Made by a program: the position numbers and the translations under genes. A stretch of 64,000 bases of DNA from Pseudomonas sp. PDNC002 (GTDB taxonomy: Bacteria; Pseudomonadota; Gammaproteobacteria; Pseudomonadales; Pseudomonadaceae), in the NCBI RefSeq assembly GCF_016919445.1, contig NZ_CP070356.1:6141502-6205501 (forward strand), read 5' to 3'. The notes beneath the pieces are model-generated. The model did no database searches and had not been told where the DNA came from. It saw only the letters and a program-made list of their open reading frames with translations. Below are positions 1-64,000 of the stretch, piece by piece; the first letter of the stretch is position 1; the number at the start of each line of letters is the position of its first letter.

Positions 1-523
1 AGCGCAGGCGCAGCATCTTCATCAGAACACCGCCGATCAGCGCCCCGAATACCCCGGTGATCATCACGAAGGCCGCAGTCAGCGCCGGCACGCCGCCCAG
101 GTCGTGGGACATTTCCATGGCGAACGGCGTGGTGATCGAACGCGGAATCAGCGACAGGGTCACCTGGCCGTCCAGCGCCAGCGCGTGGGCCAGCGCCCAG
201 GAGCTGCCGATGGCCATGGTCGAGCCGGCGAGCATGCCGGTCAGCAGTGCCGGCCAATGGCGGGCGAGCAAGGCGCGCTGTTGCCAGATGGGAATGGCGA
301 AGGCCACGGTGGCCGGGCCGAGCAGCGCCACCAGCCAACTGGTGTCACGGGCGTAATCGGCGTAGCGGGCCTGCAGCGGGATCGCCAGGGCGAACAGCAG
401 CACCGGCACGAAGACGATGGGCGACAGCCAGTACTGCTGGAAGCGGCGGTAGAGGGTACGGCTGAGCAGGTAACCGCCCAGGGTCACGGCCAACCAGAAC
501 AGGGCTTGCTTATCGAGGCTCAT
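1..523 (-). CDS. cidB: LrgB/CidB family membrane protein (3' end beyond window)
   Basis: The gene reads leftward from an ATG at 521-523 and is still open at base 1, so about 174 residues of a usual ~230 are present. The translation begins MSLDKQALFWLAVTLGGYLL and continues as hydrophobic segments separated by short loops, as in the LrgB/CidB family of integral membrane proteins that act with LrgA/CidA holin-like partners in murein hydrolase export, autolysis or metabolite release. Its start overlaps the end of the upstream cidA-like gene by 14 bases, so the two are co-transcribed and probably translationally coupled. The family is recognised from sequence; the exact physiological role in this organism is inferred. 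Confidence 0.85.
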   Translation of the reverse strand, partial: MSLDKQALFWLAVTLGGYLLSRTLYRRFQQYWLSPIVFVPVLLFALAIPLQARYADYARDTSWLVALLGPATVAFAIPIWQQRALLARHWPALLTGMLAGSTMAIGSSWALAHALALDGQVTLSLIPRSITTPFAMEMSHDLGGVPALTAAFVMITGVFGALIGGVLMKMLRLR

Positions 524-887
524 GGCGCGAACTCCTGTTGCACATCCATTCCACCGCCAGGGCGGTGGAGAGCATCACCATCACGGTGCTGGCGGTGATC
601 ACCAGCAGAATCTTCCAGCCCTCGCTGCGCAGCAGCGGGCCATAGTCCAGCAGGCTCATCAGCGCGGGGATGAAGAACAGCAGCATCTCCGCCAGCAGCA
701 GGCCGGCACCGCCCTGCAACAGGGCCGGACGGATCGCCCCGCAGGCGAACAGCACCAGCAGCAGCGCCAGCCCGATCACCCCGCCCGGCAGCGGCAGGCC
801 GGTAAGCGTGGCGATCCAGCCGCCGAGCCACCAGAAGGCGACCAGGACAGCGAGTTCGAAAATGAGGCGGGCGGCGCGGCGGAACAT
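510..887 (-). CDS. cidA: CidA/LrgA family holin-like protein
   Basis: This 125-residue protein is almost entirely membrane segments (about four) and carries the family motif LPLPGGVIGLALL near residues 31-43, with a charged tail. CidA/LrgA proteins are small holin-like inner-membrane proteins that pair with LrgB/CidB. I chose the ATG at 885-887 (MFRRAARLIF) over an upstream in-frame start at 941, because the upstream stretch is hydrophilic and unlike the family. It is the first gene of a two-gene operon with the overlapping lrgB-type gene and is divergent from the LysR regulator at 1001, the usual cidABR-type arrangement. Confidence 0.88.
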   Translation of the reverse strand: MFRRAARLIFELAVLVAFWWLGGWIATLTGLPLPGGVIGLALLLVLFACGAIRPALLQGGAGLLLAEMLLFFIPALMSLLDYGPLLRSEGWKILLVITASTVMVMLSTALAVEWMCNRSSRHEPR

Positions 888-990
888 GGCGGCGATCTCG
901 ATGCGTTGAGCGGCTGAAGAAATCGGTTGGGAATGGCGCAAAGCCTACGCCCGCGCCTATCATCCCCAAAGCGAATAGATCGAATCGGAG

Positions 991-1004
991 CCATTCCAGA
1001 ATGG
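991..1004. promoter_or_regulatory. Short palindrome at the LysR start between cidA and its regulator
   Basis: CCATTCCAGAATGG is a perfect inverted repeat (6-bp arms, 2-bp spacer) that overlaps the start codon of the LysR gene in the 113-bp divergent spacer. It could be an autoregulatory site; no other copy was seen and its role is inferred only. Confidence 0.3.
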
Positions 1005-1888
1005 AATTCAAGCAGCTGCGCACCTTCGCCGAAGTCGTGCGCCACGGTAGTTTCACCCAGGCGGCGGTACACCTGAACGCCAGCCAGTCGGCGGTGAGCA
1101 AGCAGGTTGCCCAGCTGGAACAGAGCCTGCGCGTGCAACTGCTGGAGCGCAGCGGCCCGCACATCCGCCTGACCGCCGCCGGTGAAGTGGTGTTGCGTCG
1201 CGCCGAGGACATGCTGCGCCTGCGCCGCGAACTGCATACCGAACTGGACGACCTCACCCACCTGCACCGCGGCGAGCTGCGCCTGGGCCTGCCGCTGCTG
1301 GGCGCCGACGCGTTGTTCGCCGGGCGCTTCGCCGAGTATCGGCGGCGCTACCCGAACATCGACGTGCACCTGATCGAGGGTGGCAGCAAGACCATGGAAG
1401 AAATGGTCTACAGCGGCGAACTGGAGCTGGGCGGCGGTCTCACCCCGGACGACCCCGGCTTCGACTGGCAGCCCTTCTGCAACGAGCCGCTGGATGTGCT
1501 GTTGCCCGCCGATCATCCGCTGGCAGCGCGGGAAAGCCTGGAACTGGTGGAGCTGTCCGAGACGCCCTTCCTGCTCTACCAGCAGAGCTTCACCCTCAAT
1601 GACCGCCTGCTGCGTGCCTGCCGCGAGGCCGGCTTCGAGCCGAAGGAAGGCGGCCGCAGCGGCCAGGCAGACTTCCTCGGCGCGCTGGTCGCCGCCGGCC
1701 AGGGCGCAGTGCTGCTGCCCCGCGTGGTGGCGAAGGACCTGGAGCGGCCGGGACTGGTGCGGGTGCTGTTAAGCCAGCCGGATCTGCGCTGGGATATCAG
1801 CTTCATCTGGCGGCGCGATGCCTATCTGTCGAATGCAGCGAAGGCGTGGTTGGCACTGATGATCGAGATGCCGTTGCATCCGCAGTGA
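1001..1888 (+). CDS. LysR-family transcriptional regulator (CidR-like)
   Basis: The 295-residue protein has the LysR layout: an N-terminal winged helix-turn-helix (residues 1-60, with SFTQAAVHLNASQSAVSKQVAQLE) followed by a periplasmic-binding-protein-like effector domain from about residue 90. It is divergent from the cidA-cidB operon, with 113 bp between start codons. This matches the CidR arrangement, in which a LysR protein activates the holin/antiholin genes in response to overflow metabolism. The family is certain; the target is inferred from position. Confidence 0.85.
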   Translation: MEFKQLRTFAEVVRHGSFTQAAVHLNASQSAVSKQVAQLEQSLRVQLLERSGPHIRLTAAGEVVLRRAEDMLRLRRELHTELDDLTHLHRGELRLGLPLLGADALFAGRFAEYRRRYPNIDVHLIEGGSKTMEEMVYSGELELGGGLTPDDPGFDWQPFCNEPLDVLLPADHPLAARESLELVELSETPFLLYQQSFTLNDRLLRACREAGFEPKEGGRSGQADFLGALVAAGQGAVLLPRVVAKDLERPGLVRVLLSQPDLRWDISFIWRRDAYLSNAAKAWLALMIEMPLHPQ

Positions 1889-1895
1889 AGCGGGT

Positions 1896-2366
1896 TCAGA
1901 GCAGCTCGGGGAAGTCCGCGGCCAGCGCCGGCCACTCCCGCTGCGCCTGCTCATCGTCCGCCAGCAACTGGAACCCAGCGAACTCGAAAGCCGGCGACAC
2001 GGTACAACCCACCAGCACGTAATCCCCCAGGCAGCGTGCAGCCTGCCAGGCGTGAGCGGGCACAGCGCGTTGCGGCAGGCTGCCCTCGCCCACCGGGCCG
2101 AGGGTTTCGACGCGCACGGCGGACTCCGGGGCGTCCGCGATCAGCAACTCCAGAGGCGAACCTTCATGGAAGTGCCAGAGCTCGTCGGCGTCCACGCGGT
2201 GCCAGCGGCTGACGGTGCCGGCGGGCAAAAGAAAGAGGATGGCAGACGACTGCGGCCGGCCATCGGCGCCCTTCAGATCGGATTCGAACACACGCCGGTA
2301 GAATCCGCCCTCGGGATGCGGGGCGAGATTCAGGGTGTCGATCAGCTGGCGGGCGCGGGGATGCAT
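1896..2366 (-). CDS. Cupin-fold DUF985 family protein
   Basis: The 156-residue protein opens MHPRARQLIDTLNLAPHPEG and contains the DUF985 pattern: EGGFYRRVF, then SAILFLLPAG, then WHRVDADELWHFHEGSPLELL around the middle, and GCTVSPAFEFAGFQL near the end. DUF985 proteins are compact double-stranded beta-helix (cupin) proteins, some sugar-binding, mostly of unknown function. The longer reading frame to 2579 is an extension inside the flavodoxin gene. The ATG at 2364-2366 shares one base with the flavodoxin stop (TGATG), which shows translational coupling and fixes the start. Confidence 0.85.
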   Translation of the reverse strand: MHPRARQLIDTLNLAPHPEGGFYRRVFESDLKGADGRPQSSAILFLLPAGTVSRWHRVDADELWHFHEGSPLELLIADAPESAVRVETLGPVGEGSLPQRAVPAHAWQAARCLGDYVLVGCTVSPAFEFAGFQLLADDEQAQREWPALAADFPELL

Positions 2367-2821
2367 CAGGCCTTCAGCGCGGCAATGAACTCGGCCAGCC
2401 ACGGCTCGGAGTCGGTTTCCTGGTCCACGGTCTCGCTGCCGTCCAGGCGCAGCATCGGCACCACTTCCTGTACGCCCAGTTCGGCGAACAGCTCGCGCAC
2501 CTGCTCGCCACCGCCGCAGTAGGTGTCGCCATAGCTGGAATCGCCCAGCGCCAGCACGCCGCCAGGACGACCGCGCCATTCGGCCGGCAGGCGGTCGCGG
2601 ATGGCGTGGAACAGCGGCTGGAAGCTGTCGGGCAGGTCGCCCATGCCGGTGGTGGAGGTCACCACCAGGAAGGCTTCGGGAGCGAAATCGATCATCGCGT
2701 CCAGGGTGGCCCGCGGGTCGAACCAGGCTTCAAAGCCGGCGGCTTCGAGTAGGCGCTTGGCGTGACGCGCGACTTCTTCGGCGGTGCCATAGACCGATCC
2801 GGACAGGATGGCGACTTTCAT
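2366..2821 (-). CDS. Flavodoxin (MioC-type)
   Basis: The 151-residue protein starts MKVAILSGSVYGTAEEVARH, a phosphate-binding flavodoxin loop, and continues with a flavin-contacting TSTTGMGDLPDSF loop and LALGDSSYGDTYCGGGEQV. It is therefore a short-chain FMN flavodoxin, an electron carrier of the cytoplasm resembling MioC. I placed the start at 2819-2821; eight further in-frame residues upstream do not fit the family. It is the first gene of a two-gene operon with the DUF985 cupin and is divergent from folM. Confidence 0.88.
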   Translation of the reverse strand: MKVAILSGSVYGTAEEVARHAKRLLEAAGFEAWFDPRATLDAMIDFAPEAFLVVTSTTGMGDLPDSFQPLFHAIRDRLPAEWRGRPGGVLALGDSSYGDTYCGGGEQVRELFAELGVQEVVPMLRLDGSETVDQETDSEPWLAEFIAALKA

Positions 2822-2961
2822 GTTCACTCCCACAAGGCAAGACAAGGCCGCCCATTATGCCCCATCCGTGTCGCGCCGCGCCGGGGCTGGTATAGTTTTG
2901 CCCTACCCGGCCGCTAGGACATTGTCCCGCGCGGCGCTTCCCCCGATTCCGCGAGGCGTGC

Positions 2962-3687
2962 ATGGGCCAGACCCCAGCCCCCATCCTGATCACCGGCGCC
3001 AGCCAGCGCATCGGCCTGCATTGCGCGAAACGCCTGCTGCAAGACGGCCAGCCGGTCATCGCGACCTATCGCCAGGAAAAACCCGGCATCGCCGAGCTGC
3101 GCGAACTGGGCGCCACCTGCCTGCACGCCGAACTGGCCGATGAAGCCGGCATCCTCGCCTTCATCGCCGACCTGAACGATCACACCGACCGCCTGCGCGC
3201 GATCATCCACAACGCCTCGGCGTGGATCGCCGAACAGCCGGGTGGCGATGCGCGGGCCTTCGAAACGCTGTTCCGCGTGCACATGCTGGCGCCCTACCTG
3301 ATCAACCTGCGCTGCAGCGAACTGCTCGAACGCGACGCCAGCGAACGCGGCGCCCCGGCGGACATCATCCACCTCTCCGACGACGTCGCCCGCAAGGGCA
3401 GCGCCAACCGCATCGCCTACTGCGCCAGCAAGGCCGGGCTGGACAACCTCACGCTGTCCTTCGCCGCCAGCCTCGCACCGCGCATCAAGGTCAACGGCAT
3501 CGCGCCGGCACTGATCATGTTCAATCCCGGCGACGACGCCGAGTACCGCGCCCGCACCCTGGCGAAATCCGCCATGGGCATCGAGCCCGGCCCGGACGTG
3601 ATCTACCAGAGCGTGCGCTACCTGCTCGACAGCCCCTACGTGACCGGCACCACCCTGACCGTCAACGGCGGCCGGCACCTCAAATGA
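2962..3687 (+). CDS. folM: Dihydromonapterin reductase FolM
   Basis: This 241-residue short-chain dehydrogenase has ITGASQRIG (cofactor loop, residues 10-18), NASAW (84-88), Ser139 and Tyr153/Lys157 (YCASK) as catalytic residues, and a C-terminal TVNGGRH. The ASQRIG variant and the small size are typical of FolM, which reduces dihydromonapterin (and weakly dihydrofolate) to the tetrahydro form with NADPH. It is followed 32 bp later by folE and then folX. All three serve tetrahydromonapterin synthesis, the cofactor of phenylalanine hydroxylase in Pseudomonas (established for the family, inferred here). Confidence 0.93.
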
Positions 3688-3719
3688 CCCGCCCGGTGCG
3701 GGCACGAGGAACTCCCACC

Positions 3720-4280
3720 ATGATCGAAGACCTGTCTCACCACTACCGTGAGATTCTCCTCGGGCTCGGCGAAGACCCGACCCGCGAGGGCCTGCTGGAC
3801 ACCCCCAAGCGCGCGGCCAAGGCCATGCAGTACCTCTGCCACGGCTACGCACAGACGCTGGACGAGATCGTCAACGGCGCACTGTTCGCCTCGGACAATG
3901 ACGAAATGGTCATCGTCAAGGACATCGAGCTCTACTCGCTGTGCGAACATCACCTGCTGCCCTTCATCGGCAAGGCCCATGTGGCGTACATTCCCACCGG
4001 CAAGGTGCTGGGCCTGTCGAAAGTGGCGCGCATCGTCGATATGTTCGCCCGTCGCCTGCAGATCCAGGAAAGCCTCACCCGGCAGATCGCCGAGGCAGTC
4101 CAGCAGGTCACCAGCGCCGCCGGCGTGGCGGTGGTGATCGAGGCGCAGCACATGTGCATGATGATGCGCGGGGTGGAGAAGCAGAACTCGGTGATGAACA
4201 CCTCGGTGATGCTCGGCGCCTTCCGCGAGTCGACCAATACCCGCCAGGAATTCCTGCAACTGATCGGACGGAGCAAGTGA
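3720..4280 (+). CDS. folE: GTP cyclohydrolase I
   Basis: The protein has 186 residues and begins [20 protein letters not shown]. It contains the zinc ligands Cys75 and His78 (LCEHHLLPF) and Cys146 (QHMCMMMRG), plus the GTP-binding segments typical of type I FolE. It converts GTP to 7,8-dihydroneopterin triphosphate, the first step of pterin and folate synthesis. The frame is open upstream through folM, but the start at 3720 fits the family and follows a GAGGAA-like ribosome site. Placed between folM and folX, this copy is likely dedicated to monapterin synthesis, with another folE elsewhere (inference). Confidence 0.96.
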
Positions 4281-4281
4281 A

Positions 4282-4653
4282 ATGACGCAACTGCAGCCGG
4301 GCATGGCGCGAATCCGGGTCAAGGACCTGCGTGTGCGCACCTACATCGGCATCAAGGAGGAGGAAATCCTCAACAAGCAGGATGTGCTGATCAACCTCAC
4401 CATCCTCTACCCCGCTGGCGATGCGGTGCAGGTCAACGATATCGACCACGCGCTGAACTACCGCACCATCACCAAGGCGATCATCGCCCATGTCGAGGAA
4501 AACCGCTTCGCCCTGCTGGAGCGCCTGACCCAGGAGCTGCTCGACCTGGTCATGGCCAACCCGGCCGTGCACTACGCCGAAGTGGAAGTGGACAAGCCGC
4601 ACGCCCTGCGCTTCGCCGAATCGGTATCCATCGCCCTCGCCGCGCAACGCTGA
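4282..4653 (+). CDS. folX: Dihydroneopterin triphosphate 2'-epimerase
   Basis: The 123-residue protein belongs to the FolB/FolX fold ([18 protein letters not shown] at residues 10-27, then NYRTITKAI and [14 protein letters not shown]). FolX epimerises dihydroneopterin triphosphate to dihydromonapterin triphosphate. Assignment to FolX rather than FolB rests on the company of folM and folE, as in other pseudomonads. It starts one base after the folE stop codon, so it is clearly in the same operon. Confidence 0.92.
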
Positions 4654-4779
4654 AGGCCGCCAAAGCACCTGCACGCCCGTGCCAGTCGGCCAACGGGCGT
4701 TGCTGGCAGATCGCCCGCCTCTTAGAATCTCGCCAGCCCCGCCATGCGCCTCTGATGCGCCTTTGTAGAGAGACATGCC

Positions 4780-5091
4780 ATGACCGAGCCGATGAACCTG
4801 ACCGACGAACAGCGCACCGCACTGGAAGCCGCGGCATTCCGTACCCTGGTGCAGCACCTGCGTACCCGCAAGGACGTGCAGAACATCGATCTGATGAATC
4901 TTGCCGGGTTCTGCCGCAACTGCCTGTCCAAGTGGTACAAGGCGGCGGCGGACGACATGAGCCTGGACGTCAGCCCGGACCAGGCCCGCGAAGAGATCTA
5001 CGGCATGCCTTACGCCGAATGGAAGGCCAAGTACCAGACGGAAGCGACCCCTGCCCAGCAGACAGCCTTCGATAACGCGAAGAAACACTAA
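4780..5091 (+). CDS. DUF1244 family protein
   Basis: This 103-residue soluble protein carries the DUF1244 signature AAFRTLVQHLRTRKDVQNIDLMNLAGFCRNCLSKW (two cysteines at the centre) and a C-terminal DQAREEIYGMPYAEWKAKYQ. The function is unknown; the family is widespread in proteobacteria. It precedes the HopJ-like gene by 12 bp, so the two are probably co-transcribed. A 126-bp spacer separates it from folX. Confidence 0.85.
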   Translation: MTEPMNLTDEQRTALEAAAFRTLVQHLRTRKDVQNIDLMNLAGFCRNCLSKWYKAAADDMSLDVSPDQAREEIYGMPYAEWKAKYQTEATPAQQTAFDNAKKH

Positions 5092-5103
5092 GAGTTTGCC
5101 TTG

Positions 5104-5442
5104 ATGACCCTCACCGATTTTCGCGTGCGCCTGCGCAGCGAGCAGCACCTGTTCACCGACACCCTGGCGTACATCGCCGAACACTACAGCTACAGCCCCA
5201 GCGCTTTCACCAACGGTTCCGTGGAAAACCCCGCCGGACAGAACGAAGGTTCCTGCAAGACCCTGGGCTTCGCCATCCTCGAAGGCCTGAGCCAGGAAGA
5301 AAGCCTGCTGGCGTTCGGCGAGCACTACCGCGCCGTACGCGAGCACCCGGAAGGCACCGACCACGCCAACATCCGCGCACTGCAAATCACCGGCCTCGCC
5401 GGGGTCAACTTCGAGCGCCAACCCCTGTCGCGCCGCGGCTGA
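5104..5442 (+). CDS. HopJ-type family protein
   Basis: The 112-residue protein (MTLTDFRVRLRSEQHLFTDT) contains FTNGSVENPAGQNEGSCKTLGFA and LLAFGEHYRAVREHPEGTDHANIRA, which mark the HopJ family. Despite the name, which comes from a candidate type III effector of P. syringae, it is a conserved small chromosomal protein in many gamma-proteobacteria, and I see no secretion context here. An upstream in-frame TTG at 5101 is less likely than the ATG at 5104. A strong bidirectional terminator follows at 5461. Confidence 0.8.
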   Translation: MTLTDFRVRLRSEQHLFTDTLAYIAEHYSYSPSAFTNGSVENPAGQNEGSCKTLGFAILEGLSQEESLLAFGEHYRAVREHPEGTDHANIRALQITGLAGVNFERQPLSRRG

Positions 5443-5460
5443 GGCCACTCGCTCGATGAA

Positions 5461-5489
5461 AAAAGCCCCGCGGATGCGGGGCTTTTTTT
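5461..5489. terminator. Rho-independent terminator, bidirectional
   Basis: An 11-bp GC-rich stem (AAAAGCCCCGC and its complement) with a GGAT loop is followed by seven T and preceded by six A. It lies between the convergent HopJ-like and LysR genes and can serve both. Confidence 0.9.
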
Positions 5490-5525
5490 GGGGGCCAATC
5501 GCTCGATCGCAGAAAGCTGAACTCC

Positions 5526-5548
5526 AGGAGCGGACCTTGTCCGCGAAA
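5526..5548. repeat. Half copy of the AGGAGCGGA intergenic repeat
   Basis: AGGAGCGGACCTTGTCCGCG matches the arm of the inverted repeats at 50266 and 60717, here without a clear second arm. It is a common type of short intergenic repeat in Pseudomonas. Confidence 0.5.
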
Positions 5549-5590
5549 TCCGCTGCGGCGGCTCCATGAAGGATCGGGCCCCGTCCGCAA

Positions 5591-6511
5591 TCAACCGACC
5601 TGCCGGCCCTCGCCCTCGTCTCGCGCGCGCACCTGTTCCCGCAGCCACTGGCGGAACAGCAGCACCTCCGGCGGTGGACGCTTGCCGCCCTTTGGCAACA
5701 GCAGGTAGTGGGCCTGGTCGATGGGCAGTTCGCCATCGAACGCGGCCACTACCCTGCCGGCATCCAGGTAAGGCTGAGCCAGGCTGCGCAGCACCAACGC
5801 AAAACCCGAACCGGCAGCGGCCAGCTCCAACGCCGTCAGCGAGGTGTCCACTTGCACACCCTTGCGGCTGGTGAAGTCGGCGACTCCGGCCGCCCGGAAC
5901 CAGCGAGTCCACAGATCCTCGCAGCCCATGATGTGGATCAGATTGCGCTGCGCCAGGCTTACCAACTGCTCGTCGCTACCGGCCCTCGCCCGCCATACCG
6001 GGCTACACACCGGAATGGACGCCTCGGTCTGGATCAGTTCGGCATCGAATCCCTCCCAATGCCCATCGCCGAAGCGGATGTCGATGGCGCTATGGTCCGC
6101 ACTCAGCGCATCAGCCCAGATATCGGCGAACAGCCGCACCTCGATGTTCGGGTAGAGCGCCATGAACTCACCGAGCCTGGGGGCCAGCCAGAGCACTGCG
6201 AAGGCCGCCGTCGAACGCACGGTAATGGAGCGATCGCCGCGGCTACCGAACAGACCGACAGTCGACATCGACAGCTCATCGAACGCCTTGCGGATCGAAG
6301 GCAGGTAGGCCAGTCCCATGTCCGTCAGGCGCACACCACGCGGCAAGCGCTCGAACAACTGGAACCCCAGGTACTGCTCCAGGGAGCGAATCTGCAGGCT
6401 GACCGCCGCGGGCGTCATGTGCAGCTCATTCGCCGCCGCCGAGAAGCTCAGGTTGCGCGCCGCCGCTTCGAAGGAGCGCAGCCAGGGAAGATGAGGAAGT
6501 TGATGGCCCAC
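5591..6511 (-). CDS. LysR-family regulator (GcvA-like) of the GMC/ALDH operon
   Basis: This 306-residue LysR protein has an HTH with LSFSAAANELHMTPAAVSLQIRSLE at residues 21-45 and an effector domain containing SITVRSTAAFAVLWLAPRLGEF and FGDGHWEGFDAELI. These resemble the GcvA/AmpR branch. It is divergent from the GMC oxidoreductase operon with 163 bp between the start codons, so it most likely controls that operon. The inducer is unknown. The ATG at 6509-6511 gives the normal LysR N-terminus. Confidence 0.88.
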   Translation of the reverse strand: MGHQLPHLPWLRSFEAAARNLSFSAAANELHMTPAAVSLQIRSLEQYLGFQLFERLPRGVRLTDMGLAYLPSIRKAFDELSMSTVGLFGSRGDRSITVRSTAAFAVLWLAPRLGEFMALYPNIEVRLFADIWADALSADHSAIDIRFGDGHWEGFDAELIQTEASIPVCSPVWRARAGSDEQLVSLAQRNLIHIMGCEDLWTRWFRAAGVADFTSRKGVQVDTSLTALELAAAGSGFALVLRSLAQPYLDAGRVVAAFDGELPIDQAHYLLLPKGGKRPPPEVLLFRQWLREQVRARDEGEGRQVG

Positions 6512-6674
6512 CGTGCACCTTTAAATTTTTTTGCCCCAAAGGAGCGTTTTTTCTTGTTTGTCTTAAGGTGAGCCTCCCCCAAACAATCCCCCCAACGCAA
6601 GTGCAGTACGACAGCGCCCGACATCCAAGGCGAATCGGGCCGTCACACGGAATCATCTTGGCTGGGAGGGGCGC

Positions 6675-8309
6675 ATGGCGTCAGTGGGCGAGTTCGACTA
6701 CATCATCGTTGGCAGCGGATCGGCCGGGTCGGTACTCGCCGAACGGCTTTCCAGCGAAGGGGCATCGGTGCTCGTGCTCGAGGCGGGCGGCAGCGACCGG
6801 CGCTTCTGGATCAAGGTACCGATCGGCTACGGCCGGACCTTCTACGACGAGCGGATCAACTGGAAATACAGTACCGAGCCGGACCCCGCCACCAAGGATC
6901 GCCGCAGCTACTGGCCACGCGGCCGGGTGATTGGCGGCTCCAGCTCGATCAACGCCATGGTCTACTGCCGAGGCCTGCCAGTGGACTTCGACGGCTGGCG
7001 CCAGCTCGGCAACGTTGGCTGGGGTTGGAACGACGTGCTGCCCTACTACGAGCGTACCGAGCGGCGTGTGGATGCCCAGGGCAATGCCCAGCCCGGTGGC
7101 GCTCTGTTTGTCTCGGATGTCAGCACGGAACTGCACCCGCTGCGCGAGCACTTCTTCTCCGCCGCCCGCGAACTTGGCCTGCCCTTTACCTCGGATTTCA
7201 ACGGGCCGCATCCGGAGGGTGTGGGTAGCTACCAGATCAACACCCGTGCCGGCATGCGCTGCTCCGCCGCCGATGCCTTCCTGCGCCCAGCCATGCGTCG
7301 CAGCCATGTCCGACTGATCACCCAGGCATTGGCGCGACGGGTAGTGTTCGACGGCCGGCGAGCGGCGGGCATCGAGTTCGAGCGCCATGGCCAGTTACTC
7401 AGCGCACGCTCCCGGCGTGAAGTGATCCTCTGCGCCGGTGCAATCAACTCCCCGCAATTGCTGCAGCTTTCCGGCGTAGGTCCCGCCGATCTGTTGCAAC
7501 GCCTGGGCATCCCGGTGGTGCTCGACCAGCCAATGGTGGGCGGACAATTGCAGGATCACCTGGGCATCAACTACTTCTATCGCTCCACCGAGCCAACGCT
7601 GAATGATCAGTTGGCGCCGCTGCATGGAAAGTTACTGGCCGGGATGCGTTACCTGCTGACCCGTCGCGGACCGCTGAGCGTGAGCGTCAACCAGTCGGGC
7701 GGCTTCGTGCGTGCCGACGAGCGCAGCCAGGCACCGGACATGCAGCTGTACTTCAACCCGGTCACCTATTCGACGGCCCCCGAAGGCAAGCGGCCGCTGA
7801 TGAACCCGGACCCCTTCCCCGGCTTCATCATTTCCTTCCAGCCCTGCCGCCCGCTGAGCCGGGGACGCATCGACATCCGCTCGGCGAACCCGCGGGAAAC
7901 CCCGCTCATCCGCCCCAACTACCTGAGCGAGGAAGAGGACATCCGCGGGGTGATCGCCGGCGGCCGGTTGATCCAGCGCCTGATGCGGACGCAAGCGCTG
8001 CGCCGGCTGGTGCAGGAAGCCATCCCGCCGGACCTCGACGGCATGGACGACGAACAGATTCTCGACGACTTCCGCGAACGTTGCGGTTCGGTCTTCCATC
8101 CGGTCGGTACCTGCAGGATGGGCGCGGACGCTCGCCACTCGGTGGTGGATAGTCATCTGCGCGTCCATGGGTTGGACGGCCTGCGTGTGGTCGACGCGTC
8201 GATCTTCCCCACCATCACCTCGGGAAACACCAATGCCCCCACCATCATGGTGGCGCAGAAGGCCGCGGACCTGATCCTGGCCGACCAACGACAAAAGGTA
8301 AGCGCATGA
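6675..8309 (+). CDS. GMC family FAD-dependent alcohol oxidoreductase
   Basis: The 544-residue protein has the FAD dinucleotide motif GSGSAG (residues 13-18), the first GMC signature GRVIGGSSSINAMVYCRG, a second signature around GAINSPQLLQLSGVGP, and a C-terminal catalytic block HPVGTCRMG (His475) with SGNTNAPT (~518). It is closest in layout to choline or long-chain alcohol dehydrogenases and would oxidise a primary alcohol to an aldehyde; the substrate cannot be named. It is first in an operon where the next gene overlaps by 4 bases (ATGA). An aldehyde dehydrogenase two genes downstream could take its product. Confidence 0.9.
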   Translation: MASVGEFDYIIVGSGSAGSVLAERLSSEGASVLVLEAGGSDRRFWIKVPIGYGRTFYDERINWKYSTEPDPATKDRRSYWPRGRVIGGSSSINAMVYCRGLPVDFDGWRQLGNVGWGWNDVLPYYERTERRVDAQGNAQPGGALFVSDVSTELHPLREHFFSAARELGLPFTSDFNGPHPEGVGSYQINTRAGMRCSAADAFLRPAMRRSHVRLITQALARRVVFDGRRAAGIEFERHGQLLSARSRREVILCAGAINSPQLLQLSGVGPADLLQRLGIPVVLDQPMVGGQLQDHLGINYFYRSTEPTLNDQLAPLHGKLLAGMRYLLTRRGPLSVSVNQSGGFVRADERSQAPDMQLYFNPVTYSTAPEGKRPLMNPDPFPGFIISFQPCRPLSRGRIDIRSANPRETPLIRPNYLSEEEDIRGVIAGGRLIQRLMRTQALRRLVQEAIPPDLDGMDDEQILDDFRERCGSVFHPVGTCRMGADARHSVVDSHLRVHGLDGLRVVDASIFPTITSGNTNAPTIMVAQKAADLILADQRQKVSA

Positions 8310-9415
8310 TGCGAATCAGCAAGCTCGAAACGTTCTGCAACGCCTACGTAGGCTTCGTGCGAGTCACCAGCGAATGCGGCAGTGTGGGCTGGGGTCAGCT
8401 GTCCACCTACCACGCCGACATCACCGCGCAAGTCTTCCACCGGCAGATCGCTCCGTGGGCGCTCGGCGCCGACGCTCGAGACATCGAGAATCTGGTCAGC
8501 ATCATTCCCGAGCGCGAGCACAAGTTTCCCGGCAGCTACCTCTACCGTGCCATCGCCGGCCTGGATACGGCCCTGTGGGACCTGCGCGGCAAGGTCGAGG
8601 GCAAGCCGGTGGTCGAATTGCTCGGCGGCCAGCCGGGCAAGCTGCGCGCTTACGCCTCATCGATGAAACGCGACATCACTCCCGATGCGGAAGCCCAGCG
8701 CATGCTGCGCCTGCGCGACCGCTACGGTTTCGATGCCTTCAAATTTCGCGTGGGCAGCGAGTGCGGCCACGACCGCGACGAGTGGCCCGGCCGCACGGAA
8801 GCCATCGTGCCGACAATGCGCCGCGCGCTGGGCGACCAGGCTGAGCTGCTGGTCGACGGAAACTCAGGCTATTCGCCCAACCGCGCCATCGAGGTCGGTC
8901 GCATGCTTGAGCAGCACGGCATCGTCCATTTCGAAGAGCCGTGTCCTTACTGGGAGCTTGAGCAAACCCGCCAAGTGCGCCAGGCGCTATCGCTGGACGT
9001 GACGGGTGGCGAACAGGACTGCGAGCTGCCCACCTGGCGGCGGATGATCGAGATGCGCGCGGTCGACATCGTGCAGCCGGACATCCTCTATCTTGGCGGC
9101 ATCTGCCGCTCTCTGCAGGTGGCCGGCATGGCCGCCGAAGCGGGGCTGCCGGTCACACCGCACAGCGCCAACCTGTCGCTGGTGACGCTGTTCACCATGC
9201 ACTTCCTGAAAGCCCTGCCCAACGCCGGCAAATATCTTGAGCTGTCCATCGAAGGGCAGGATTACTACCCCTGGCAGGATGGCTTGTTCGTCGAGTCGCC
9301 CTTCCGCGTGGAAGGAGGTCACGTCACGGTCGGCGACGCGCCCGGCTGGGGCGTGGAGATAGCCCCGCAGTGGCTGGAAAAATCCACCTACCAGATCAGC
9401 GAGGCCAGCCGATGA
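8306..9415 (+). CDS. Enolase-superfamily enzyme, mandelate racemase/dehydratase type
   Basis: This 369-residue protein shows the enolase-superfamily ligands Asp184 (LLVDGNSGY), Glu210 (HFEEP) and Glu236 (GGEQD). It also has the His/Asp dyad of the mandelate racemase subgroup, Asp259 (QPDILYLGG) and His286 (TPHSANL). The second-strand base motif is Lys146-x-Arg148 (AFKFRVG) rather than the common KxK or KxH. Such enzymes abstract an alpha proton from a carboxylate and often dehydrate acid sugars. The substrate is unknown; context with oxidoreductase and dehydrogenase suggests a hydroxy-acid intermediate. The start overlaps the previous stop (ATGA); ATG 8309 is an alternative. Confidence 0.88.
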   Translation: MMRISKLETFCNAYVGFVRVTSECGSVGWGQLSTYHADITAQVFHRQIAPWALGADARDIENLVSIIPEREHKFPGSYLYRAIAGLDTALWDLRGKVEGKPVVELLGGQPGKLRAYASSMKRDITPDAEAQRMLRLRDRYGFDAFKFRVGSECGHDRDEWPGRTEAIVPTMRRALGDQAELLVDGNSGYSPNRAIEVGRMLEQHGIVHFEEPCPYWELEQTRQVRQALSLDVTGGEQDCELPTWRRMIEMRAVDIVQPDILYLGGICRSLQVAGMAAEAGLPVTPHSANLSLVTLFTMHFLKALPNAGKYLELSIEGQDYYPWQDGLFVESPFRVEGGHVTVGDAPGWGVEIAPQWLEKSTYQISEASR

Positions 9416-10905
9416 GCCAGACCACCGACGCCCTGATCCACGAGTATTTCGCCACCGGCACTCTCGCTTATCTGCCCGACGCGCACTTCATCGACGGTAC
9501 CTGGCGCGCCAGTGCTGGCGGCGAAACCCTGGAAGTGTTCGACCCCGGCCTGGGCAAGGCTTTCACCCAGGTCGCGGCCGGCGATGAGGAAGACGTCGAC
9601 GCCGCCGTAAGTGCCGCTGACTCCGCCACACGGGGCCCCTGGCGCAAGATGCTGCCGGCCGACCGCAGTCGCATCCTGCTGCGCGCCGCCGAGGCGATAC
9701 GCAGCAATGCCGAGCGCCTGGCGGTGATCGAAACCCTCGACAACGGCAAGACCCTCGCTGAAGCACAGAGCGACGTACGCAACACCGCGCGAATCTTCGA
9801 ATACTACGCCGGCATCGCCGACAAACTGCAGGGCGAAACCATACCCCTGGGCGCTGATCACTTCTCCTGTACCCAGCTTGAGCCGGTGGGTGTGACGGCC
9901 CACATCATTCCCTGGAATTACCCCATTTCCACCGCCGCCCGTGGACTCGCACCGGCGCTGGCGGCAGGTTGCACCGCGGTGCTCAAGCCAGCCGAGCAGA
10001 CTCCGCTCAGCGCCCTGTTACTGGCGGGACTGTTGAACCAGGCTGGTCTGCCGCCGGGCGTGTGCAACGTGGTGAACGGCACCGGCAGCAAGGTCGGCAG
10101 TGCCCTGACAAGCCATCCCAAGGTGCGCCATGTGACCTTCACCGGGTCGGTCAATACCGGCATCCATGTGATGCAGGCCGCCGCGCGCAACATCGCCAGC
10201 GTCACCCTGGAACTGGGCGGCAAGTCACCTGCCATCGTCCTCGCCGACGCCGATCTGGATGCGGCACTGGATGACGTGCTCTGGGCCATCTACTCCAACG
10301 CCGGGCAGATCTGCTCCGCCGGTTCGCGACTGATCATCGAGCGCAGCGTGCACGAGCGCTTCGTCGAGCGGCTGGCGGAACGCGCGCGGCAACTGAGCCT
10401 TGGGCACGGACTGCGCAACCCCGACATTGGCGCAATCACCACACCGGAGCAGTTGCGGAAGATAGAAGACTACGTCGACGGCGCACGAACTCGCGGCGTC
10501 AGGGTTGCCGCAGGCGGACGGCGTGTCTGCGACACAGCATCCGACGCGGGCTGGTTCTTCCAGCCCACGCTTCTCGACAACCTGCGGATCGACGATCCGC
10601 TGGTACAGGAAGAGGTCTTCGGGCCGGTGCTATCGGTGCAGGTTGCCGACTCCGCCGAGCACGCGCTGGAGCTGGCCAACGCCACCCCGTTCGGGCTTGC
10701 GGCAGGCATATACACCCGCGACTTCTCCCGGGCGATGCGCATGGCTCGGGACCTGGACGCCGGGCAGATCTACATCAACGAATACTTCGCAGGCGGGGTT
10801 GAGACGCCCTTTGGCGGGAACAAGCGCTCAGGCTTCGGTCGTGAGAAAGGACTGGAGGGGCTACGCGCCTACTATGCGGTGAAGACGGTCACCGCCCGCA
10901 TCTGA
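9412..10905 (+). CDS. NAD(P)-dependent aldehyde dehydrogenase
   Basis: The 497-residue protein has the ALDH catalytic pair Glu267 (LELGGKSP) and Cys301 (GQICSAGSR), the cofactor segment FTGSVNTGIHV and the motif EEVFGPVLSV. It would oxidise an aldehyde to its acid and probably acts after the GMC oxidoreductase. The start at 9412 overlaps the preceding stop codon (ATGA); a longer frame from 9370 lies inside the previous gene. The class resembles betaine-aldehyde and related ALDHs, but the substrate is not determinable from sequence. Confidence 0.92.
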   Translation: MSQTTDALIHEYFATGTLAYLPDAHFIDGTWRASAGGETLEVFDPGLGKAFTQVAAGDEEDVDAAVSAADSATRGPWRKMLPADRSRILLRAAEAIRSNAERLAVIETLDNGKTLAEAQSDVRNTARIFEYYAGIADKLQGETIPLGADHFSCTQLEPVGVTAHIIPWNYPISTAARGLAPALAAGCTAVLKPAEQTPLSALLLAGLLNQAGLPPGVCNVVNGTGSKVGSALTSHPKVRHVTFTGSVNTGIHVMQAAARNIASVTLELGGKSPAIVLADADLDAALDDVLWAIYSNAGQICSAGSRLIIERSVHERFVERLAERARQLSLGHGLRNPDIGAITTPEQLRKIEDYVDGARTRGVRVAAGGRRVCDTASDAGWFFQPTLLDNLRIDDPLVQEEVFGPVLSVQVADSAEHALELANATPFGLAAGIYTRDFSRAMRMARDLDAGQIYINEYFAGGVETPFGGNKRSGFGREKGLEGLRAYYAVKTVTARI

Positions 10906-10958
10906 ATTACCCCGTTCGAGACGACTCCTGACAAGACATCCAATAAGAAGGAACACTC

Positions 10959-12554
10959 ATGGGCAATCACATCGACGACCTCACAAACCGCCTGCGCCTT
11001 GGGCAGATCGACCGCCGCACCTTCGTGAAGAGCATGTTCGCCGCCGGCGCGGCCCTGAGCTCAGGCCTGGCGGGCCAGGTGTTCGCCGCCGAGCAGGCCG
11101 GCACCCCCAAGCGCGGAGGCCACTTCAAGCTAGGCATTGCAACCGGCTCGACCACTGACTCCTTCGACCCCGGTACCTACGGCGACAACTACATGCAGTC
11201 GGTGGGACATTCGGTTCACAACTACCTGACCGAGATCAGCAACACGGGAGAGTTGGTGGGCGAACTGGCGCAGAGCTGGGAGCCTTCGGCCGACGCCAAG
11301 ACCTGGACCTTCACCTTGCGCAATGGAGTGGAGTTCCACAACGGCAAATCCCTGGGCGCCGAAGACGTCGTGGCCTCGCTCAACCACCATCGCGGGCCCG
11401 ATTCCCGCTCCGCCGCCAGCAGCATCCTTGCGCCCATCAGCGACATCCACGCGGACGGCAAGAACCGCGTCATCGTTACCCTGGACGGCGGCAACGCCGA
11501 CTTCCCCTACCTGGTCTCGGACTATCACCTGCCAATCATGCCGTCGAAGGATGGCAAGGTGGACGCGAACTCCGGCGTGGGCTGCGGCGCTTACATCCGC
11601 GAGAGCTTCGATCCGGGTGTGAAGACAGTGGTCAAGCGCAACCCCAATTACTGGAAGACCGATCGCGGCTGGTTCGACTCCGTGGAGTTCCTGGTGATCG
11701 CCGACGTCGGCGCCCGCACCAATGCGCTGAACACTGGCGAAATCCACGCCATGAACGGTTGCGACCTGAAGACGGTACACCTGCTCAAGCGAAACTCCAG
11801 GCTGGAGGTGTCCTCCATCAAGGGAGGGCAGCACTACAGCCTGCCGATGAACGTCACCCAGGCGCCCTTCACCGATCCCAACATCCGCGAGGCACTCAAA
11901 TACGCCATCAACCGCGAGGCCTTGCTGCAGACCATCCTGCGCGGCCATGGCGAGGTTGCCAACGATCACCCGATCAACTCGGGTTATCGCTATTTCGCCA
12001 GTGACATCCCGCAACGCCAGTACGACCCGGACAAGGCCCGCTTCCACCTCAAGCAGGCCGGGCTGGACAGCCTGAAGGTCGATCTCAGCGCCGCCGATGC
12101 CGCGTTTGCGGGTTCGGTGGACACAGCCGTGCTGTTCAAGGAGCACGCGGCAAAAGCAGGCATCGACATCAACGTCGTGCGCGAGCCCAACGACGGCTAC
12201 TGGAAAAACGTCTGGATGAAGAAGGCCTGGAGCATGGATTACTGGGGCGGCAAACCCACCGAGGACTGGGCATTCTCCCTGGTCTACGGCAAGGGCGCGG
12301 CGTGGAACGAAACGTTCTGGGACAACGCCCGCTTCAACGAGCTACTGGTGGGTGCCCGCTCCGAACTGGACGACGCCAAGCGCCGGCAGATGTACGGCGA
12401 GATGCAGCTCCTGCTGCGTGACCAGGGCGGCGCGTTGATCCCGCTGTTCGCCAACTACGTCGATGGCATCTCCACCCTGATCGGCCACGGCCGCATCGGC
12501 AACAACTGGGACCTGGACGGCCTGCGCGCCGCCGAACGCTGGTGGTTCGCCTGA
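10959..12554 (+). CDS. ABC transporter substrate-binding protein, family 5, Tat-exported
   Basis: This 531-residue periplasmic protein belongs to the SBP_bac_5 (dipeptide/oligopeptide/nickel) family: WTFTLRNGVEFHNGKSLGAEDV and NPNYWKTDRGWFDSVEF are family hallmarks. Its N-terminus has a twin-arginine motif (DRRTFVKSM, Arg19-Arg20) and a hydrophobic core, with likely cleavage after VFA near residue 43, so export is by Tat. It begins 53 bp after the ALDH gene with an AAGGAA ribosome site. The permease and ATPase genes follow directly, giving a complete importer for the operon's substrate, which may be a glycoside, opine or peptide-like compound (inferred). Confidence 0.9.
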   Translation: MGNHIDDLTNRLRLGQIDRRTFVKSMFAAGAALSSGLAGQVFAAEQAGTPKRGGHFKLGIATGSTTDSFDPGTYGDNYMQSVGHSVHNYLTEISNTGELVGELAQSWEPSADAKTWTFTLRNGVEFHNGKSLGAEDVVASLNHHRGPDSRSAASSILAPISDIHADGKNRVIVTLDGGNADFPYLVSDYHLPIMPSKDGKVDANSGVGCGAYIRESFDPGVKTVVKRNPNYWKTDRGWFDSVEFLVIADVGARTNALNTGEIHAMNGCDLKTVHLLKRNSRLEVSSIKGGQHYSLPMNVTQAPFTDPNIREALKYAINREALLQTILRGHGEVANDHPINSGYRYFASDIPQRQYDPDKARFHLKQAGLDSLKVDLSAADAAFAGSVDTAVLFKEHAAKAGIDINVVREPNDGYWKNVWMKKAWSMDYWGGKPTEDWAFSLVYGKGAAWNETFWDNARFNELLVGARSELDDAKRRQMYGEMQLLLRDQGGALIPLFANYVDGISTLIGHGRIGNNWDLDGLRAAERWWFA

Positions 12555-12599
12555 TCGCCAGCCGCCCGAATCCGCCGGTTGCCGAGGAGGTCCGCCGAC

Positions 12600-13559
12600 A
12601 TGCGTCATCCGTTGTTGAAAATGCTCGCCCAACGCCTGCTGCTGGGTTTGCTGAGCCTGTGGGTGGTCTCGATCATCATCCTGCTGGGCGTGTCATTCCT
12701 GCCGGGCGACATCGCCACCGAGATCCTCGGCCAGTCGGCCACTCCTGAAGCCGTAGCCGCCTTCCGCCAGACTCTGGGGCTGGACCAGCCCCTGTACCTG
12801 CGCTATTTCCACTGGCTGGGCGGCATGCTGCAGGGTGATTTTGGCGAGTCCCTGGCCAACGGCCGGGCCATCGCCGAATTACTCGCCACGCGACTGCCCA
12901 ACACCCTGATGCTGGCGCTGTTCGCCGCCGTTGTTGCAGTCCCGCTGGCACTGGCGCTGGGCTTCCTGGCGGCGATCTACCGCAATGGTGTATTCGACCG
13001 CCTGATCAATGTCTTCACCTTGAGCTGTATCTCCTTCCCGGAGTTCTTCCTGGCCTACCTGCTGATCCTGTTGCTGTCCGTGAAAGCCGGCTGGCTGCCA
13101 AGCCTGGCCAGCGTCGACGCCAGCCAGCCATTGAGCGAGCGCCTCTACTACATGGCGCTGCCGGCGCTGACCCTGACACTGGTGGTGGTCGCGCACATGA
13201 TGCGCATGAGTCGCGCCGCCATCGTCAACCTGCTGGCCAGCCCCTACATCGAAATGGCGAAGCTCAAGGGCCTGCCGCGCTGGCGCATCATTCTTCGACA
13301 TGCCCTGCCGAACGCCTGGGCGCCGATCATCAACGTCATCGTGATCAACCTGGCTTACCTGGTGGTCGGCGTGGTCGTGGTCGAGGCGGTGTTCGTCTAC
13401 CCCGGCATGGGGCAACTGATGGTCGATTCGGTGAAGAAACGCGACCTGCCGGTTGTGCAGGCCTGCAGCCTGGTGTTCGCCTCGACCTACATCCTGCTCA
13501 ACCTCGCCGCCGACATTCTGGCCACCCTCACCAACCCCCGCCTGAGGCACCCGCGATGA
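12600..13559 (+). CDS. ABC transporter permease, DppB-type
   Basis: The 319-residue inner-membrane protein has about six transmembrane segments and the EAA-loop region KGLPRWRIILRHALPNAWAPI used to contact the ATPase. The N-terminal segment followed by the periplasmic GLDQPLYLRYFHWLGGMLQGDFGES is typical of DppB/OppB. The ATG at 12600 follows GAGGAGG; an upstream start at 12579 is less likely. It is part of the oligopeptide-type importer and overlaps the next permease by 4 bases. Confidence 0.92.
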   Translation: MRHPLLKMLAQRLLLGLLSLWVVSIIILLGVSFLPGDIATEILGQSATPEAVAAFRQTLGLDQPLYLRYFHWLGGMLQGDFGESLANGRAIAELLATRLPNTLMLALFAAVVAVPLALALGFLAAIYRNGVFDRLINVFTLSCISFPEFFLAYLLILLLSVKAGWLPSLASVDASQPLSERLYYMALPALTLTLVVVAHMMRMSRAAIVNLLASPYIEMAKLKGLPRWRIILRHALPNAWAPIINVIVINLAYLVVGVVVVEAVFVYPGMGQLMVDSVKKRDLPVVQACSLVFASTYILLNLAADILATLTNPRLRHPR

Positions 13560-14476
13560 TCGAACAGGGCAGCAATCTCCCCCTGGCGGCGCAGCACGCC
13601 ATGCCGGAACACACCCCGTCAATGCACCAGACAACGGCGACTCTGGGCCGCCTGTTCCGTGCAGTGCGCCATGCGCCGTGGAGCGCGCAACTGGGCCTGC
13701 TGATCATCGCGCTCTACACGGCGGCGGCACTGCTCGCTCCCTGGATCGCACCCTACGGCGAGTCTCAGGTAGTCGCCAGCGAGTTCGAACCCTGGAGCCG
13801 GCAATTCCTGCTGGGCACCGACAACCTAGGCCGCGACCTTTTCACGCGCCTGCTCTATGGCGGCCGCAACACCCTCGGCATTGTGTTGCTTGCCACCTGC
13901 CTGGCATTCCTCCTGGGCGGAATCGCAGGGCTGCTGGCAGCGGTCAAGGGCGGTTGGACCGACCAATTGCTGTCGCGTCTGGTCGATGTACTAATGGCCA
14001 TTCCGCAACTGATCTTCGCCCTGCTGCTGCTCACGATGTTCGGTACCTCGGTGCCGATGCTGATCGCGATCATCGCCGTGCTCGACTCGACGCGGGTGTT
14101 CCGCCTGACCCGCGCAGTGGCGACCAACGTGGTACAGCTGGACTTCGTTGAATCCGCGCGGCTGCGCGGGGAAAGCACCTCGTGGATCATGTTCCGCGAA
14201 GTTCTGCCGAACATCCTGCCGCCGCTGGTGGCGGAGTTCGGCCTGCGCTTCTGCTTCACCTTCCTGTTCATCAGCGCCTTGAGCTTCCTCGGCCTGGGTA
14301 TCCAGCCGCCCACCGCCGACTGGGGCTCGATGGTGCGCGACAACGCGACCCTGATCAGCTACGGGGAAATCACCCCGCTTCTGCCGGCCGCCGCCATCGC
14401 GATCCTCACCATCGGTGTGAACTTCGTGGTGGACTGGTTCCTGCACATGACGAGTGGACTGCACGATGGCCAATGA
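13556..14476 (+). CDS. ABC transporter permease, DppC-type
   Basis: The 306-residue membrane protein carries the DppC/OppC features: FLLGTDNLGRDLFTRLLYGGRNTL after the first membrane segment, and the EAA region ARLRGESTSWIMFREVLPNILPPL. It pairs with the DppB-type permease. The ATG at 13556 overlaps the upstream stop. It has an unusually long polar N-terminal stretch (about 40 residues before the first membrane segment), so a downstream start (e.g. Met at 13601 or 13622) is possible. Confidence 0.92.
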   Translation: MIEQGSNLPLAAQHAMPEHTPSMHQTTATLGRLFRAVRHAPWSAQLGLLIIALYTAAALLAPWIAPYGESQVVASEFEPWSRQFLLGTDNLGRDLFTRLLYGGRNTLGIVLLATCLAFLLGGIAGLLAAVKGGWTDQLLSRLVDVLMAIPQLIFALLLLTMFGTSVPMLIAIIAVLDSTRVFRLTRAVATNVVQLDFVESARLRGESTSWIMFREVLPNILPPLVAEFGLRFCFTFLFISALSFLGLGIQPPTADWGSMVRDNATLISYGEITPLLPAAAIAILTIGVNFVVDWFLHMTSGLHDGQ

Positions 14477-16097
14477 AACCCGCGACAACCTGCTGCTGAA
14501 GATTTCCGGGCTGCACGTGCAGACGCTGAATGGCGCCCCCATCCTCGATGGCATCGACCTCACGCTCAGGCGCGGTGAAGTGCTGGGCCTGATCGGCGAG
14601 TCCGGCGCGGGTAAATCCACACTGGGCCTGTCGGCGATGGGCTATGAACGCCCCGGTTGCCGGATCAGCGCCGGTAGCATCCTCTTCGACGGCGAAGACC
14701 TGGCCAAGGCGTCGGAGCCACGCAGGCGGCAGCTATGGGGATCGCGCATCGCCTATGTGGCGCAATCGGCGGCGGCATCGTTCAACCCCGCACATCGACT
14801 GATCGACCAGTACGTCGAAACCGCGCTGCAGCACGGAGTGATGCCGGAACAACAAGCCAGGGCCGATGCCGTCGAGATGTTCCGGCGCATGCGCCTGCCG
14901 CAGCCGGAAACCTTCGGCCTGCGTTATCCACACCAGGTATCGGGAGGCCAACTGCAACGCGCCATGACCGCCATGGCGATGGCCTGCCGCCCGGACCTGA
15001 TCATCTTCGACGAACCCACCACTGCCCTGGACGTGACCACCCAGCTCGAAGTCCTGGCCACCATTCGCGACCTGGTCTGCCAGTTCGACACTGCTGCGCT
15101 GTACATCACCCATGACCTGGCTGTGGTCGCACAGATGGCCGACCGCATCATGGTCCTGCGTCACGGCAAGACGGTAGAGGAAGCCGACACCCGCAGCATG
15201 CTCGACAGCCCCCAGGAGGCCTACACCCGCACCCTGTGGTCGGTCCGCTCCCTGCAACACGAACCCTGTGCGCAGCACGAAACGCCGCCTCTGGTGCAAC
15301 TGTCGAACCTCAGCGCCAGCTATGGTCCGCTCCCTGTGCTGCAGGATGTTTCGCTGGAGATACCCACGGGCGCGACAGTCGCGGTGGTCGGCGAGTCCGG
15401 TTCCGGAAAGTCGACGCTGGCACGCGTGCTGACCGGGCTTCTGCCACCGAACCAGGGCTCGATGACCTTCCAGGGCGAGGCACTGGCGCGCCGCTGTCAG
15501 TCACGCCCGGCTGCGACCCTGAAGAACATCCAGATGATCTACCAGATGCCGGACACGGCACTCAATCCTCGCCAGCGTATCCGCGACATCCTCGGGCGCC
15601 CGCTCGCGTTCTACCTGGGGCTGAGCGGGACGGCCCGGGAAGCCCGACTGCATGAGTTACTGGAGCAGATCGAACTGCCACCTGAGCAATTCCTTGACCG
15701 CTTCCCGGGTGAGCTCTCGGGCGGCCAGAAGCAGCGCATCTGCATTGCCCGCGCGCTGGCGGCTGAACCGCGGCTGATCATCTGCGACGAGGTCACCTCG
15801 GCCCTGGACCAGGTAGTGGCCAAGGGCGTCCTGCTACTGCTCAAGCGTCTGCAACGACAACTGGGATTGTCCTACCTGTTCATCACCCACGATCTGGATA
15901 CGGTGCGCAGCATCGCCGACCACATCGTGGTCATGCACCAGGGGAGGATCGTTGAACAAGGCCCTGCAGCCGAGGTGTTCGCCCCGCCCCATCATGATTA
16001 CACCGCCCGCCTGCTGGCATCGGTTCCGGAAATGGACCCGGACTGGTTGACCCGCCAACTTGCCAATCGCACTGCTACCTCGGGAGTTCCCGCGTGA
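14466..16097 (+). CDS. ABC transporter ATPase with two fused nucleotide-binding domains
   Basis: This 543-residue protein is a DppD-DppF-like fusion. The first half has Walker A GESGAGKST, signature VSGGQLQR and Walker B DLIIFDEPTTALD. The second has [17 protein letters not shown] and RLIICDEVTSALD. Both sites look intact, so one polypeptide can drive the two-permease importer. The start at 14466 lies 11 bases before the upstream stop. The same fused design is known for dipeptide and glutathione-type importers (DdpF/GsiA). Confidence 0.93.
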   Translation: MANETRDNLLLKISGLHVQTLNGAPILDGIDLTLRRGEVLGLIGESGAGKSTLGLSAMGYERPGCRISAGSILFDGEDLAKASEPRRRQLWGSRIAYVAQSAAASFNPAHRLIDQYVETALQHGVMPEQQARADAVEMFRRMRLPQPETFGLRYPHQVSGGQLQRAMTAMAMACRPDLIIFDEPTTALDVTTQLEVLATIRDLVCQFDTAALYITHDLAVVAQMADRIMVLRHGKTVEEADTRSMLDSPQEAYTRTLWSVRSLQHEPCAQHETPPLVQLSNLSASYGPLPVLQDVSLEIPTGATVAVVGESGSGKSTLARVLTGLLPPNQGSMTFQGEALARRCQSRPAATLKNIQMIYQMPDTALNPRQRIRDILGRPLAFYLGLSGTAREARLHELLEQIELPPEQFLDRFPGELSGGQKQRICIARALAAEPRLIICDEVTSALDQVVAKGVLLLLKRLQRQLGLSYLFITHDLDTVRSIADHIVVMHQGRIVEQGPAAEVFAPPHHDYTARLLASVPEMDPDWLTRQLANRTATSGVPA

Positions 16098-16504
16098 AAC
16101 AAAAACCCCAGCTGACCCAGCAGGAGACCGACCACCTGCTGCGCACCGCCCGTCAGGAAGCGCAACGCAACCAGTGGCCGGTGTCGATTGCCATCGTCGA
16201 CGACGGCGGCCACCTGCTGGCCTTCGAGCGCCTCGACGGCTGTGCCCCCATCGCCGCCTACATCGCCACCGAGAAGGCCCGGACCGCTGCGCTGGGCCGC
16301 CGCGATTCGGCGGCCTACGAGAGCATGATCAACCAGGGGCGCAGCGCATTCCTCTGTGTGCCGGAGCTGCGCGGCATGCTCGAAGGCGGCGTGCCCGTGA
16401 GGGTGGCGGATCAGGTGATCGGCGCCATCGGCGTGTCCGGCGTCAAGGCGGAGCAGGACGCCCAGGTCGCGCGAGTGGCCGCCACCAGCCTGGAAGCCGG
16501 CTAG
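16094..16504 (+). CDS. GlcG/HbpS-family (DUF336) protein
   Basis: The 136-residue protein starts with GTG overlapping the preceding stop (GTGA). Its sequence (VSIAIVDDGGHLLAFERLDGCAPIAAYIATEKARTAA, then GGVPVRVADQVIGAIGVSG) is characteristic of the GlcG/HbpS family. Members are small cytoplasmic or exported proteins, some heme-binding, and are often the last gene of glycolate or other catabolic operons; the function is unsettled. It closes the eight-gene operon that begins at 6675. Confidence 0.85.
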   Translation: MKQKPQLTQQETDHLLRTARQEAQRNQWPVSIAIVDDGGHLLAFERLDGCAPIAAYIATEKARTAALGRRDSAAYESMINQGRSAFLCVPELRGMLEGGVPVRVADQVIGAIGVSGVKAEQDAQVARVAATSLEAG

Positions 16505-16560
16505 TACGCGGCTGCACCGGGCGCTACGGAGACGCGCCGCGGGTGCTTACTCAAACGACT

Positions 16561-16592
16561 CATGTGATTGAAAAACAACATAGATTGACGCG
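16561..16592 (+). promoter_or_regulatory. Candidate LysR-type operator, copy 1
   Basis: This 32-bp stretch lies 58 bp before the binding-protein gene and matches 24 of 32 positions with the element at 19454-19485. It keeps the T-N11-A core (T16565, A16577), outer arms ATGT/ACAT, and ends in CATAGATTGACGC. A shared element before both arms of the same module suggests binding by the LysR protein encoded at 18502-19431. Confidence 0.55.
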
Positions 16593-16650
16593 AAAAGAGG
16601 CGATTGGAACACTCCCCGGCGACTTCACTCCACTACCGGGAGCTCCGCCA

Positions 16651-17427
16651 ATGACAAGAACAATGCGCGCCCTGGCCGGTTGCCTGCTGCTGGCATCCGC
16701 CTGTCTCACCCCGTTCGCCGCCCAGGCCGGCGACCTCGATGGCATCAAGCAGAAAGGCGAACTCAGCTTCGCACTTACCGGCAAATACCCGCCGTTCAGC
16801 TTCATCGATATCGACGGCAAGCTGCAGGGCTTCGACGTCGACATCGGCGATGGCATCGCCCAGCGCCTGGGCGTGACAGCCAAGCCGGTGACCACCGCCT
16901 GGGACGGCATCGTCGGCGGCCTGCTCGCCGGCAAGTACGACGCGATCATCGGCAGCCTGGCGATCACCGACGAACGCCTGAAGGCCGTCGACTTCTCCGA
17001 GCCCTATTACCTCTCCGGCGCGCAATTGTTCGTACGCAAGGACAGCCCGCTGCAGAGCATCGACGAGATGGACGGCAAGGTCATCGGCATCACCCTGGGC
17101 GAGACATACGAAAGCTGGCTGCGCGAGCACAAGCCCAACGTCACGCTGAAAACCTACAAGGGCCTGCCGGACATCCTCCTCGACCTGCAGAACAAGCGCA
17201 TCGACGGCTTCGTCACCGACAAGATCGCCGGCCTGCTGACCATCCGCGACCGCAACCTCAACGCCCGCCCGGCCGGCGAGCTGCTCTACCCTGAGAAGAT
17301 GGGCATCGCCGTGCGCAAGGACAACCCGGAGCTGAAGGCGGCGATCAACGCAGCACTCGCCGATCTCGACAAGGACGGCACCTACAAGGGCATCAGCGAG
17401 AAATGGCTGGGCACCGACATCCGTTGA
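16651..17427 (+). CDS. Amino-acid-type ABC substrate-binding protein (family 3)
   Basis: The 258-residue protein has a Sec signal peptide cleaved after AQA (residue ~26) and the SBP_bac_3 fold (FALTGKYPPFSFIDIDGKLQGFDVDIGDGIA, then GSLAITDERLKAVDFSEPYY). It binds a polar amino acid or an amino-acid-like ligand in the periplasm. No permease follows directly; the only polar-amino-acid permease and ATPase nearby are at 19642-21062, past the LysR gene, so together they would form one importer. The longer frame from 16060 is open only by chance. The amidohydrolase gene follows after 13 bp. Confidence 0.9.
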   Translation: MTRTMRALAGCLLLASACLTPFAAQAGDLDGIKQKGELSFALTGKYPPFSFIDIDGKLQGFDVDIGDGIAQRLGVTAKPVTTAWDGIVGGLLAGKYDAIIGSLAITDERLKAVDFSEPYYLSGAQLFVRKDSPLQSIDEMDGKVIGITLGETYESWLREHKPNVTLKTYKGLPDILLDLQNKRIDGFVTDKIAGLLTIRDRNLNARPAGELLYPEKMGIAVRKDNPELKAAINAALADLDKDGTYKGISEKWLGTDIR

Positions 17428-17440
17428 AGGACATCGCGCA

Positions 17441-18472
17441 ATGTTGACTTACTTCCATCCCGACCAATATCTCCACCATCCCCGCACCTATCTCTCGCGT
17501 GGACAGATGCGCGTGCCGCAGGAGATTCCCGAACGTCCGCGGCGCCTGCTGCAGGCCGTGGAACGGCTCGGCTTCGAGCTGCGCCAGCCGGATGACCACG
17601 GCATGCAACCGCTGAGCGCGGTACACAGCCCGGAATACCTGCGCTTCCTCGAAGAAGCCCACACCGAGTGGAAGGCCACCGGCCAGGACTGGGGTGACGA
17701 AGTGATCTCCAACGTCTTCGTCCGCGAGCCCAACCCACTGCGCGGGATTCTCGCCAAGGCCGCGCGCTACCTGGCCGATGGCAGTTGCCCGGTCGGCGAG
17801 CAGACCTGGCGCGGCGCCTACTGGTCGGCGCAGAGCGCAGTGGCCGGCGCACGCGCCCTGCTCGACGGCCAGCCCGAGGCCTATGCCCTGTGCCGTCCGC
17901 CGGGACACCACGCGCGCCGCGATGCCGCTGGTGGCTTCTGCTACCTGAACAACGCCGCGATCGCCGCCCAGGAATTGCGCAAGGGTCATGCGCGCGTCGC
18001 CGTGCTGGATACCGACATGCACCACGGCCAGGGCATCCAGGAAATCTTCTACGAACGCGACGACGTGCTGTACGTGTCGATCCATGGCGACCCGACCAAC
18101 TTCTATCCGGTGGTCGCCGGTTACGAGGATGAGCGTGGCGCCGGCGCCGGCCATGGCTACAACGTCAACCTGAGCATGCCCCATGGCTCTGCCGAGTCGG
18201 TGTTCTTCGAGCGGCTGCGCGAGGCCATCGCGGCGCTGCGCCGGTTCGAGCCCGAGGTACTGGTGCTGTCACTGGGCTTCGATATCTACGAGCTCGATCC
18301 GCAGTCCCAGGTCGCGGTGACCAGCGAGGGCTTCAACCGCCTCGGCCAGGCCATCGGCGAACTGGGCCTGTCCACGCTGATCGTCCAGGAAGGCGGCTAC
18401 CACCTGGAGAGCCTGCAGGAGAATGCCGAGCAGTTCTTCAACGGCTTCCTGGCGCCCCGGCGCACTGCGTGA
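17441..18472 (+). CDS. Acetylpolyamine amidohydrolase-like deacetylase (HDAC superfamily)
   Basis: The 343-residue protein has the full HDAC-superfamily active site: His156-His157 (RPPGHHARRD), zinc ligands Asp192 and His194 (DTDMHHGQG) and Asp281 (SLGFDIYELDP), and the transition-state tyrosine in QEGGYH. Length and spacing match bacterial acetylpolyamine amidohydrolases, which release acetate from acetylated amines such as acetylputrescine. Placed between a binding protein and a LysR-controlled aminotransferase/thiolase operon, it may deacetylate an acetamido acid such as 4-acetamidobutyrate (inference). It is cytoplasmic, with no signal peptide. Confidence 0.9.
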   Translation: MLTYFHPDQYLHHPRTYLSRGQMRVPQEIPERPRRLLQAVERLGFELRQPDDHGMQPLSAVHSPEYLRFLEEAHTEWKATGQDWGDEVISNVFVREPNPLRGILAKAARYLADGSCPVGEQTWRGAYWSAQSAVAGARALLDGQPEAYALCRPPGHHARRDAAGGFCYLNNAAIAAQELRKGHARVAVLDTDMHHGQGIQEIFYERDDVLYVSIHGDPTNFYPVVAGYEDERGAGAGHGYNVNLSMPHGSAESVFFERLREAIAALRRFEPEVLVLSLGFDIYELDPQSQVAVTSEGFNRLGQAIGELGLSTLIVQEGGYHLESLQENAEQFFNGFLAPRRTA

Positions 18473-18501
18473 AGCAGCGGCGGCGGCCCTGGCCGCTCGC
18501 C

Positions 18502-19431
18502 TCAGGCCGCAGGCAGGCGCAACGCTGCGGCACAGTCCTCGCGCTGCTGCATGGCCTCGACCACCTGCGCCAGCGCCAGGCGCACATCGCCGATCAGCCG
18601 GTTGCTCTTCAGTTCCTGCTTGTACACCAGGTAGAAGTTGAACCACTGCTCCAGCGCGAAGGGGCGGCTGACCAGCTTCGGGTTTTCGCACAGGTCCGCG
18701 GCGGTGATGGCGTTGACCAGGCTCAGCCCGCCCGTCAGTTCGATCATTGCGCCCATGCTCGACAGGCTCGACTGCAACTCGTGGCGCAGCAGGCGGCGCA
18801 GGCTGTTGTCGCGGTAGATCAGGTGGTCCGACTGGATCGGCTTGATCAGCGTCTGCCCGTCGAGGTCGGCCAGTTCCAGCTCGGCCTTTTCCGCCAGCGC
18901 GCTCGCCGACGGCATCAGCACGCGCATGCGTGCCGCCACCATCGGCGCGAACAGCAGATTGGGCTCGTGCACCTCATAGGACACCAGCGCCATGTCCAGC
19001 CGCCCGGCCTCCACGTCGGCGATCAGCCGGCCGCTGGCCGCCACATCCAGTGACACCGCGATCCCCGGATGCGCCTGCAGGTAACGCTGCACCAGGGCAG
19101 GCCCGAAACGATGCCCGAGCCCCGGCGCACAGCCCAGTTTCAGCGACGCCACGCCGCTGTCCTGGAGGACGAACAGGTCCTCCTCGATGCGCGCCAGGTT
19201 GCCCATCAGCAGGATCGCCTCGTTGAGCATGTAGCGCCCGGCGGCAGTGATCTGCAGGCGCTGGTTCTCACGGGCGAACAGACGAATCTTCAGCGACTCC
19301 TCCAGCCGCGCCAGGGCGTGGCTGACGGCCGACTGGGTAAGCCCCAGCTGCACCGCCGCCTGGCGCGTCGAACCGGTGGTGGCGATGGCGTGGAAGATTT
19401 CCAGGTCGCGCAGGCTGAACTCGGTACGCAT
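18502..19431 (-). CDS. LysR-family regulator of the transport/aminotransferase module
   Basis: This 309-residue LysR protein has an HTH with GSTRQAAVQLGLTQSAVSHALARLEE and an effector domain with LKLGCAPGLGHRFGPALVQRYLQAHPGIAV. It sits between the two arms of the module: convergent with the amidohydrolase (29-bp gap) and divergent from the permease operon (210-bp gap). I chose Met 19431 (MRTEFSLRDLEIF); a start at 19443 would add only four residues. The candidate operator at 19454 lies just upstream of its own start, consistent with autoregulation. Confidence 0.88.
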   Translation of the reverse strand: MRTEFSLRDLEIFHAIATTGSTRQAAVQLGLTQSAVSHALARLEESLKIRLFARENQRLQITAAGRYMLNEAILLMGNLARIEEDLFVLQDSGVASLKLGCAPGLGHRFGPALVQRYLQAHPGIAVSLDVAASGRLIADVEAGRLDMALVSYEVHEPNLLFAPMVAARMRVLMPSASALAEKAELELADLDGQTLIKPIQSDHLIYRDNSLRRLLRHELQSSLSSMGAMIELTGGLSLVNAITAADLCENPKLVSRPFALEQWFNFYLVYKQELKSNRLIGDVRLALAQVVEAMQQREDCAAALRLPAA

Positions 19432-19453
19432 GGTCGGGAACACCCTGGCCGGT

Positions 19454-19485
19454 CAAATGATGAAAAAAGATCATAAATTGACGCT
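19454..19485 (+). promoter_or_regulatory. Candidate LysR-type operator, copy 2
   Basis: The element lies 22 bp upstream of the LysR start and 156 bp upstream of the permease start. It contains the palindrome ATGAT-N8-ATCAT (19457-19474) with T19458-N11-A19470, and ends CATAAATTGACGC. It is 75 percent identical over 32 bp to the element at 16561, in the same orientation relative to the + strand operons. Confidence 0.6.
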
Positions 19486-19641
19486 GTTTTTTGTCAATGC
19501 AAGACTCGCTGCGTGTTCTCGAACAACCTAAACCCTTTCAGAACAGGGGTCTTGGACCGAACACCTGGGTATTAAAATAATTTGTAGGAATCACCATTCG
19601 TTCCCCGCGTTTGGCTCCCGACACCCATCCCGAGAATAAAA

Positions 19642-20304
19642 ATGTTCGACTTCAACCTCGTGCTCCATTACCTGCCGATGCTGCTCAAGGCAGCCGGCGT
19701 CACCGTCGAGCTGACCCTGCTGGCCATCGTTTTCGGCCTGCTGATCGGCCTGCTCGCCGCCCTCGCCCGCCTGTCCCGGCACCGCGCCCTGCGCTGGACC
19801 GCCGCCGGCTACATCTGGCTGATCCGCTCGACGCCGCTGCTGGTCCAGCTGTTCATCATCTACTTCGGCCTGCCGCAGTTCGGCTTCGAACTGTCGCCCT
19901 TCACCTCGGGGGTGATCGGCCTGGCGCTGAACGTCGGCGCCTACAACGCCGAGACCATCCGCGCCGGCATCCAAGCCATTCCCCTGGGGCAGGTCGAAGC
20001 CTCGCGCTCGCTGGGCTTCGGCACCGCGCGGACCATGCGGCTGATCATCCTGCCGCAGGCGTTCAAGCTGATCGTGCCGCCGCTGGGCAACAACCTGATC
20101 ATCCTGATCAAGGACACCTCGCTGGTGTCCACCATCACCCTGGCCGAGCTGTTCATGCGCACCCAGCAACTGGTCGGCGCCACCTTCAAGCCGTTCGAGC
20201 TGTATTTCGCCTGCGCGCTGATCTACGCGCTGCTGACCACCATCACCAGCCTGCTGCTGCAACTGTTCGAGCGGCGCCTGCTGCTCAAGGGAGGACGGGC
20301 ATGA
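19642..20304 (+). CDS. Polar amino acid ABC transporter permease
   Basis: The 220-residue membrane protein has about five transmembrane segments and the His/Glu/Gln-type permease pattern ([52 protein letters not shown], the EAA loop). Such permeases form homodimers when a single gene is present, as here. It is first in a six-gene operon and overlaps its ATPase by 4 bases. The cognate binding protein is probably that at 16651. Confidence 0.92.
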
Positions 20305-21062
20305 GCCGCGCCGACGTACAAATCCAGCTGAAAGATATCCACAAGCACTACGGCCCCCTGGAGGTGCTCAAGGGCATCGACCTGGACGTCCACAAGGGCG
20401 AGGTGATGGTGCTGATCGGCCCCAGCGGCTCGGGCAAGAGCACCCTGCTGCGCTGCGTGAACATGCTCGAACAGCCCACGCGCGGCGAGATCTTCTTCCA
20501 GGACCAACTGATCAATGACCGCCAGCGCAGCCACCGCGCGCAGGAAAAGTACCTCAACGGCCTGCGCATGAAGGTCGGCATGGTGTTCCAGCACTTCAAC
20601 CTGTTCCCGCACCTGACCGTGCTGGAGAACATCACCATCGCCCCGACCCAGTTGCAGGGCGTCGACCCGCGCCAGGCGCGCGCCGAGGCCGAGGAGTTGC
20701 TGGAGAAGGTCGGCGTGCTGGACAAGCGCGACGTCTACCCCGGCAACCTCTCCGGCGGCCAGAAGCAACGCGTGGCCATTGCCCGCGCCCTGGCGCTCAA
20801 ACCCGACGCGATGCTGTTCGACGAACCGACATCGGCGCTCGACCCGGAAATGGTCGGCGGCGTGCTCAATGTGATGGAGAGCCTGGCCCGCAGCGGCATG
20901 ACCATGATGGTGGTGACCCACGAAATGCGCTTCGCCGAGAAGGTCGCCGACCGCGTGGTGTTCATGGCCGACGGCAACATCGTCGAGCAGGGCACCCCGC
21001 AGGAAGTGTTCCGCGCGCCGCAACAGCAACGCACCCGCGCGTTCCTCGCCGACATCGGCTGA
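20301..21062 (+). CDS. Polar amino acid ABC transporter ATPase
   Basis: The 253-residue ATPase of the GlnQ/HisP class has Walker [10 protein letters not shown], the Q-loop segment [19 protein letters not shown], signature LSGGQKQR, Walker [15 protein letters not shown] and the switch His in [17 protein letters not shown]. It energises the adjacent permease. The ATG at 20301 overlaps the permease stop. Confidence 0.94.
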
Positions 21063-21117
21063 GACACCTAATCAAGTGCGCACGCCAGGGCGGGCGCCAT
21101 CAACCATGGGGATTCGC

Positions 21118-22446
21118 ATGTCCGACTACCTGTTCTACCAATCCGCCGTGCGCTTGCCGACCGTCTCGCACGCCCAGGGCATCTATGCCTGGGACGAGCA
21201 TGGCCAGCGCTACCTGGACGCCTGCTCCGGGGCCATCGTCGCGCAGCTCGGCCACAGCCATCCGGCAGTACGCGAGGCCATGCTGGCGCAACTGGACAAG
21301 GTGGCCTTTGCCTACCGCACCCAGTTCGAGAACCAACCGGCGCTGGACCTCGCCGAGCGCCTGGTCAACCTCACTGGCCAGCGCTTCGACCGGGTGTTCT
21401 TTTCCTCCGGCGGCTCAGAGTCGGTGGAGTCAGCGCTGAAGATTGCCCGCCAGTACTGGTACGCCAAGGGCGAACCCCAGCGCCGGGTGTTCATCAGCCG
21501 CAAGCCGGCCTACCACGGCTCGACCATGGGCGCGCTGGCGATGACCAGCTACACGCCGCTGACCCAGCCCTTCGAGCCGATGTTCCAGCACTATCCGAAG
21601 ATCGCCTCGCCGACCCAGTACCGCGTGCCCGCCGGCCTGAGCGCCGAGGCCCATGCGATTGCCTGCGCCGACGAACTGGAAGCGGCGATCCTGGAAATCG
21701 GCGCGGAGAACGTCGCCGCTTTCATCGCCGAACCCATCGGCGGCGCCAGCACCGGCGCGGAAGTGCCGCACGACGCGTACTTCCCGCGTATCCAGGCGAT
21801 CTGCAAGCGCCACGGCATCCTGCTGATCCTCGACGAAGTGATGACCGGTATCGGCCGCACCGGCCGCTGGTTCGGCTACGAACACTGGGACGTGCAGGCC
21901 GACATCCTCTGCCTCGCCAAGGGCCTGGGCGCCGGCTACTACCCGGTGTCGGCGGTGCTGACCCGCGCCGAACTGACCGACCCGATCCTCTCCTCCGGCG
22001 GCTTCCAGCATGGCTACACCTACGCCGGCAACCCGCTGGCCAGCGCCACCGCGCTGGCAGTGATCCAGGCCATCGAGGATGAGAACCTGGTGAGCAAGGT
22101 CGCCGAAAACGGCGCCTACCTGCTGGAGCGCCTCAAGGCCCTTGGCGCGCGCTACGAGTTCGTCGGCGACGTGCGTGGCCGCGGCTACCTGCAGGCCATC
22201 GAATACGTCGCCGACCGCGCCGGCAAGACGCCCTTCCCGCTGGCCGCCAACGTCAGCGACAACATCACCCGCCTGGCCCGCGAGCGCGGCCTGATCATCT
22301 ACCCGCGCCGTTCGCTGATGGGCGAACAGGGCGACCACACGCTGATCTCGCCGCCGCTGATCACTACCCGCGAACAGTGCGACGAAATCGTCGAACTGCT
22401 CGGCGCCACCTTCGACGCCTTCCAGGCGCAGCAGGCCGGCCGATGA
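21118..22446 (+). CDS. Class III PLP-dependent aminotransferase
   Basis: This 442-residue enzyme has the class III features FFSSGGSESVESALKIARQY (PLP phosphate loop), LILDEVMTGIGRTGRWFGYEHW (Asp contacting PLP nitrogen) and Lys268 (LCLAKGLGAGYYPVSA) for the Schiff base. Class III enzymes usually act on omega- or beta-amino groups. The downstream CoA-transferase and thiolase need a 3-oxoacid, so a beta-amino acid donor is likely, for example N6-acetyl-beta-lysine (inference). The start at 21118 follows GGGG; a start at 21106 cannot be excluded. It overlaps the next gene by 4 bases. Confidence 0.9.
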   Translation: MSDYLFYQSAVRLPTVSHAQGIYAWDEHGQRYLDACSGAIVAQLGHSHPAVREAMLAQLDKVAFAYRTQFENQPALDLAERLVNLTGQRFDRVFFSSGGSESVESALKIARQYWYAKGEPQRRVFISRKPAYHGSTMGALAMTSYTPLTQPFEPMFQHYPKIASPTQYRVPAGLSAEAHAIACADELEAAILEIGAENVAAFIAEPIGGASTGAEVPHDAYFPRIQAICKRHGILLILDEVMTGIGRTGRWFGYEHWDVQADILCLAKGLGAGYYPVSAVLTRAELTDPILSSGGFQHGYTYAGNPLASATALAVIQAIEDENLVSKVAENGAYLLERLKALGARYEFVGDVRGRGYLQAIEYVADRAGKTPFPLAANVSDNITRLARERGLIIYPRRSLMGEQGDHTLISPPLITTREQCDEIVELLGATFDAFQAQQAGR

Positions 22447-23123
22447 ACAAGCAGTGCTCGCTGGAAGAAGCCGTCGCCGGCATCGTCGACGGCAGCAGCA
22501 TCATGGTCGGCGGTTTCGGCTCACCCGGCACGCCGTTCTCCCTGCTGGAGGAATTGGCGCGCCAGGGCAAGCGTGACCTGACCATCATCAAGAATGACGC
22601 CAACCAGGACGGCTACGGCGTGTCGCGGCTGATCGAGGCCGGCGCGATCCGCAAGATGATCACCACCCACCTCGGCCTAAGCGGCGCCGCGCGCAAGGCC
22701 TACACCGCCGGGCAGCTGGAAGTGGAGTTCGTTTCCCAGGGCCTCTTCGCCGAGCGCATCCGCTGCGCCGGCGTCGGCCTGCCGGCGTTCCTCAGCGATA
22801 TCGAGATTCCCGAGGAACTGGGCGAGCAGCGCCAGACAGTCAACTTCGAAGGTCGTCAGCTATACGTCGAACCGGCGCTGCGCGCGGACTACGCCTTCAT
22901 CGCCGGGCACCGTGCCGACCATGCCGGCAACCTGCAATACCACGGCAGCGCCCGCAACTTCGGCCCGCTGATGGCGATGGCCGCCGACCGCGTGATCGCC
23001 GAGGTCTACGACCTCAGCGAGCAGGCCCTGGCGGCCGACAGCATCCACACCCCCGGCATCTTCGTGCACCACCTGGTCGCCGTCACAAGGAGCTCCCATG
23101 AGTACCAGCCCATCCCTCGCTGA
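22443..23123 (+). CDS. 3-oxoacid CoA-transferase, subunit A
   Basis: The 226-residue protein has the family I CoA-transferase alpha pattern (SSIMVGGFGSPGTPFSLLEELARQGKRDLTII, and the middle GLGQ-type CoA region around FVSQGLFAERIRCAGVGLPAF). It pairs with the beta subunit, whose start lies 26 bases before this stop. The heterodimer would move CoA from succinyl- or acetyl-CoA to a 3-oxoacid. Similar subunits include PcaI, AtoD and DhcA, so the substrate needs the context: an upstream aminotransferase and a downstream thiolase. Confidence 0.9.
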   Translation: MNKQCSLEEAVAGIVDGSSIMVGGFGSPGTPFSLLEELARQGKRDLTIIKNDANQDGYGVSRLIEAGAIRKMITTHLGLSGAARKAYTAGQLEVEFVSQGLFAERIRCAGVGLPAFLSDIEIPEELGEQRQTVNFEGRQLYVEPALRADYAFIAGHRADHAGNLQYHGSARNFGPLMAMAADRVIAEVYDLSEQALAADSIHTPGIFVHHLVAVTRSSHEYQPIPR

Positions 23124-23751
23124 CCCGCGGGACATCATCGCCCGCCGGGCCGCGCGGGAAATCCGCGACGGCCAGCTGGTGAACCTCGGCATCGGCCTGC
23201 CGACCCTGATCCCCGGCTATGTGCCGGAGCACATCCAGGTGTGGATCCACTCGGAAAACGGCATCGTCGGCGTCGGCCCGCAGGCTGGCGCACACAACCT
23301 CGACGCTGAGCTGATCGACGCCGGCGGCGGCTACGTTACCGTGGTGCCGGGCGGCGCCATCGTCGACAGCGCCACCTCCTTCGGCATCATCCGCCGCGGC
23401 CTGCTCGACATCACCTTCCTCGGCGCCCTGCAGGTTTCGCAGCACGGCGACCTGGCCAACTGGCTGGTGCCGGGCAAGATCGTCGCCGGCATCGGCGGCG
23501 GCGCGGAACTGGCGCAGAAGGCCCGCCAGGTGATCGTCACCATGCCGCACTGCGACAAGGACGGCCGCGCCAAGATCGTCGAACGCTGCGAGCTGCCGCT
23601 CACCGCGCGCCGCTGCGTGACGCGAATCATCACCGAGCACGCGGTCTTCGATATCGACGACGAAGGCCTGCTGCTGCGGGAAATCCTCGGCGACCTGAGC
23701 CTGGCCCAACTGCAAGCGATCACCGCGCCCTTCCGCGACGCCCGCCACTGA
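23098..23751 (+). CDS. 3-oxoacid CoA-transferase, subunit B
   Basis: This 217-residue beta subunit has NLGIGLPTLIPGYVP and the catalytic glutamate Glu53 in HSENGIVGVGP, which forms the enzyme-CoA thioester, then GGYVTVVPGGAIVDSATSFGIIRRG. It starts inside the alpha gene after a GGAG ribosome site, a strongly coupled pair, and is followed 15 bp later by the thiolase. Comparable pairs are PcaIJ and DhcAB. Confidence 0.92.
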   Translation: MSTSPSLADPRDIIARRAAREIRDGQLVNLGIGLPTLIPGYVPEHIQVWIHSENGIVGVGPQAGAHNLDAELIDAGGGYVTVVPGGAIVDSATSFGIIRRGLLDITFLGALQVSQHGDLANWLVPGKIVAGIGGGAELAQKARQVIVTMPHCDKDGRAKIVERCELPLTARRCVTRIITEHAVFDIDDEGLLLREILGDLSLAQLQAITAPFRDARH

Positions 23752-23766
23752 CCCGGACTGCCAACC

Positions 23767-24960
23767 ATGACTTCGACTGCCTCCCCGGCGTACATCGCCG
23801 GTTACGCCCGCACGCCCATCGGTCGGGCCTATCGCGGCGCGTTCAACGACACCGACGCCCCGACGCTGGCCGCCTTCGCCCTGCGTGCGCTCCTGCAACG
23901 GCACGATCTCGACCCGCAGTCCATCGACGATGTGATACTCGGCTGCGCCCTGCCCGAGGGCTCGCAGTACTACAACATTGGCCGCATGGCGGCGCTGGCG
24001 GCACGGCTGCCGGTGCGCACGCCCGGGATGACCGTGGACCGCCAGTGCGCCTCCGGCCTGATGTCAGTGGCCATCGCCAGCCAGCGCATCCAGGCCGGCG
24101 ACGCCGAACTGATCCTCGCCGGCGGCGTGGAATCCATCAGCCTGGTGCAGAACCAGCACATGAACACTTACCGGCGCCAGGACCGGCAGTTGCTGGACAT
24201 CCTGCCCGCCGCCTATATGCCGATGGTCGAGACCGCAGAAGTGGTCGCCACGCGCTACGGTGTCAGCCGCGAAGCGCAGGACACCTACGCTCTGGAAAGC
24301 CAGCGCCGCGCCGCGATGGCGCAAGCCCAAGGTCTGTTCGAAGCGGAGATCACCGCGGTCCGCACCGTGCAGCGGATCGAAGATCGCAGCAGCGGCGAGC
24401 AGTCCTTCGTCGAAGTCGACGTGGCGCGCGACGAATGCCCGCGCCCCGCCACCAGCGCGGAAGGCCTGGCGGCACTGTCACCGGTGTTTGCCCAAGGCTC
24501 GGTCAGCGCCGGTAATGCCTGCCCGCTGTCCGACGGCTCCGCCGCTTGCCTGGTGGTGTCCGAGGCGCAGTTGCAGCGCAACGATCTGCAACCGCTGGGG
24601 CGCCTGGTCAGCTGCGTGGTGGAAGGCTGCGCGCCCGACGAAATGGGCATCGGCCCGGTCCCGGCGATCCGCAAGCTGTTGCAGCGTTGCCGGCTGAGCA
24701 TCGATGACATCGACCTGTGGGAAATCAACGAAGCCTTCGCCTCGCAGGTTGTGTACAGCGCGCAGACCCTGGGCATCCCGGCGGAGCGGCTGAACGTCAA
24801 CGGCGGCGCCATCGCCCTCGGCCATCCCTACGGCATGAGTGGCACCCGCCTGGTCGGCCATGCGCTGCTCGAAGGTCGTCGGCGCAAGGCACGCTACGTC
24901 GTGGTCAGCATGTGCATTGGCGGCGGGCAGGGGGCGGCGGCGCTGTTCGAATGCCTCTGA
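23767..24960 (+). CDS. Acetyl-CoA acyltransferase (thiolase)
   Basis: The 397-residue protein has all thiolase catalytic residues: nucleophile Cys94 ([10 protein letters not shown]), His353 ([12 protein letters not shown]) and proton-donor Cys383 ([10 protein letters not shown]). It would cleave a 3-oxoacyl-CoA into acetyl-CoA and a shortened acyl-CoA. As the last gene after the CoA-transferase pair it gives the standard end of a 3-oxoacid pathway, like PcaIJ-PcaF. In the beta-lysine hypothesis the product would be 4-acetamidobutyryl-CoA. Confidence 0.93.
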
Positions 24961-24970
24961 GCCCGACCAA

Positions 24971-24995
24971 GAAAAAGGCCCCGCAAAGCGGGGCC
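24971..24995 (-). terminator. Rho-independent terminator of trxB
   Basis: The stem GGCCCCGC/GCGGGGCC with an AAA loop (24977-24995) is followed on the minus strand by five T. It serves trxB; on the plus strand the T tract is lacking. Confidence 0.75.
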
Positions 24996-25023
24996 CCTTC
25001 CTGCACGCCGGCTCTTCGGGCCG

Positions 25024-26399
<1,376 letters not shown>

Positions 26400-28331
26400 A
26401 TGAACCTCCGCTCCCGTCTGCTCCTGCTGTTCCTGCCCCTGTTCGGCGCAAGCCTCGCCGGGGTCTGGACGCTATCGGACCTGATCCTGCTCGACCGCTT
26501 CGACCGTGGCGACCGCCAGCGCCTCGCCGATGAGGTGCGCATCGTCCACAACCGTATCGCCTACGAGAAACAGCGCAATCTCGACATCGTCCACAGTTAC
26601 GCCTGGTGGGACGCCAGCTACCAGTTCATGCGCGTGCCGCAGTCGCGCTTCGTCGAGGACAACCTGGACAAGGACCTGCTGGGCATCCTGGGCTTCGACT
26701 ATGTGCTGTACGTCGACCGCGAGGGGCGCATCATCGCCCAGCAATGGAAGCTCGACGAACTCGCGCGGCGCTTCCCCGGCCAGCCAGTGCCCAGCGCGGA
26801 CCAGTTGCGTCGCAGCATCCTCAGCACCGCCCTGGAGCTGGGCGCGCTGAAGCTCGAAGGCGATCCGCAACACAGCCTCGACCAGTTGCTGCAGATCGAT
26901 GGCATCCCGCAGTTGCTGCTCAGTTACCCCATCAGCAACACCTCGGGCAGCGCGGAGCCGGTTGGTGCCGTCATCGCCGGCGTGCTGCTGGACAGCGCAC
27001 GCCTGTCCAACCTGCAGACGCAGATGGGCGCCAGCCTGCGCCTGGTGCATGACCAGGTGCAGAACACCGACTGGCGCGCCCTGAACATCCCCACCGGACG
27101 TGGTGCCACGCTGCTCAGCCCGCGCCACCTGCTGGATGAGAACAGCCAGCAGATGTCGCTGCTCTACCTCGACTCCCGCGGACGGCCGCAACTGCGCCTG
27201 GAGCTCACCAGCCTGCGCCCCCTCTACCAGCAGGGCCGGCAGGCGATCCGCCTGTTCCTCTACCTGGCTCTCGGCCTGCTCGGCGGCGCGACCCTGCTGG
27301 CCTACCTGGCGCTGGATTTCCGCGTCATTCGCCGCGTCGGCAGCATGAATCGCGAAGTCGCGGTGATCGGCCAGAGCGGCGGCCAAACCCGGCTGAGCAG
27401 CCAAGGGAGCGACGAGCTGGGCCAGTTGACGAATGAAATGAACTCCATGCTCGAACGCCTGGAGCAGAGCGAGGCGCGCGACCGGGCGATCCTCGACGCG
27501 ATTCGCGACGGCTACTTCGAGATGGACACGGCGGGTCGCATCGGCACCGTGAACCCTGCGCTGTGCCGCATGCTCGGCCGCGATGCCGAGGAACTCAGCG
27601 GCCAGCACTTCAGCATCCTCCTGCAGGAGGAGGACTACCATCGCGCCCAGGGCCTGTACGACAAGGTCCGCGAGGACCAGCAGGAAACCACCTTCTCCGC
27701 CCCGTTCAAGCACCGCGACGGCCACCTGGTCAGTTGCGAGACGCGTCTCTCGGCGATCCGTGACACCCAGGGCGAGTTCCAGGGATTCCGCGGCATCCTG
27801 CGCGATATCAGCGACCAGGTGGCCTACCAGAAGCAGCTCATCGACCTCGCCTACCGCGACACCCTGACCGGCCTGGGCAACCGCAAGGCGTTCAACGAAC
27901 AGCTGCAGCACTCCGTTACGCGTTGCAGCCATGTGGCCCTGCTGTACATCGACCTGGACCGTTTCAAGCAGGTCAACGACCGTTTCGGCCACGCCGTCGG
28001 CGATGCCTTGCTCAGCACCGTCGGCGAGCGGATGCGTGGCAGCCTGCGCCAGCCGGACCAGGCCTTCCGCCTGGGCGGCGACGAGTTCGCCGTGCTGCTG
28101 AGCCATGTCGAACCGGAGCAGGCCGAAGCGCTCGGCATGCGGCTGCTGTCCGTGCTGGGCGCCGCGTATCACCTGGGTGGCCAACAGATCGATTTCGTCA
28201 CGCCCAGCATCGGCATCGCGTTCTACCCGCAGGATGCCGGCGATGCCGACGCGCTTACCCGTGCCGCCGACATCGCCATGTACCAGGCCAAGCAGGAACG
28301 CAACCGCTGTTACCGCTACAGCGCCGCCTGA
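26400..28331 (+). CDS. Membrane diguanylate cyclase: CHASE4-HAMP-PAS-GGDEF
   Basis: This 643-residue protein has an N-terminal membrane segment (residues ~7-25), a periplasmic CHASE4 sensor (~45-270, with YAWWDASYQFM), a second membrane segment (~285-305) and a HAMP linker. A PAS domain follows (~360-480, from RAILDAIRDGYFEMDTAGRI), then a GGDEF domain with an intact GGDEF motif near residue 559. An RxxD (RQPD) lies five residues before GGDEF, the product-inhibition I-site. It should make cyclic di-GMP under periplasmic control. The start at 26400 (MNLRSRLLLLF) was chosen because the upstream in-frame residues are not signal-like. No EAL domain is present. Confidence 0.92.
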   Translation: MNLRSRLLLLFLPLFGASLAGVWTLSDLILLDRFDRGDRQRLADEVRIVHNRIAYEKQRNLDIVHSYAWWDASYQFMRVPQSRFVEDNLDKDLLGILGFDYVLYVDREGRIIAQQWKLDELARRFPGQPVPSADQLRRSILSTALELGALKLEGDPQHSLDQLLQIDGIPQLLLSYPISNTSGSAEPVGAVIAGVLLDSARLSNLQTQMGASLRLVHDQVQNTDWRALNIPTGRGATLLSPRHLLDENSQQMSLLYLDSRGRPQLRLELTSLRPLYQQGRQAIRLFLYLALGLLGGATLLAYLALDFRVIRRVGSMNREVAVIGQSGGQTRLSSQGSDELGQLTNEMNSMLERLEQSEARDRAILDAIRDGYFEMDTAGRIGTVNPALCRMLGRDAEELSGQHFSILLQEEDYHRAQGLYDKVREDQQETTFSAPFKHRDGHLVSCETRLSAIRDTQGEFQGFRGILRDISDQVAYQKQLIDLAYRDTLTGLGNRKAFNEQLQHSVTRCSHVALLYIDLDRFKQVNDRFGHAVGDALLSTVGERMRGSLRQPDQAFRLGGDEFAVLLSHVEPEQAEALGMRLLSVLGAAYHLGGQQIDFVTPSIGIAFYPQDAGDADALTRAADIAMYQAKQERNRCYRYSAA

Positions 28332-28439
28332 GGGAAGCAACAAGACCACACACCCGGCAAAACAGACGGCTCGCCGGCCGTTCGCCGGGTCTGCTAAGGT
28401 CGCAAACGCTTTACCTTGAAAGATGCCTTGGAGATGTCG

Positions 28440-29180
28440 ATGTCCACCCTGAGCGGCCCGCAATACCTCAGCGAAGGCCTGAAACTGATGATGCGTCCCG
28501 GCCTGCGGCTGTTCGTGCTGCTGCCGTTGAGCATCAATATCCTGTTGTTCGTCGGCCTGATCGGCTTCGCCATCAACCAGTTCAGCCACTGGGTCGATTG
28601 GCTGATGCCCAGCCTGCCGGAGTGGCTGAGTTTCCTGCAGTTCATCCTCTGGCCGCTGTTCGTCGCGCTGGTGCTGCTGATCGTGTTCTTCACCTTCACC
28701 ATGATCGCCAACATCATCGCCGCGCCCTTCAACGGCTTCCTGGCGGAGAAGGTCGAAGTGGTGGTGCGCGGCACCGACGACTTCCCCGAATTCAGCTGGA
28801 GCGAGCTGATGGCCATGGTGCCGCGGACCATCGGCCGCGAGCTGCGCAAGCTCGGCTACTTCCTGCCGCGCGCCATCGCGCTGTTCATCCTCAGCCTGAT
28901 CCCCGGCCTGAACCTGATCGCCGCACCGCTCTGGCTGATTTTCGGCGTGTGGATGATGGCCGTGCAGTACATCGACTACCCGGCGGACAACCACAAGCTG
29001 GGCTGGAACGAGATGCTCGCCTGGCTGCGCAGCAAGCGCTGGGCCTGCATGGGCTTCGGCGGCATCACCTACCTGGCGCTGCTGATCCCGGTGGTCAACC
29101 TGGTCGCGATGCCCGCCGCCGTGGCCGGCGCGGTGCTGTTCTGGGTGCGCGAGGGTGGCGATAAGGCCCTGGTGAAATAG
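28440..29180 (+). CDS. cysZ: Sulfate transporter CysZ
   Basis: The 246-residue inner-membrane protein has the CysZ pattern ([30 protein letters not shown], then [10 protein letters not shown] and [11 protein letters not shown]). CysZ mediates sulfate uptake for cysteine synthesis. GGAG at 28430-28433 fits the ATG at 28440 (MSTLSGPQY) better than the in-frame ATGs at 28416 and 28434. It follows the cyclase gene by 108 bp. Beyond it the conserved gene order ends and the accessory stretch begins. Confidence 0.93.
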
Positions 29181-29553
29181 ACCGCGAGCGAGACGCCCTT
29201 CCCGGCTCCATCCGCAAGACAGGCAATCAGTTGCCCCATCGCCCGACCTGCCCGGCACCCTGATTCGGAAATCGCTGACTTCCGACGCAGGGTGCCCAGC
29301 GATCTTCGCCCAGCCCCGGGCCAGCCTGGATTCCACCGTTCGCTGAAAGAACCCGATGAGTCGCCTCGCCTGGGAGCGCACTCCATGAAGTGGAACGGGA
29401 AGGCCAATCACGTCCTGCGTGCGTTACCAGACAGACCGCCACGCCTGCTTTCGACGATGCTGGAAACGGACACGAAGGTCTGCCTCTCGACCTGATGGAA
29501 AGGCGCAAGCCGGGTCCGGGCTCGCCGACGTGTCCACCTTCAGGAGATCGTCC
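29181..29553. other. Spacer between cysZ and the accessory stretch
   Basis: This 373-bp spacer has no supported gene. It holds a long inverted repeat at 29254-29296 and ends with the AGGAG ribosome site of the next gene. Confidence 0.65.
29254..29296. repeat. Stem-loop downstream of cysZ
   Basis: Arms GGCACCCTG (29254-29262) and CAGGGTGCC (29288-29296) enclose inner arms CGGAA/TTCCG, giving an interrupted hairpin of 14 paired bases. No T tract follows, so it is not a classical terminator. It lies at the junction between core and accessory genes. Confidence 0.5.
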
Positions 29554-30057
29554 ATGACCACCTACCATCACCTCGTCTCCGGTGTCTTTGCCCGCCGGTC
29601 CCAGGCCGACAGTGCGCGAGAGTGCCTGCTGGAGCTGGGCCTGCACGGAGAGCGGGTACATGTTCTCGATCATGCGGCGCTCACCGCCATGGAGCTGCCG
29701 CGCTCGAAGCAGCGCGTGTTGCAGCATGCGCTGCAGAGAGGCGCCATCGGCATGCTGTTCGGCCTACTGGTCAGCGCCCTGGTGGCAATCGCCATGACGA
29801 GAACCGGTGCCGGCCTCTTCAGCGGCGCTCCACTGGTGCTGCTGGGATGGGGAACGGCCCTGGGAGCCCTGGTCGGAGCCCTCGTGGGAGGATCGTCGCA
29901 CGTCAGTCGCAACGCCCATCCCTTCGGCTACACCCTCGCTCCGGAGCACGTCATTCTGCTGGCGGAGACACATACGGTCCGCGAGAGCGTGCGCGCCCAC
30001 GACATCATCGAAGCGTCCCCCGGCGTCGGCGCGCATATGGACATCAGCCTGGTCTGA
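29554..30057 (+). CDS. General-stress-type membrane protein of unknown function
   Basis: The 167-residue protein begins MTTYHHLVSGVFARRSQADSA. Residues 1-50 look like the YflT-type stress module (a sequence-wide shuffle of alpha/beta for locating two neighbouring residues), followed by two Gly/Ala-rich membrane segments (~64-85 and ~92-118) and a soluble tail. The function is unknown. An AGGAG site lies 9 bases before the ATG. Upstream in-frame residues to 29419 have no family-like character. It opens a cluster of probable stress genes. Confidence 0.7.
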   Translation: MTTYHHLVSGVFARRSQADSARECLLELGLHGERVHVLDHAALTAMELPRSKQRVLQHALQRGAIGMLFGLLVSALVAIAMTRTGAGLFSGAPLVLLGWGTALGALVGALVGGSSHVSRNAHPFGYTLAPEHVILLAETHTVRESVRAHDIIEASPGVGAHMDISLV

Positions 30058-30159
30058 TGCCGCGCTCCGGACGTTTCCGCAACAGCCTCCCCTCGGCAAG
30101 GTGCTCTACGAGTGCCATGCCGTGGTGAACCGATTGCTACCCCACGCCGCCAGCCCACT

Positions 30160-31332
30160 CTATGCACAGCGCAAGGAATACGTGCGCAGTAGCGCGGCGA
30201 AATCCGCCAACAGGCGGATCTGGCTGGTCTCGGACTCACCTATCCAGCGCGCGATGGCGCTGGACGTGTCAGGCCCCTGCGCTCGCGCCAGGGTGGCCTG
30301 CAGGGTCAGGCGGCGCTCGTAGACGCAACGCAGCACCGGGCTTGCCGACAGGATCAGGCGAACCGTTTCCTGCTGGCGCGTGTCGAGCCGGCTGGACTCC
30401 CTCACCAGCAGACGCTTCGCCCGACGGATCAGGCGGCGCACCGATGCTTCCGCCCGAATCGACTCCTGCACCGCCAGGGGGAGGATGACGCGCCGCCGAT
30501 ACTGCGCCATGACCTGGAAGCGGTCATTGAAGATCGCCATCGAGGTTTCCGCGTCAAGCCGGCGCTTGCCGGGTACGCGGTACGCCACCGGCGCGACGCG
30601 CACCACACGGGCGAGCCCGAGGAACCTGAACAGCCTGATCCACGCCCAACCCGGATCGAACTCCCAGGCCCTGACCGACAGCTTGGCGGAGTTGGGATAG
30701 GTGTGATGGTTATTGTGCAGTTCCTCGCCGACCACCAGCAGGCCCCAGGGCAGCAGGTTGGTGGACGCATCGGGGGATTCGAAATTGCGGTAGCCGATGG
30801 CATGCCCCAGGCCGTTGACCACGCCCGCGGCCCAGAACGCCACCCAGATCATCTGCACGGCCCACACCGTCAGCCCTATCGCGCCGAACAACACGACGTC
30901 GACGAGCGCCATCACGGCCACTCCGCCATTGGGATATCTGGAATAGACGTGCCGCTCCACCCAGTCGTCGGGGCAGTGCTTGCCGTAGACGCGCAGGGTG
31001 TCGGGATTCTTCGCCTCGTCACGATAGAGCTCGGCGCCCCTCCAGAGCACGCGGGCCAGGCCCTTGTGGCGGGGGCTGTGCGGATCGTCGATGGATTCGC
31101 AGGTAGCGTGGTGCTTGCGGTGGATGGCGACCCATTCGCGCGTGATCATGCCGGTGGTGAGCCAGAGCCAGAAGCGGAAGAAATGCTTCAGCGCGCCGTG
31201 CAGTTCCAGGGCGCGATGGGCGCAATGGCGATGCAGGTAGAGGGTCACGCCGAGCAGGGTGAGATGGGTCATCGCCAGCGTTGCGATGACCAGGTACCAG
31301 ATCGATGCATCAACATACCCCGAGTACCACAT
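30160..31332 (-). CDS. Acyl-CoA delta-9 fatty acid desaturase
   Basis: The 390-residue membrane protein has the three histidine boxes of stearoyl-CoA-type desaturases: HRHCAH (residues 34-39), HRKHH (71-75) and HNNHH (about residue 205). Hydrophobic segments flank them. It introduces a double bond in acyl-CoA or phospholipid acyl chains using di-iron and an electron donor. It is similar in size to P. aeruginosa DesB (from memory, ~394 residues). No adjacent oxidoreductase partner or DesT-type regulator is present. Confidence 0.88.
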   Translation of the reverse strand: MWYSGYVDASIWYLVIATLAMTHLTLLGVTLYLHRHCAHRALELHGALKHFFRFWLWLTTGMITREWVAIHRKHHATCESIDDPHSPRHKGLARVLWRGAELYRDEAKNPDTLRVYGKHCPDDWVERHVYSRYPNGGVAVMALVDVVLFGAIGLTVWAVQMIWVAFWAAGVVNGLGHAIGYRNFESPDASTNLLPWGLLVVGEELHNNHHTYPNSAKLSVRAWEFDPGWAWIRLFRFLGLARVVRVAPVAYRVPGKRRLDAETSMAIFNDRFQVMAQYRRRVILPLAVQESIRAEASVRRLIRRAKRLLVRESSRLDTRQQETVRLILSASPVLRCVYERRLTLQATLARAQGPDTSSAIARWIGESETSQIRLLADFAALLRTYSLRCA

Positions 31333-31382
31333 GGCGACGCCTCACAAGGTGCGGACATCCAGGCAACCGGCGGGCAGCACGT

Positions 31383-31532
31383 TCAGGACGGCTGGCGCTC
31401 GCGGAATATCCGAAAAGCCACGATGGCCACCGCCGCGATCAATAGCACGTGGATGAAGCCACCCAGGGTGTAGGCGGTGAACAACCCGAGCGCCCAGAGG
31501 ATGAGCAAGAGAACGACGAAGGTTTCAAGCAT
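31383..31532 (-). CDS. Tiny two-segment membrane protein (lmo0937 family-like)
   Basis: A 49-residue frame (MLETFVVLLLILWALGLFTA...) holds two hydrophobic stretches around a YTLGGFIH turn and ends with a basic tail (FRIFRERQPS). This is the layout of the lmo0937-type stress-associated membrane peptides. GGGAG lies 7 bases before the ATG at 31532. It sits between the desaturase and the CsbD-like genes. Confidence 0.75.
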   Translation of the reverse strand: MLETFVVLLLILWALGLFTAYTLGGFIHVLLIAAVAIVAFRIFRERQPS

Positions 31533-31625
31533 GAGCTGTCTCCCAGGGTGGCCCTGCTCCACCCGGCGATTTCAGTCTGCGGCAAGGCGACAGGGACGTC
31601 TGTGCGCCATCGTACGGTCGGCGGG

Positions 31626-31829
31626 TTACTCCTTCGGCGGCTCCGGGGGAGTCTTGGCGGGCGGTTCCTCCGGGCTCACCGAAGGCGGGAGCGTCGGCTG
31701 CTTCTTGTCACGGTCATGGAACGAATAACGCTCGGCACGAGAACCGTATTCGCCGCCCGGAAGCGTGGGCTTGACCTCACTGCTGGCCGGCGGCGGCGTG
31801 TCCGGAGCGGTTTCCCGATGTTTTTTCAT
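31626..31829 (-). CDS. Small proline-rich hydrophilic protein
   Basis: The 67-residue protein (MKKHRETAPDTPPPASSEVK) is rich in Pro, Glu and Lys and probably disordered, ending KTPPEPPKE. Its ATG overlaps the stop of the CsbD-like gene (ATGA), which supports its reality. The function is unknown; similar short disordered proteins accompany stress genes in Pseudomonas. Confidence 0.65.
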   Translation of the reverse strand: MKKHRETAPDTPPPASSEVKPTLPGGEYGSRAERYSFHDRDKKQPTLPPSVSPEEPPAKTPPEPPKE

Positions 31830-32092
31830 GGTGCCCTCTGCTGAGCCGTGTCCTGCACGGTTGACGGCCGGCGAAGCCAGGACTGCTGCACGGATTCGAG
31901 GAAGCGCCTGACCTGGGCATCCGCGGCCTCGCAGCTGATGGCGTAGCGCTCCTCGAGCAGGCCGGCGAGGCATTCGCTGCGTCCCTCGGAGCGCAGCAAC
32001 TCGTCTTCTGTCAACTCGCCCCAGACCAATTTGGCGGCCCCGATGCGCTGCATCCATCTGCCTTTCAGCTGGCCTGTGCGAGGGAGCTTCAC
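31826..32092 (-). CDS. CsbD-like stress protein
   Basis: This 88-residue protein has the CsbD pattern: GQLKGRWMQRIGAAKLVWGELTEDELLRSEGRSECLAGLLEERYAIS, followed by an amphipathic EAADAQVRRFLES helix. CsbD proteins are small sigma-B or RpoS-type stress proteins of unknown function. It starts with GTG overlapping the stop of the preceding gene, after GGGAG, and overlaps the next gene by 4 bases, giving a three-gene operon. Confidence 0.75.
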   Translation of the reverse strand: MKLPRTGQLKGRWMQRIGAAKLVWGELTEDELLRSEGRSECLAGLLEERYAISCEAADAQVRRFLESVQQSWLRRPSTVQDTAQQRAP

Positions 32093-32310
32093 GGCTTTCT
32101 CCCGTCCTCGGCGGCGGCATCGGCGTGATCCTCGCCGGCCCGCATCGGCGGGTTGACGAACACCTTGCGCGGACGCGGGCTGACCTGGGAGCTGCCTCCG
32201 GCCGGCCTGGGGTCGCCGTCACGCGCGTCGTTGTCGTGGCTGGCCGGTGAGGCTGGCCGATCCTCTGTCTCGGCGCTGTGGATAGCGTCGCGCTCGGGTG
32301 ATCCGTTCAT
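32089..32310 (-). CDS. Small hydrophilic protein, unknown function
   Basis: The 73-residue protein (MNGSPERDAIHSAETEDRPA) is polar, Pro/Asp/Glu-rich and likely disordered. A ribosome site (AGAGGT) precedes the ATG at 32310; an alternative start at 32382 would add 24 residues. It is first of three overlapping genes with the CsbD-like protein. Confidence 0.55.
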   Translation of the reverse strand: MNGSPERDAIHSAETEDRPASPASHDNDARDGDPRPAGGSSQVSPRPRKVFVNPPMRAGEDHADAAAEDGRKP

Positions 32311-32468
32311 GGTGACCTCTACAACATGCCCCCCCGACAAAGGCGCCAGGAGACCAGTACAAGACGATGACAGGCGTGGCACCGGGCGTCGGTGCGCAAG
32401 CGCGCTTATCAGGCGACGGATCAGAAACCCGGCACGTAGCCGGGTCCCGGAGGGTGGAACACGGAAAC

Positions 32469-32684
32469 TTATTCCGGCATGCCGCGAGGCTCATCCTCGC
32501 GAGGACTCTCGTGACGCTCGGAGTCCGGGTCGCCTGGATCCTTCCAGTCATCGGGCCGATCTTCGTTTGCCGGATGTTCAGGCTGTTGCTGCTGCCGTTG
32601 CGGATCGCCGGGATCGGGGCTGCCTGGAAGGTCCTCGTCCTGGCCGGGGTTCTGCCCCGGGTACTGGTTCTGCGTCTGGTTCAT
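32469..32684 (-). CDS. Small Gln/Pro/Asp-rich protein, unknown function
   Basis: This 71-residue frame (MNQTQNQYPGQNPGQDEDLP) is strongly biased to Gln, Pro, Asp and Glu, with GDPQRQQQQPEH in the middle, so it is probably disordered. GAGGTG lies 4 bases before the ATG, which argues for translation. No known domain; it belongs with the other small stress-type genes around it. Confidence 0.5.
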   Translation of the reverse strand: MNQTQNQYPGQNPGQDEDLPGSPDPGDPQRQQQQPEHPANEDRPDDWKDPGDPDSERHESPREDEPRGMPE

Positions 32685-32884
32685 ACATCACCTCACACGA
32701 GGCCAGGAATTGGCCTCACTCGTTCGAGGAGACAGAACGGACAGTCGTTCAACCTTTCAGGCGGCGGGTCGAGTCACTGCGCGGAAGGCCCTGCCGGCGC
32801 CCGGTCACAGGGCCATTGCCGTCGCGCGCGGGCGCCGCCTGAACTCATTCAACCGGCGCTTGCCGGTTCTTTATCGGGGACTAA

Positions 32885-32931
32885 GTGCGACGTCGCACCG
32901 ACGCGGTATGTCGATCCTGCGATTGTCGCAC
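32885..32931. promoter_or_regulatory. Perfect 14-bp palindrome with a third half-site
   Basis: GTGCGACGTCGCAC (32885-32898) is a perfect palindrome, and a further TGTCGCAC half-site lies at 32924-32931. They precede the small Lys-rich gene at 32982 in the ~300-bp space between divergent genes. A regulator-binding role is inferred. Confidence 0.4.
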
Positions 32932-32981
32932 TTCGGGTTCCCCGCAGTTTCGCGAATCCCCGTCTTTCAACCGAGGTCATC

Positions 32982-33128
32982 ATGAACAAGACGAACAAGC
33001 ACAGCTCCGGAAATGGCTCCTCCAAGGCCAATGATGGAAGTCACGAGAAGTCTCCCTCCAAGACCCAGGCGGAACGCTCACATGAAACCAAGCCTGGCGT
33101 GAAGAAGGCCGAGTCCAAGGAATCCTGA
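32982..33128 (+). CDS. Small Lys/Ser-rich hydrophilic protein
   Basis: The 48-residue protein (MNKTNKHSSGNGSSKANDGS...) is all polar and ends KKAESKES. It looks like the short disordered stress peptides found in Pseudomonas. GAGGT lies 6 bases before the ATG. The surrounding open frame from 32367 is not coding. The hemerythrin gene follows 130 bp later. Confidence 0.6.
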   Translation: MNKTNKHSSGNGSSKANDGSHEKSPSKTQAERSHETKPGVKKAESKES

Positions 33129-33258
33129 CGGCCAGTTGCGTCCCTGCGTGCGCCATCCTTGCGTACCGCAGGGCGCATCCGCGCTGTCCCGCCTTCCGCA
33201 ACCGGGCCTCGATGCGCCCGGATGTCGCCTGCGCCTTTTCTCCATAGGTAACCCAAAA

Positions 33259-33729
33259 ATGAATGCGATCGACCTGCTCAAGAAAGACCACGAAACCGTG
33301 AAGCACCTGCTTGCGCAGATCAGTGCCACGAACGACACCTCCGCGAAGAAACGCACCGAGCTGCTCGACAAGATCGAGATGGAGCTGACGGTCCATACCG
33401 CCCTCGAAGAAGAGATCCTCTATCCGGCGTTCAAGCAGGCCGGCAAGAAGCAGGAAGAGAAGATGTACTTCGAGGCGAAGGAGGAACACCGCACGGTCGA
33501 CTCCATGGTGCTACCCGACCTGAAGAAGACCAAGCCCGACTCAGTCGAGTTCTCCGGCAGGGTGAAGGTGCTGAAGGAGCTCATCGAGCACCACATCGAG
33601 GAAGAGGAAACGGAAATGTTCCCTGATGCCCTCAACATCCTGGGCAAGCGCCATCTGGAGGAGTTGGGCGTGCAAATGCAAACACGGCAGAAGGAGCTCA
33701 AAGCCAGCCTCCAGCGCAAGGCCGCTTGA
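33259..33729 (+). CDS. Hemerythrin HHE-domain protein
   Basis: This 156-residue helical protein has the HHE cation-binding pattern: DHETVKHLL (residues ~10), HTALEEEILYPAF (~46-58), EEHRTVD (~75) and HHIEEEETEMFPDA (~112-125), giving the His/Glu set for a di-iron site. Such proteins bind oxygen or NO or protect iron-sulfur centres. There is no signal peptide, so it is cytoplasmic. It fits the stress character of the cluster. Confidence 0.88.
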   Translation: MNAIDLLKKDHETVKHLLAQISATNDTSAKKRTELLDKIEMELTVHTALEEEILYPAFKQAGKKQEEKMYFEAKEEHRTVDSMVLPDLKKTKPDSVEFSGRVKVLKELIEHHIEEEETEMFPDALNILGKRHLEELGVQMQTRQKELKASLQRKAA

Positions 33730-33804
33730 GACTGCCATCCAGTCCAGGTGCACGAGAAGTCGTCCACGGCCCCTGCCATCAACCAACCTTAGCGAGCACG
33801 TGCC

Positions 33805-34113
33805 ATGAACCGACTTTCACCGGTGGTCGCCGAGAGGATTTTCGACAGCTATTTCCTCGATTACACCTGCACCGTCATGCGGCCTTCTCCGGGCAGCATC
33901 ACACTCCAGTTCCAGGGCCGGGTACCGGAGAAAACCATTACCTTCGTAGGCATCAGTGAAAAGTGCCTGGAGAGCGAAGATGAACTCAGGTATCTCGGCG
34001 AGTCGCTTCAACGGGAGCTTGGCCTCATCTTCCATGAGGCTCCAAAAGCCACTGGTTCCCAACGACCAATCATTGGCCCGGTAAAAACCAGGAGCCACTC
34101 CGTGTGTACCTGA
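33805..34113 (+). CDS. Small DUF1652-like protein
   Basis: The 102-residue protein (MNRLSPVVAERIFDSYFLDY) has the shape of Pseudomonas DUF1652 proteins: LSP..., a short beta stretch with SITLQF, a GI turn, and a terminal helix ELRYLGESLQREL. The match is weak and judged by eye. The last ~25 residues look like an extension. It precedes the convergent hybrid kinase. Confidence 0.5.
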   Translation: MNRLSPVVAERIFDSYFLDYTCTVMRPSPGSITLQFQGRVPEKTITFVGISEKCLESEDELRYLGESLQRELGLIFHEAPKATGSQRPIIGPVKTRSHSVCT

Positions 34114-34226
34114 CACCGGAGGCAGCAGCGGACGGCTATGCAACTTCACCTTGAGTTATCCGTCTGCCTTGATTGCGCCCGCCATCGGTGCACCACGGCG
34201 TAAATGACCGATGGTCGAGCCTGCAT

Positions 34227-38597
<4,371 letters not shown>

Positions 38598-38660
38598 CTC
38601 GACGCCTCCCGGCCGGGTCGGCCTGCGCTGAAACCCTTAAGGCGCGCAGTCTGGCGAGGG

Positions 38661-39779
38661 CTACTGGGCCGCAGGCGCATCGCCATCGTGATAGTTGTCC
38701 GCGATTGCCCGGAATTCGTCCTGCAGCACCACGAAGGCATCGACCACATCCGGGTCGAAATGCAGCCCGCGCTGGGACTGGATGTACTGCACAGCATCTT
38801 CATGGGGCAGGCTCGCCTTGTAGATGCGCCGGCTGATCAGCGCATCGTAGACATCGGCAACGGCCATCAAGCGGGCCGAGAGCGGAATCGCCTCGCCAGC
38901 GAGGCCCTCGGGATAGCCCGAACCATCCCATTTCTCGTGATGGCTGTAGGCGATCTGCTTGGCCAGGCGCAGGAACGGAACACTCATGCCCAATCGATTC
39001 TCGGCTTCGCGCAAGGCATCGAGCCCAAGCGTGGTGTGCATCTTCATGATCTCGAACTCTTCATGGGTGAGCCGCCCCGGCTTGAGAAGAATGTGATCAG
39101 GAATGCCGACCTTGCCGATGTCATGCAGCGGAGCGGACTTGAAGAGCAGATGCCGCGTCTCGTCATCCAGCTCCGCGGCAAAGCGTGGGAGATGCCGCAG
39201 ATGATCCGCCAGCGCGCGCACGTAGTGCTGGGTTCGCCGGATGTGATTGCCCGTCTCGTTGTCGCGGGTCTCGGCCAGCGATGCCATGGCCAGGATGGTG
39301 ACGTCCTGGATGGCCATGACCTCCTGGGTACGTCGCTGTACCTCTTGCTCCAGGTATTCGTTCTGGTCTCGCAGGAAATCCGCGGCGGCCTTGAGGCGCA
39401 GCTGGTTATCCACCCTCATGAGGACCGTCGGCGGATTGATCGGCTTGGTGATGTAATCCACCGCCCCCAGTTCCAGGCCGCGGAACTCATCGTCGGCGGC
39501 GCCCTGGGTGGTGATGAAGATCACCGGGATGTGGCGTGTCCAGGATTGCTCCCGGAGCCGGCGGCAAACCTCGAAGCCGTTCATCCCGGGCATCATTACA
39601 TCCAGCAGGATGATATCCGGCGGCTCGTCGGAGCTTGCGATCTGCAGCGCTTTCTCGCCGGTCCTGGCGGCCTTGACGCGATAGAGCAGCTTCAGCAGCT
39701 CGGTCAGGAGCGTCAGGTTGTCAGGGGTATCGTCGACGATCAGGACGGTCGGCCTCGAGGCCAGGGGGAGCGCACTCAT
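38661..39779 (-). CDS. Response regulator with HD-GYP phosphodiesterase output
   Basis: This 372-residue protein has an N-terminal receiver with acceptor Asp60 (DIILLDVMMPG) and Lys112, a coiled linker, and an HD-GYP domain with LHDIGKVGIPDHIL (His219-Asp220) and the loop HHEKWDGSGYPEGLAG (280-295). HD-GYP domains hydrolyse cyclic di-GMP; here GYP is intact as GSGYP. The start at 39779 (MSALPLASRP) is preferred over 39818. It is transcribed before the hybrid kinase and probably forms a phosphorelay with it. Confidence 0.94.
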   Translation of the reverse strand: MSALPLASRPTVLIVDDTPDNLTLLTELLKLLYRVKAARTGEKALQIASSDEPPDIILLDVMMPGMNGFEVCRRLREQSWTRHIPVIFITTQGAADDEFRGLELGAVDYITKPINPPTVLMRVDNQLRLKAAADFLRDQNEYLEQEVQRRTQEVMAIQDVTILAMASLAETRDNETGNHIRRTQHYVRALADHLRHLPRFAAELDDETRHLLFKSAPLHDIGKVGIPDHILLKPGRLTHEEFEIMKMHTTLGLDALREAENRLGMSVPFLRLAKQIAYSHHEKWDGSGYPEGLAGEAIPLSARLMAVADVYDALISRRIYKASLPHEDAVQYIQSQRGLHFDPDVVDAFVVLQDEFRAIADNYHDGDAPAAQ

Positions 39780-40088
39780 CTGACTTCCTCCATGGAAATG
39801 AACGCGCCCACAACTCATCCGGCTCGTGCTGGAGGAAGTATAGACATCTCAGGCCCGCCATCTGGCACAGACGTCCACGGCCCGACGGAGTGTGGATACA
39901 TCGTGCTGAGGCACCCCACTGGCGCAAGCCAGGGCAAGGATTGGATAGCTGTCTCGTACGGTTAGCGCGATGAGGACGGTGGCTGGCAAAGTGCGTCCAG
40001 AAAACAGCCGCCTCCCTACCGATAGAGAGGCGGCTAAAGGCGCCGATACCGCTTGGCGATCGGTATCGACGCAAGCACGGTAGTTCAG
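39780..40088. other. Spacer upstream of the HD-GYP gene
   Basis: The ~309-bp spacer has no supported gene. It contains two hairpins, at 40007-40034 (GCCGCCTC/GAGGCGGC) and 40044-40068 (CGATACCG/CGGTATCG), which may end transcription of the small leftward gene at 40089. Confidence 0.6.
40007..40068 (-). terminator. Two consecutive hairpins after the small gene at 40089
   Basis: There are two perfect 8-bp stems with 12- and 9-base loops. No long T run follows, so terminator function is tentative. Confidence 0.4.
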
Positions 40089-40322
40089 CTAGTCGCGGTT
40101 AGCCTTCACCTCAGGAATGAGGCAGTTGCCTTGTTCGAGCGCCTGGTAAACATCCTCAAGCGCCTTAGCGTCGTGCTCCATGTGCTGGATGATATCCAAC
40201 GCTCGGTAGGCGATCTGGGAGTTTGGGGCGTATCGACTTAGCTCTCGAATGAGTTCAGAGGCAGCCTCGTCATTGAATGAAGCGGAATGCACGGCAAGCA
40301 TCATGTTTTGTCGATTGAACAC
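40089..40322 (-). CDS. Small helical protein of unknown function
   Basis: A 77-residue frame starts with GTG (MFNRQNMMLAVHSASFNDEA...) after GGGAG with a 7-base gap. It is mostly helical and acidic, ending NCLIPEVKANRD. No domain recognised. Its start abuts the breakpoint of the truncated autotransporter on the other strand, so its promoter may lie inside inserted DNA. Confidence 0.55.
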   Translation of the reverse strand: MFNRQNMMLAVHSASFNDEAASELIRELSRYAPNSQIAYRALDIIQHMEHDAKALEDVYQALEQGNCLIPEVKANRD

Positions 40323-40330
40323 GGTGAGTC

Positions 40331-41347
40331 TCCCGGGAATTTGTGCCCGGCGAGCTGGTTCCGAACTACCGGCCGCAAGTCACGCTCTATACCGCCATCG
40401 CGCCGCTGGCGCTGCTTTACAACCGCAGTTTGCTCGACACCCTGCACGAGCGCGTCGGCGAGGAGACGCACATGCGCGGGCGTCAGGATCTGCCGGATGC
40501 AGACGGTCCGAGCGCGGTCTGGAGCCGCGTGCTGACGATGGACGGCAAGCGCGACAGTCGGCGCGGCGTCTACGGCACCAGCCCGAGTTACGACTATGAG
40601 TTTCTCGGCCTACAGGTCGGCACCGATTTGATTCGGCGCCAGCGCGACGACGGCCACAGAGATGTGGCCGGCACCTACCTCGCATTCGGTAGGGCCGAAG
40701 CTACTCCGCACGTCAACGGTCACGGCGTCGGTCAGGACAATCTCGACGGCTACAGTGTTGGCGGCTACTGGACACACTTCGGTCCCACCGACTGGTATCT
40801 CGACGGCATCCTGCAAGCCACCTACTACGACATCAGCGCCGAGCCCGACAATCTGGCCAAGCTGGACGTCAGCGGCTGGGGCTGGGCAGCATCGCTCGAA
40901 GGCGGCTATCCGTTTCAGCTGCCCGAGCAGTGGGTAGTCGAGCCGCAGGCACAAGTGGTGTACCAGCGCGTCGGTCTCGACGATACCCACGACGCGGCGG
41001 CGACGGTGAAGTTTGACGAGGTCGACTCGCTGGCGAGCCGGCTCGGCGTGCGCGTAGCCAAGACCTGGGATGAGAGCGCCGCACCGGAGCCGCATAAATA
41101 CACCGCGTGGGGCCGGCTCAGCGCCTGGCACGAAAGCCAGGGCGAGCCGGAAACGAAATTCTCTTCGGCCGATGGTTACGTGCCTTTCCAGGGCGATCTT
41201 GGCGGCGGTTGGTGGGAGGCGAAGCTGGGTCTAACAGGCGAGGTAAGACGCAACGTGTTTGTCTACGCGAGCGTGGGGTATGAACGTGCGTTCGACGACG
41301 AGCGCCACGCCGTCGACGGCAAGCTCGGCGTGCGTGTGCAGTGGTAA
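40331..41347 (+). pseudogene. 5'-truncated autotransporter: C-terminal beta-barrel remnant
   Basis: The frame opens right after a TGA at 40325 and reads FVPGELVPNYRPQVTLYTAI..., typical sequence from the junction between passenger and beta-barrel of type V autotransporters. About 330 residues follow, with YDYEFLGLQVGTDLI and alternating aromatic strands, ending in GKLGVRVQW (a C-terminal aromatic, as needed for Bam recognition). There is no signal peptide and no passenger. A GTG at 40343 could start it, but the product could not be exported, so I treat it as a remnant. The barrel itself has no frameshift. Confidence 0.75.
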
Positions 41348-41775
41348 AAACGACAACGACGGGTGTTGCCCCTATGACGCGCATGCGTATGAGTGCGTAA
41401 GGGCTGACGAGCGATGTCGCGGAGGGCCGTTCTGCTTAGAGGCCTTTTCGTAGCGACCTTTGAATGTCTGCGTCTGGCCGTGGATTGCTGCCCCAGCAAA
41501 TCGCTTTTCTGCCGGAATGCACAGTGGTCTCAAGCCGGCGTGATGTGCCGCGTCCGCAGCGAGACGTCTTGAGAAATCCGGCCGCCCAGATGGACGGGAT
41601 CAACAGAGAGGTCTTCGGCGCCTTCCGGGTCACCACCAGGGTGCTGGAAGACAACACTGAGGTTGCTAGCGGTATTTCGAAGTACTTCCGCATCCAGAAG
41701 GAACCCGCTGTAGCGTGACGCGAAATGTCAATCTGGGTACATTCCCATCCATTCTTCAACGGGAGGGAACCCTCT
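41348..41775. other. Non-coding stretch with a degenerate intergenic motif
   Basis: The 428-bp spacer has only weak overlapping frames on both strands (84 and 107 residues) without family-like character. One copy of the GTCCGC...TGGCCG motif lies at 41462-41492. Confidence 0.5.
41462..41492 (+). repeat. Degenerate TCTGGCCGNNGATTGCTGCC motif, copy 1
   Basis: GAATGTCTGCGTCTGGCCGT followed by GGATTGCTGCC matches related motifs at 42434, 45464, 46185 and 47712, all in intergenic DNA. Confidence 0.5.
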
Positions 41776-42165
41776 ATGCAATGCCCTGAATGCGGACATA
41801 CACCAACTGCAAGCGATCCAGTTGATCCTACTCGTTGCCCCGAGTGCGGGATCTACTACCACAAGGCTCTTCAGGCGAGAGTCCAGCAGCTGGAGGAAGA
41901 AAAGCTCCAAGCGGCAAGTACCCCTGTCCGAGTTACCGCACCGACAGCTACACAGCAGCAACGCAATGTGCAAGCCGTCGTCAGCAAGTATCCAGGGGCA
42001 CAGCCTGTAGTTGTCATGGATGTGAACATGAGCTTTGGCTCAATGGTTTTATTCATGATCAAGTGGGGTATTGCTTCGATACCTGCGCTCATTATCCTCG
42101 GGGCGATCTACGTGTTTGGAATGACGTTCTTTCTCGGATTTCTGGGGGCAGCGTTCTCACGCTGA
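41776..42165 (+). CDS. Zinc-ribbon membrane protein of unknown function
   Basis: The 129-residue protein starts MQCPECGHTPTASDP and has two CPEC knuckles (residues 3-6 and about 21-24), a zinc ribbon, then a coiled segment. A C-terminal hydrophobic pair of segments (~90-125) follows the motif VVVMDVNMSFGSMV. It is probably an inner-membrane-anchored small protein with a cytoplasmic ribbon. GGGAGG lies 9 bases before the ATG. Function unknown; similar proteins are recalled from other pseudomonads. Confidence 0.7.
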   Translation: MQCPECGHTPTASDPVDPTRCPECGIYYHKALQARVQQLEEEKLQAASTPVRVTAPTATQQQRNVQAVVSKYPGAQPVVVMDVNMSFGSMVLFMIKWGIASIPALIILGAIYVFGMTFFLGFLGAAFSR

Positions 42166-42733
42166 CAGTCTGTCTTTCTGGTGCGCGTAAGCCGCCAGAA
42201 CGTCCTTTCCTCTCCCTGGGGCCCGTTTCTCTGGGCCTTCAGGTGGCCGGAGTCGATACGAAGAGCCTGGCGACTGACAGAGCCACCATCGCAGCGAGTT
42301 TGGTCATCAAGTCTCAGCCGGCCGAGCAGACGCTCCGCGATGCAACCAGCATGCGTGGGCAGCCGAGGAGGGAGGCCGACCAACCTGCCGCAGCATGAGT
42401 TCGAGGTGTATAAGTCGTCAGGCTGGGCGGCGGCTACCGACCCATAGCGGACAGCTACGCCTTGACGTCTGACGCCACACAGTCTGAACCCGATGGTCGA
42501 TGACGTAGAGCTGCTGGCAGAAGCAGTCGGGGTGCTCGCTTCAAGGAGGCGTGGGGTCGACGCTGGGGCCCACGTTGTTTACCGGAAACTGGCAGAAACG
42601 CCGTGGCATCACCCATCGACAAGGCGTCATTTCATCTTTAATGTCGCCACGCCATTACGGGCGCTCCGCCTACGTCACGAACGTTGCTCGATAAGAGACT
42701 CGACGCCTGCTTTCTCGCCTACAAGGACTGGAC
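42166..42733. other. 568-bp stretch without a supported gene
   Basis: Several frames are open, but none has a ribosome site with a family-like product. It could hold decayed coding DNA. A reverse copy of the dispersed motif lies at 42434-42452. Confidence 0.5.
42434..42452 (-). repeat. Degenerate intergenic motif, copy 2 (reverse)
   Basis: CTACCGACCCATAGCGGAC is the reverse of GTCCGCTATGGGTCGGTAG, related to the other copies between 41.4 and 47.8 kb. Confidence 0.4.
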
Positions 42734-43144
42734 ATGCGAGTTTTTCGCACGCCGTTTTTCCTCGCTTTGCTTTCACCCTTTGTCATCCTGCAGACAGCCT
42801 GCTCATCGATCGATCGCACAAGCGAAATCAAGCGCGCGCGCCTCAGCGTCGGCGCGAGCTCGAAGAACGACGTAGTACAGGCCATCGGCCTGCCCCGCGA
42901 AGTGCGCAAGGATGATCGACGGAACCTCGAGCTTTGGCTCTATACCGGCAAAGCGGCGACGACCAGTTATTTCATCCCCCTGCCGGTGGGCTCCGTTTCC
43001 ACCGGCGACAGCGTGATCACCTACTACCGTGACATCGGTCCGAAATTTCTCCAGGACGGCGAGGCGATTTCGCTCATCTGCGTGTTCGATAGCAGCGGCC
43101 ACCTGCTCGATGTGAAGCGCCCCGACCAGGAGACTCAACCATGA
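42734..43144 (+). CDS. Small lipoprotein, unknown function
   Basis: This 136-residue protein has a signal peptide ending in a lipobox (LQTAC, Cys near residue 23). The mature part (SSIDRTSEIKRARLSVGASSKNDVVQAIGLP) recalls the SmpA/OmlA-type fold that senses beta-barrel assembly, with a GxPxxV-like turn, but the match is weak. It overlaps the next lipoprotein gene by 4 bases, so the two are in one operon. Confidence 0.7.
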   Translation: MRVFRTPFFLALLSPFVILQTACSSIDRTSEIKRARLSVGASSKNDVVQAIGLPREVRKDDRRNLELWLYTGKAATTSYFIPLPVGSVSTGDSVITYYRDIGPKFLQDGEAISLICVFDSSGHLLDVKRPDQETQP

Positions 43145-43917
43145 AGAAACTCGTGCTTTGCCTGTCGGTACTGCTGTTCCTGAGTGGCTGCACCTACCAC
43201 CAGCAGCAGGTCGCTGCGGTGGAAGGCAAGACATTCCAGCCCGACAAGACGCAAAGGATTGCCGTCAGCTACAACCTGGTCTCCAAGCGCATCAATTACG
43301 TCGAGACGCTGTATCGCGTGTTGTGGCTGGAAACCAAGACCTCAAGCCAGGACTTTTCCGGGGTCTGGTCGCCGGACCGCGAGTTGAGCGCAGACCTGGC
43401 GAGCCGCCTGCACCAGCAGGGCTTCACTGCCGACAGTGTCTTCGATGTGGTGGCGCCGGAGGTGGTCAACGCGGCCAACGACAGCCTCGCGGCGGATTGT
43501 CTGACCCAGGCCTCCGGTGATCATCCGGCCATGCCCGGCGTCAAGCTGCCGCCCATCGCGGACTTCTTCCTGGCGGATCGACAGAATACCGAACTGAACA
43601 AGCTGACCGGCGAGCTTCGGGGCAAGGGGTACCGCTACTTGGTGCAACTCACGGCCATGGATATCTATGGTGCTGCGTTGGGCTTTGGCGCCGTGGGCAT
43701 TTCGGCGTTCCCCAACGCTCGGGTGATCGATCTGCAGAGTAACGAGGTGGTGTGGAACACGCCGTTGGTTCACGGGGAGGACTTCCAATCGGGCGGCGGG
43801 AGCCTCAAGGCCCTGGAAGTCGACGGCATGGCCAAGACCCGGGCCGGGATGGCGACGAGCATCAATCGATTGGACTTCGCCGCCATGTGGGGCCTGGCAC
43901 CGCCGCAGCCACACTGA
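43141..43917 (+). CDS. Lipoprotein, unknown function
   Basis: The 258-residue protein has a lipoprotein signal (LLFLSGC, Cys17) and a mature part without a domain I recognise. It contains ELNKLTGELRGKGYRYLVQLTAMDIYGAALGFGAVGISAFPNARVIDLQSNEVVWN, a repeat-like beta pattern seen in outer-membrane-associated lipoproteins that read out a stored value. It starts on ATGA of the preceding gene. No catalytic residues are evident. Confidence 0.7.
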   Translation: MKKLVLCLSVLLFLSGCTYHQQQVAAVEGKTFQPDKTQRIAVSYNLVSKRINYVETLYRVLWLETKTSSQDFSGVWSPDRELSADLASRLHQQGFTADSVFDVVAPEVVNAANDSLAADCLTQASGDHPAMPGVKLPPIADFFLADRQNTELNKLTGELRGKGYRYLVQLTAMDIYGAALGFGAVGISAFPNARVIDLQSNEVVWNTPLVHGEDFQSGGGSLKALEVDGMAKTRAGMATSINRLDFAAMWGLAPPQPH

Positions 43918-43952
43918 ACTCCTTAGCGCCTACCTACCCGGAGCCACCGGCC

Positions 43953-44402
43953 ATGCATAACCATGCCCGTAATTTCCCTATCGCCTCACTGGTTGCCGTC
44001 AGTCTGCTACTGGGTGCCTGCGCCGAGCAATACGTGCCACCGACCACCGGAGAGCTGGCCACAATCAAGCTCATGGGCGGAAATTACGCCTTCCTCGATA
44101 CAGGCAACAGCTGCGATACGAGAAAGCGTGTTGACTACGCCGACCGAGAGCACTACGTCAATTTGCCCGCCGGCAAACGCGTCTTCCTCGAGCAGGGTAT
44201 CGATGGCCGCGCCACCACGGGCCTCTTCTGTGGGGTCGCCCTGTCCTTCGAGCCACAAGCGGGCCACAAGTATGTCACCCGATACCTCTACCAGGGGGAT
44301 TGTCAGCTCACCCTGATGGAGGTGGACCCGCGCGGCAGTACCTACCCGGTGCCGGGTGTCACCCAGCTAGAACCGAGAGAGTGTTGGCTGTCCGGGCGCT
44401 AG
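43953..44402 (+). CDS. Small Cys-containing lipoprotein, unknown function
   Basis: This 149-residue protein (MHNHARNFPIASLVAVSLLL) has lipobox LLGAC with Cys near residue 23. The mature part contains a beta-rich region with four further Cys (NSCDTR, LFCGV, GDCQL, RECWL) that could form two disulfides. It follows the previous lipoprotein by 35 bp. The function is unknown. Confidence 0.65.
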   Translation: MHNHARNFPIASLVAVSLLLGACAEQYVPPTTGELATIKLMGGNYAFLDTGNSCDTRKRVDYADREHYVNLPAGKRVFLEQGIDGRATTGLFCGVALSFEPQAGHKYVTRYLYQGDCQLTLMEVDPRGSTYPVPGVTQLEPRECWLSGR

Positions 44403-44511
44403 GGCTCGGATGCCCTTGGATCGCGTAGATGCGCGTCTTAAAGGGATGTTGGTGGCGATAAATCCGGATGCGGCACTATGCCGGCACAATAAAGAACGGA
44501 TAGGGAACTTC

Positions 44512-45312
44512 GTGAATAGTATTTCCAGGACTGTATTTCTGGCGCTGTTAATGGTGTCCATGACGGGATGTATCCCCGGACGAAGTGTCATTCCGCAAGG
44601 CGATGGGTCCCGCTTTGTTTTGCGCGAGGATGCAATTCGAAAATACCCGCCTCGCTATTCCTTTGGCGAAAGTATGGTGGAGGGGCTCAAACGCGGTGAG
44701 TACATTGCCGTTGCCCATGATGATGAAGGCATTTACTACCGTGGCCCGCGGGAGTGTTACGTGCGCCTTATCGCGGAGCTGGGTGACCAGTACCTGGCAA
44801 CTGGACAGCGGCCAGACCCTGGCACGGTCTTTTACCGACAATTCGGGCTAGATGGTTCGGAGGGTGGAGTCTATGTGCCACGTGACCCGAAGAGCACGCC
44901 GTTCTACTTCTTCTATATGGATTTCCGAGTCGCCACAGGAGAGACGGAAGCCCGAGTTCCTACCGCCCCCGAATCAGCGTTGAATCAGGCATTGGCTACT
45001 CCGCCAGCAGTGGTCTCGGTAATGAGTCAACCACCTGATGCTGAAGGGGTTAGAGACTTGGCAGACGTCGCAGCTCGGGGCGTGGTGCCCGGGGATTCGC
45101 TGCAAGCGATGCAGGTACGAGCAGCAGGCATTCCCATCGGTATCGAACTTGGCAAATCCATGGGGACGGCAGCGCAACGCAATGCCCAGGGCAAGATCAT
45201 GCTCGGTGGCTACGTGATGGATGAGCGCCTCCTTGCAGCGCTAAAACATCTAACTCATGCTCCGGCGCCTGGATTGGCGACGGACGGGAGCATTCCCGAA
45301 AGCACCCGGTAG
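44512..45312 (+). CDS. Lipoprotein with GTG start, unknown function
   Basis: I place the start at GTG 44512, because it directly precedes a signal peptide (NSISRTVFLALLMVSMTGC, lipobox Cys20); the frame to 44410 has no signal-like start. The 266-residue product has a YYRGPRECYVRLIAELGDQYL segment and a Pro/Ala-rich C-terminal half. No known domain. It is the last of four consecutive lipoprotein genes. Confidence 0.65.
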   Translation: MNSISRTVFLALLMVSMTGCIPGRSVIPQGDGSRFVLREDAIRKYPPRYSFGESMVEGLKRGEYIAVAHDDEGIYYRGPRECYVRLIAELGDQYLATGQRPDPGTVFYRQFGLDGSEGGVYVPRDPKSTPFYFFYMDFRVATGETEARVPTAPESALNQALATPPAVVSVMSQPPDAEGVRDLADVAARGVVPGDSLQAMQVRAAGIPIGIELGKSMGTAAQRNAQGKIMLGGYVMDERLLAALKHLTHAPAPGLATDGSIPESTR

Positions 45313-45704
45313 TCTGTGCACACTACGGAGGTCGTCGTTGCGATCTCGTTGAGGAGCTACGCACCTACCTGCGCGATGATTTCGAATTGCAAAGGCAACG
45401 CCGCTCCTCCGAAGCAACTGGCTTGTAGCTCCCGCTGCTCGCTGACGCAATGAGTGCTTCTACGTTCAATGGCCGATTACTGCCCCTGGCGAGAGGCTAT
45501 TACCGGCCCAAAGCGGACGCTTTCCCCATGGTGCTAGAGTGCATGTGATTATCGATTGGCCGGAATGGGTATTCCTTTAATGAGGGGCTGCCCAGCGAAT
45601 TTTTGAAATCTTAAATCTACAAAAGCTAAACTATATAAATTTGCGATCGAAGCCGCCTCACAAAACCATTGAGTTTAAACTTTAAAAATAATCAAGGACT
45701 GGCC
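45313..45704. other. Spacer between lipoprotein cluster and AT-richer gene
   Basis: The 392-bp spacer has no gene. It holds motif copies at 45464-45521 and then an AT-rich stretch (45595-45700) that may be the promoter of the next gene. Confidence 0.6.
45464..45521. repeat. Degenerate intergenic motif, copy 3 (inverted pair)
   Basis: GTTCAATGGCCGATTACTGCC is followed by the reverse-type GGCTATTACCGGCCCAAAGCGGAC, so two related arms face each other, as in imperfect palindromic intergenic repeats of Pseudomonas. Confidence 0.5.
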
Positions 45705-46139
45705 ATGAGCAACGTCGAACACCAGAAGTTTGTGGATGTCATCCTGAGGTCTTTGAGGGAGCTCGAAGAAAGGGGTGACATTATAGTTACAACAACGACT
45801 CCGGCCTTGATTGCTAGATCTATTATTCACTCATTATCAGAATCCATTCTAAGCGAGGCGGAGAGCGAAACAATCATTGAGTGCGATATCCCTTATCTCC
45901 TGGAGGAAACTTCGGAAAAAGTTTCTCTACTCTTCTCTAAAGATATGGGTCGCTCGAGAGAGATTGTCAATGCTTTCTATCAGGATTTGCTTGAGCGATT
46001 AAGTATGCGTCAAATTGCGGAAATGATTTGGCATGAGACACCCTCCGAGATTGCACGATTGTCATACTATTGCGTCGAGCTGAAAAAAGGATTCTCTCGC
46101 GATCTTGATTATTTGGATTGGCGAAAAGATTACTTCTGA
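45705..46139 (+). CDS. Orphan protein of unknown function, AT-richer than its surroundings
   Basis: The 144-residue protein (MSNVEHQKFVDVILRSLREL) is acidic and helical, with no domain I recognise; it ends LDYLDWRKDYF. An AAGGA site lies 8 bases before the ATG. Codon use is visibly AT-richer than the neighbours (ATA, TTA and AGA codons occur). The surrounding frame from 45669 adds no support. It is probably of recent foreign origin. Confidence 0.6.
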   Translation: MSNVEHQKFVDVILRSLRELEERGDIIVTTTTPALIARSIIHSLSESILSEAESETIIECDIPYLLEETSEKVSLLFSKDMGRSREIVNAFYQDLLERLSMRQIAEMIWHETPSEIARLSYYCVELKKGFSRDLDYLDWRKDYF

Positions 46140-46542
46140 TCAACCATCGTTCGAGACGATCAATTAACGGCTTCGTTGATTCCTGTTCAACGTCCGCTAC
46201 TGGCCGATTTCTGCCCACCAGCTGCGCCCTTGCTCGATTCGAATCGAACGACAGCTTCCGGGCCTCGGGCGCCGCTGATCACTGGCTTCCTGTCCCCAGA
46301 CAGCCGCGCCAGAGCCATCCCGCGAGGCCGTCGCTCAGTCGCAGCTAGAAATCACCCTGCCGCTTTGCTGCACGTCGCCTTCATTCGTTTGGATGATGTC
46401 AATCTGCCTTAGCCCGCTTATCCTTCGACTCCATTCGCCGGATGGTACTGAGCGGCAATTTTGAGCGCAGGTTCATACCGACTCGCGGTCGGGCCTGTTG
46501 TGTTTTGAATTGGATAAAGCACAGCTTTCGCAGGGTGGAGCA
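46140..46542. other. Spacer before the papain-like gene
   Basis: The 403-bp spacer has no supported gene; frames here are short and lack ribosome sites. It contains a motif copy at 46185-46216 and the GGTGGAG site of the next gene at its end. Confidence 0.6.
46185..46216 (+). repeat. Degenerate intergenic motif, copy 4
   Basis: GTTCAACGTCCGCTACTGGC followed by CGATTTCTGCCC; compare copies at 41462, 45464 and 47712. Confidence 0.5.
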
Positions 46543-47667
46543 ATGTGGATAGCACGGAGTTTCTTTTCTGGGATTACTCTTTTCCTGTTATCTGAACTCG
46601 TCTGTGCATCTGAACCTGCAAAGGCTCCAGCTCCTGCATTCATGGTTCGCTTTGACGAAGGCTTTAGCGTGTCGAACGCACATGTAATCTCCAATATGCC
46701 AAACGAAACAAACCAGTTCGGCATGGGCATGTGCTACAGCCACGCAGCGACTGGAGTGCTCAATTATTATCTGTGCAAGTACGATAAGCTGGATTGCTCC
46801 AAGGCGCCGCCGGAGTCTCTGGCTTCTGCACTCGATATGGCACGTTTTGCATCCGATACTGGCGATGATGAAATCGAGTATTCGAGTTCTTATCAGGGGA
46901 TTCAGGAGGGCGGATCGCCGGCAAAAGTGTTGCAGGCGGCGACGATTCTGGTGGGAAACGTTGCCAGCCAGGCGTGTTTCAATGAAAAGATGATATTTGG
47001 TGATCTGATCATTGAAGACAAGATTGCCAGTGACGAGGAAGTCGCAAAGCAACGTAAGTTCTTGTCTGGTTTTTCCAGTTTCTACGAAAAATACAGCAAG
47101 AGTGGCTTTGATGAGGCCAGCCTACCGGAGTCTGTCGTCAACGAGGCGTCCAGGCTTTACCAGGCGAAGGACCATGACCTTGAGGCCACGCGTCGGCGTA
47201 TCATGAGAAGTCTGGAAGAGGAGAGTTTCGACCGATTCTTCGCACGGTTTGTTTATCCGAGAGAGTGTGCCCGCGCGAAGAACCGGGTGTTTTTCGAGTA
47301 TCAGAATCAGGCTGAGTTTCACTACTACCCCGCTAAAGGACAGAAATTTACTTACAAAGGAATGATGCGCGAGATCAAGAGTGCTATTGATAAAGGCAAT
47401 CCTGTCGTGGTGGGCGGTGCATGTCTGCTCGGGCTAAAAGGGAAGAAATGTCCTGGAGACTTGCATGCCTTGATTGTCTATGGTTATGCGACTTTATGCG
47501 ATCCAGCAGGGAATTGTCATGAGGGTTTGAAGTTTCAGAATAGTTTTGGCCCGAAGATGCAGGAGTTTGAAAGAGCTAACTGGTTTTCAGCGAAGGAGTA
47601 TTATGCTCAGTCGATCCCCAGTAAATCAGACTTGGCTTGGGTAGAGATTAAGGAGAAGAGCAAATAG
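46543..47667 (+). CDS. Secreted papain-fold (C1-like) cysteine peptidase homolog
   Basis: The 374-residue protein has a Sec signal peptide (MWIARSFFSGITLFLLSELV, cleavage near CAS-E). It has a papain-type active-site layout: Gln58 and Cys64 six residues apart (NQFGMGMCYSHAATG, compare papain Q19-C25), His308 (LHALIVYGY) and Asn333 (FQNSFG, compare NSWG). EGGSP around residue 122 resembles the Gly-Gly region. A long, charged helical insert (~140-265) separates the two halves. It is likely a periplasmic or secreted cysteine peptidase, or an inactive relative. The start at 46543 has GGTGGAG upstream. No inhibitor or effector partner is adjacent. Confidence 0.7.
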   Translation: MWIARSFFSGITLFLLSELVCASEPAKAPAPAFMVRFDEGFSVSNAHVISNMPNETNQFGMGMCYSHAATGVLNYYLCKYDKLDCSKAPPESLASALDMARFASDTGDDEIEYSSSYQGIQEGGSPAKVLQAATILVGNVASQACFNEKMIFGDLIIEDKIASDEEVAKQRKFLSGFSSFYEKYSKSGFDEASLPESVVNEASRLYQAKDHDLEATRRRIMRSLEEESFDRFFARFVYPRECARAKNRVFFEYQNQAEFHYYPAKGQKFTYKGMMREIKSAIDKGNPVVVGGACLLGLKGKKCPGDLHALIVYGYATLCDPAGNCHEGLKFQNSFGPKMQEFERANWFSAKEYYAQSIPSKSDLAWVEIKEKSK

Positions 47668-47711
47668 TTTGTTGCGTGTCAGCGTAATGACTTGATAGCG
47701 AAACTAGCCTC

Positions 47712-47741
47712 GATTAACGTCCGCCTCTGGCCGATAGCCCC
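47712..47741 (+). repeat. Degenerate intergenic motif, copy 5
   Basis: ATTAACGTCCGCCTCTGGCC followed by GATAGCCCC in the 210-bp spacer before the glycosyltransferase gene. Confidence 0.5.
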
Positions 47742-47877
47742 TCCCCTTGTTTTCGTCACCACAATTCCCACTGGATAACGCCGCGCGGCAGCAACAATCC
47801 ATCGTCGCCGAGCGGCTGTCACATTTCGATCATCGCGGCGTCATCGGCGCGCCACTGCGGGCCGCGACACTGCGTGC

Positions 47878-49086
47878 ATGACCACGACTCCCCTGCGCAT
47901 CGCGCTGATCAGCGAAACCTTTCCGCCGGAAATCAACGGCGTCGCCAACACCCTCGGCCGGCTGGCCTCGGGCCTGCTGCGCCTGGGCCATCAGATCCAG
48001 GTCGTGCGCCCGCGCCAGCATGGCGACGAGGGGCGTCACAGCGATGGCGAACTGGTGCTGACGCGCGGGTGGCCGCTGCCCGGTTATCCCGGCCTGCAAT
48101 GGGGCCAGTCCTGCCTGCACAAGCTGCTACGGCACTGGAAGCGCACCCGTCCCGACGTGCTCTACATCGCCACCGAAGGCCCGCTGGGCCTGGCAGCCCT
48201 GCGCGCCGCAAGGCGCCTGCGAATTCCGGTGATCAGCGGCTTCCACACGAATTTCCAGCAGTACAGCGCGCACTACGGGTTCGGCCCGCTGATGCGTCTG
48301 GTCACCCTCTACCTGCGCTGGTTCCACAATCGCACCCAGCAGACCCTGGTGCCCAGCGCCAGCCAGTCGCTCGAGCTGGAGCGCCGCGGCTTCGAGCGCC
48401 TGGCGCAGTTGTCGCGCGGAGTCGATAGCCAGTTGTTCAACCCCGCACGCCGCGACGATGGGCTGCGCCGCGAGTGGGGCCTGGGCGATCGGGATATTGC
48501 TGTGCTGCATGTGGGCCGGCTGGCGGCGGAAAAGAACCTGACCCTGCTCGGCAGCAGCTTCCGCGCACTCTGCGCGGCACACCCGCAACTCAAGTTGCGC
48601 CTGGTGATCGTCGGCGACGGCCCGCAACGCGCGCAGTTGCAGAAGGAATTACCTGAAGCCGTGTTCTGCGGACTGCAACGCGGCGAGGAGCTGGCCCGAC
48701 ACTACGCCAGCGGCGATCTGTTCCTGTTCCCCAGCCTGTCGGAAACCTTCGGCAACGTGGTGCTCGAAGCGCTTTCATCGGGGCTGGCGGTCGTGGCCTT
48801 CGACCAGGCGGCGGCGGGCCAGCACATTCGCCACGGGCACAATGGCGTGCTCGCCGAACCAGGCGATAACCAGGGTTTCTTCGAGGCGGCCAGCTGGCTG
48901 CTGAGCGATCCGGAGCGCCTGCGCCGGGTTCGCCTGAACGCGCGGCACCATGCCATTCACCAGGCATGGGAGACAGTGGTGGAGCGCTTCGAGGGATATC
49001 TTCAGGCTGCCTGCCGCAGCGCGATGCTGCCGGGGAGGAATCCCTCCGCCCTCGGCCGGGCGGAAGGTTCATCGCTGCCCAAGTGA
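47878..49086 (+). CDS. GT4-family glycosyltransferase (MgtA-like)
   Basis: This 402-residue GT-B enzyme has the N-terminal acceptor motif ETFPPEINGVANTLGRLASGL, a central SRGVDSQLFNP, the donor-site VLHVGRLAAEKNL, and the C-terminal E(x)7E motif SLSETFGNVVLEALSSGLAVVAFD. It resembles GDP-mannose-dependent mannosyltransferases and glycolipid-type transferases of the inner membrane face. Donor and acceptor are not fixed by sequence. It marks the return to conserved gene order (about PA0842 in PAO1, from memory). Confidence 0.9.
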   Translation: MTTTPLRIALISETFPPEINGVANTLGRLASGLLRLGHQIQVVRPRQHGDEGRHSDGELVLTRGWPLPGYPGLQWGQSCLHKLLRHWKRTRPDVLYIATEGPLGLAALRAARRLRIPVISGFHTNFQQYSAHYGFGPLMRLVTLYLRWFHNRTQQTLVPSASQSLELERRGFERLAQLSRGVDSQLFNPARRDDGLRREWGLGDRDIAVLHVGRLAAEKNLTLLGSSFRALCAAHPQLKLRLVIVGDGPQRAQLQKELPEAVFCGLQRGEELARHYASGDLFLFPSLSETFGNVVLEALSSGLAVVAFDQAAAGQHIRHGHNGVLAEPGDNQGFFEAASWLLSDPERLRRVRLNARHHAIHQAWETVVERFEGYLQAACRSAMLPGRNPSALGRAEGSSLPK

Positions 49087-49089
49087 ACC

Positions 49090-50049
49090 TCAGGCGAAGG
49101 GCTTGGGCTCAGCCGCGAAGGACAAGCTCATGGCACCCGCTCCCAGGTTGATGCCACCGGTGGGGCTGAGCATCGCCAGGTGCATCTTCACGCCCTTCAT
49201 CTCGCAGGCGTCCTCCAGTTGGGCGAAGCCCGGCAGGTCGCGCAGCGCGGAAGGATCGCCGGCATAGCTCAGGCACATCTGCGGCGCCAGCAACTCGCCC
49301 GCCTCGACCCGCGCACGGGCGAAGTTGAGCAGGCGCTCGGCGGACTTCTCGTAGTTCGGCGACACCGATACCGGCTTGTCCTCGCCCTGCACCAGGCTGA
49401 GCACCGGCTTCATGTCGAGCATCGAGCCCAGGCCAAGGAAGGCCCCGCGCAGGCGGTCACCGATGCTGCTGCGGTCGCCCTTCTGGAAACCACGGCGACG
49501 GATGTGCCCCAGGTCGCTGGCGACCAGGAAGGTGTTCATCTGCTGGCTGAGCTGTTCCAGGCGGGTGCGCACGGCGTTGGGATGCTGGTCCTCGCCCAGC
49601 AGGCGCACACCTTCGGCGGCCAGCACTGCCAGACCGGCGAATACGGTCTGGCTGTCGATCACGCGCAAGGCGAACGGCCCGGCGATACCAGCGGCGGCGC
49701 GGCGTTCCTTGTAGCTCTGCAGCAGGCTGAAGGATGCCTGGGTCGCGTTCTCGAAGATCGGGCTGCGCTGGCTGCTGACGGTCAGGCAGATCACATAGTC
49801 GAAATCGGTGACCAACTGATCGAGGAACCAGGCGTGGGTCGCGGCGGCATCCAGCGGTTCGCTGCCATCCTGCGGACCAACCTCGGGCAGGTCGCGGGAA
49901 TAGAACGCCCGCGTGGTGTCGGGATCGCGATCGTCGACCAGGCGACGCTCGCCCACGCGGATACCGATGGGTAGAACTCGAATGTTGTTGGCAGCAAGGA
50001 ATTCGGGGGGAAGGTCGCAGGTTGCATCGACTACCAAGCCGATCCGCAT
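49090..50049 (-). CDS. DegV family fatty-acid-binding protein
   Basis: The 319-residue protein starts MRIGLVVDATCDLPPEFLAANNI, the DegV signature, and continues with two-domain features (SSQRSPIFENATQAS; DSQTVFAGLAVLAAEGVRLL; GAFLGLGSMLDMKPVL). DegV/FakB proteins bind fatty acids; some present them to a kinase. No FakA-type kinase is adjacent. It is convergent with the glycosyltransferase, only 3 bp apart. Confidence 0.88.
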   Translation of the reverse strand: MRIGLVVDATCDLPPEFLAANNIRVLPIGIRVGERRLVDDRDPDTTRAFYSRDLPEVGPQDGSEPLDAAATHAWFLDQLVTDFDYVICLTVSSQRSPIFENATQASFSLLQSYKERRAAAGIAGPFALRVIDSQTVFAGLAVLAAEGVRLLGEDQHPNAVRTRLEQLSQQMNTFLVASDLGHIRRRGFQKGDRSSIGDRLRGAFLGLGSMLDMKPVLSLVQGEDKPVSVSPNYEKSAERLLNFARARVEAGELLAPQMCLSYAGDPSALRDLPGFAQLEDACEMKGVKMHLAMLSPTGGINLGAGAMSLSFAAEPKPFA

Positions 50050-50265
50050 GACTGACTCCTATGGCCGTCTCCCGGCCTATTGTTGTGTGAACGCGTTCAT
50101 ACTCTGCCCGTTTCGGACTGGGAAGTCAGCATGCGGAAAGGTGGGTCTCGGAAAAGATTTGTAAACGCCTAGGACGGTGCTTTCAGACCATTCAGGCAAT
50201 CAATACTTCGCCATAAGCGGGACACACTTACCGGCCGCGCTAACGACGCTGCATGGGGCCCTTCG

Positions 50266-50364
50266 TAGGAGCGGATCTTATCCGCGATCCGGCCAACAGG
50301 CCGGTGTCACGCCGAAATCGATGTCCCGGCTACACCGGGATTTCGCGGAGAAGCTCCGCTCCTA
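50266..50364. repeat. Inverted repeat of the TAGGAGCGGA type
   Basis: TAGGAGCGGATCTTATCCGC at 50266 is paired with a reverse complement-like arm ending GCTCCGCTCCTA at 50364, with two smaller hairpins inside. The same element occurs at 60717-60785 and as a half copy at 5526. This is a common intergenic repeat of pseudomonads. Confidence 0.75.
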
Positions 50365-50374
50365 CAGAAAAGCG

Positions 50375-50410
50375 AAAGCCCCTGGCACCGTGAGTGCCAG
50401 GGGCTTTTTT
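50375..50410. terminator. Rho-independent terminator downstream of the OYE gene
   Basis: A 14-bp stem (AAAGCCCCTGGCAC and complement, loop CGTGA) is followed by six T on the plus strand and a weaker TTT on the minus strand. It lies 18 bp after the leftward OYE gene. Confidence 0.8.
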
Positions 50411-50428
50411 ACATCAGGCGCGAGCGAC

Positions 50429-51541
50429 TCAGGCCAGCGACATCAGCGCATCACGGCTGAAGGGCTTGATGTCGGTCAGGCGGCCGTCACGCACTTTCAC
50501 CGCCCAGTCCGGGTCGACCAGCAGGGCGCGGCCGACGGCAACCAGGTCGAACTCTTCCTTGTTCAGGCGCTCCAGCAGGCCATCGATACCCGACGGCTGG
50601 GCGACTTCCTCGGTGTTGCCGAAGAACGCCAGGAACTCGCTGCCGTCCAGGCCGACGTTACCGACGGTGATGGTCGGCTTGCCGGTGAGCTTGCGGGTCC
50701 AGCCGGCGAGGTTGAGATCGGAACCCTCGAACTCCGGAATCCAGAAGCGGCGGGTGGAGCAATGGAAGATGTCCACGCCGGCATCCGACAGCGGCTTGAG
50801 GAAGGCTTCCAGCTCCTCGGCGGTCTGCACCAGGCGGGCGCTGTAGTCCTGCTGCTTCCACTGGGAGAAGCGGAAGATGATCGGGTAGTCGGGGCCGACG
50901 GCCGCGCGCACGGCCTGGATCAGCTCGATGGCGAAGCGCGAACGGTTGGCCAGGCTGCCGCCGTATTCGTCGGTGCGCTTGTTGCTGCCGTCCCAGAAGA
51001 ACTGGTCGATCAGGTAGCCGTGGGCGCCGTGGATTTCCACACCGTCCATGCCGATCCCCTTGGCGTCGCGGGCGGCCTGGGCGAAGGCGGCGATGACGTC
51101 CTGGATGTCTTCCTTGGTCATTTCATGGACCAGCACGGTGCCGTCCTTGACCTTGCCGCTCGGGCCGTAGCCGGGGACGCTTGCGTCCGGCTCGGTGCCC
51201 AGGCGGCGCACGGCGCCGACGTGCCACAGCTGCGGGACGATCTTGCCGCCTTCGGCGTGCACGGCATCGACCACTTGCTTCCAGCCGGCCAGAGCGTCTT
51301 CGCCATGGAAGCGCGGCACGTTCGGGTAGCCGTTGGCGGCCTTGTGGTTGACCGTGGTGCCTTCGGTGACGATCAGGCCGACACCGGCGGCGGCGCGGCG
51401 GCGGTAGTACTCGACCACCTGGGCGTGCGGTACGCCGCCCGGAGTGAAGTTGCGGGTCATCGGCGCCATCACGATACGCGTGGGCAGTTCCAGATCACCC
51501 AGGCGGAAGGGCGAGAACAGGGTGTCGACGGATACACTCAT
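50429..51541 (-). CDS. NADH:flavin oxidoreductase, Old Yellow Enzyme family
   Basis: The 370-residue protein has the OYE pattern: FRLGDLELPTRIVMAPMTRN, GLIVTEGTTV, the FMN/substrate His in GVEIHGAHGYLIDQFFWDGSNKRTDEYGGS, and AVGRALLVDPDWA. OYE enzymes reduce alpha,beta-unsaturated carbonyls or nitro esters with NAD(P)H in the cytoplasm. The start at 51541 follows GGAG. It is in tandem with a TetR regulator gene upstream, and both promoters carry the same operator-like sequence. Confidence 0.92.
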   Translation of the reverse strand: MSVSVDTLFSPFRLGDLELPTRIVMAPMTRNFTPGGVPHAQVVEYYRRRAAAGVGLIVTEGTTVNHKAANGYPNVPRFHGEDALAGWKQVVDAVHAEGGKIVPQLWHVGAVRRLGTEPDASVPGYGPSGKVKDGTVLVHEMTKEDIQDVIAAFAQAARDAKGIGMDGVEIHGAHGYLIDQFFWDGSNKRTDEYGGSLANRSRFAIELIQAVRAAVGPDYPIIFRFSQWKQQDYSARLVQTAEELEAFLKPLSDAGVDIFHCSTRRFWIPEFEGSDLNLAGWTRKLTGKPTITVGNVGLDGSEFLAFFGNTEEVAQPSGIDGLLERLNKEEFDLVAVGRALLVDPDWAVKVRDGRLTDIKPFSRDALMSLA

Positions 51542-51564
51542 TGAAGTCTCCATGACGGCCAGGC

Positions 51565-51578
51565 GACCGGTCGTCTCG
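51565..51578. promoter_or_regulatory. Candidate TetR operator before the OYE gene
   Basis: GACCGGTCGTCTCG, with the palindromic core GACCGGTC, lies 24 bp upstream of the OYE start. The identical 14 bases occur before the TetR gene at 52217-52230. The palindrome fits a TetR dimer. Confidence 0.65.
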
Positions 51579-51611
51579 TTTTTGGTGAAAGGTTGGAATG
51601 ACTCAGGCAGA

Positions 51612-52202
51612 TCAGGCCTGAAGCAAGTGCTCCAGGCGCTCGATAAAGCGTTCCACGGGCTTGAGCGAAGCGCTGACTTTCATCCGCGCCAGCACGCCCT
51701 GCCAGGCGTTGCCGATGAATTCGGCCAGTTGCTCGACGTTCTCCGAGGCGGGCAATTCCCCGGCGCGCTGGGCGTCGGCCAGACAGTCGCGCAGGGTATC
51801 GATGGACTGCTGAAGGATGCCGTCGACGCGCTCGGCAATCGGCGGCGAGAGCTCAGCCATCTCGAAGCTCAGGCTGCCGATGAAGCAGTGGTACTGCAGC
51901 TTCTCCTGGCGGGCGAAGTGCGCCAGCAGCTCGCGGTAATAGGTGAGGATGCGTGCGCGCGGCCCCAGTGCCGGATTACCCAGCGCTTCGGCATAGCGCG
52001 CCAGGCGCGGCGCGTAGAGATGCTCCAGCGCCTGCAGGGCGAAGTCTTCCTTGCTCTCGAAGTAGTGATAGAAGGAGCCCTTGGGAATCCCGGCGGCCTG
52101 GACGATGTCCTGCACGCCGGTGCCGTGGTAGCCGCTGCGGGTCATCGCCAGGGAGCCCTTGGCGAGGATCAGGTCGCGCTTGTCGAGTCGGATGCTGTTC
52201 AT
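51612..52202 (-). CDS. TetR-family repressor (NemR/AcuR-like) of the OYE gene
   Basis: This 196-residue protein has a TetR HTH (GTGVQDIVQAAGIPKGSFYHYFESKEDFALQAL, residues 27-60) and a ligand domain of the TetR_C type with several Cys, including one in LQYHCFIGS, which could sense electrophiles as in NemR. It lies 70 bp upstream of the OYE gene on the same strand. The shared operator suggests it represses itself and the reductase. Confidence 0.85.
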   Translation of the reverse strand: MNSIRLDKRDLILAKGSLAMTRSGYHGTGVQDIVQAAGIPKGSFYHYFESKEDFALQALEHLYAPRLARYAEALGNPALGPRARILTYYRELLAHFARQEKLQYHCFIGSLSFEMAELSPPIAERVDGILQQSIDTLRDCLADAQRAGELPASENVEQLAEFIGNAWQGVLARMKVSASLKPVERFIERLEHLLQA

Positions 52203-52216
52203 GGCGGCAAGAATAT

Positions 52217-52230
52217 GACCGGTCGTCTCG
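52217..52230. promoter_or_regulatory. Candidate TetR operator before the regulator gene
   Basis: GACCGGTCGTCTCG lies 15 bp upstream of the TetR start codon and is identical to 51565-51578. Confidence 0.65.
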
Positions 52231-52276
52231 CTTTTTCCAGCACCATTGATCGCAGTGATTTTCTGTCAGAAACGAA

Positions 52277-53167
52277 TCAGCGGATCGACGGGCTTTCCAG
52301 CAGCTCGGCCACCCCATCGCAAACCAGCCCCCGCAGGCGCGCCACCACCGCTTCGGGCTCGGCTTCACCGCGGTGCAGGCACAAACCCAGCGGTGCCATG
52401 GGCGGTAGGCCGGCGCGCTCGGGATCGAGGCGTTCGACACTGGAGGGCAGGCCGATCGGCGTGCGCAAACCTACACCCAACCCGGCCGCCACCGCCGCCC
52501 AGATACCGGACAGACCCGCGCTGGTGAAGGCCACGCGCCAGGCGATACCGGCGCGATCCAGCGCCGCCGTCGCCGCGCTGCGCAGCAGGCAGGGAGCCTC
52601 CAGCATGACCAGTGGCAGCGGCTCCGCACCGGATGCCGGGACGACGTGGGAAGGTCCGATCCAGCACTGCGGCACCGCGCCTAGGCGCTCCATGTGCGGT
52701 GTTCGCTCGCCAGTCTCCCAGGCCAGCGCGAGATCCAGCTCGCCGTTACGCACCCCCTCGATGAGCTGCTGGTTGCGCGCGGTGCGCACTTCGATGCGCA
52801 CCTTGGGATGGGCGCGGGCGAAGCGCGCCAGCACAGCGGGCAGCAGGGTTTCGCCAAAGTCTTCCTGCAGCCCGAGGCGCACTCGTCCTTCCAGCGATCC
52901 GCCGCGCAACGCGCCCGCGGCTTCGTCGTTCAACTCCAGCAGTCGGCGCGCATAGGCCAGCAGCGTCTCGCCGGCTTCGGTCAGCGCCATGCCCCGGCCC
53001 TCGCGGCGCAACACCGGTGTGCCGGCCTGCTCTTCCAGCTTCTTCAGCTGTGCGCTGACGGCCGAGGTCGAACGCCCGAGTCGATCCGCCGCGCGGGCGA
53101 AACTACCCAGCTCGATGCCGGCAACGAAGGTGCGGAGCACGTCCAGGTCGAAGTTGATACGGGCCAT
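52277..53167 (-). CDS. LysR-family regulator
   Basis: The 296-residue LysR protein has HTH residues GSFARAADRLGRSTSAVSAQLKKLEEQ and an effector domain with VRLGLQEDFGETLLPAVLARF. It is divergent from the CMD-tautomerase pair with a 107-bp spacer, so it probably controls them. Met 53167 (MARINFDLDVL) fits the family; the start at 53176 adds only three residues. Confidence 0.87.
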   Translation of the reverse strand: MARINFDLDVLRTFVAGIELGSFARAADRLGRSTSAVSAQLKKLEEQAGTPVLRREGRGMALTEAGETLLAYARRLLELNDEAAGALRGGSLEGRVRLGLQEDFGETLLPAVLARFARAHPKVRIEVRTARNQQLIEGVRNGELDLALAWETGERTPHMERLGAVPQCWIGPSHVVPASGAEPLPLVMLEAPCLLRSAATAALDRAGIAWRVAFTSAGLSGIWAAVAAGLGVGLRTPIGLPSSVERLDPERAGLPPMAPLGLCLHRGEAEPEAVVARLRGLVCDGVAELLESPSIR

Positions 53168-53274
53168 GGCAACCATCCTGATTATTCGAACTATCTATCA
53201 AATATTTCCCGATTTTCCGAATAAAACTGCCGCGCTAGTCTGATCCCGTCAAGTCACAAAAGAGGAACGGCAAC

Positions 53275-53580
53275 ATGCCTTTTCCACCCCAGGTCTCCCC
53301 TACCCTGCGGCACCAGGCACCTAAGCTGGCGCAGGTCACCGAGGACGTGCTGTTCGGCGATATCTGGCAGCGGCCGCAACTGAGCCCGCGGGATCGCAGC
53401 CTGGCGACAGTCGCTGCACTGATCGCACTGGGGCGGACGGAACAGCTGCCCTTTCACTTCCAACTGGCCCGCGACAACGGCCTGACCCGCGACGAGCTGG
53501 TCGAGCTGATCACCCACCTGGCCTTCTACGGCGGCTGGCCGACAGCCGCTTCCGCGCTCAACCGTCTCGACAAGGAATGA
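53275..53580 (+). CDS. Carboxymuconolactone decarboxylase (CMD) family protein
   Basis: This 101-residue protein has the CMD helical core (VLFGDIWQRPQLSPRDRSLATVAALIALGRTEQLPFHFQLARDNGLTRDELVELITHLAFYGGWP). The AhpD CxxC is absent, so it is of the gamma-carboxymuconolactone type. Likely oligomeric and cytoplasmic; the substrate is unknown. AGAGGAACGG precedes the ATG. It is followed 4 bp later by a tautomerase gene. Confidence 0.88.
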   Translation: MPFPPQVSPTLRHQAPKLAQVTEDVLFGDIWQRPQLSPRDRSLATVAALIALGRTEQLPFHFQLARDNGLTRDELVELITHLAFYGGWPTAASALNRLDKE

Positions 53581-53584
53581 CACC

Positions 53585-53992
53585 ATGCCCACCGTCCGCA
53601 TCTCCCTGCGCAAAGGCAAGCAACCGCAGTACCTGCGCGAGCTGGCCGACACCGTGTACGACGCCATGCACGACGCCTTCAATGTCCCGAAAGGTGACCA
53701 GTTCGTGATGATCCACCAGCACGAAGCGGAGGAATTCATCTACAACCGCGGCTACCTCGGCGGTCCGCGCAGCGACGACTTCGTGCTCATCGCCATCACC
53801 ATCGGCCGGCCACGGGATTCGCAGACCAAGCAGGCGTTCTATCGGCGCTTGAATGCGCTGCTGGGCGAACGCCTGGGGATCGCCAGCGAAGACGTGATGG
53901 TGCAGATCACCAACAGCGAGGCGGACGACTGGTCGTTCGGCGGCGGCCGCATGGGCGTGCTGACGCGGCCCGATGCGGTCAGTGCCAGCTGA
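53585..53992 (+). CDS. Tautomerase family protein
   Basis: The 135-residue protein starts Met-Pro (MPTVRISLRKG), giving the catalytic N-terminal proline of the 4-oxalocrotonate tautomerase superfamily after Met removal. It is about twice the length of a 4-OT monomer, as in the MIF/CaaD-like or two-repeat forms. It is co-transcribed with the CMD gene. Its end overlaps the convergent nitroreductase gene by 14 bases. Confidence 0.82.
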   Translation: MPTVRISLRKGKQPQYLRELADTVYDAMHDAFNVPKGDQFVMIHQHEAEEFIYNRGYLGGPRSDDFVLIAITIGRPRDSQTKQAFYRRLNALLGERLGIASEDVMVQITNSEADDWSFGGGRMGVLTRPDAVSAS

Positions 53993-54719
53993 CGCGCTGC
54001 TCCAACGGGAAGCGCAGGCGGGGGTTGTAGACACCGTTGTCCGCCGCGCGCCCCACGGCCAGCAGCATGATCGGCACCGCGCGGCGGGGAATCTGCAGCA
54101 CCTTGCGCAGCCGCACTTCGTCGAAGCCTTCCATGGGGCAGCTGGCGAAGCCTTGGCTCTGCACGGCGAGCATCAGGTTCTGCGCCGCCAGCGCGGTGGA
54201 CTTCACCGCCCACAGGCGCATCTCGCCGTGGCTGTTGGGCTGACGCATGAGGGCGCGGCGCAACCCGACCACGGAGTACAGCGCACGCTTGAACAGCCCA
54301 CGCAGGCCCAATGCGCCCTGGTCGTACTGGAAGGGCGCGGTGCGCTCATAGAAGCGCCGTACCTTCTCCGGCACCTGCGCTTCGGGCCATTGTTCGAGGA
54401 TGGCGGCGCAGGACTCGCGCCAGGTATCCGGCCGCGCCAGCACGGCGATCAGCACCGGTGCCGTACGCGCCGCGTTCTGCCCCAGACAGACCGGCACCAG
54501 CTTGCGCCGCAGGTCCGGATCGCGGATCACCTGGAAACTCCACGGCTGCAGGTTGCAGGCATTGGGCGCCAGCACCGCCAGCTCCAGACAGTCGCGCAGG
54601 ACGGCATCAGGCACCGGCTCGTCGAGGAAACGACGAACCGAACGACGCTGCTCGATCAGTGCGCGCAGGGCATCGGGGGTCGCGGGCAGGCAGGATGACT
54701 CGGCGGCGAAACGGCTCAT
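53979..54719 (-). CDS. Nitroreductase family protein
   Basis: This 246-residue FMN enzyme shows IEQRRSVRRFLDEPVP near residues 22-37, LAPNACNLQPWSFQVIRD, and the C-terminal QNLMLAVQSQGFASCPMEGFDEVRLRKVLQIP. Such enzymes reduce nitro groups, quinones or act as dehydrogenases with NAD(P)H. It is convergent with the tautomerase gene and overlaps it by 14 bases. Confidence 0.88.
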   Translation of the reverse strand: MSRFAAESSCLPATPDALRALIEQRRSVRRFLDEPVPDAVLRDCLELAVLAPNACNLQPWSFQVIRDPDLRRKLVPVCLGQNAARTAPVLIAVLARPDTWRESCAAILEQWPEAQVPEKVRRFYERTAPFQYDQGALGLRGLFKRALYSVVGLRRALMRQPNSHGEMRLWAVKSTALAAQNLMLAVQSQGFASCPMEGFDEVRLRKVLQIPRRAVPIMLLAVGRAADNGVYNPRLRFPLEQRVSWH

Positions 54720-54831
54720 GGCGAACTCCCGGATCAGGTAGTCCGATTAAGCCGCCGTGCGCGGAACGACACAACGAAAGGGAAGAAATGCCAGCGGGAT
54801 TGGCGCAAGCGCCCTCTCCCGCCGGCAGCGA

Positions 54832-55317
54832 TCAGGCGCCCAGCGCCTTCTCGATGGCCTGGATCAGCGCCGGATCATCCGGTGCGGTGCGCGGGCTGAA
54901 GCGTGCCAGCACGCGGCCGTCCGGGCCAAGCAGGAACTTCTCGAAGTTCCAGCTGATGTCGCCGGGAAACTCGGCGCCCTCGCCCGCCAGCAGGCGGTAG
55001 AGCGAGTGGCGTTCCGAGCCATTGACGTCCAGCTTGCTCGACATCGGGAAACTGACCCCGTAGTTCAGCGAGCAGAACGACTGGATCTCGGCTTCGCTGC
55101 CAGGCTCCTGCCCGGCGAACTGGTTGCACGGCAGACCGAGCACCACGAAACCCTGATCCTTGTATTGCTGGTAGAGCTTCTCCAGACCGGCGTACTGCGG
55201 AGTCAGGCCGCATTTCGAGGCGACGTTGACCACCAGCACGACCTTGCCCTTGAGCGGGGCCAGCGGCAGATCCTGGCCGTCTAGACCTTGCAGCGTCAGA
55301 TCGTGAAAAGCGCTCAT
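54832..55317 (-). CDS. Glutathione peroxidase (cysteine form)
   Basis: The 161-residue protein has the GPx catalytic set: Cys36 (NVASKCGLTPQY), Gln70 (CNQFAGQEPG) and Trp123 (SWNFEKF). It uses Cys rather than selenocysteine, and Cys82 (SFCSLNYG) is a likely resolving residue, as in thioredoxin-dependent GPx. It removes peroxides in the cytoplasm. It lies downstream of slyD in the same orientation, as in PAO1 (PA0838-PA0837 from memory). Confidence 0.93.
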   Translation of the reverse strand: MSAFHDLTLQGLDGQDLPLAPLKGKVVLVVNVASKCGLTPQYAGLEKLYQQYKDQGFVVLGLPCNQFAGQEPGSEAEIQSFCSLNYGVSFPMSSKLDVNGSERHSLYRLLAGEGAEFPGDISWNFEKFLLGPDGRVLARFSPRTAPDDPALIQAIEKALGA

Positions 55318-55447
55318 TGCTTACTCCTTGAAGAGGTAGGCACGAAGTGCCCGCGCAGGGAGCGGACAACCTGTCCGTCGTGCTGCGCAATCCCAGTCGA
55401 TGCGGGAAAAGTGCCCTGGCCTTGTTGCAGTAGATCAGGTCGCATGA

Positions 55448-55471
55448 GAAAGGCGCCCGAAGGCGCCTTTC
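55448..55471 (-). terminator. Hairpin between slyD and the peroxidase gene
   Basis: GAAAGGCGCC-CGAA-GGCGCCTTTC is a perfect 10-bp stem with a tetraloop, 66 bp after the slyD stop. Only a short T tract lies within the stem. Confidence 0.7.
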
Positions 55472-55536
55472 CCGTTTGAGCGTAGCAGCTCAATGATGGC
55501 TCCACCCGATCTCGATGAACGACCGGATGGCAGCGA

Positions 55537-56022
55537 TCAGTGGTGGTGACCACCTTCGCCATGGACGTGGCCATGGGCGACTTCTTCAGCCGAAGCGTCG
55601 CGAATGTCGACCACTTTCACCTTGAAGTTCAGGCGCTGGCCGGCCAGCGGGTGGTTGCCGTCGACGATCACGTCATCACCTTCGATGTCGCGGATGGTGA
55701 CGATCTGCATGCCGCCGTCCGGAGCGGAAGCGTGGAACTGCATGCCGACTTCCAGCTCGTCCACGCCTTCGAACATTTCACGGGTCAGGGTGGCGACCAG
55801 CTCGGCGCTGTATTCGCCGTAGGCATCGGCCGGCTCGATGGTGACGTCGAGTTCGTCGCCAACCTGCTTGCCTTCCAGAGCCTTTTCCAGGCCAGCGATG
55901 ATGTTGCTGGCGCCGTGCAGGTAAACCAGCGGAGCGCCGCCGGCGGAGCTGTCGATGACCTCACCCGCGTCGTTGGTCAGGGTATAGTCGATGGAAACCG
56001 CCTTGTTGGCCGCGATCTGCAT
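55537..56022 (-). CDS. slyD: FKBP-type peptidyl-prolyl isomerase SlyD
   Basis: This 161-residue protein has the SlyD pattern: [58 protein letters not shown], an IF (insert-in-flap) chaperone domain, and a His-rich C-terminus (HGHVHGEGGHHH) for nickel. It folds proteins and delivers nickel in the cytoplasm. Its start codon overlaps, on the other strand, the start assigned to the DUF3565 gene. Confidence 0.94.
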   Translation of the reverse strand: MQIAANKAVSIDYTLTNDAGEVIDSSAGGAPLVYLHGASNIIAGLEKALEGKQVGDELDVTIEPADAYGEYSAELVATLTREMFEGVDELEVGMQFHASAPDGGMQIVTIRDIEGDDVIVDGNHPLAGQRLNFKVKVVDIRDASAEEVAHGHVHGEGGHHH

Positions 56023-56323
56023 GGTTCGAAACCTATCTGATATAGAAGTTGAGCGCGTAAGTTTACGCGGCGACGCCCCCGAATGCGACCCGAAGACAGA
56101 CGGACGGGATCACGCGGGCCCGCCGCGCCTGCTTGACTTTCATCAGGACGAAGACGGCCACTGGGTGGCAGTCTTGTCCTGCGGCCATACCCAGCACCTG
56201 CGCCACCAGCCGCCCTGGCAGTCGCGGCCCTGGGTGCTGGACCCGCAGCAACGCAAGGCGCAGATCGGCCGCTGGTTCCCCTGCGGCTGGTGCGCCAAGG
56301 AATCCGACAGCAGCAAGGAGTAG
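56021..56323 (+). CDS. DUF3565 family protein
   Basis: The family core ([56 protein letters not shown]) is a Cys/His-rich pattern, probably metal-binding. The only in-frame ATG upstream of the core is at 56021 (or 55991, inside slyD), and it overlaps the slyD start codon, so the true start is uncertain and the first ~30 residues are not family-like. ackA begins 2 bp after this gene's stop, so the two are probably co-transcribed. Confidence 0.78.
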
Positions 56324-56325
56324 GC

Positions 56326-57516
56326 ATGCCGGCTCGCAATATCCTGGTGATCAACTGCGGCAGTTCTTCGATCAAGTTCGCCCTGGTTCGAGAGGGGCGC
56401 GAAGACTTCATCCTCCACGGCCTGGCCGAGCGCCTCGGCTCCAACGGCGCCAGCCTGCGCTGGCAGGGCGAAACCGACGAGCAGCCGCAGACCCTGGAGC
56501 TGCCCGGTGGCGACCACAAGGCCGCCCTCGCCCGCCTGCTGCCGCTGGTGGCCCAGGCCGCGCAAGGCGAGCTGCACGCCATCGGCCACCGCGTGGTTCA
56601 CGGCGGCGAGCGCTTCACCCAGGCCTCGCGCCTGACCGATGAAGTGCTCAGCGCCATCCGCGAGACCTCGCCCCTGGCGCCGCTGCATAACCCGGCCAAC
56701 CTGGTGGGCATCGACGCCGCCATGGCGCTCTACCCGGACCTGCCGCACATCGCCGTATTCGACACCGCCTTCCACCAGAGCCTGCCCGAGCGCGCGTACC
56801 GCTACGCCATCCCTGAGCCGCTGTACCGCGAGCAGCATGTGCGCCGCTACGGTTTCCACGGCACCAGCCACCGCTACGTCAGCCACAAGGCGGCCGAGAT
56901 GAGCGGGCTGGCGGTGGGCGACAGCTACTGGCTGTCCGCGCACCTGGGCAACGGCAGCTCCACCTGCGCCATCGCCAACGGCCAGAGCCGCGACACCAGC
57001 ATGGGCCTGACCCCGCTGGAAGGCCTGATGATGGGTACCCGCTCGGGTGACGTCGATCCGAACCTGCACAGCCACCTGGCGCGCACCCTGGGCTGGAGCC
57101 TGGAGAAGATCGACCACATGCTCAACCACGACAGCGGCCTGCTCGGCCTGTCGGGGCTGTCCAACGACATGCGCACCCTGGAGCACGCCCGCGAGCAGGG
57201 ACACGCCAACGCCGCGCTGGCCATCGAAGTATTCTGTTACCGATTGGCCAAGTCCCTGGCCTCGCTGACCTGTGCGCTGCCGCGCCTGGACGGCATCATC
57301 TTCACCGGCGGTATCGGCGAGAACTCCGCGCTGGTGCGCAATCTCACGGTCAAGCACCTGCACGTGCTCAACCTCGAGCTCGACGGCGAAGCCAACGCCC
57401 GCTGCGTACGCGGCGTCGGTGGACCGATCCACATGGCCGGCCATCCGCGCGTGCTGGTGATCCCCACCAACGAGGAACGGCAGATCGCGCTCGACACCCT
57501 GGCAGTACTCGACTGA
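56326..57516 (+). CDS. ackA: Acetate kinase
   Basis: The 396-residue protein ([20 protein letters not shown]) has the acetate kinase signatures NCGSSSIK near the N-terminus, [20 protein letters not shown] and a C-terminal FTGGIGENS. It interconverts acetate plus ATP and acetyl phosphate. The ATG at 56326 follows AAGGAGTAGGC. It is followed by pta after 61 bp; together they make the acetyl-CoA/acetate pathway. Confidence 0.96.
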
Positions 57517-57577
57517 AGATCCACGGGTTGTGCCCCACAAGGGCACCTCCCCCCTCCGCACGGCTTAAGGAGCCCGG

Positions 57578-59710
57578 ATGCACACCTTCTTCCTCGCACC
57601 GACCGGTTTCGGTGTCGGTCTGACGTCCACCAGCCTGGGCCTGATCCGCGCCCTGCAACGCGCCGGCCTGAAGGTCGGTTTCTTCAAGCCCATCGCCCAG
57701 CCCCACGCCGGGGACGACGGCCCGGAGCGCTCCAGCGAGCTGGTCGCGCGCACCCACGGCCTCAACGCCCCCCCCCCGCTGTCGCTGTCCAAGGTCGAGC
57801 GTATGCTCGGCGACGGCCTGCTCGATGAGCTGCTCGAAGACATCGTCGGCATGTACAACAGCGCCGCCGTGGACAAGGACGTGATGATCGTCGAAGGCAT
57901 GGTGCCGACCAAGCACGCCAGCTATGCCGCGCGCATCAACGCCCACCTGGCGCGTAGCGTGGATGCCGAAGTCATCCTCGTCTCCGCGCCGGACAACGAG
58001 ACGGTGAGCGAGCTGTCCGACCGCATCGAAATTCTCGCCCAGCTGTTCGGCGGCCCGCGCGATCCGCACCTGGCCGGCCTGATCGTGAACAAGGTGCGCG
58101 GTGGCGAGAGCGATGACATGCCCCGCGACGCCGAGGCCGCTGCGCGGTTATTCGGCGAGCGCCTGAAGGAACACTCACCGCTGCTGCGCGACGGCGACGT
58201 GCGCCTGCTCGGCTGCATCCCGTGGCAGGACGAGATGAACGCCCCGCGCACCCGCGACGTGGCCGACCTGCTGGACGCCAGCGTGCTCAACGCCGGCGAC
58301 TACGAACAACGCCGCGTGCAGAAGATCATCCTCTGCGCGCCCTCCGCCCCCAACACCGTGCACCTGCTCAAACCCGGCGTGCTGGTGGTGGTGCCGGGCG
58401 ATCGTGATGACATCATCCTCGCCGCCTGCCTGGCCGCCATGAACGGCGTGCCGCTGGCCGGCCTGCTGCTGTGTTCCGGCCTGATGCCCGATGCACGGAT
58501 CATGGAGCTGTGCCGCAGCGCGCTGCAGAGCGGCCTGCCGGTGCTCACGGTGAAGACCGGCTCGTTCGACACCGCTGGCGATCTCAGCGGGATGAACAAG
58601 GAAATCCCGGTGGATGACCGTGAACGCGCCGAGCGCGTCACCGAGTTCGTCGCCGAACACATCGATTTCGAATGGCTGAAAGAACGCTGCGGCTCCCCCC
58701 ATGAGCTGCGCCTGTCGCCACCAGTGTTCCGCTACCAGTTGACCCAGCGTGCCAACCGCGCCGGCAAGCGCATCGTCCTGCCCGAAGGCAGCGAGCCGCG
58801 TACCGTGCAGGCCGCCGCTATCTGCCACGCTCGCGGCATCGCCCGCTGCGTGCTGCTGGCCAAGCCGGACGACGTGCAGGCCGTGGCGCAGATGCTGGGC
58901 ATCGTGCTGCCCGAGGACCTGGAGATCGTCGATCCGGACCTGGTGCGCAGTCGCTATGTCGAGCCCATGGTCGACCTACGCAAGGGCAAGAGCCTGAACG
59001 CGCCGATGGCCGAGCAGCAGTTGGAAGACAACGTCGTGCTGGGCACCATGATGCTGGCTCTCGACGAAGTGGATGGGCTGGTCTCCGGCGCCATCCACAC
59101 CACCGCCAACACCATCCGCCCGGCCCTGCAGCTGATCAAGACCGCGCCCGGCTACAACCTGGTGTCCTCGGTGTTCTTCATGCTGCTGCCCGACCAGGTG
59201 GTGGTCTATGGCGACTGCGCGGTGAATCCCGATCCTTCGGCCAGTGACCTGGCGGAGATCGCCCTGCAGAGTGCCGCCTCGGCGCAGTCCTTCGGCATCA
59301 CCCCGCGCGTGGCGATGATCAGCTACTCCACCGGCGAATCCGGAACCGGCGCAGATGTCGAGAAAGTCCGCGAAGCTACGCGCATCGCGCGGGAAAAACG
59401 CCCCGATCTGTTGATTGACGGTCCCTTGCAGTATGATGCCGCCGCCATCGCCAGCGTGGGTCGTTTGAAGGCCCCCGAGAGCCAGGTGGCCGGACGCGCC
59501 AACGTGTTCGTGTTCCCCGACCTGAACACCGGGAACACCACCTACAAGGCGGTCCAGCGCAGCGCCGACTGCGTCAGCATCGGGCCGATGCTGCAGGGCC
59601 TGCGCAAACCGGTGAACGACCTGTCACGCGGTGCGCTGGTGGACGACATCGTCTACACCATCGCACTGACCGCGATCCAGGCGGACAGCGGCAAGGACGA
59701 TCAGGGCTGA
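57578..59710 (+). CDS. pta: Phosphate acetyltransferase
   Basis: This 710-residue protein has the long Pta layout: an N-terminal P-loop-like regulatory domain (LAPTGFGVGLTSTSLGLIRALQR), a middle DRTGG-type domain, and the C-terminal catalytic PTA_PTB domain (~385-700: IVLPEGSEPRTVQAA; NVVLGTMMLA; SGAIHTTANTIRPALQ; DGPLQYDAA; FPDLNTGNTTYKAVQ). It converts acetyl-CoA and phosphate to acetyl phosphate. A run of ten C (57768-57777) occurs within codons 64-67 and is in frame as given. Confidence 0.96.
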   Translation: MHTFFLAPTGFGVGLTSTSLGLIRALQRAGLKVGFFKPIAQPHAGDDGPERSSELVARTHGLNAPPPLSLSKVERMLGDGLLDELLEDIVGMYNSAAVDKDVMIVEGMVPTKHASYAARINAHLARSVDAEVILVSAPDNETVSELSDRIEILAQLFGGPRDPHLAGLIVNKVRGGESDDMPRDAEAAARLFGERLKEHSPLLRDGDVRLLGCIPWQDEMNAPRTRDVADLLDASVLNAGDYEQRRVQKIILCAPSAPNTVHLLKPGVLVVVPGDRDDIILAACLAAMNGVPLAGLLLCSGLMPDARIMELCRSALQSGLPVLTVKTGSFDTAGDLSGMNKEIPVDDRERAERVTEFVAEHIDFEWLKERCGSPHELRLSPPVFRYQLTQRANRAGKRIVLPEGSEPRTVQAAAICHARGIARCVLLAKPDDVQAVAQMLGIVLPEDLEIVDPDLVRSRYVEPMVDLRKGKSLNAPMAEQQLEDNVVLGTMMLALDEVDGLVSGAIHTTANTIRPALQLIKTAPGYNLVSSVFFMLLPDQVVVYGDCAVNPDPSASDLAEIALQSAASAQSFGITPRVAMISYSTGESGTGADVEKVREATRIAREKRPDLLIDGPLQYDAAAIASVGRLKAPESQVAGRANVFVFPDLNTGNTTYKAVQRSADCVSIGPMLQGLRKPVNDLSRGALVDDIVYTIALTAIQADSGKDDQG

Positions 59711-59790
59711 AGGCCCCTGGCACGAGGATGTGCCTCTAGAACGCTTCACGCGCCCGGCCAACCGGGCGCCTACGTATAAGGATTTCCTCG

Positions 59791-60705
59791 ATGCTCAGTT
59801 TCCTCCCTCTGGTCGTTCGCGGCGTCATTGCGAGCCTGCTGCTGTTCCTCAACACCGTTTGCTGGGCCACGCTGCTGCTCGGCATGACGCTGGTCAAGAT
59901 CGTCCTGCCGTTCACCGCGGCGCAGAGCGTTTGCAGCAAGATCATGAGCCTGATCGCCGAAAGCTGGATCGCCTGCAACAAGGGCTGGATGAACCTGGTG
60001 CGCAGCACTCACTGGAACGTCGAGGGCCTGCAAGGACTGGTGTACGACCATTCCTATCTGGTTACCAGCAACCACCAGAGCTGGGTGGACATCCTGGTCC
60101 TGCAGTATCAGTTGAACCGTCGCATTCCGCTGCTGCGCTTCTTCCTCAAGCAGGAGCTGATCTGGGTCCCGATCATCGGCCTGTGCTGGTGGGCGCTCGA
60201 TTTCCCCTTCATGAAGCGCTACACCAAGGCGTACCTGGCCAAGTACCCGGAAAAGAAAGGCAAGGACCTGGAAACCACCCGCAAGGCGTGCGCCAAGTTC
60301 AGCCGTATTCCGGTGTCGATCTTCAACTTCCTCGAAGGCACCCGCTTCACCCAGGACAAGCATGACGAACAGGCCTCGCCGTTCCAGCACCTGCTCAAGC
60401 CCAAGGCCGGCGGTATTGCCTTCGTCCTCGACGCCATGGGCGAACAGCTCAAGACCCTGGTGAACGTCACCATTCATTACCCCGATGGCCGCCCGACCTT
60501 CTGGTGCCTGATGTCCGGCAAGCTGCGCTCGGTGGTGGTGCGCTTCGAGGAGCTGGAGATCCCGCGCCAGTTCATCGGCAAGAGCTACGACCAGGACGAG
60601 GGCTACCGCGCCGAGTTCCAGCTGTGGGTAAACCAGCTGTGGGAGCGCAAGGACCAGTTGCTGGCCCAGTTGCACCGCGAGTTCCCGGCCAGCGCCAAGG
60701 CCTGA
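59791..60705 (+). CDS. Lysophospholipid-type acyltransferase
   Basis: The 304-residue protein has the PlsC-family motifs NHQSWVD (His95, Asp100: HX4D), the Arg-containing block around LKQELIWVPIIG, and FLEGTR (Glu182). An N-terminal hydrophobic anchor spans ~7-38. It resembles the YihG/LPLAT group that acylates lysophosphatidic acid or other lysophospholipids at the inner membrane. It follows pta by 80 bp, as PA0834 follows PA0835 (from memory). Confidence 0.9.
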   Translation: MLSFLPLVVRGVIASLLLFLNTVCWATLLLGMTLVKIVLPFTAAQSVCSKIMSLIAESWIACNKGWMNLVRSTHWNVEGLQGLVYDHSYLVTSNHQSWVDILVLQYQLNRRIPLLRFFLKQELIWVPIIGLCWWALDFPFMKRYTKAYLAKYPEKKGKDLETTRKACAKFSRIPVSIFNFLEGTRFTQDKHDEQASPFQHLLKPKAGGIAFVLDAMGEQLKTLVNVTIHYPDGRPTFWCLMSGKLRSVVVRFEELEIPRQFIGKSYDQDEGYRAEFQLWVNQLWERKDQLLAQLHREFPASAKA

Positions 60706-60716
60706 CCCGGCTTTTG

Positions 60717-60785
60717 TAGGAGCGGACTCCGTCCGCGATGACTTCGCCACACGCCGGATACCATCGCGGACGAAGTCCGCTCCTA
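60717..60785. repeat. Inverted repeat of the TAGGAGCGGA type
   Basis: Two 24-bp arms start with TAGGAGCGGACTCCGTCCGC and end with the near-complement GAAGTCCGCTCCTA, with a 21-bp spacer. The same family occurs at 50266 and 5526. Confidence 0.8.
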
Positions 60786-60806
60786 GAAATCCCAAACGTC
60801 AGACAC

Positions 60807-60835
60807 AAAAAAGCCCGCCAATCGGCGGGCTTTTT
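60807..60835. terminator. Bidirectional Rho-independent terminator
   Basis: AAGCCCGCC-AATC-GGCGGGCTT with six A before and five T after. It lies between the convergent acyltransferase and OmpA-like genes. Confidence 0.9.
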
Positions 60836-60847
60836 CATGGGCGATGC

Positions 60848-61561
60848 TTACTGCTGGTATTGCTGGGTCTGCGCGCCCGGCAGCGCCTTCAGGTTCACTT
60901 CCACGCGGCGGTTCTGCGCGCGGCCGTTGGCATCGGCGTTGGAGGCAATCGGCTGGTCCGGACCCATGCCGCGGGTGCTCACGCGGGTGCCGTCGACACC
61001 CTGGGAAGTCAGGTAGGTCGCGACCGACTGCGCACGGCGCTGGGACAGGTCCATGTTGTGCTGGCGGCTGCCGGTGCTGTCGGTGTAGCCGACGATCTCG
61101 ATGCTGTTCTGGTTGAACTCCTTGAAGGAGTTGGCCAGGTTGTTCAGCGGGGTATAGAAGGACGGCGCAATGTTTGCCGAATCGGTGGCGAAGGTGATGT
61201 TGCCCGGCATGATCAGCTTGATGTCGTCACCCTGGCGCTCGACCTGCACACCGGTGCCCTGCATCTGCTGGCGCAGCTTGGCTTCCTGCTTGTCGGCGTA
61301 GTAGCCGTAGCCGGCGGCGGCGGCACCGATGGCGGCTGCGCCGATCATCGCGCCCTTGCCACGGTTGTCGTGGTTGATCGCGGCACCGGCGACGGCACCG
61401 GCCAGCGCGCCCAGCGCACCGTACTTGGCGGTCTTGCTCATGCCACTCTCGGCCGGCGGGGCCTGGGTATTGGGGTCATAGGGGTTCTGGGAGGCGCAAC
61501 CGGCCATGAGGGCAAGGGCGGTGGCAGCCGCAACCATGGACAGACTACGTGCGGTGAACAT
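60848..61561 (-). CDS. OmpA-like peptidoglycan-associated lipoprotein
   Basis: This 237-residue protein has a lipoprotein signal with LALMAGC (Cys22), a Gly/Ala-rich membrane-like glycine-zipper segment (~47-90, KYGALGALAGAVAGAAINHD ...), and a C-terminal OmpA domain (~110-225; GYTDSTGSRQHNMDLSQRRAQSV and NRRVEV). It anchors to the outer membrane and binds peptidoglycan. The start at 61561 was chosen over 61594 because it begins the signal peptide. Confidence 0.9.
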   Translation of the reverse strand: MFTARSLSMVAAATALALMAGCASQNPYDPNTQAPPAESGMSKTAKYGALGALAGAVAGAAINHDNRGKGAMIGAAAIGAAAAGYGYYADKQEAKLRQQMQGTGVQVERQGDDIKLIMPGNITFATDSANIAPSFYTPLNNLANSFKEFNQNSIEIVGYTDSTGSRQHNMDLSQRRAQSVATYLTSQGVDGTRVSTRGMGPDQPIASNADANGRAQNRRVEVNLKALPGAQTQQYQQ

Positions 61562-61645
61562 GTCGGATGACTCCTCGAATAGCGAAACACCCATTAGCGG
61601 GCGGCAGGTTAGAGCGTAGGTCGTGCAAATAATTCCGTAACAACC

Positions 61646-62287
61646 TTAAGCACGGATGAAGGGGTTCTCCCGCATCTCGTCACCCAGGCAGGTGTCCGGG
61701 CCGTGACCGGTGACCACGGTTGCCTCTTCGTCCAGCGAATACAGGCGATCGCGGATCGATCGCTCGATGGTGGCGTAGTCGCCACCCCACAGGTCGGTAC
61801 GGCCAATGCTGCGACGGAACAGGGTGTCGCCGGCGATCAGCAGCTTGTCCTTGGGGAACCAGAAGCTCATCGAGCCCGGCGTATGCCCCGGCGTGTGCAG
61901 CGCCACGCCGCAGCCGCAGGCCAGTTCCTCGTCATCGGCCAGCCACTGGTCCGGCGAAGGCACTGGAGTATAAGGGACGCCGAACATGCGGCACTGCATC
62001 TCCAAGTTATCCCAGAGGAACTGGTCGTCCTTGTGCAGGTGCAGGGTGGCGCCGGTCTTCTCCTTCATCTGCCCGGAGGCAAGGAAGTGATCGAGATGCG
62101 CATGGGTGTGGATAATGCTGACCACCTTCAGCCCCAGCGCATCGAGGCGCTGGAGGATAAGTTCGTGGTCGCCACCCGGATCGACGACGATGGCCTTCTT
62201 CGTCAGCGGATCGCCGATGATGGTGCAGTTGCACTGCAGGGGGCCAACGGGGAAGGTTTCGCGGATGAGGGCAGGCTGATCGGTCAT
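61646..62287 (-). CDS. Glyoxalase II-like metallo-beta-lactamase-fold hydrolase
   Basis: The 213-residue protein has the MBL metal motif THAHLDH (His62, His64, Asp66, His67) and a later TPGHTPGS (His ligand), AGDTLF (Asp) and a terminal GHGPDT. The layout is that of the short, YcbL-type glyoxalase II relatives, which hydrolyse thioesters such as S-lactoylglutathione. The start at 62287 (MTDQPALIRE) is preferred over 62350. Confidence 0.9.
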   Translation of the reverse strand: MTDQPALIRETFPVGPLQCNCTIIGDPLTKKAIVVDPGGDHELILQRLDALGLKVVSIIHTHAHLDHFLASGQMKEKTGATLHLHKDDQFLWDNLEMQCRMFGVPYTPVPSPDQWLADDEELACGCGVALHTPGHTPGSMSFWFPKDKLLIAGDTLFRRSIGRTDLWGGDYATIERSIRDRLYSLDEEATVVTGHGPDTCLGDEMRENPFIRA

Positions 62288-62406
62288 CGGTTGCTCCGGA
62301 GCGGTGAGCGGCCAGCGAAGCCGGCATGGCTTTCGGCGGCCGAATGGCACCTATATTGCAGCAACTCACCTGAAAAAGAACAAGATCGAATGCAGAGAGC
62401 AATGCG

Positions 62407-63219
62407 ATGCAACTGAGCAACCTGTTGGCCACCCAGGCCAGCGCCGACTGGAACCAGAACCTCGCGCGACTGCTGGAGCACAAGGGCCACCCGGACTTTC
62501 CGGTGCTGCTGTCACACACCCTGCAGCCCGTCCTGGCCCACGACAACGTGATCATCAAGGCGTACCACGGCGACGGTTGCCCGCGCATTCTCTACGAGGA
62601 CTACCCGGACCAGCTCCACGCCGAATACATCGAACGCTACCTCGACGGCATGTATCGCCTGGACCCGGTATCCAACTCGATCCGCGATGGCGTGAGCAGC
62701 GGCATCCTGCGCGTCAACCAACGCACCAGCCAGCTGCACGGCAGCGATTACTACAAGCACTACTACCGCGAACTGCGACTGGACGACGAGATCGACATTC
62801 TCTTCGACGACTGCGACGACACCGTGCTGGTCATGTCCATCGGACGGCGCGAGCGAAACCTGGCCACCACCGCCGAACTCCGCGCCCTGCGCAACCTCTA
62901 CCCGCTGCTGCAGCACCTGCTGGGGGGCTTTGCGCAGAGCCGCGAAAGCCCCGCCCAGCCACCGAACGAAGACAGCCTGACGCGGGCATTGGCATCCTTC
63001 GCCGGCGGCCTGCTGACGCCGCGCGAGCAGGAAATCGCCCGGCTGATGCTGCAGGGCAACTCCAGCAAGCTGATCGCGCGCCAACTGAACATCAGCCAGG
63101 CGACCGTCAAGGTGCACCGGCGCAACCTCTATACGCGGCTCGGCGTACGCTCCGAGCTGCAACTCTGCGATCTGTTCCTCCGCCATTCCGCCAGCGGACT
63201 GCTGCCTCTACCGCGCTGA
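62407..63219 (+). CDS. LuxR-type HTH transcriptional regulator
   Basis: This 270-residue protein has a C-terminal LuxR HTH (~200-262: LTPREQEIARLMLQGNSSKLIARQLNISQATVKVHRRNLYTRLGVRSE). The N-terminal ~170 residues do not look like an acyl-homoserine-lactone domain: I see no W/Y/D pattern typical of LuxR autoinducer domains. It is divergent from the glyoxalase II-like gene and precedes the deacetylase gene, so it may regulate that gene. Confidence 0.85.
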   Translation: MQLSNLLATQASADWNQNLARLLEHKGHPDFPVLLSHTLQPVLAHDNVIIKAYHGDGCPRILYEDYPDQLHAEYIERYLDGMYRLDPVSNSIRDGVSSGILRVNQRTSQLHGSDYYKHYYRELRLDDEIDILFDDCDDTVLVMSIGRRERNLATTAELRALRNLYPLLQHLLGGFAQSRESPAQPPNEDSLTRALASFAGGLLTPREQEIARLMLQGNSSKLIARQLNISQATVKVHRRNLYTRLGVRSELQLCDLFLRHSASGLLPLPR

Positions 63220-63401
63220 TCCACGCCTACCCATCCGCCTCATCACTGTTCCCGCAGGGAACACGGCTGCCTGTTGCCTGACGGGGGCTCTACCCCCACG
63301 GGTGTATTTACCCTCCTCCGGCGCCTTCCTACTCTCGCCCTGCCTTGCCCAATCCGCCTGCGCACAGTGCAGCACCCCGAACAACAACAAGGATTACGCC
63401 A

Positions 63402-64000
63402 ATGACCACGGCATTCGTCTGGCATGAACACTACATGTGGCACGACACCGGCAACTACGCCGGCCTGTTCGCGCCCGGCCTGGGCGTCCAGCCCGGCCTG
63501 CATTTCGAGAACGCGGAAACCAAGCGCCGGCTGCGCAACCTGCTGGAAGTCAGCGGCCTGGCCGAACGACTGCTGGCGGTCAAGCCAGTGCCCGCGACCG
63601 AAGAGCAACTGCTGCGGGTGCACACCCCGGCCTACCTCTCGCACTTGCAGGAGCTCAGCGCCGGACGCGGCGGCGACGCCGGCGACAACACGCCCTTTGG
63701 CCACGGCAGCTACGACATCGCCCGGCTGTCCGCTGGCGGTGTGATCCAGGCGGTCAAACACGTGTTGCGCGGCGACGCACGCAACGCCTACGCCCTGGTG
63801 CGGCCGCCGGGCCACCACGCCGAGGCGGACCGCGGTCGCGGCTTCTGCCTGCTGGCCAACGCATCCGTGGCCGCCCAGGCCGCAATGGTCGAGCACGGTC
63901 TGGAACGCATTGCCGTGGTCGATTGGGACGTGCACCACGGCAACGGCTCGCAGAGTATTTTCTGGGAAGACCCACGGGTACTGACCGTTTCCCTGCACCA
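63402..64000 (+). CDS. HDAC-superfamily deacetylase (class II-like, 3' end beyond window)
   Basis: The reading frame opens at ATG 63402 and is still open at the window end (about 199 residues present of a usual ~370). It begins MTTAFVWHEHYMWHDTGNYA and contains ALVRPPGHHAEADRGRGFC (active-site His pair) and VVDWDVHHGNGSQSIFW (Asp/His zinc ligands), as in bacterial HDAC-like amidohydrolases of the HDAH type. The second zinc Asp and catalytic Tyr lie beyond the window. Its natural substrate is unknown. Confidence 0.88.
   Translation, partial: MTTAFVWHEHYMWHDTGNYAGLFAPGLGVQPGLHFENAETKRRLRNLLEVSGLAERLLAVKPVPATEEQLLRVHTPAYLSHLQELSAGRGGDAGDNTPFGHGSYDIARLSAGGVIQAVKHVLRGDARNAYALVRPPGHHAEADRGRGFCLLANASVAAQAAMVEHGLERIAVVDWDVHHGNGSQSIFWEDPRVLTVSLH

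What the first reader, a model, noticed from the sequence alone, without database searches (positions are those of the whole stretch)
16651..24960. Candidate gene set for L-beta-lysine / N6-acetyl-beta-lysine degradation
Seen: binding protein, HDAC-type deacetylase, LysR regulator, single-permease amino-acid ABC importer, class III aminotransferase, CoA-transferase A/B and thiolase, with intact active sites. Known: older Pseudomonas biochemistry describes N6-acetyl-beta-lysine transaminase (EC 2.6.1.65), conversion of 3-oxo-6-acetamidohexanoate to acetyl-CoA plus 4-acetamidobutyryl-CoA, and 4-acetamidobutyrate deacetylase (EC 3.5.1.63), activities I recall as lacking assigned genes. Inferred: every step of that route after acetylation has a matching enzyme here. 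The acetyltransferase is not in this cluster, so it lies elsewhere or the acetylated osmolyte is taken up directly.
Basis: partly seen in the sequence, partly recalled or inferred. Interest (0 to 1): 0.75.

Follow-up and report, generated by a model that had tools for sequence, protein, structure and literature searches.

The report
Gene cluster for beta-lysine-type catabolism
Nine neighbouring genes in a Pseudomonas genome most likely import and break down beta-lysine or its acetylated form, and they offer gene candidates for a pathway that older biochemistry described but for which I found no assigned genes.

Summary
Nine intact genes (SBP, HDAC-fold deacetylase, LysR, single permease, ATPase, class III aminotransferase, CoA-transferase A/B, thiolase) lie at 16651-24960, in the same order in all 4 of 25 genus genomes that carry the aminotransferase. 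A 27-bp box occurs only twice per genome, before SBP-HDAC and before the permease-to-thiolase unit, so the two units look co-regulated.
Of 109 related aminotransferase loci, chosen by aminotransferase similarity alone, 60 carry a beta-keto-acid cleavage enzyme and 32 CoA-transferase A/B, never both; 93 carry an HDAC or M20 deacetylase; 52 a GNAT nearest to SSAT2/thialysine (omega-amino) acetyltransferases. The 12 loci on the other branch have none of these at the thresholds used. This is the recalled beta-lysine route: acetylation, beta-transamination, beta-keto cleavage, deacetylation.
That the substrate is beta-lysine is inferred. No lysine 2,3-aminomutase was found beside the clusters, and the window's regulon has no acetyltransferase: it may import N6-acetyl-beta-lysine or use an unlinked GNAT. 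The HDAC may act on 4-acetamidobutyrate or its CoA ester.

The parts
16651..17427 (+). Periplasmic amino-acid-binding protein (SBP family 3) of the ABC importer
   Evidence: PF00497; 54-57% identical SBPs lie beside related aminotransferases in Marinobacterium, Desulfopila and a Desulfobulbaceae MAG
17441..18472 (+). HDAC-fold deacetylase, proposed to remove the omega-N-acetyl group late in the route
   Evidence: PF00850; best PDB relative 3men, 580 bits; zinc/catalytic motifs intact; HDAC in 68 of 109 related loci
18502..19443 (-). LysR-type regulator, divergent from the permease unit
   Evidence: PF00126 + PF03466; same place in the 4 genus genomes with the aminotransferase
19642..20304 (+). 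Amino-acid ABC importer permease (single)
   Evidence: PF00528
20301..21062 (+). Amino-acid ABC importer ATPase
   Evidence: PF00005
21118..22446 (+). Class III aminotransferase, proposed N6-acetyl-beta-lysine (beta-amino) transaminase
   Evidence: PF00202; anchor of the neighbourhood survey
22443..23123 (+). 3-oxoacid CoA-transferase subunit A
   Evidence: TIGR02429 over cut-off
23098..23751 (+). 3-oxoacid CoA-transferase subunit B
   Evidence: TIGR02428 over cut-off
23767..24960 (+). Thiolase, proposed to cleave 6-acetamido-3-oxohexanoyl-CoA
   Evidence: PF00108/PF02803; Cys94, His353, Cys383 intact
16565..16591 (+). Copy 1 of the 27-bp putative LysR operator, upstream of SBP-HDAC
   Evidence: conserved in 4 genomes; genome-wide search
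19458..19484 (+). Copy 2 of the 27-bp putative LysR operator, between LysR and permease
   Evidence: conserved in 4 genomes; genome-wide search

Best explanation
The nine genes encode uptake and catabolism of beta-lysine in its N6-acetylated form. Proposed steps: (1) the SBP-permease-ATPase imports the amino acid. (2) If it enters free, a GNAT acetylates the omega-amino group so that the later keto acid cannot close into a ring. In many relatives this GNAT is in the operon; here it is absent, so either the acetylated osmolyte N6-acetyl-beta-lysine is imported or an unlinked SSAT2-like GNAT (G000:C1:5725691-5726167) does it. (3) The class III aminotransferase removes the 3-amino group, giving 6-acetamido-3-oxohexanoate. 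(4) CoA-transferase A/B makes the CoA ester and the thiolase splits it to acetyl-CoA and 4-acetamidobutyryl-CoA. (5) The HDAC-fold enzyme removes the acetyl group, from the CoA ester or the free acid, giving GABA, which the genome's GABA aminotransferase takes on. Shown by sequence: gene content, intact active-site motifs, conservation, shared box, exchange of equivalent enzymes in relatives. Inferred: every reaction, the order of steps, the box being the LysR operator, and the substrate.
For: Gene content and active sites. Same nine genes in the 4 carriers among 25 genus genomes. Shared 27-bp box exactly twice per genome, only in this cluster, so the HDAC and aminotransferase units look co-regulated. 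In the 109-row branch of aminotransferases: BKACE 60, CoA-transferase A+B 32, both 0, neither 17 (5 of the 17 have under 5 kb on a side); HDAC and/or M20 93; GNAT 52. BKACE and CoA-transferase (with thiolase in 25 of 32, against 0 of 60) exclude each other, as expected of two ways to cleave one beta-keto acid. The linked GNATs are nearest to SSAT2, thialysine acetyltransferase and ornithine N5-acetyltransferase in the PDB: omega-amino acetylation of lysine/ornithine-like compounds. Six of 6 linked BKACEs tested pass NF053538, whose named substrate has an uncharged side group, and score far lower on the 3-keto-5-aminohexanoate model, as expected if the amine is masked. A GABA aminotransferase over cut-off exists in the genome.
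Against: No gene that makes or names beta-lysine is linked: a KamA motif (43 loci) and a KamA-like query gave nothing around these aminotransferases, and 0 of 299 Pseudomonadota genomes pass the AblA cut-off, though 16 match below it. In the window's own type (CoA-transferase) a GNAT is linked in only 4 of 32 loci, and no GNAT shares the box. CoA-transferase with HDAC and no M20 is rare: 5 of 32, namely the four Pseudomonas and one other. 16 of 109 loci have no deacetylase within 8 kb. HDAC orthologs at 65-73% occur unlinked in other genomes, one (G171) without a strong aminotransferase match. The window HDAC's family is best known for acetylpolyamines. NF053538 is named for 3,5-dioxohexanoate, not for 6-acetamido-3-oxohexanoate.
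Confidence: 0.62

Rival explanations
1. Same chemistry, other substrate: a different 3,omega-diamino acid or its acetylated form (for example beta-ornithine, beta-homolysine or a beta-lysine-containing conjugate).
For: The neighbourhood evidence fixes the reaction types, not the chain length. Extra genes differ between lineages: DMFA2_C-type protein in rhizobia, amidohydrolase plus alanine racemase in roseobacters, so substrates or precursors may differ.
Against: The GNAT's nearest solved relatives act on lysine/ornithine-sized substrates (names); beta-lysine and its N6-acetyl form are the known natural compounds of this class (recalled).
Confidence: 0.22
2. Acetylpolyamine use: the HDAC is an acetylpolyamine amidohydrolase and the aminotransferase acts on the freed diamine.
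For: HDAC best PDB names are acetylpolyamine aminohydrolases/amidohydrolases; PA0321 and PA1409 do this in P. aeruginosa (PMC4784309, abstract and passages).
Against: The four carriers also hold two other APAH-like paralogs each, 39-43% identical to it. The cluster HDAC has PQS where known bacterial polyamine deacetylases have PIS (PMC11532494 passages), and no acid at the column of MrApaH Glu106. Polyamine catabolism has no need of CoA-transferase, thiolase or BKACE. Weakness: PsApaH also lacks Glu106 and is active on polyamines.
Confidence: 0.07
3. Ectoine-like osmolyte use: importer, deacetylase and transaminase of an acetyl-diaminobutyrate route.
For: The ABC subunits score close to ectoine-importer models without reaching them (EhuA 312 of 345, EhuC 186 of 197).
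Against: The recalled ectoine route ends at aspartate semialdehyde and needs no beta-keto cleavage, yet CoA-transferase or BKACE is in 92 of 109 related loci.
Confidence: 0.03
4. Aerobic 3,5-diaminohexanoate or 3-amino-5-oxohexanoate use, with BKACE in relatives acting on 3-keto-5-aminohexanoate or 3,5-dioxohexanoate.
For: Linked BKACEs pass NF053538, named for 3,5-dioxohexanoate (6 of 6 tested).
Against: It leaves the linked acetyltransferase and deacetylase without a role; 3-keto-5-aminohexanoate model scores are 224-245 against a cut-off of 382.
Confidence: 0.06

Closest known systems
Pseudomonas L-beta-lysine degradation by N6-acetylation (older enzymology; EC 2.6.1.65, 3.5.1.51, 3.5.1.63; recalled, no paper read)
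   Same: Reaction types match step by step: transamination at C3, CoA activation, thiolysis, deacetylation to GABA
   Different: No acetyltransferase in this cluster; genes not tied to the purified enzymes; the deacetylase would be HDAC-fold
Bacillus kam/yod locus (kamA with yodP, yodQ, yodR, yodS, yodT; content recalled; kamA and six upstream genes in two operons in B. thuringiensis per PMC4428206 passages)
   Same: Class III aminotransferase, CoA-transferase pair and a deacylase together (recalled for Bacillus); window aminotransferase scores 456 bits on PRK06917 (cut-off 535)
   Different: Window cluster lacks KamA, an AblB-type acetyltransferase and an M20 deacylase, and has HDAC, thiolase and importer. 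YodT is listed as a putative, poorly characterised enzyme (PMC6522883 passages).
AT-BKACE-GNAT-HDAC operons of Shinella, Phyllobacterium and Pararhizobium plasmids (L045, L047, L051)
   Same: Aminotransferase 45-54% identical, HDAC family, same kind of amino-acid importer in Shinella
   Different: BKACE in place of CoA-transferase plus thiolase; GNAT in the operon; two permeases in Shinella; annotated only generically
Acetylpolyamine amidohydrolases (MrApaH, PA0321, PA1409, PsApaH)
   Same: Fold and zinc site
   Different: PQS in place of PIS, no acid at the Glu106 column; different gene company

Membership tests
Beta-lysine (N6-acetyl-beta-lysine) degradation pathway | Beta-amino acid aminotransferase | tested here: inconclusive
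   Class III aminotransferase with intact PLP site; substrate not testable by sequence
Beta-lysine (N6-acetyl-beta-lysine) degradation pathway | CoA activation and thiolysis of a 3-oxo acid | tested here: met
   CoA-transferase A and B over curated cut-offs, thiolase with Cys/His/Cys; chain length not tested
Beta-lysine (N6-acetyl-beta-lysine) degradation pathway | Deacetylase in the same regulon | tested here: met
   HDAC at 17441-18472 behind the same 27-bp box; that the box is the operator is inferred
Beta-lysine (N6-acetyl-beta-lysine) degradation pathway | Acetyltransferase for the omega-amino group in the cluster or regulon | tested here: not met
   None in the cluster; box only twice per genome; SSAT2-like GNATs linked in 52 of 109 relatives, one unlinked copy in this genome
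Beta-lysine (N6-acetyl-beta-lysine) degradation pathway | Enzymes act on N6-acetyl-beta-lysine and its products | not testable with these tools
   Needs enzyme assay
Bacillus-type kam/yod locus | Lysine 2,3-aminomutase (AblA/KamA) | tested here: not met
   No match in the genome at E <= 1e-120 with TIGR03820; none found near related aminotransferases
Bacillus-type kam/yod locus | Aminotransferase of the PRK06917 family (that YodT belongs to it is assumed, not shown) | tested here: not met
   455.7 bits against a cut-off of 535
Acetylpolyamine amidohydrolase | HDAC fold with zinc and catalytic residues | tested here: met
   (by sequence)
Acetylpolyamine amidohydrolase | PIS motif of bacterial polyamine deacetylases | tested here: not met
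   PQS in the window enzyme; motif as described in PMC11532494 (passages)
Acetylpolyamine amidohydrolase | Activity on acetylputrescine or acetylcadaverine | not testable with these tools
   Needs enzyme assay

The most novel reading that the evidence does not exclude
These loci define one modular, so far unassigned pathway for N-acetyl-beta-lysine or beta-lysine that is spread over Pseudomonadota, Thermodesulfobacteriota and a Fidelibacterota MAG, with two exchangeable cleavage modules (CoA-transferase/thiolase or BKACE) and two exchangeable deacetylases (HDAC or M20). The mostly GNAT-less CoA-transferase type, to which the window belongs, scavenges the archaeal/bacterial osmolyte N6-acetyl-beta-lysine directly, and its HDAC-fold enzyme is the 4-acetamidobutyryl-CoA deacetylase.
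Probability: 0.3. Interest if true: 0.75.

Novelty: new variant of a known kind. Interest (0 to 1): 0.62.

Why it matters
It would give genes to enzyme activities that, as far as I recall, have lacked them since the original enzymology, and would give a function to many proteins now named only 'aspartate aminotransferase family' or 'adenosylmethionine-8-amino-7-oxononanoate aminotransferase' (names seen). It would also show how soil and marine bacteria use an osmolyte and antibiotic building block, and add a metabolic role outside polyamines for HDAC-fold enzymes.

Tried and rejected
KamA link: sought with a motif regex in the 43 loci L045-L087, with a KamA-like query from L100, itself under the AblA cut-off, and with TIGR03820 in 299 genomes (16 matches, none over the cut-off). 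Nothing near the clusters. Acetyltransferase in the genus: a GNAT of the A1 type occurs at E <= 1.1e-29 in 22 of 25 genus genomes, carriers or not, so it is not specific. HDAC orthologs outside the cluster: unlinked; from ORF starts read by eye I recognised no polyamine genes beside them (in G171 an aldehyde dehydrogenase-like gene is next to it), not informative. HDAC residue comparison: two reference rows (own5616k, G171) were cut out in the wrong strand or frame and are ignored. The peptide-type ABC block upstream (10959-16097) was rejected as part of the system because it is absent between the same flanks in L065 and L067. The box was not found in the Burkholderia locus L116. No structure was predicted.

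Survey limits: the 109-row set is the tree branch that holds the window; the first count used a score cut (107 rows against 14), which put L049 and L064, both without partners, outside although the tree places them inside. Rows with identical or nearly identical aminotransferases were dropped before counting (3 of 124). The 12 rows on the other branch show no BKACE, CoA-transferase pair, HDAC, M20 or GNAT at the thresholds used (3 have SBP plus permease, 1 a thiolase). But L048 and L050 are annotated beside, and L054 and L055 match at 28-29%, a BKACE of another subfamily that the threshold (1e-40 to a cluster-type query) misses, so the zero for BKACE there is partly a matter of threshold. The tree is a quick one with long branches. 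Literature: ten searches of an open-licence library, judged from listings; the list was capped at 12 of 1,095. Subscription papers, including the older enzymology, are mostly not held.


Full report
What is there. The window holds nine intact genes between 16651 and 24960: a family 3 binding protein, an HDAC-fold deacetylase, a divergent LysR regulator, one amino-acid permease, its ATPase, a class III aminotransferase, CoA-transferase subunits A and B, and a thiolase. Active-site motifs are intact. Genes from the permease to the thiolase run in one direction with small overlaps or gaps. The host genome is a 6.39 Mb single contig. I take it for a Pseudomonas from a relative: the aminotransferase of the same-genus genome G249 sits on a contig of 223660 bases, the length listed for a protein of Pseudomonas sp. 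30_B.

The unit. Only 4 of 25 genomes of the genus carry the aminotransferase (95-100% identical), and in all four the same nine genes are in the same order. In G234 and G249 the block sits directly between the HopJ-like gene and a thioredoxin-reductase-like gene (named by eye) that flank the region in the window, without the 5591-16504 block; in G247 part of that block lies on the other side. A 27-bp sequence occurs upstream of SBP-HDAC and again between LysR and permease, 22 of 27 positions alike. Searched at up to 3 mismatches it is found exactly twice in each of the four genomes, only at these places, and 0 times with the reversed control. I read it as the LysR operator (inference). It ties the HDAC to the aminotransferase unit, and it shows no further gene, such as an acetyltransferase, under the same box.

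Company kept by relatives. The window, L045-L087 and L116-L195 make 124 loci and 121 distinct aminotransferases. A quick maximum-likelihood tree puts 109 of them on one side with the window and 12 on the other (some joins involve long branches). Within 8 kb of the 109: BKACE 60, CoA-transferase A and B 32, both 0, neither 17. Of the 32, 25 also have a thiolase; of the 60, none. HDAC and/or M20 is present in 93 (HDAC 68, M20 31, both 6), GNAT in 52, and SBP with permease in 37. Partners are nearly always on the aminotransferase's strand (HDAC 65 of 68, BKACE 59 of 60, GNAT 50 of 52, M20 30 of 31, CoA-A 31 of 32). Of the 91 loci with more than 5 kb on both sides, 79 have a cleavage module and 81 a deacetylase. 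Against: 17 loci show no cleavage module and 16 no deacetylase, and 57 no GNAT. The window's own combination, CoA-transferase with HDAC and no M20, is rare: 5 of 32, the four Pseudomonas and L068.

Examples. Shinella sp. HZN7 plasmid: SBP, two permeases, ATPase, aminotransferase, BKACE, GNAT, HDAC, then LysR. Rhodobacteraceae M382 plasmid: importer, aminotransferase, CoA-transferase A/B, ArgE/DapE deacylase, thiolase, amidohydrolase, alanine racemase. Marinobacterium, Desulfopila and a Desulfobulbaceae MAG: aminotransferase, SBP 54-57% identical to the window's, single permease, ATPase, CoA-transferase, M20, thiolase. Burkholderia sp. SRS-46: aminotransferase 78%, LysR, permease, ATPase, CoA-transferase, thiolase and SBP together, with the HDAC ortholog (73%) elsewhere in the genome.

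What this says about the chemistry. CoA-transferase plus thiolase, and BKACE, are two known ways to cleave a beta-keto acid (families as named; chemistry from general knowledge), so their exclusion of each other beside one aminotransferase family points to a beta-keto acid made by that aminotransferase. HDAC and M20 are two kinds of amide hydrolase. The GNATs (alignment A1, 10 sequences) are nearest in the PDB to SSAT2 (2bei), thialysine acetyltransferase (12jc; 8yv7 further down) and ornithine N5-acetyltransferase NATA1, which by their names acetylate the omega-amino group of lysine- or ornithine-like compounds. Acetylate, transaminate, cleave, deacetylate is the recalled beta-lysine route. 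All 6 linked BKACEs tested pass NF053538 (3,5-dioxohexanoate) with 495-533 bits against a cut-off of 430, and reach only 224-245 on the 3-keto-5-aminohexanoate model with cut-off 382: a side group without a free amine fits a masked amine, though the model's own name is another compound.

The HDAC. Its best PDB relative is 3men (580 bits), then acetylpolyamine amidohydrolases at 238-275 bits, with human HDAC6 constructs in the same range. P. aeruginosa PA0321 and PA1409 are true polyamine deacetylases (PMC4784309, abstract and passages), and bacterial polyamine deacetylases carry a PIS motif and, in MrApaH, Glu106 (PMC11532494, passages). The window enzyme has PQS and no acid at the Glu106 column; among 71 HDACs from these loci the Ile of PIS is in 5 and an acid at column 106 in 4, while the catalytic His pair is in 71 of 71 and the Tyr in 70 of 71. 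PsApaH also lacks Glu106 and is active on polyamines, so this lowers but does not exclude a polyamine role. The four carriers have two other APAH-like paralogs each, which fit that role better.

The missing acetyltransferase. In the window's type (CoA-transferase) the GNAT is linked in only 4 of 32 loci, against 42 of 60 in the BKACE type. The genome has one good SSAT2-like GNAT at G000:C1:5725691-5726167 (E = 6.8e-36), but the like is in 22 of 25 genus genomes at E <= 1.1e-29. Its nearest PDB entries are 2fe7 and the thialysine acetyltransferase 12jc. Either it serves the pathway or the window's type takes up the acetylated compound. No AblA-type lysine 2,3-aminomutase was found in the genome at the threshold used, or near related clusters, so beta-lysine would have to come from outside. 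A GABA aminotransferase over its cut-off is present for the last step.

Verdict. The reaction scheme is well supported by comparative genomics (I would put it at about 0.85). That beta-lysine or N6-acetyl-beta-lysine is the substrate is the best guess, at about 0.62 overall. My searches listed no paper that assigns genes to this route, but the library lacks most subscription journals; the Bacillus kam locus paper is not held, and a 2019 survey lists YodT as a putative, poorly characterised enzyme (PMC6522883 passages). The pathway is old biochemistry (recalled); the gene set, its modular exchange and the HDAC-fold deacetylase are what would be new.

Noticed in passing
window 5591-16504: A separate catabolic block: LysR, GMC oxidoreductase, enolase-superfamily (MR/MLE) enzyme, aldehyde dehydrogenase, peptide/nickel-type ABC importer and an HbpS-like protein. 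Its first part lies on the other side of the nine-gene cluster in G247 (L066).
   Followed up: partly
window 5101-5442 and 4282-4653: A HopJ-type (PF08888) small protein and FolB form the conserved left flank of the cluster in the genus.
   Followed up: no
G000:C1:6205002-6205868, window about 63501 to its end: Another HDAC-family gene runs over the right end of the window; the genome has seven Hist_deacetyl matches in all.
   Followed up: no
L051, L079, L085, L131, L145, L160, L188, L193, just upstream of the aminotransferase: A gene annotated as, or similar to, an N,N-dimethylformamidase beta subunit-like protein precedes the aminotransferase in these clusters; it may release the substrate from an amide.
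   Followed up: no
L046, L132, L134, L138, L140, L143, L157, L159, L185, downstream of the cluster: An amidohydrolase and an alanine-racemase-like gene follow the core genes in roseobacter-type clusters.
   Followed up: no
L048, L050 (Paracoccus and Rhizobium plasmids): Aminotransferases of the other branch sit with a glnHPQ-type importer, a C45 peptidase-like protein, an RpiR regulator and another subfamily of BKACE: possibly a different beta-amino acid pathway.
   Followed up: partly
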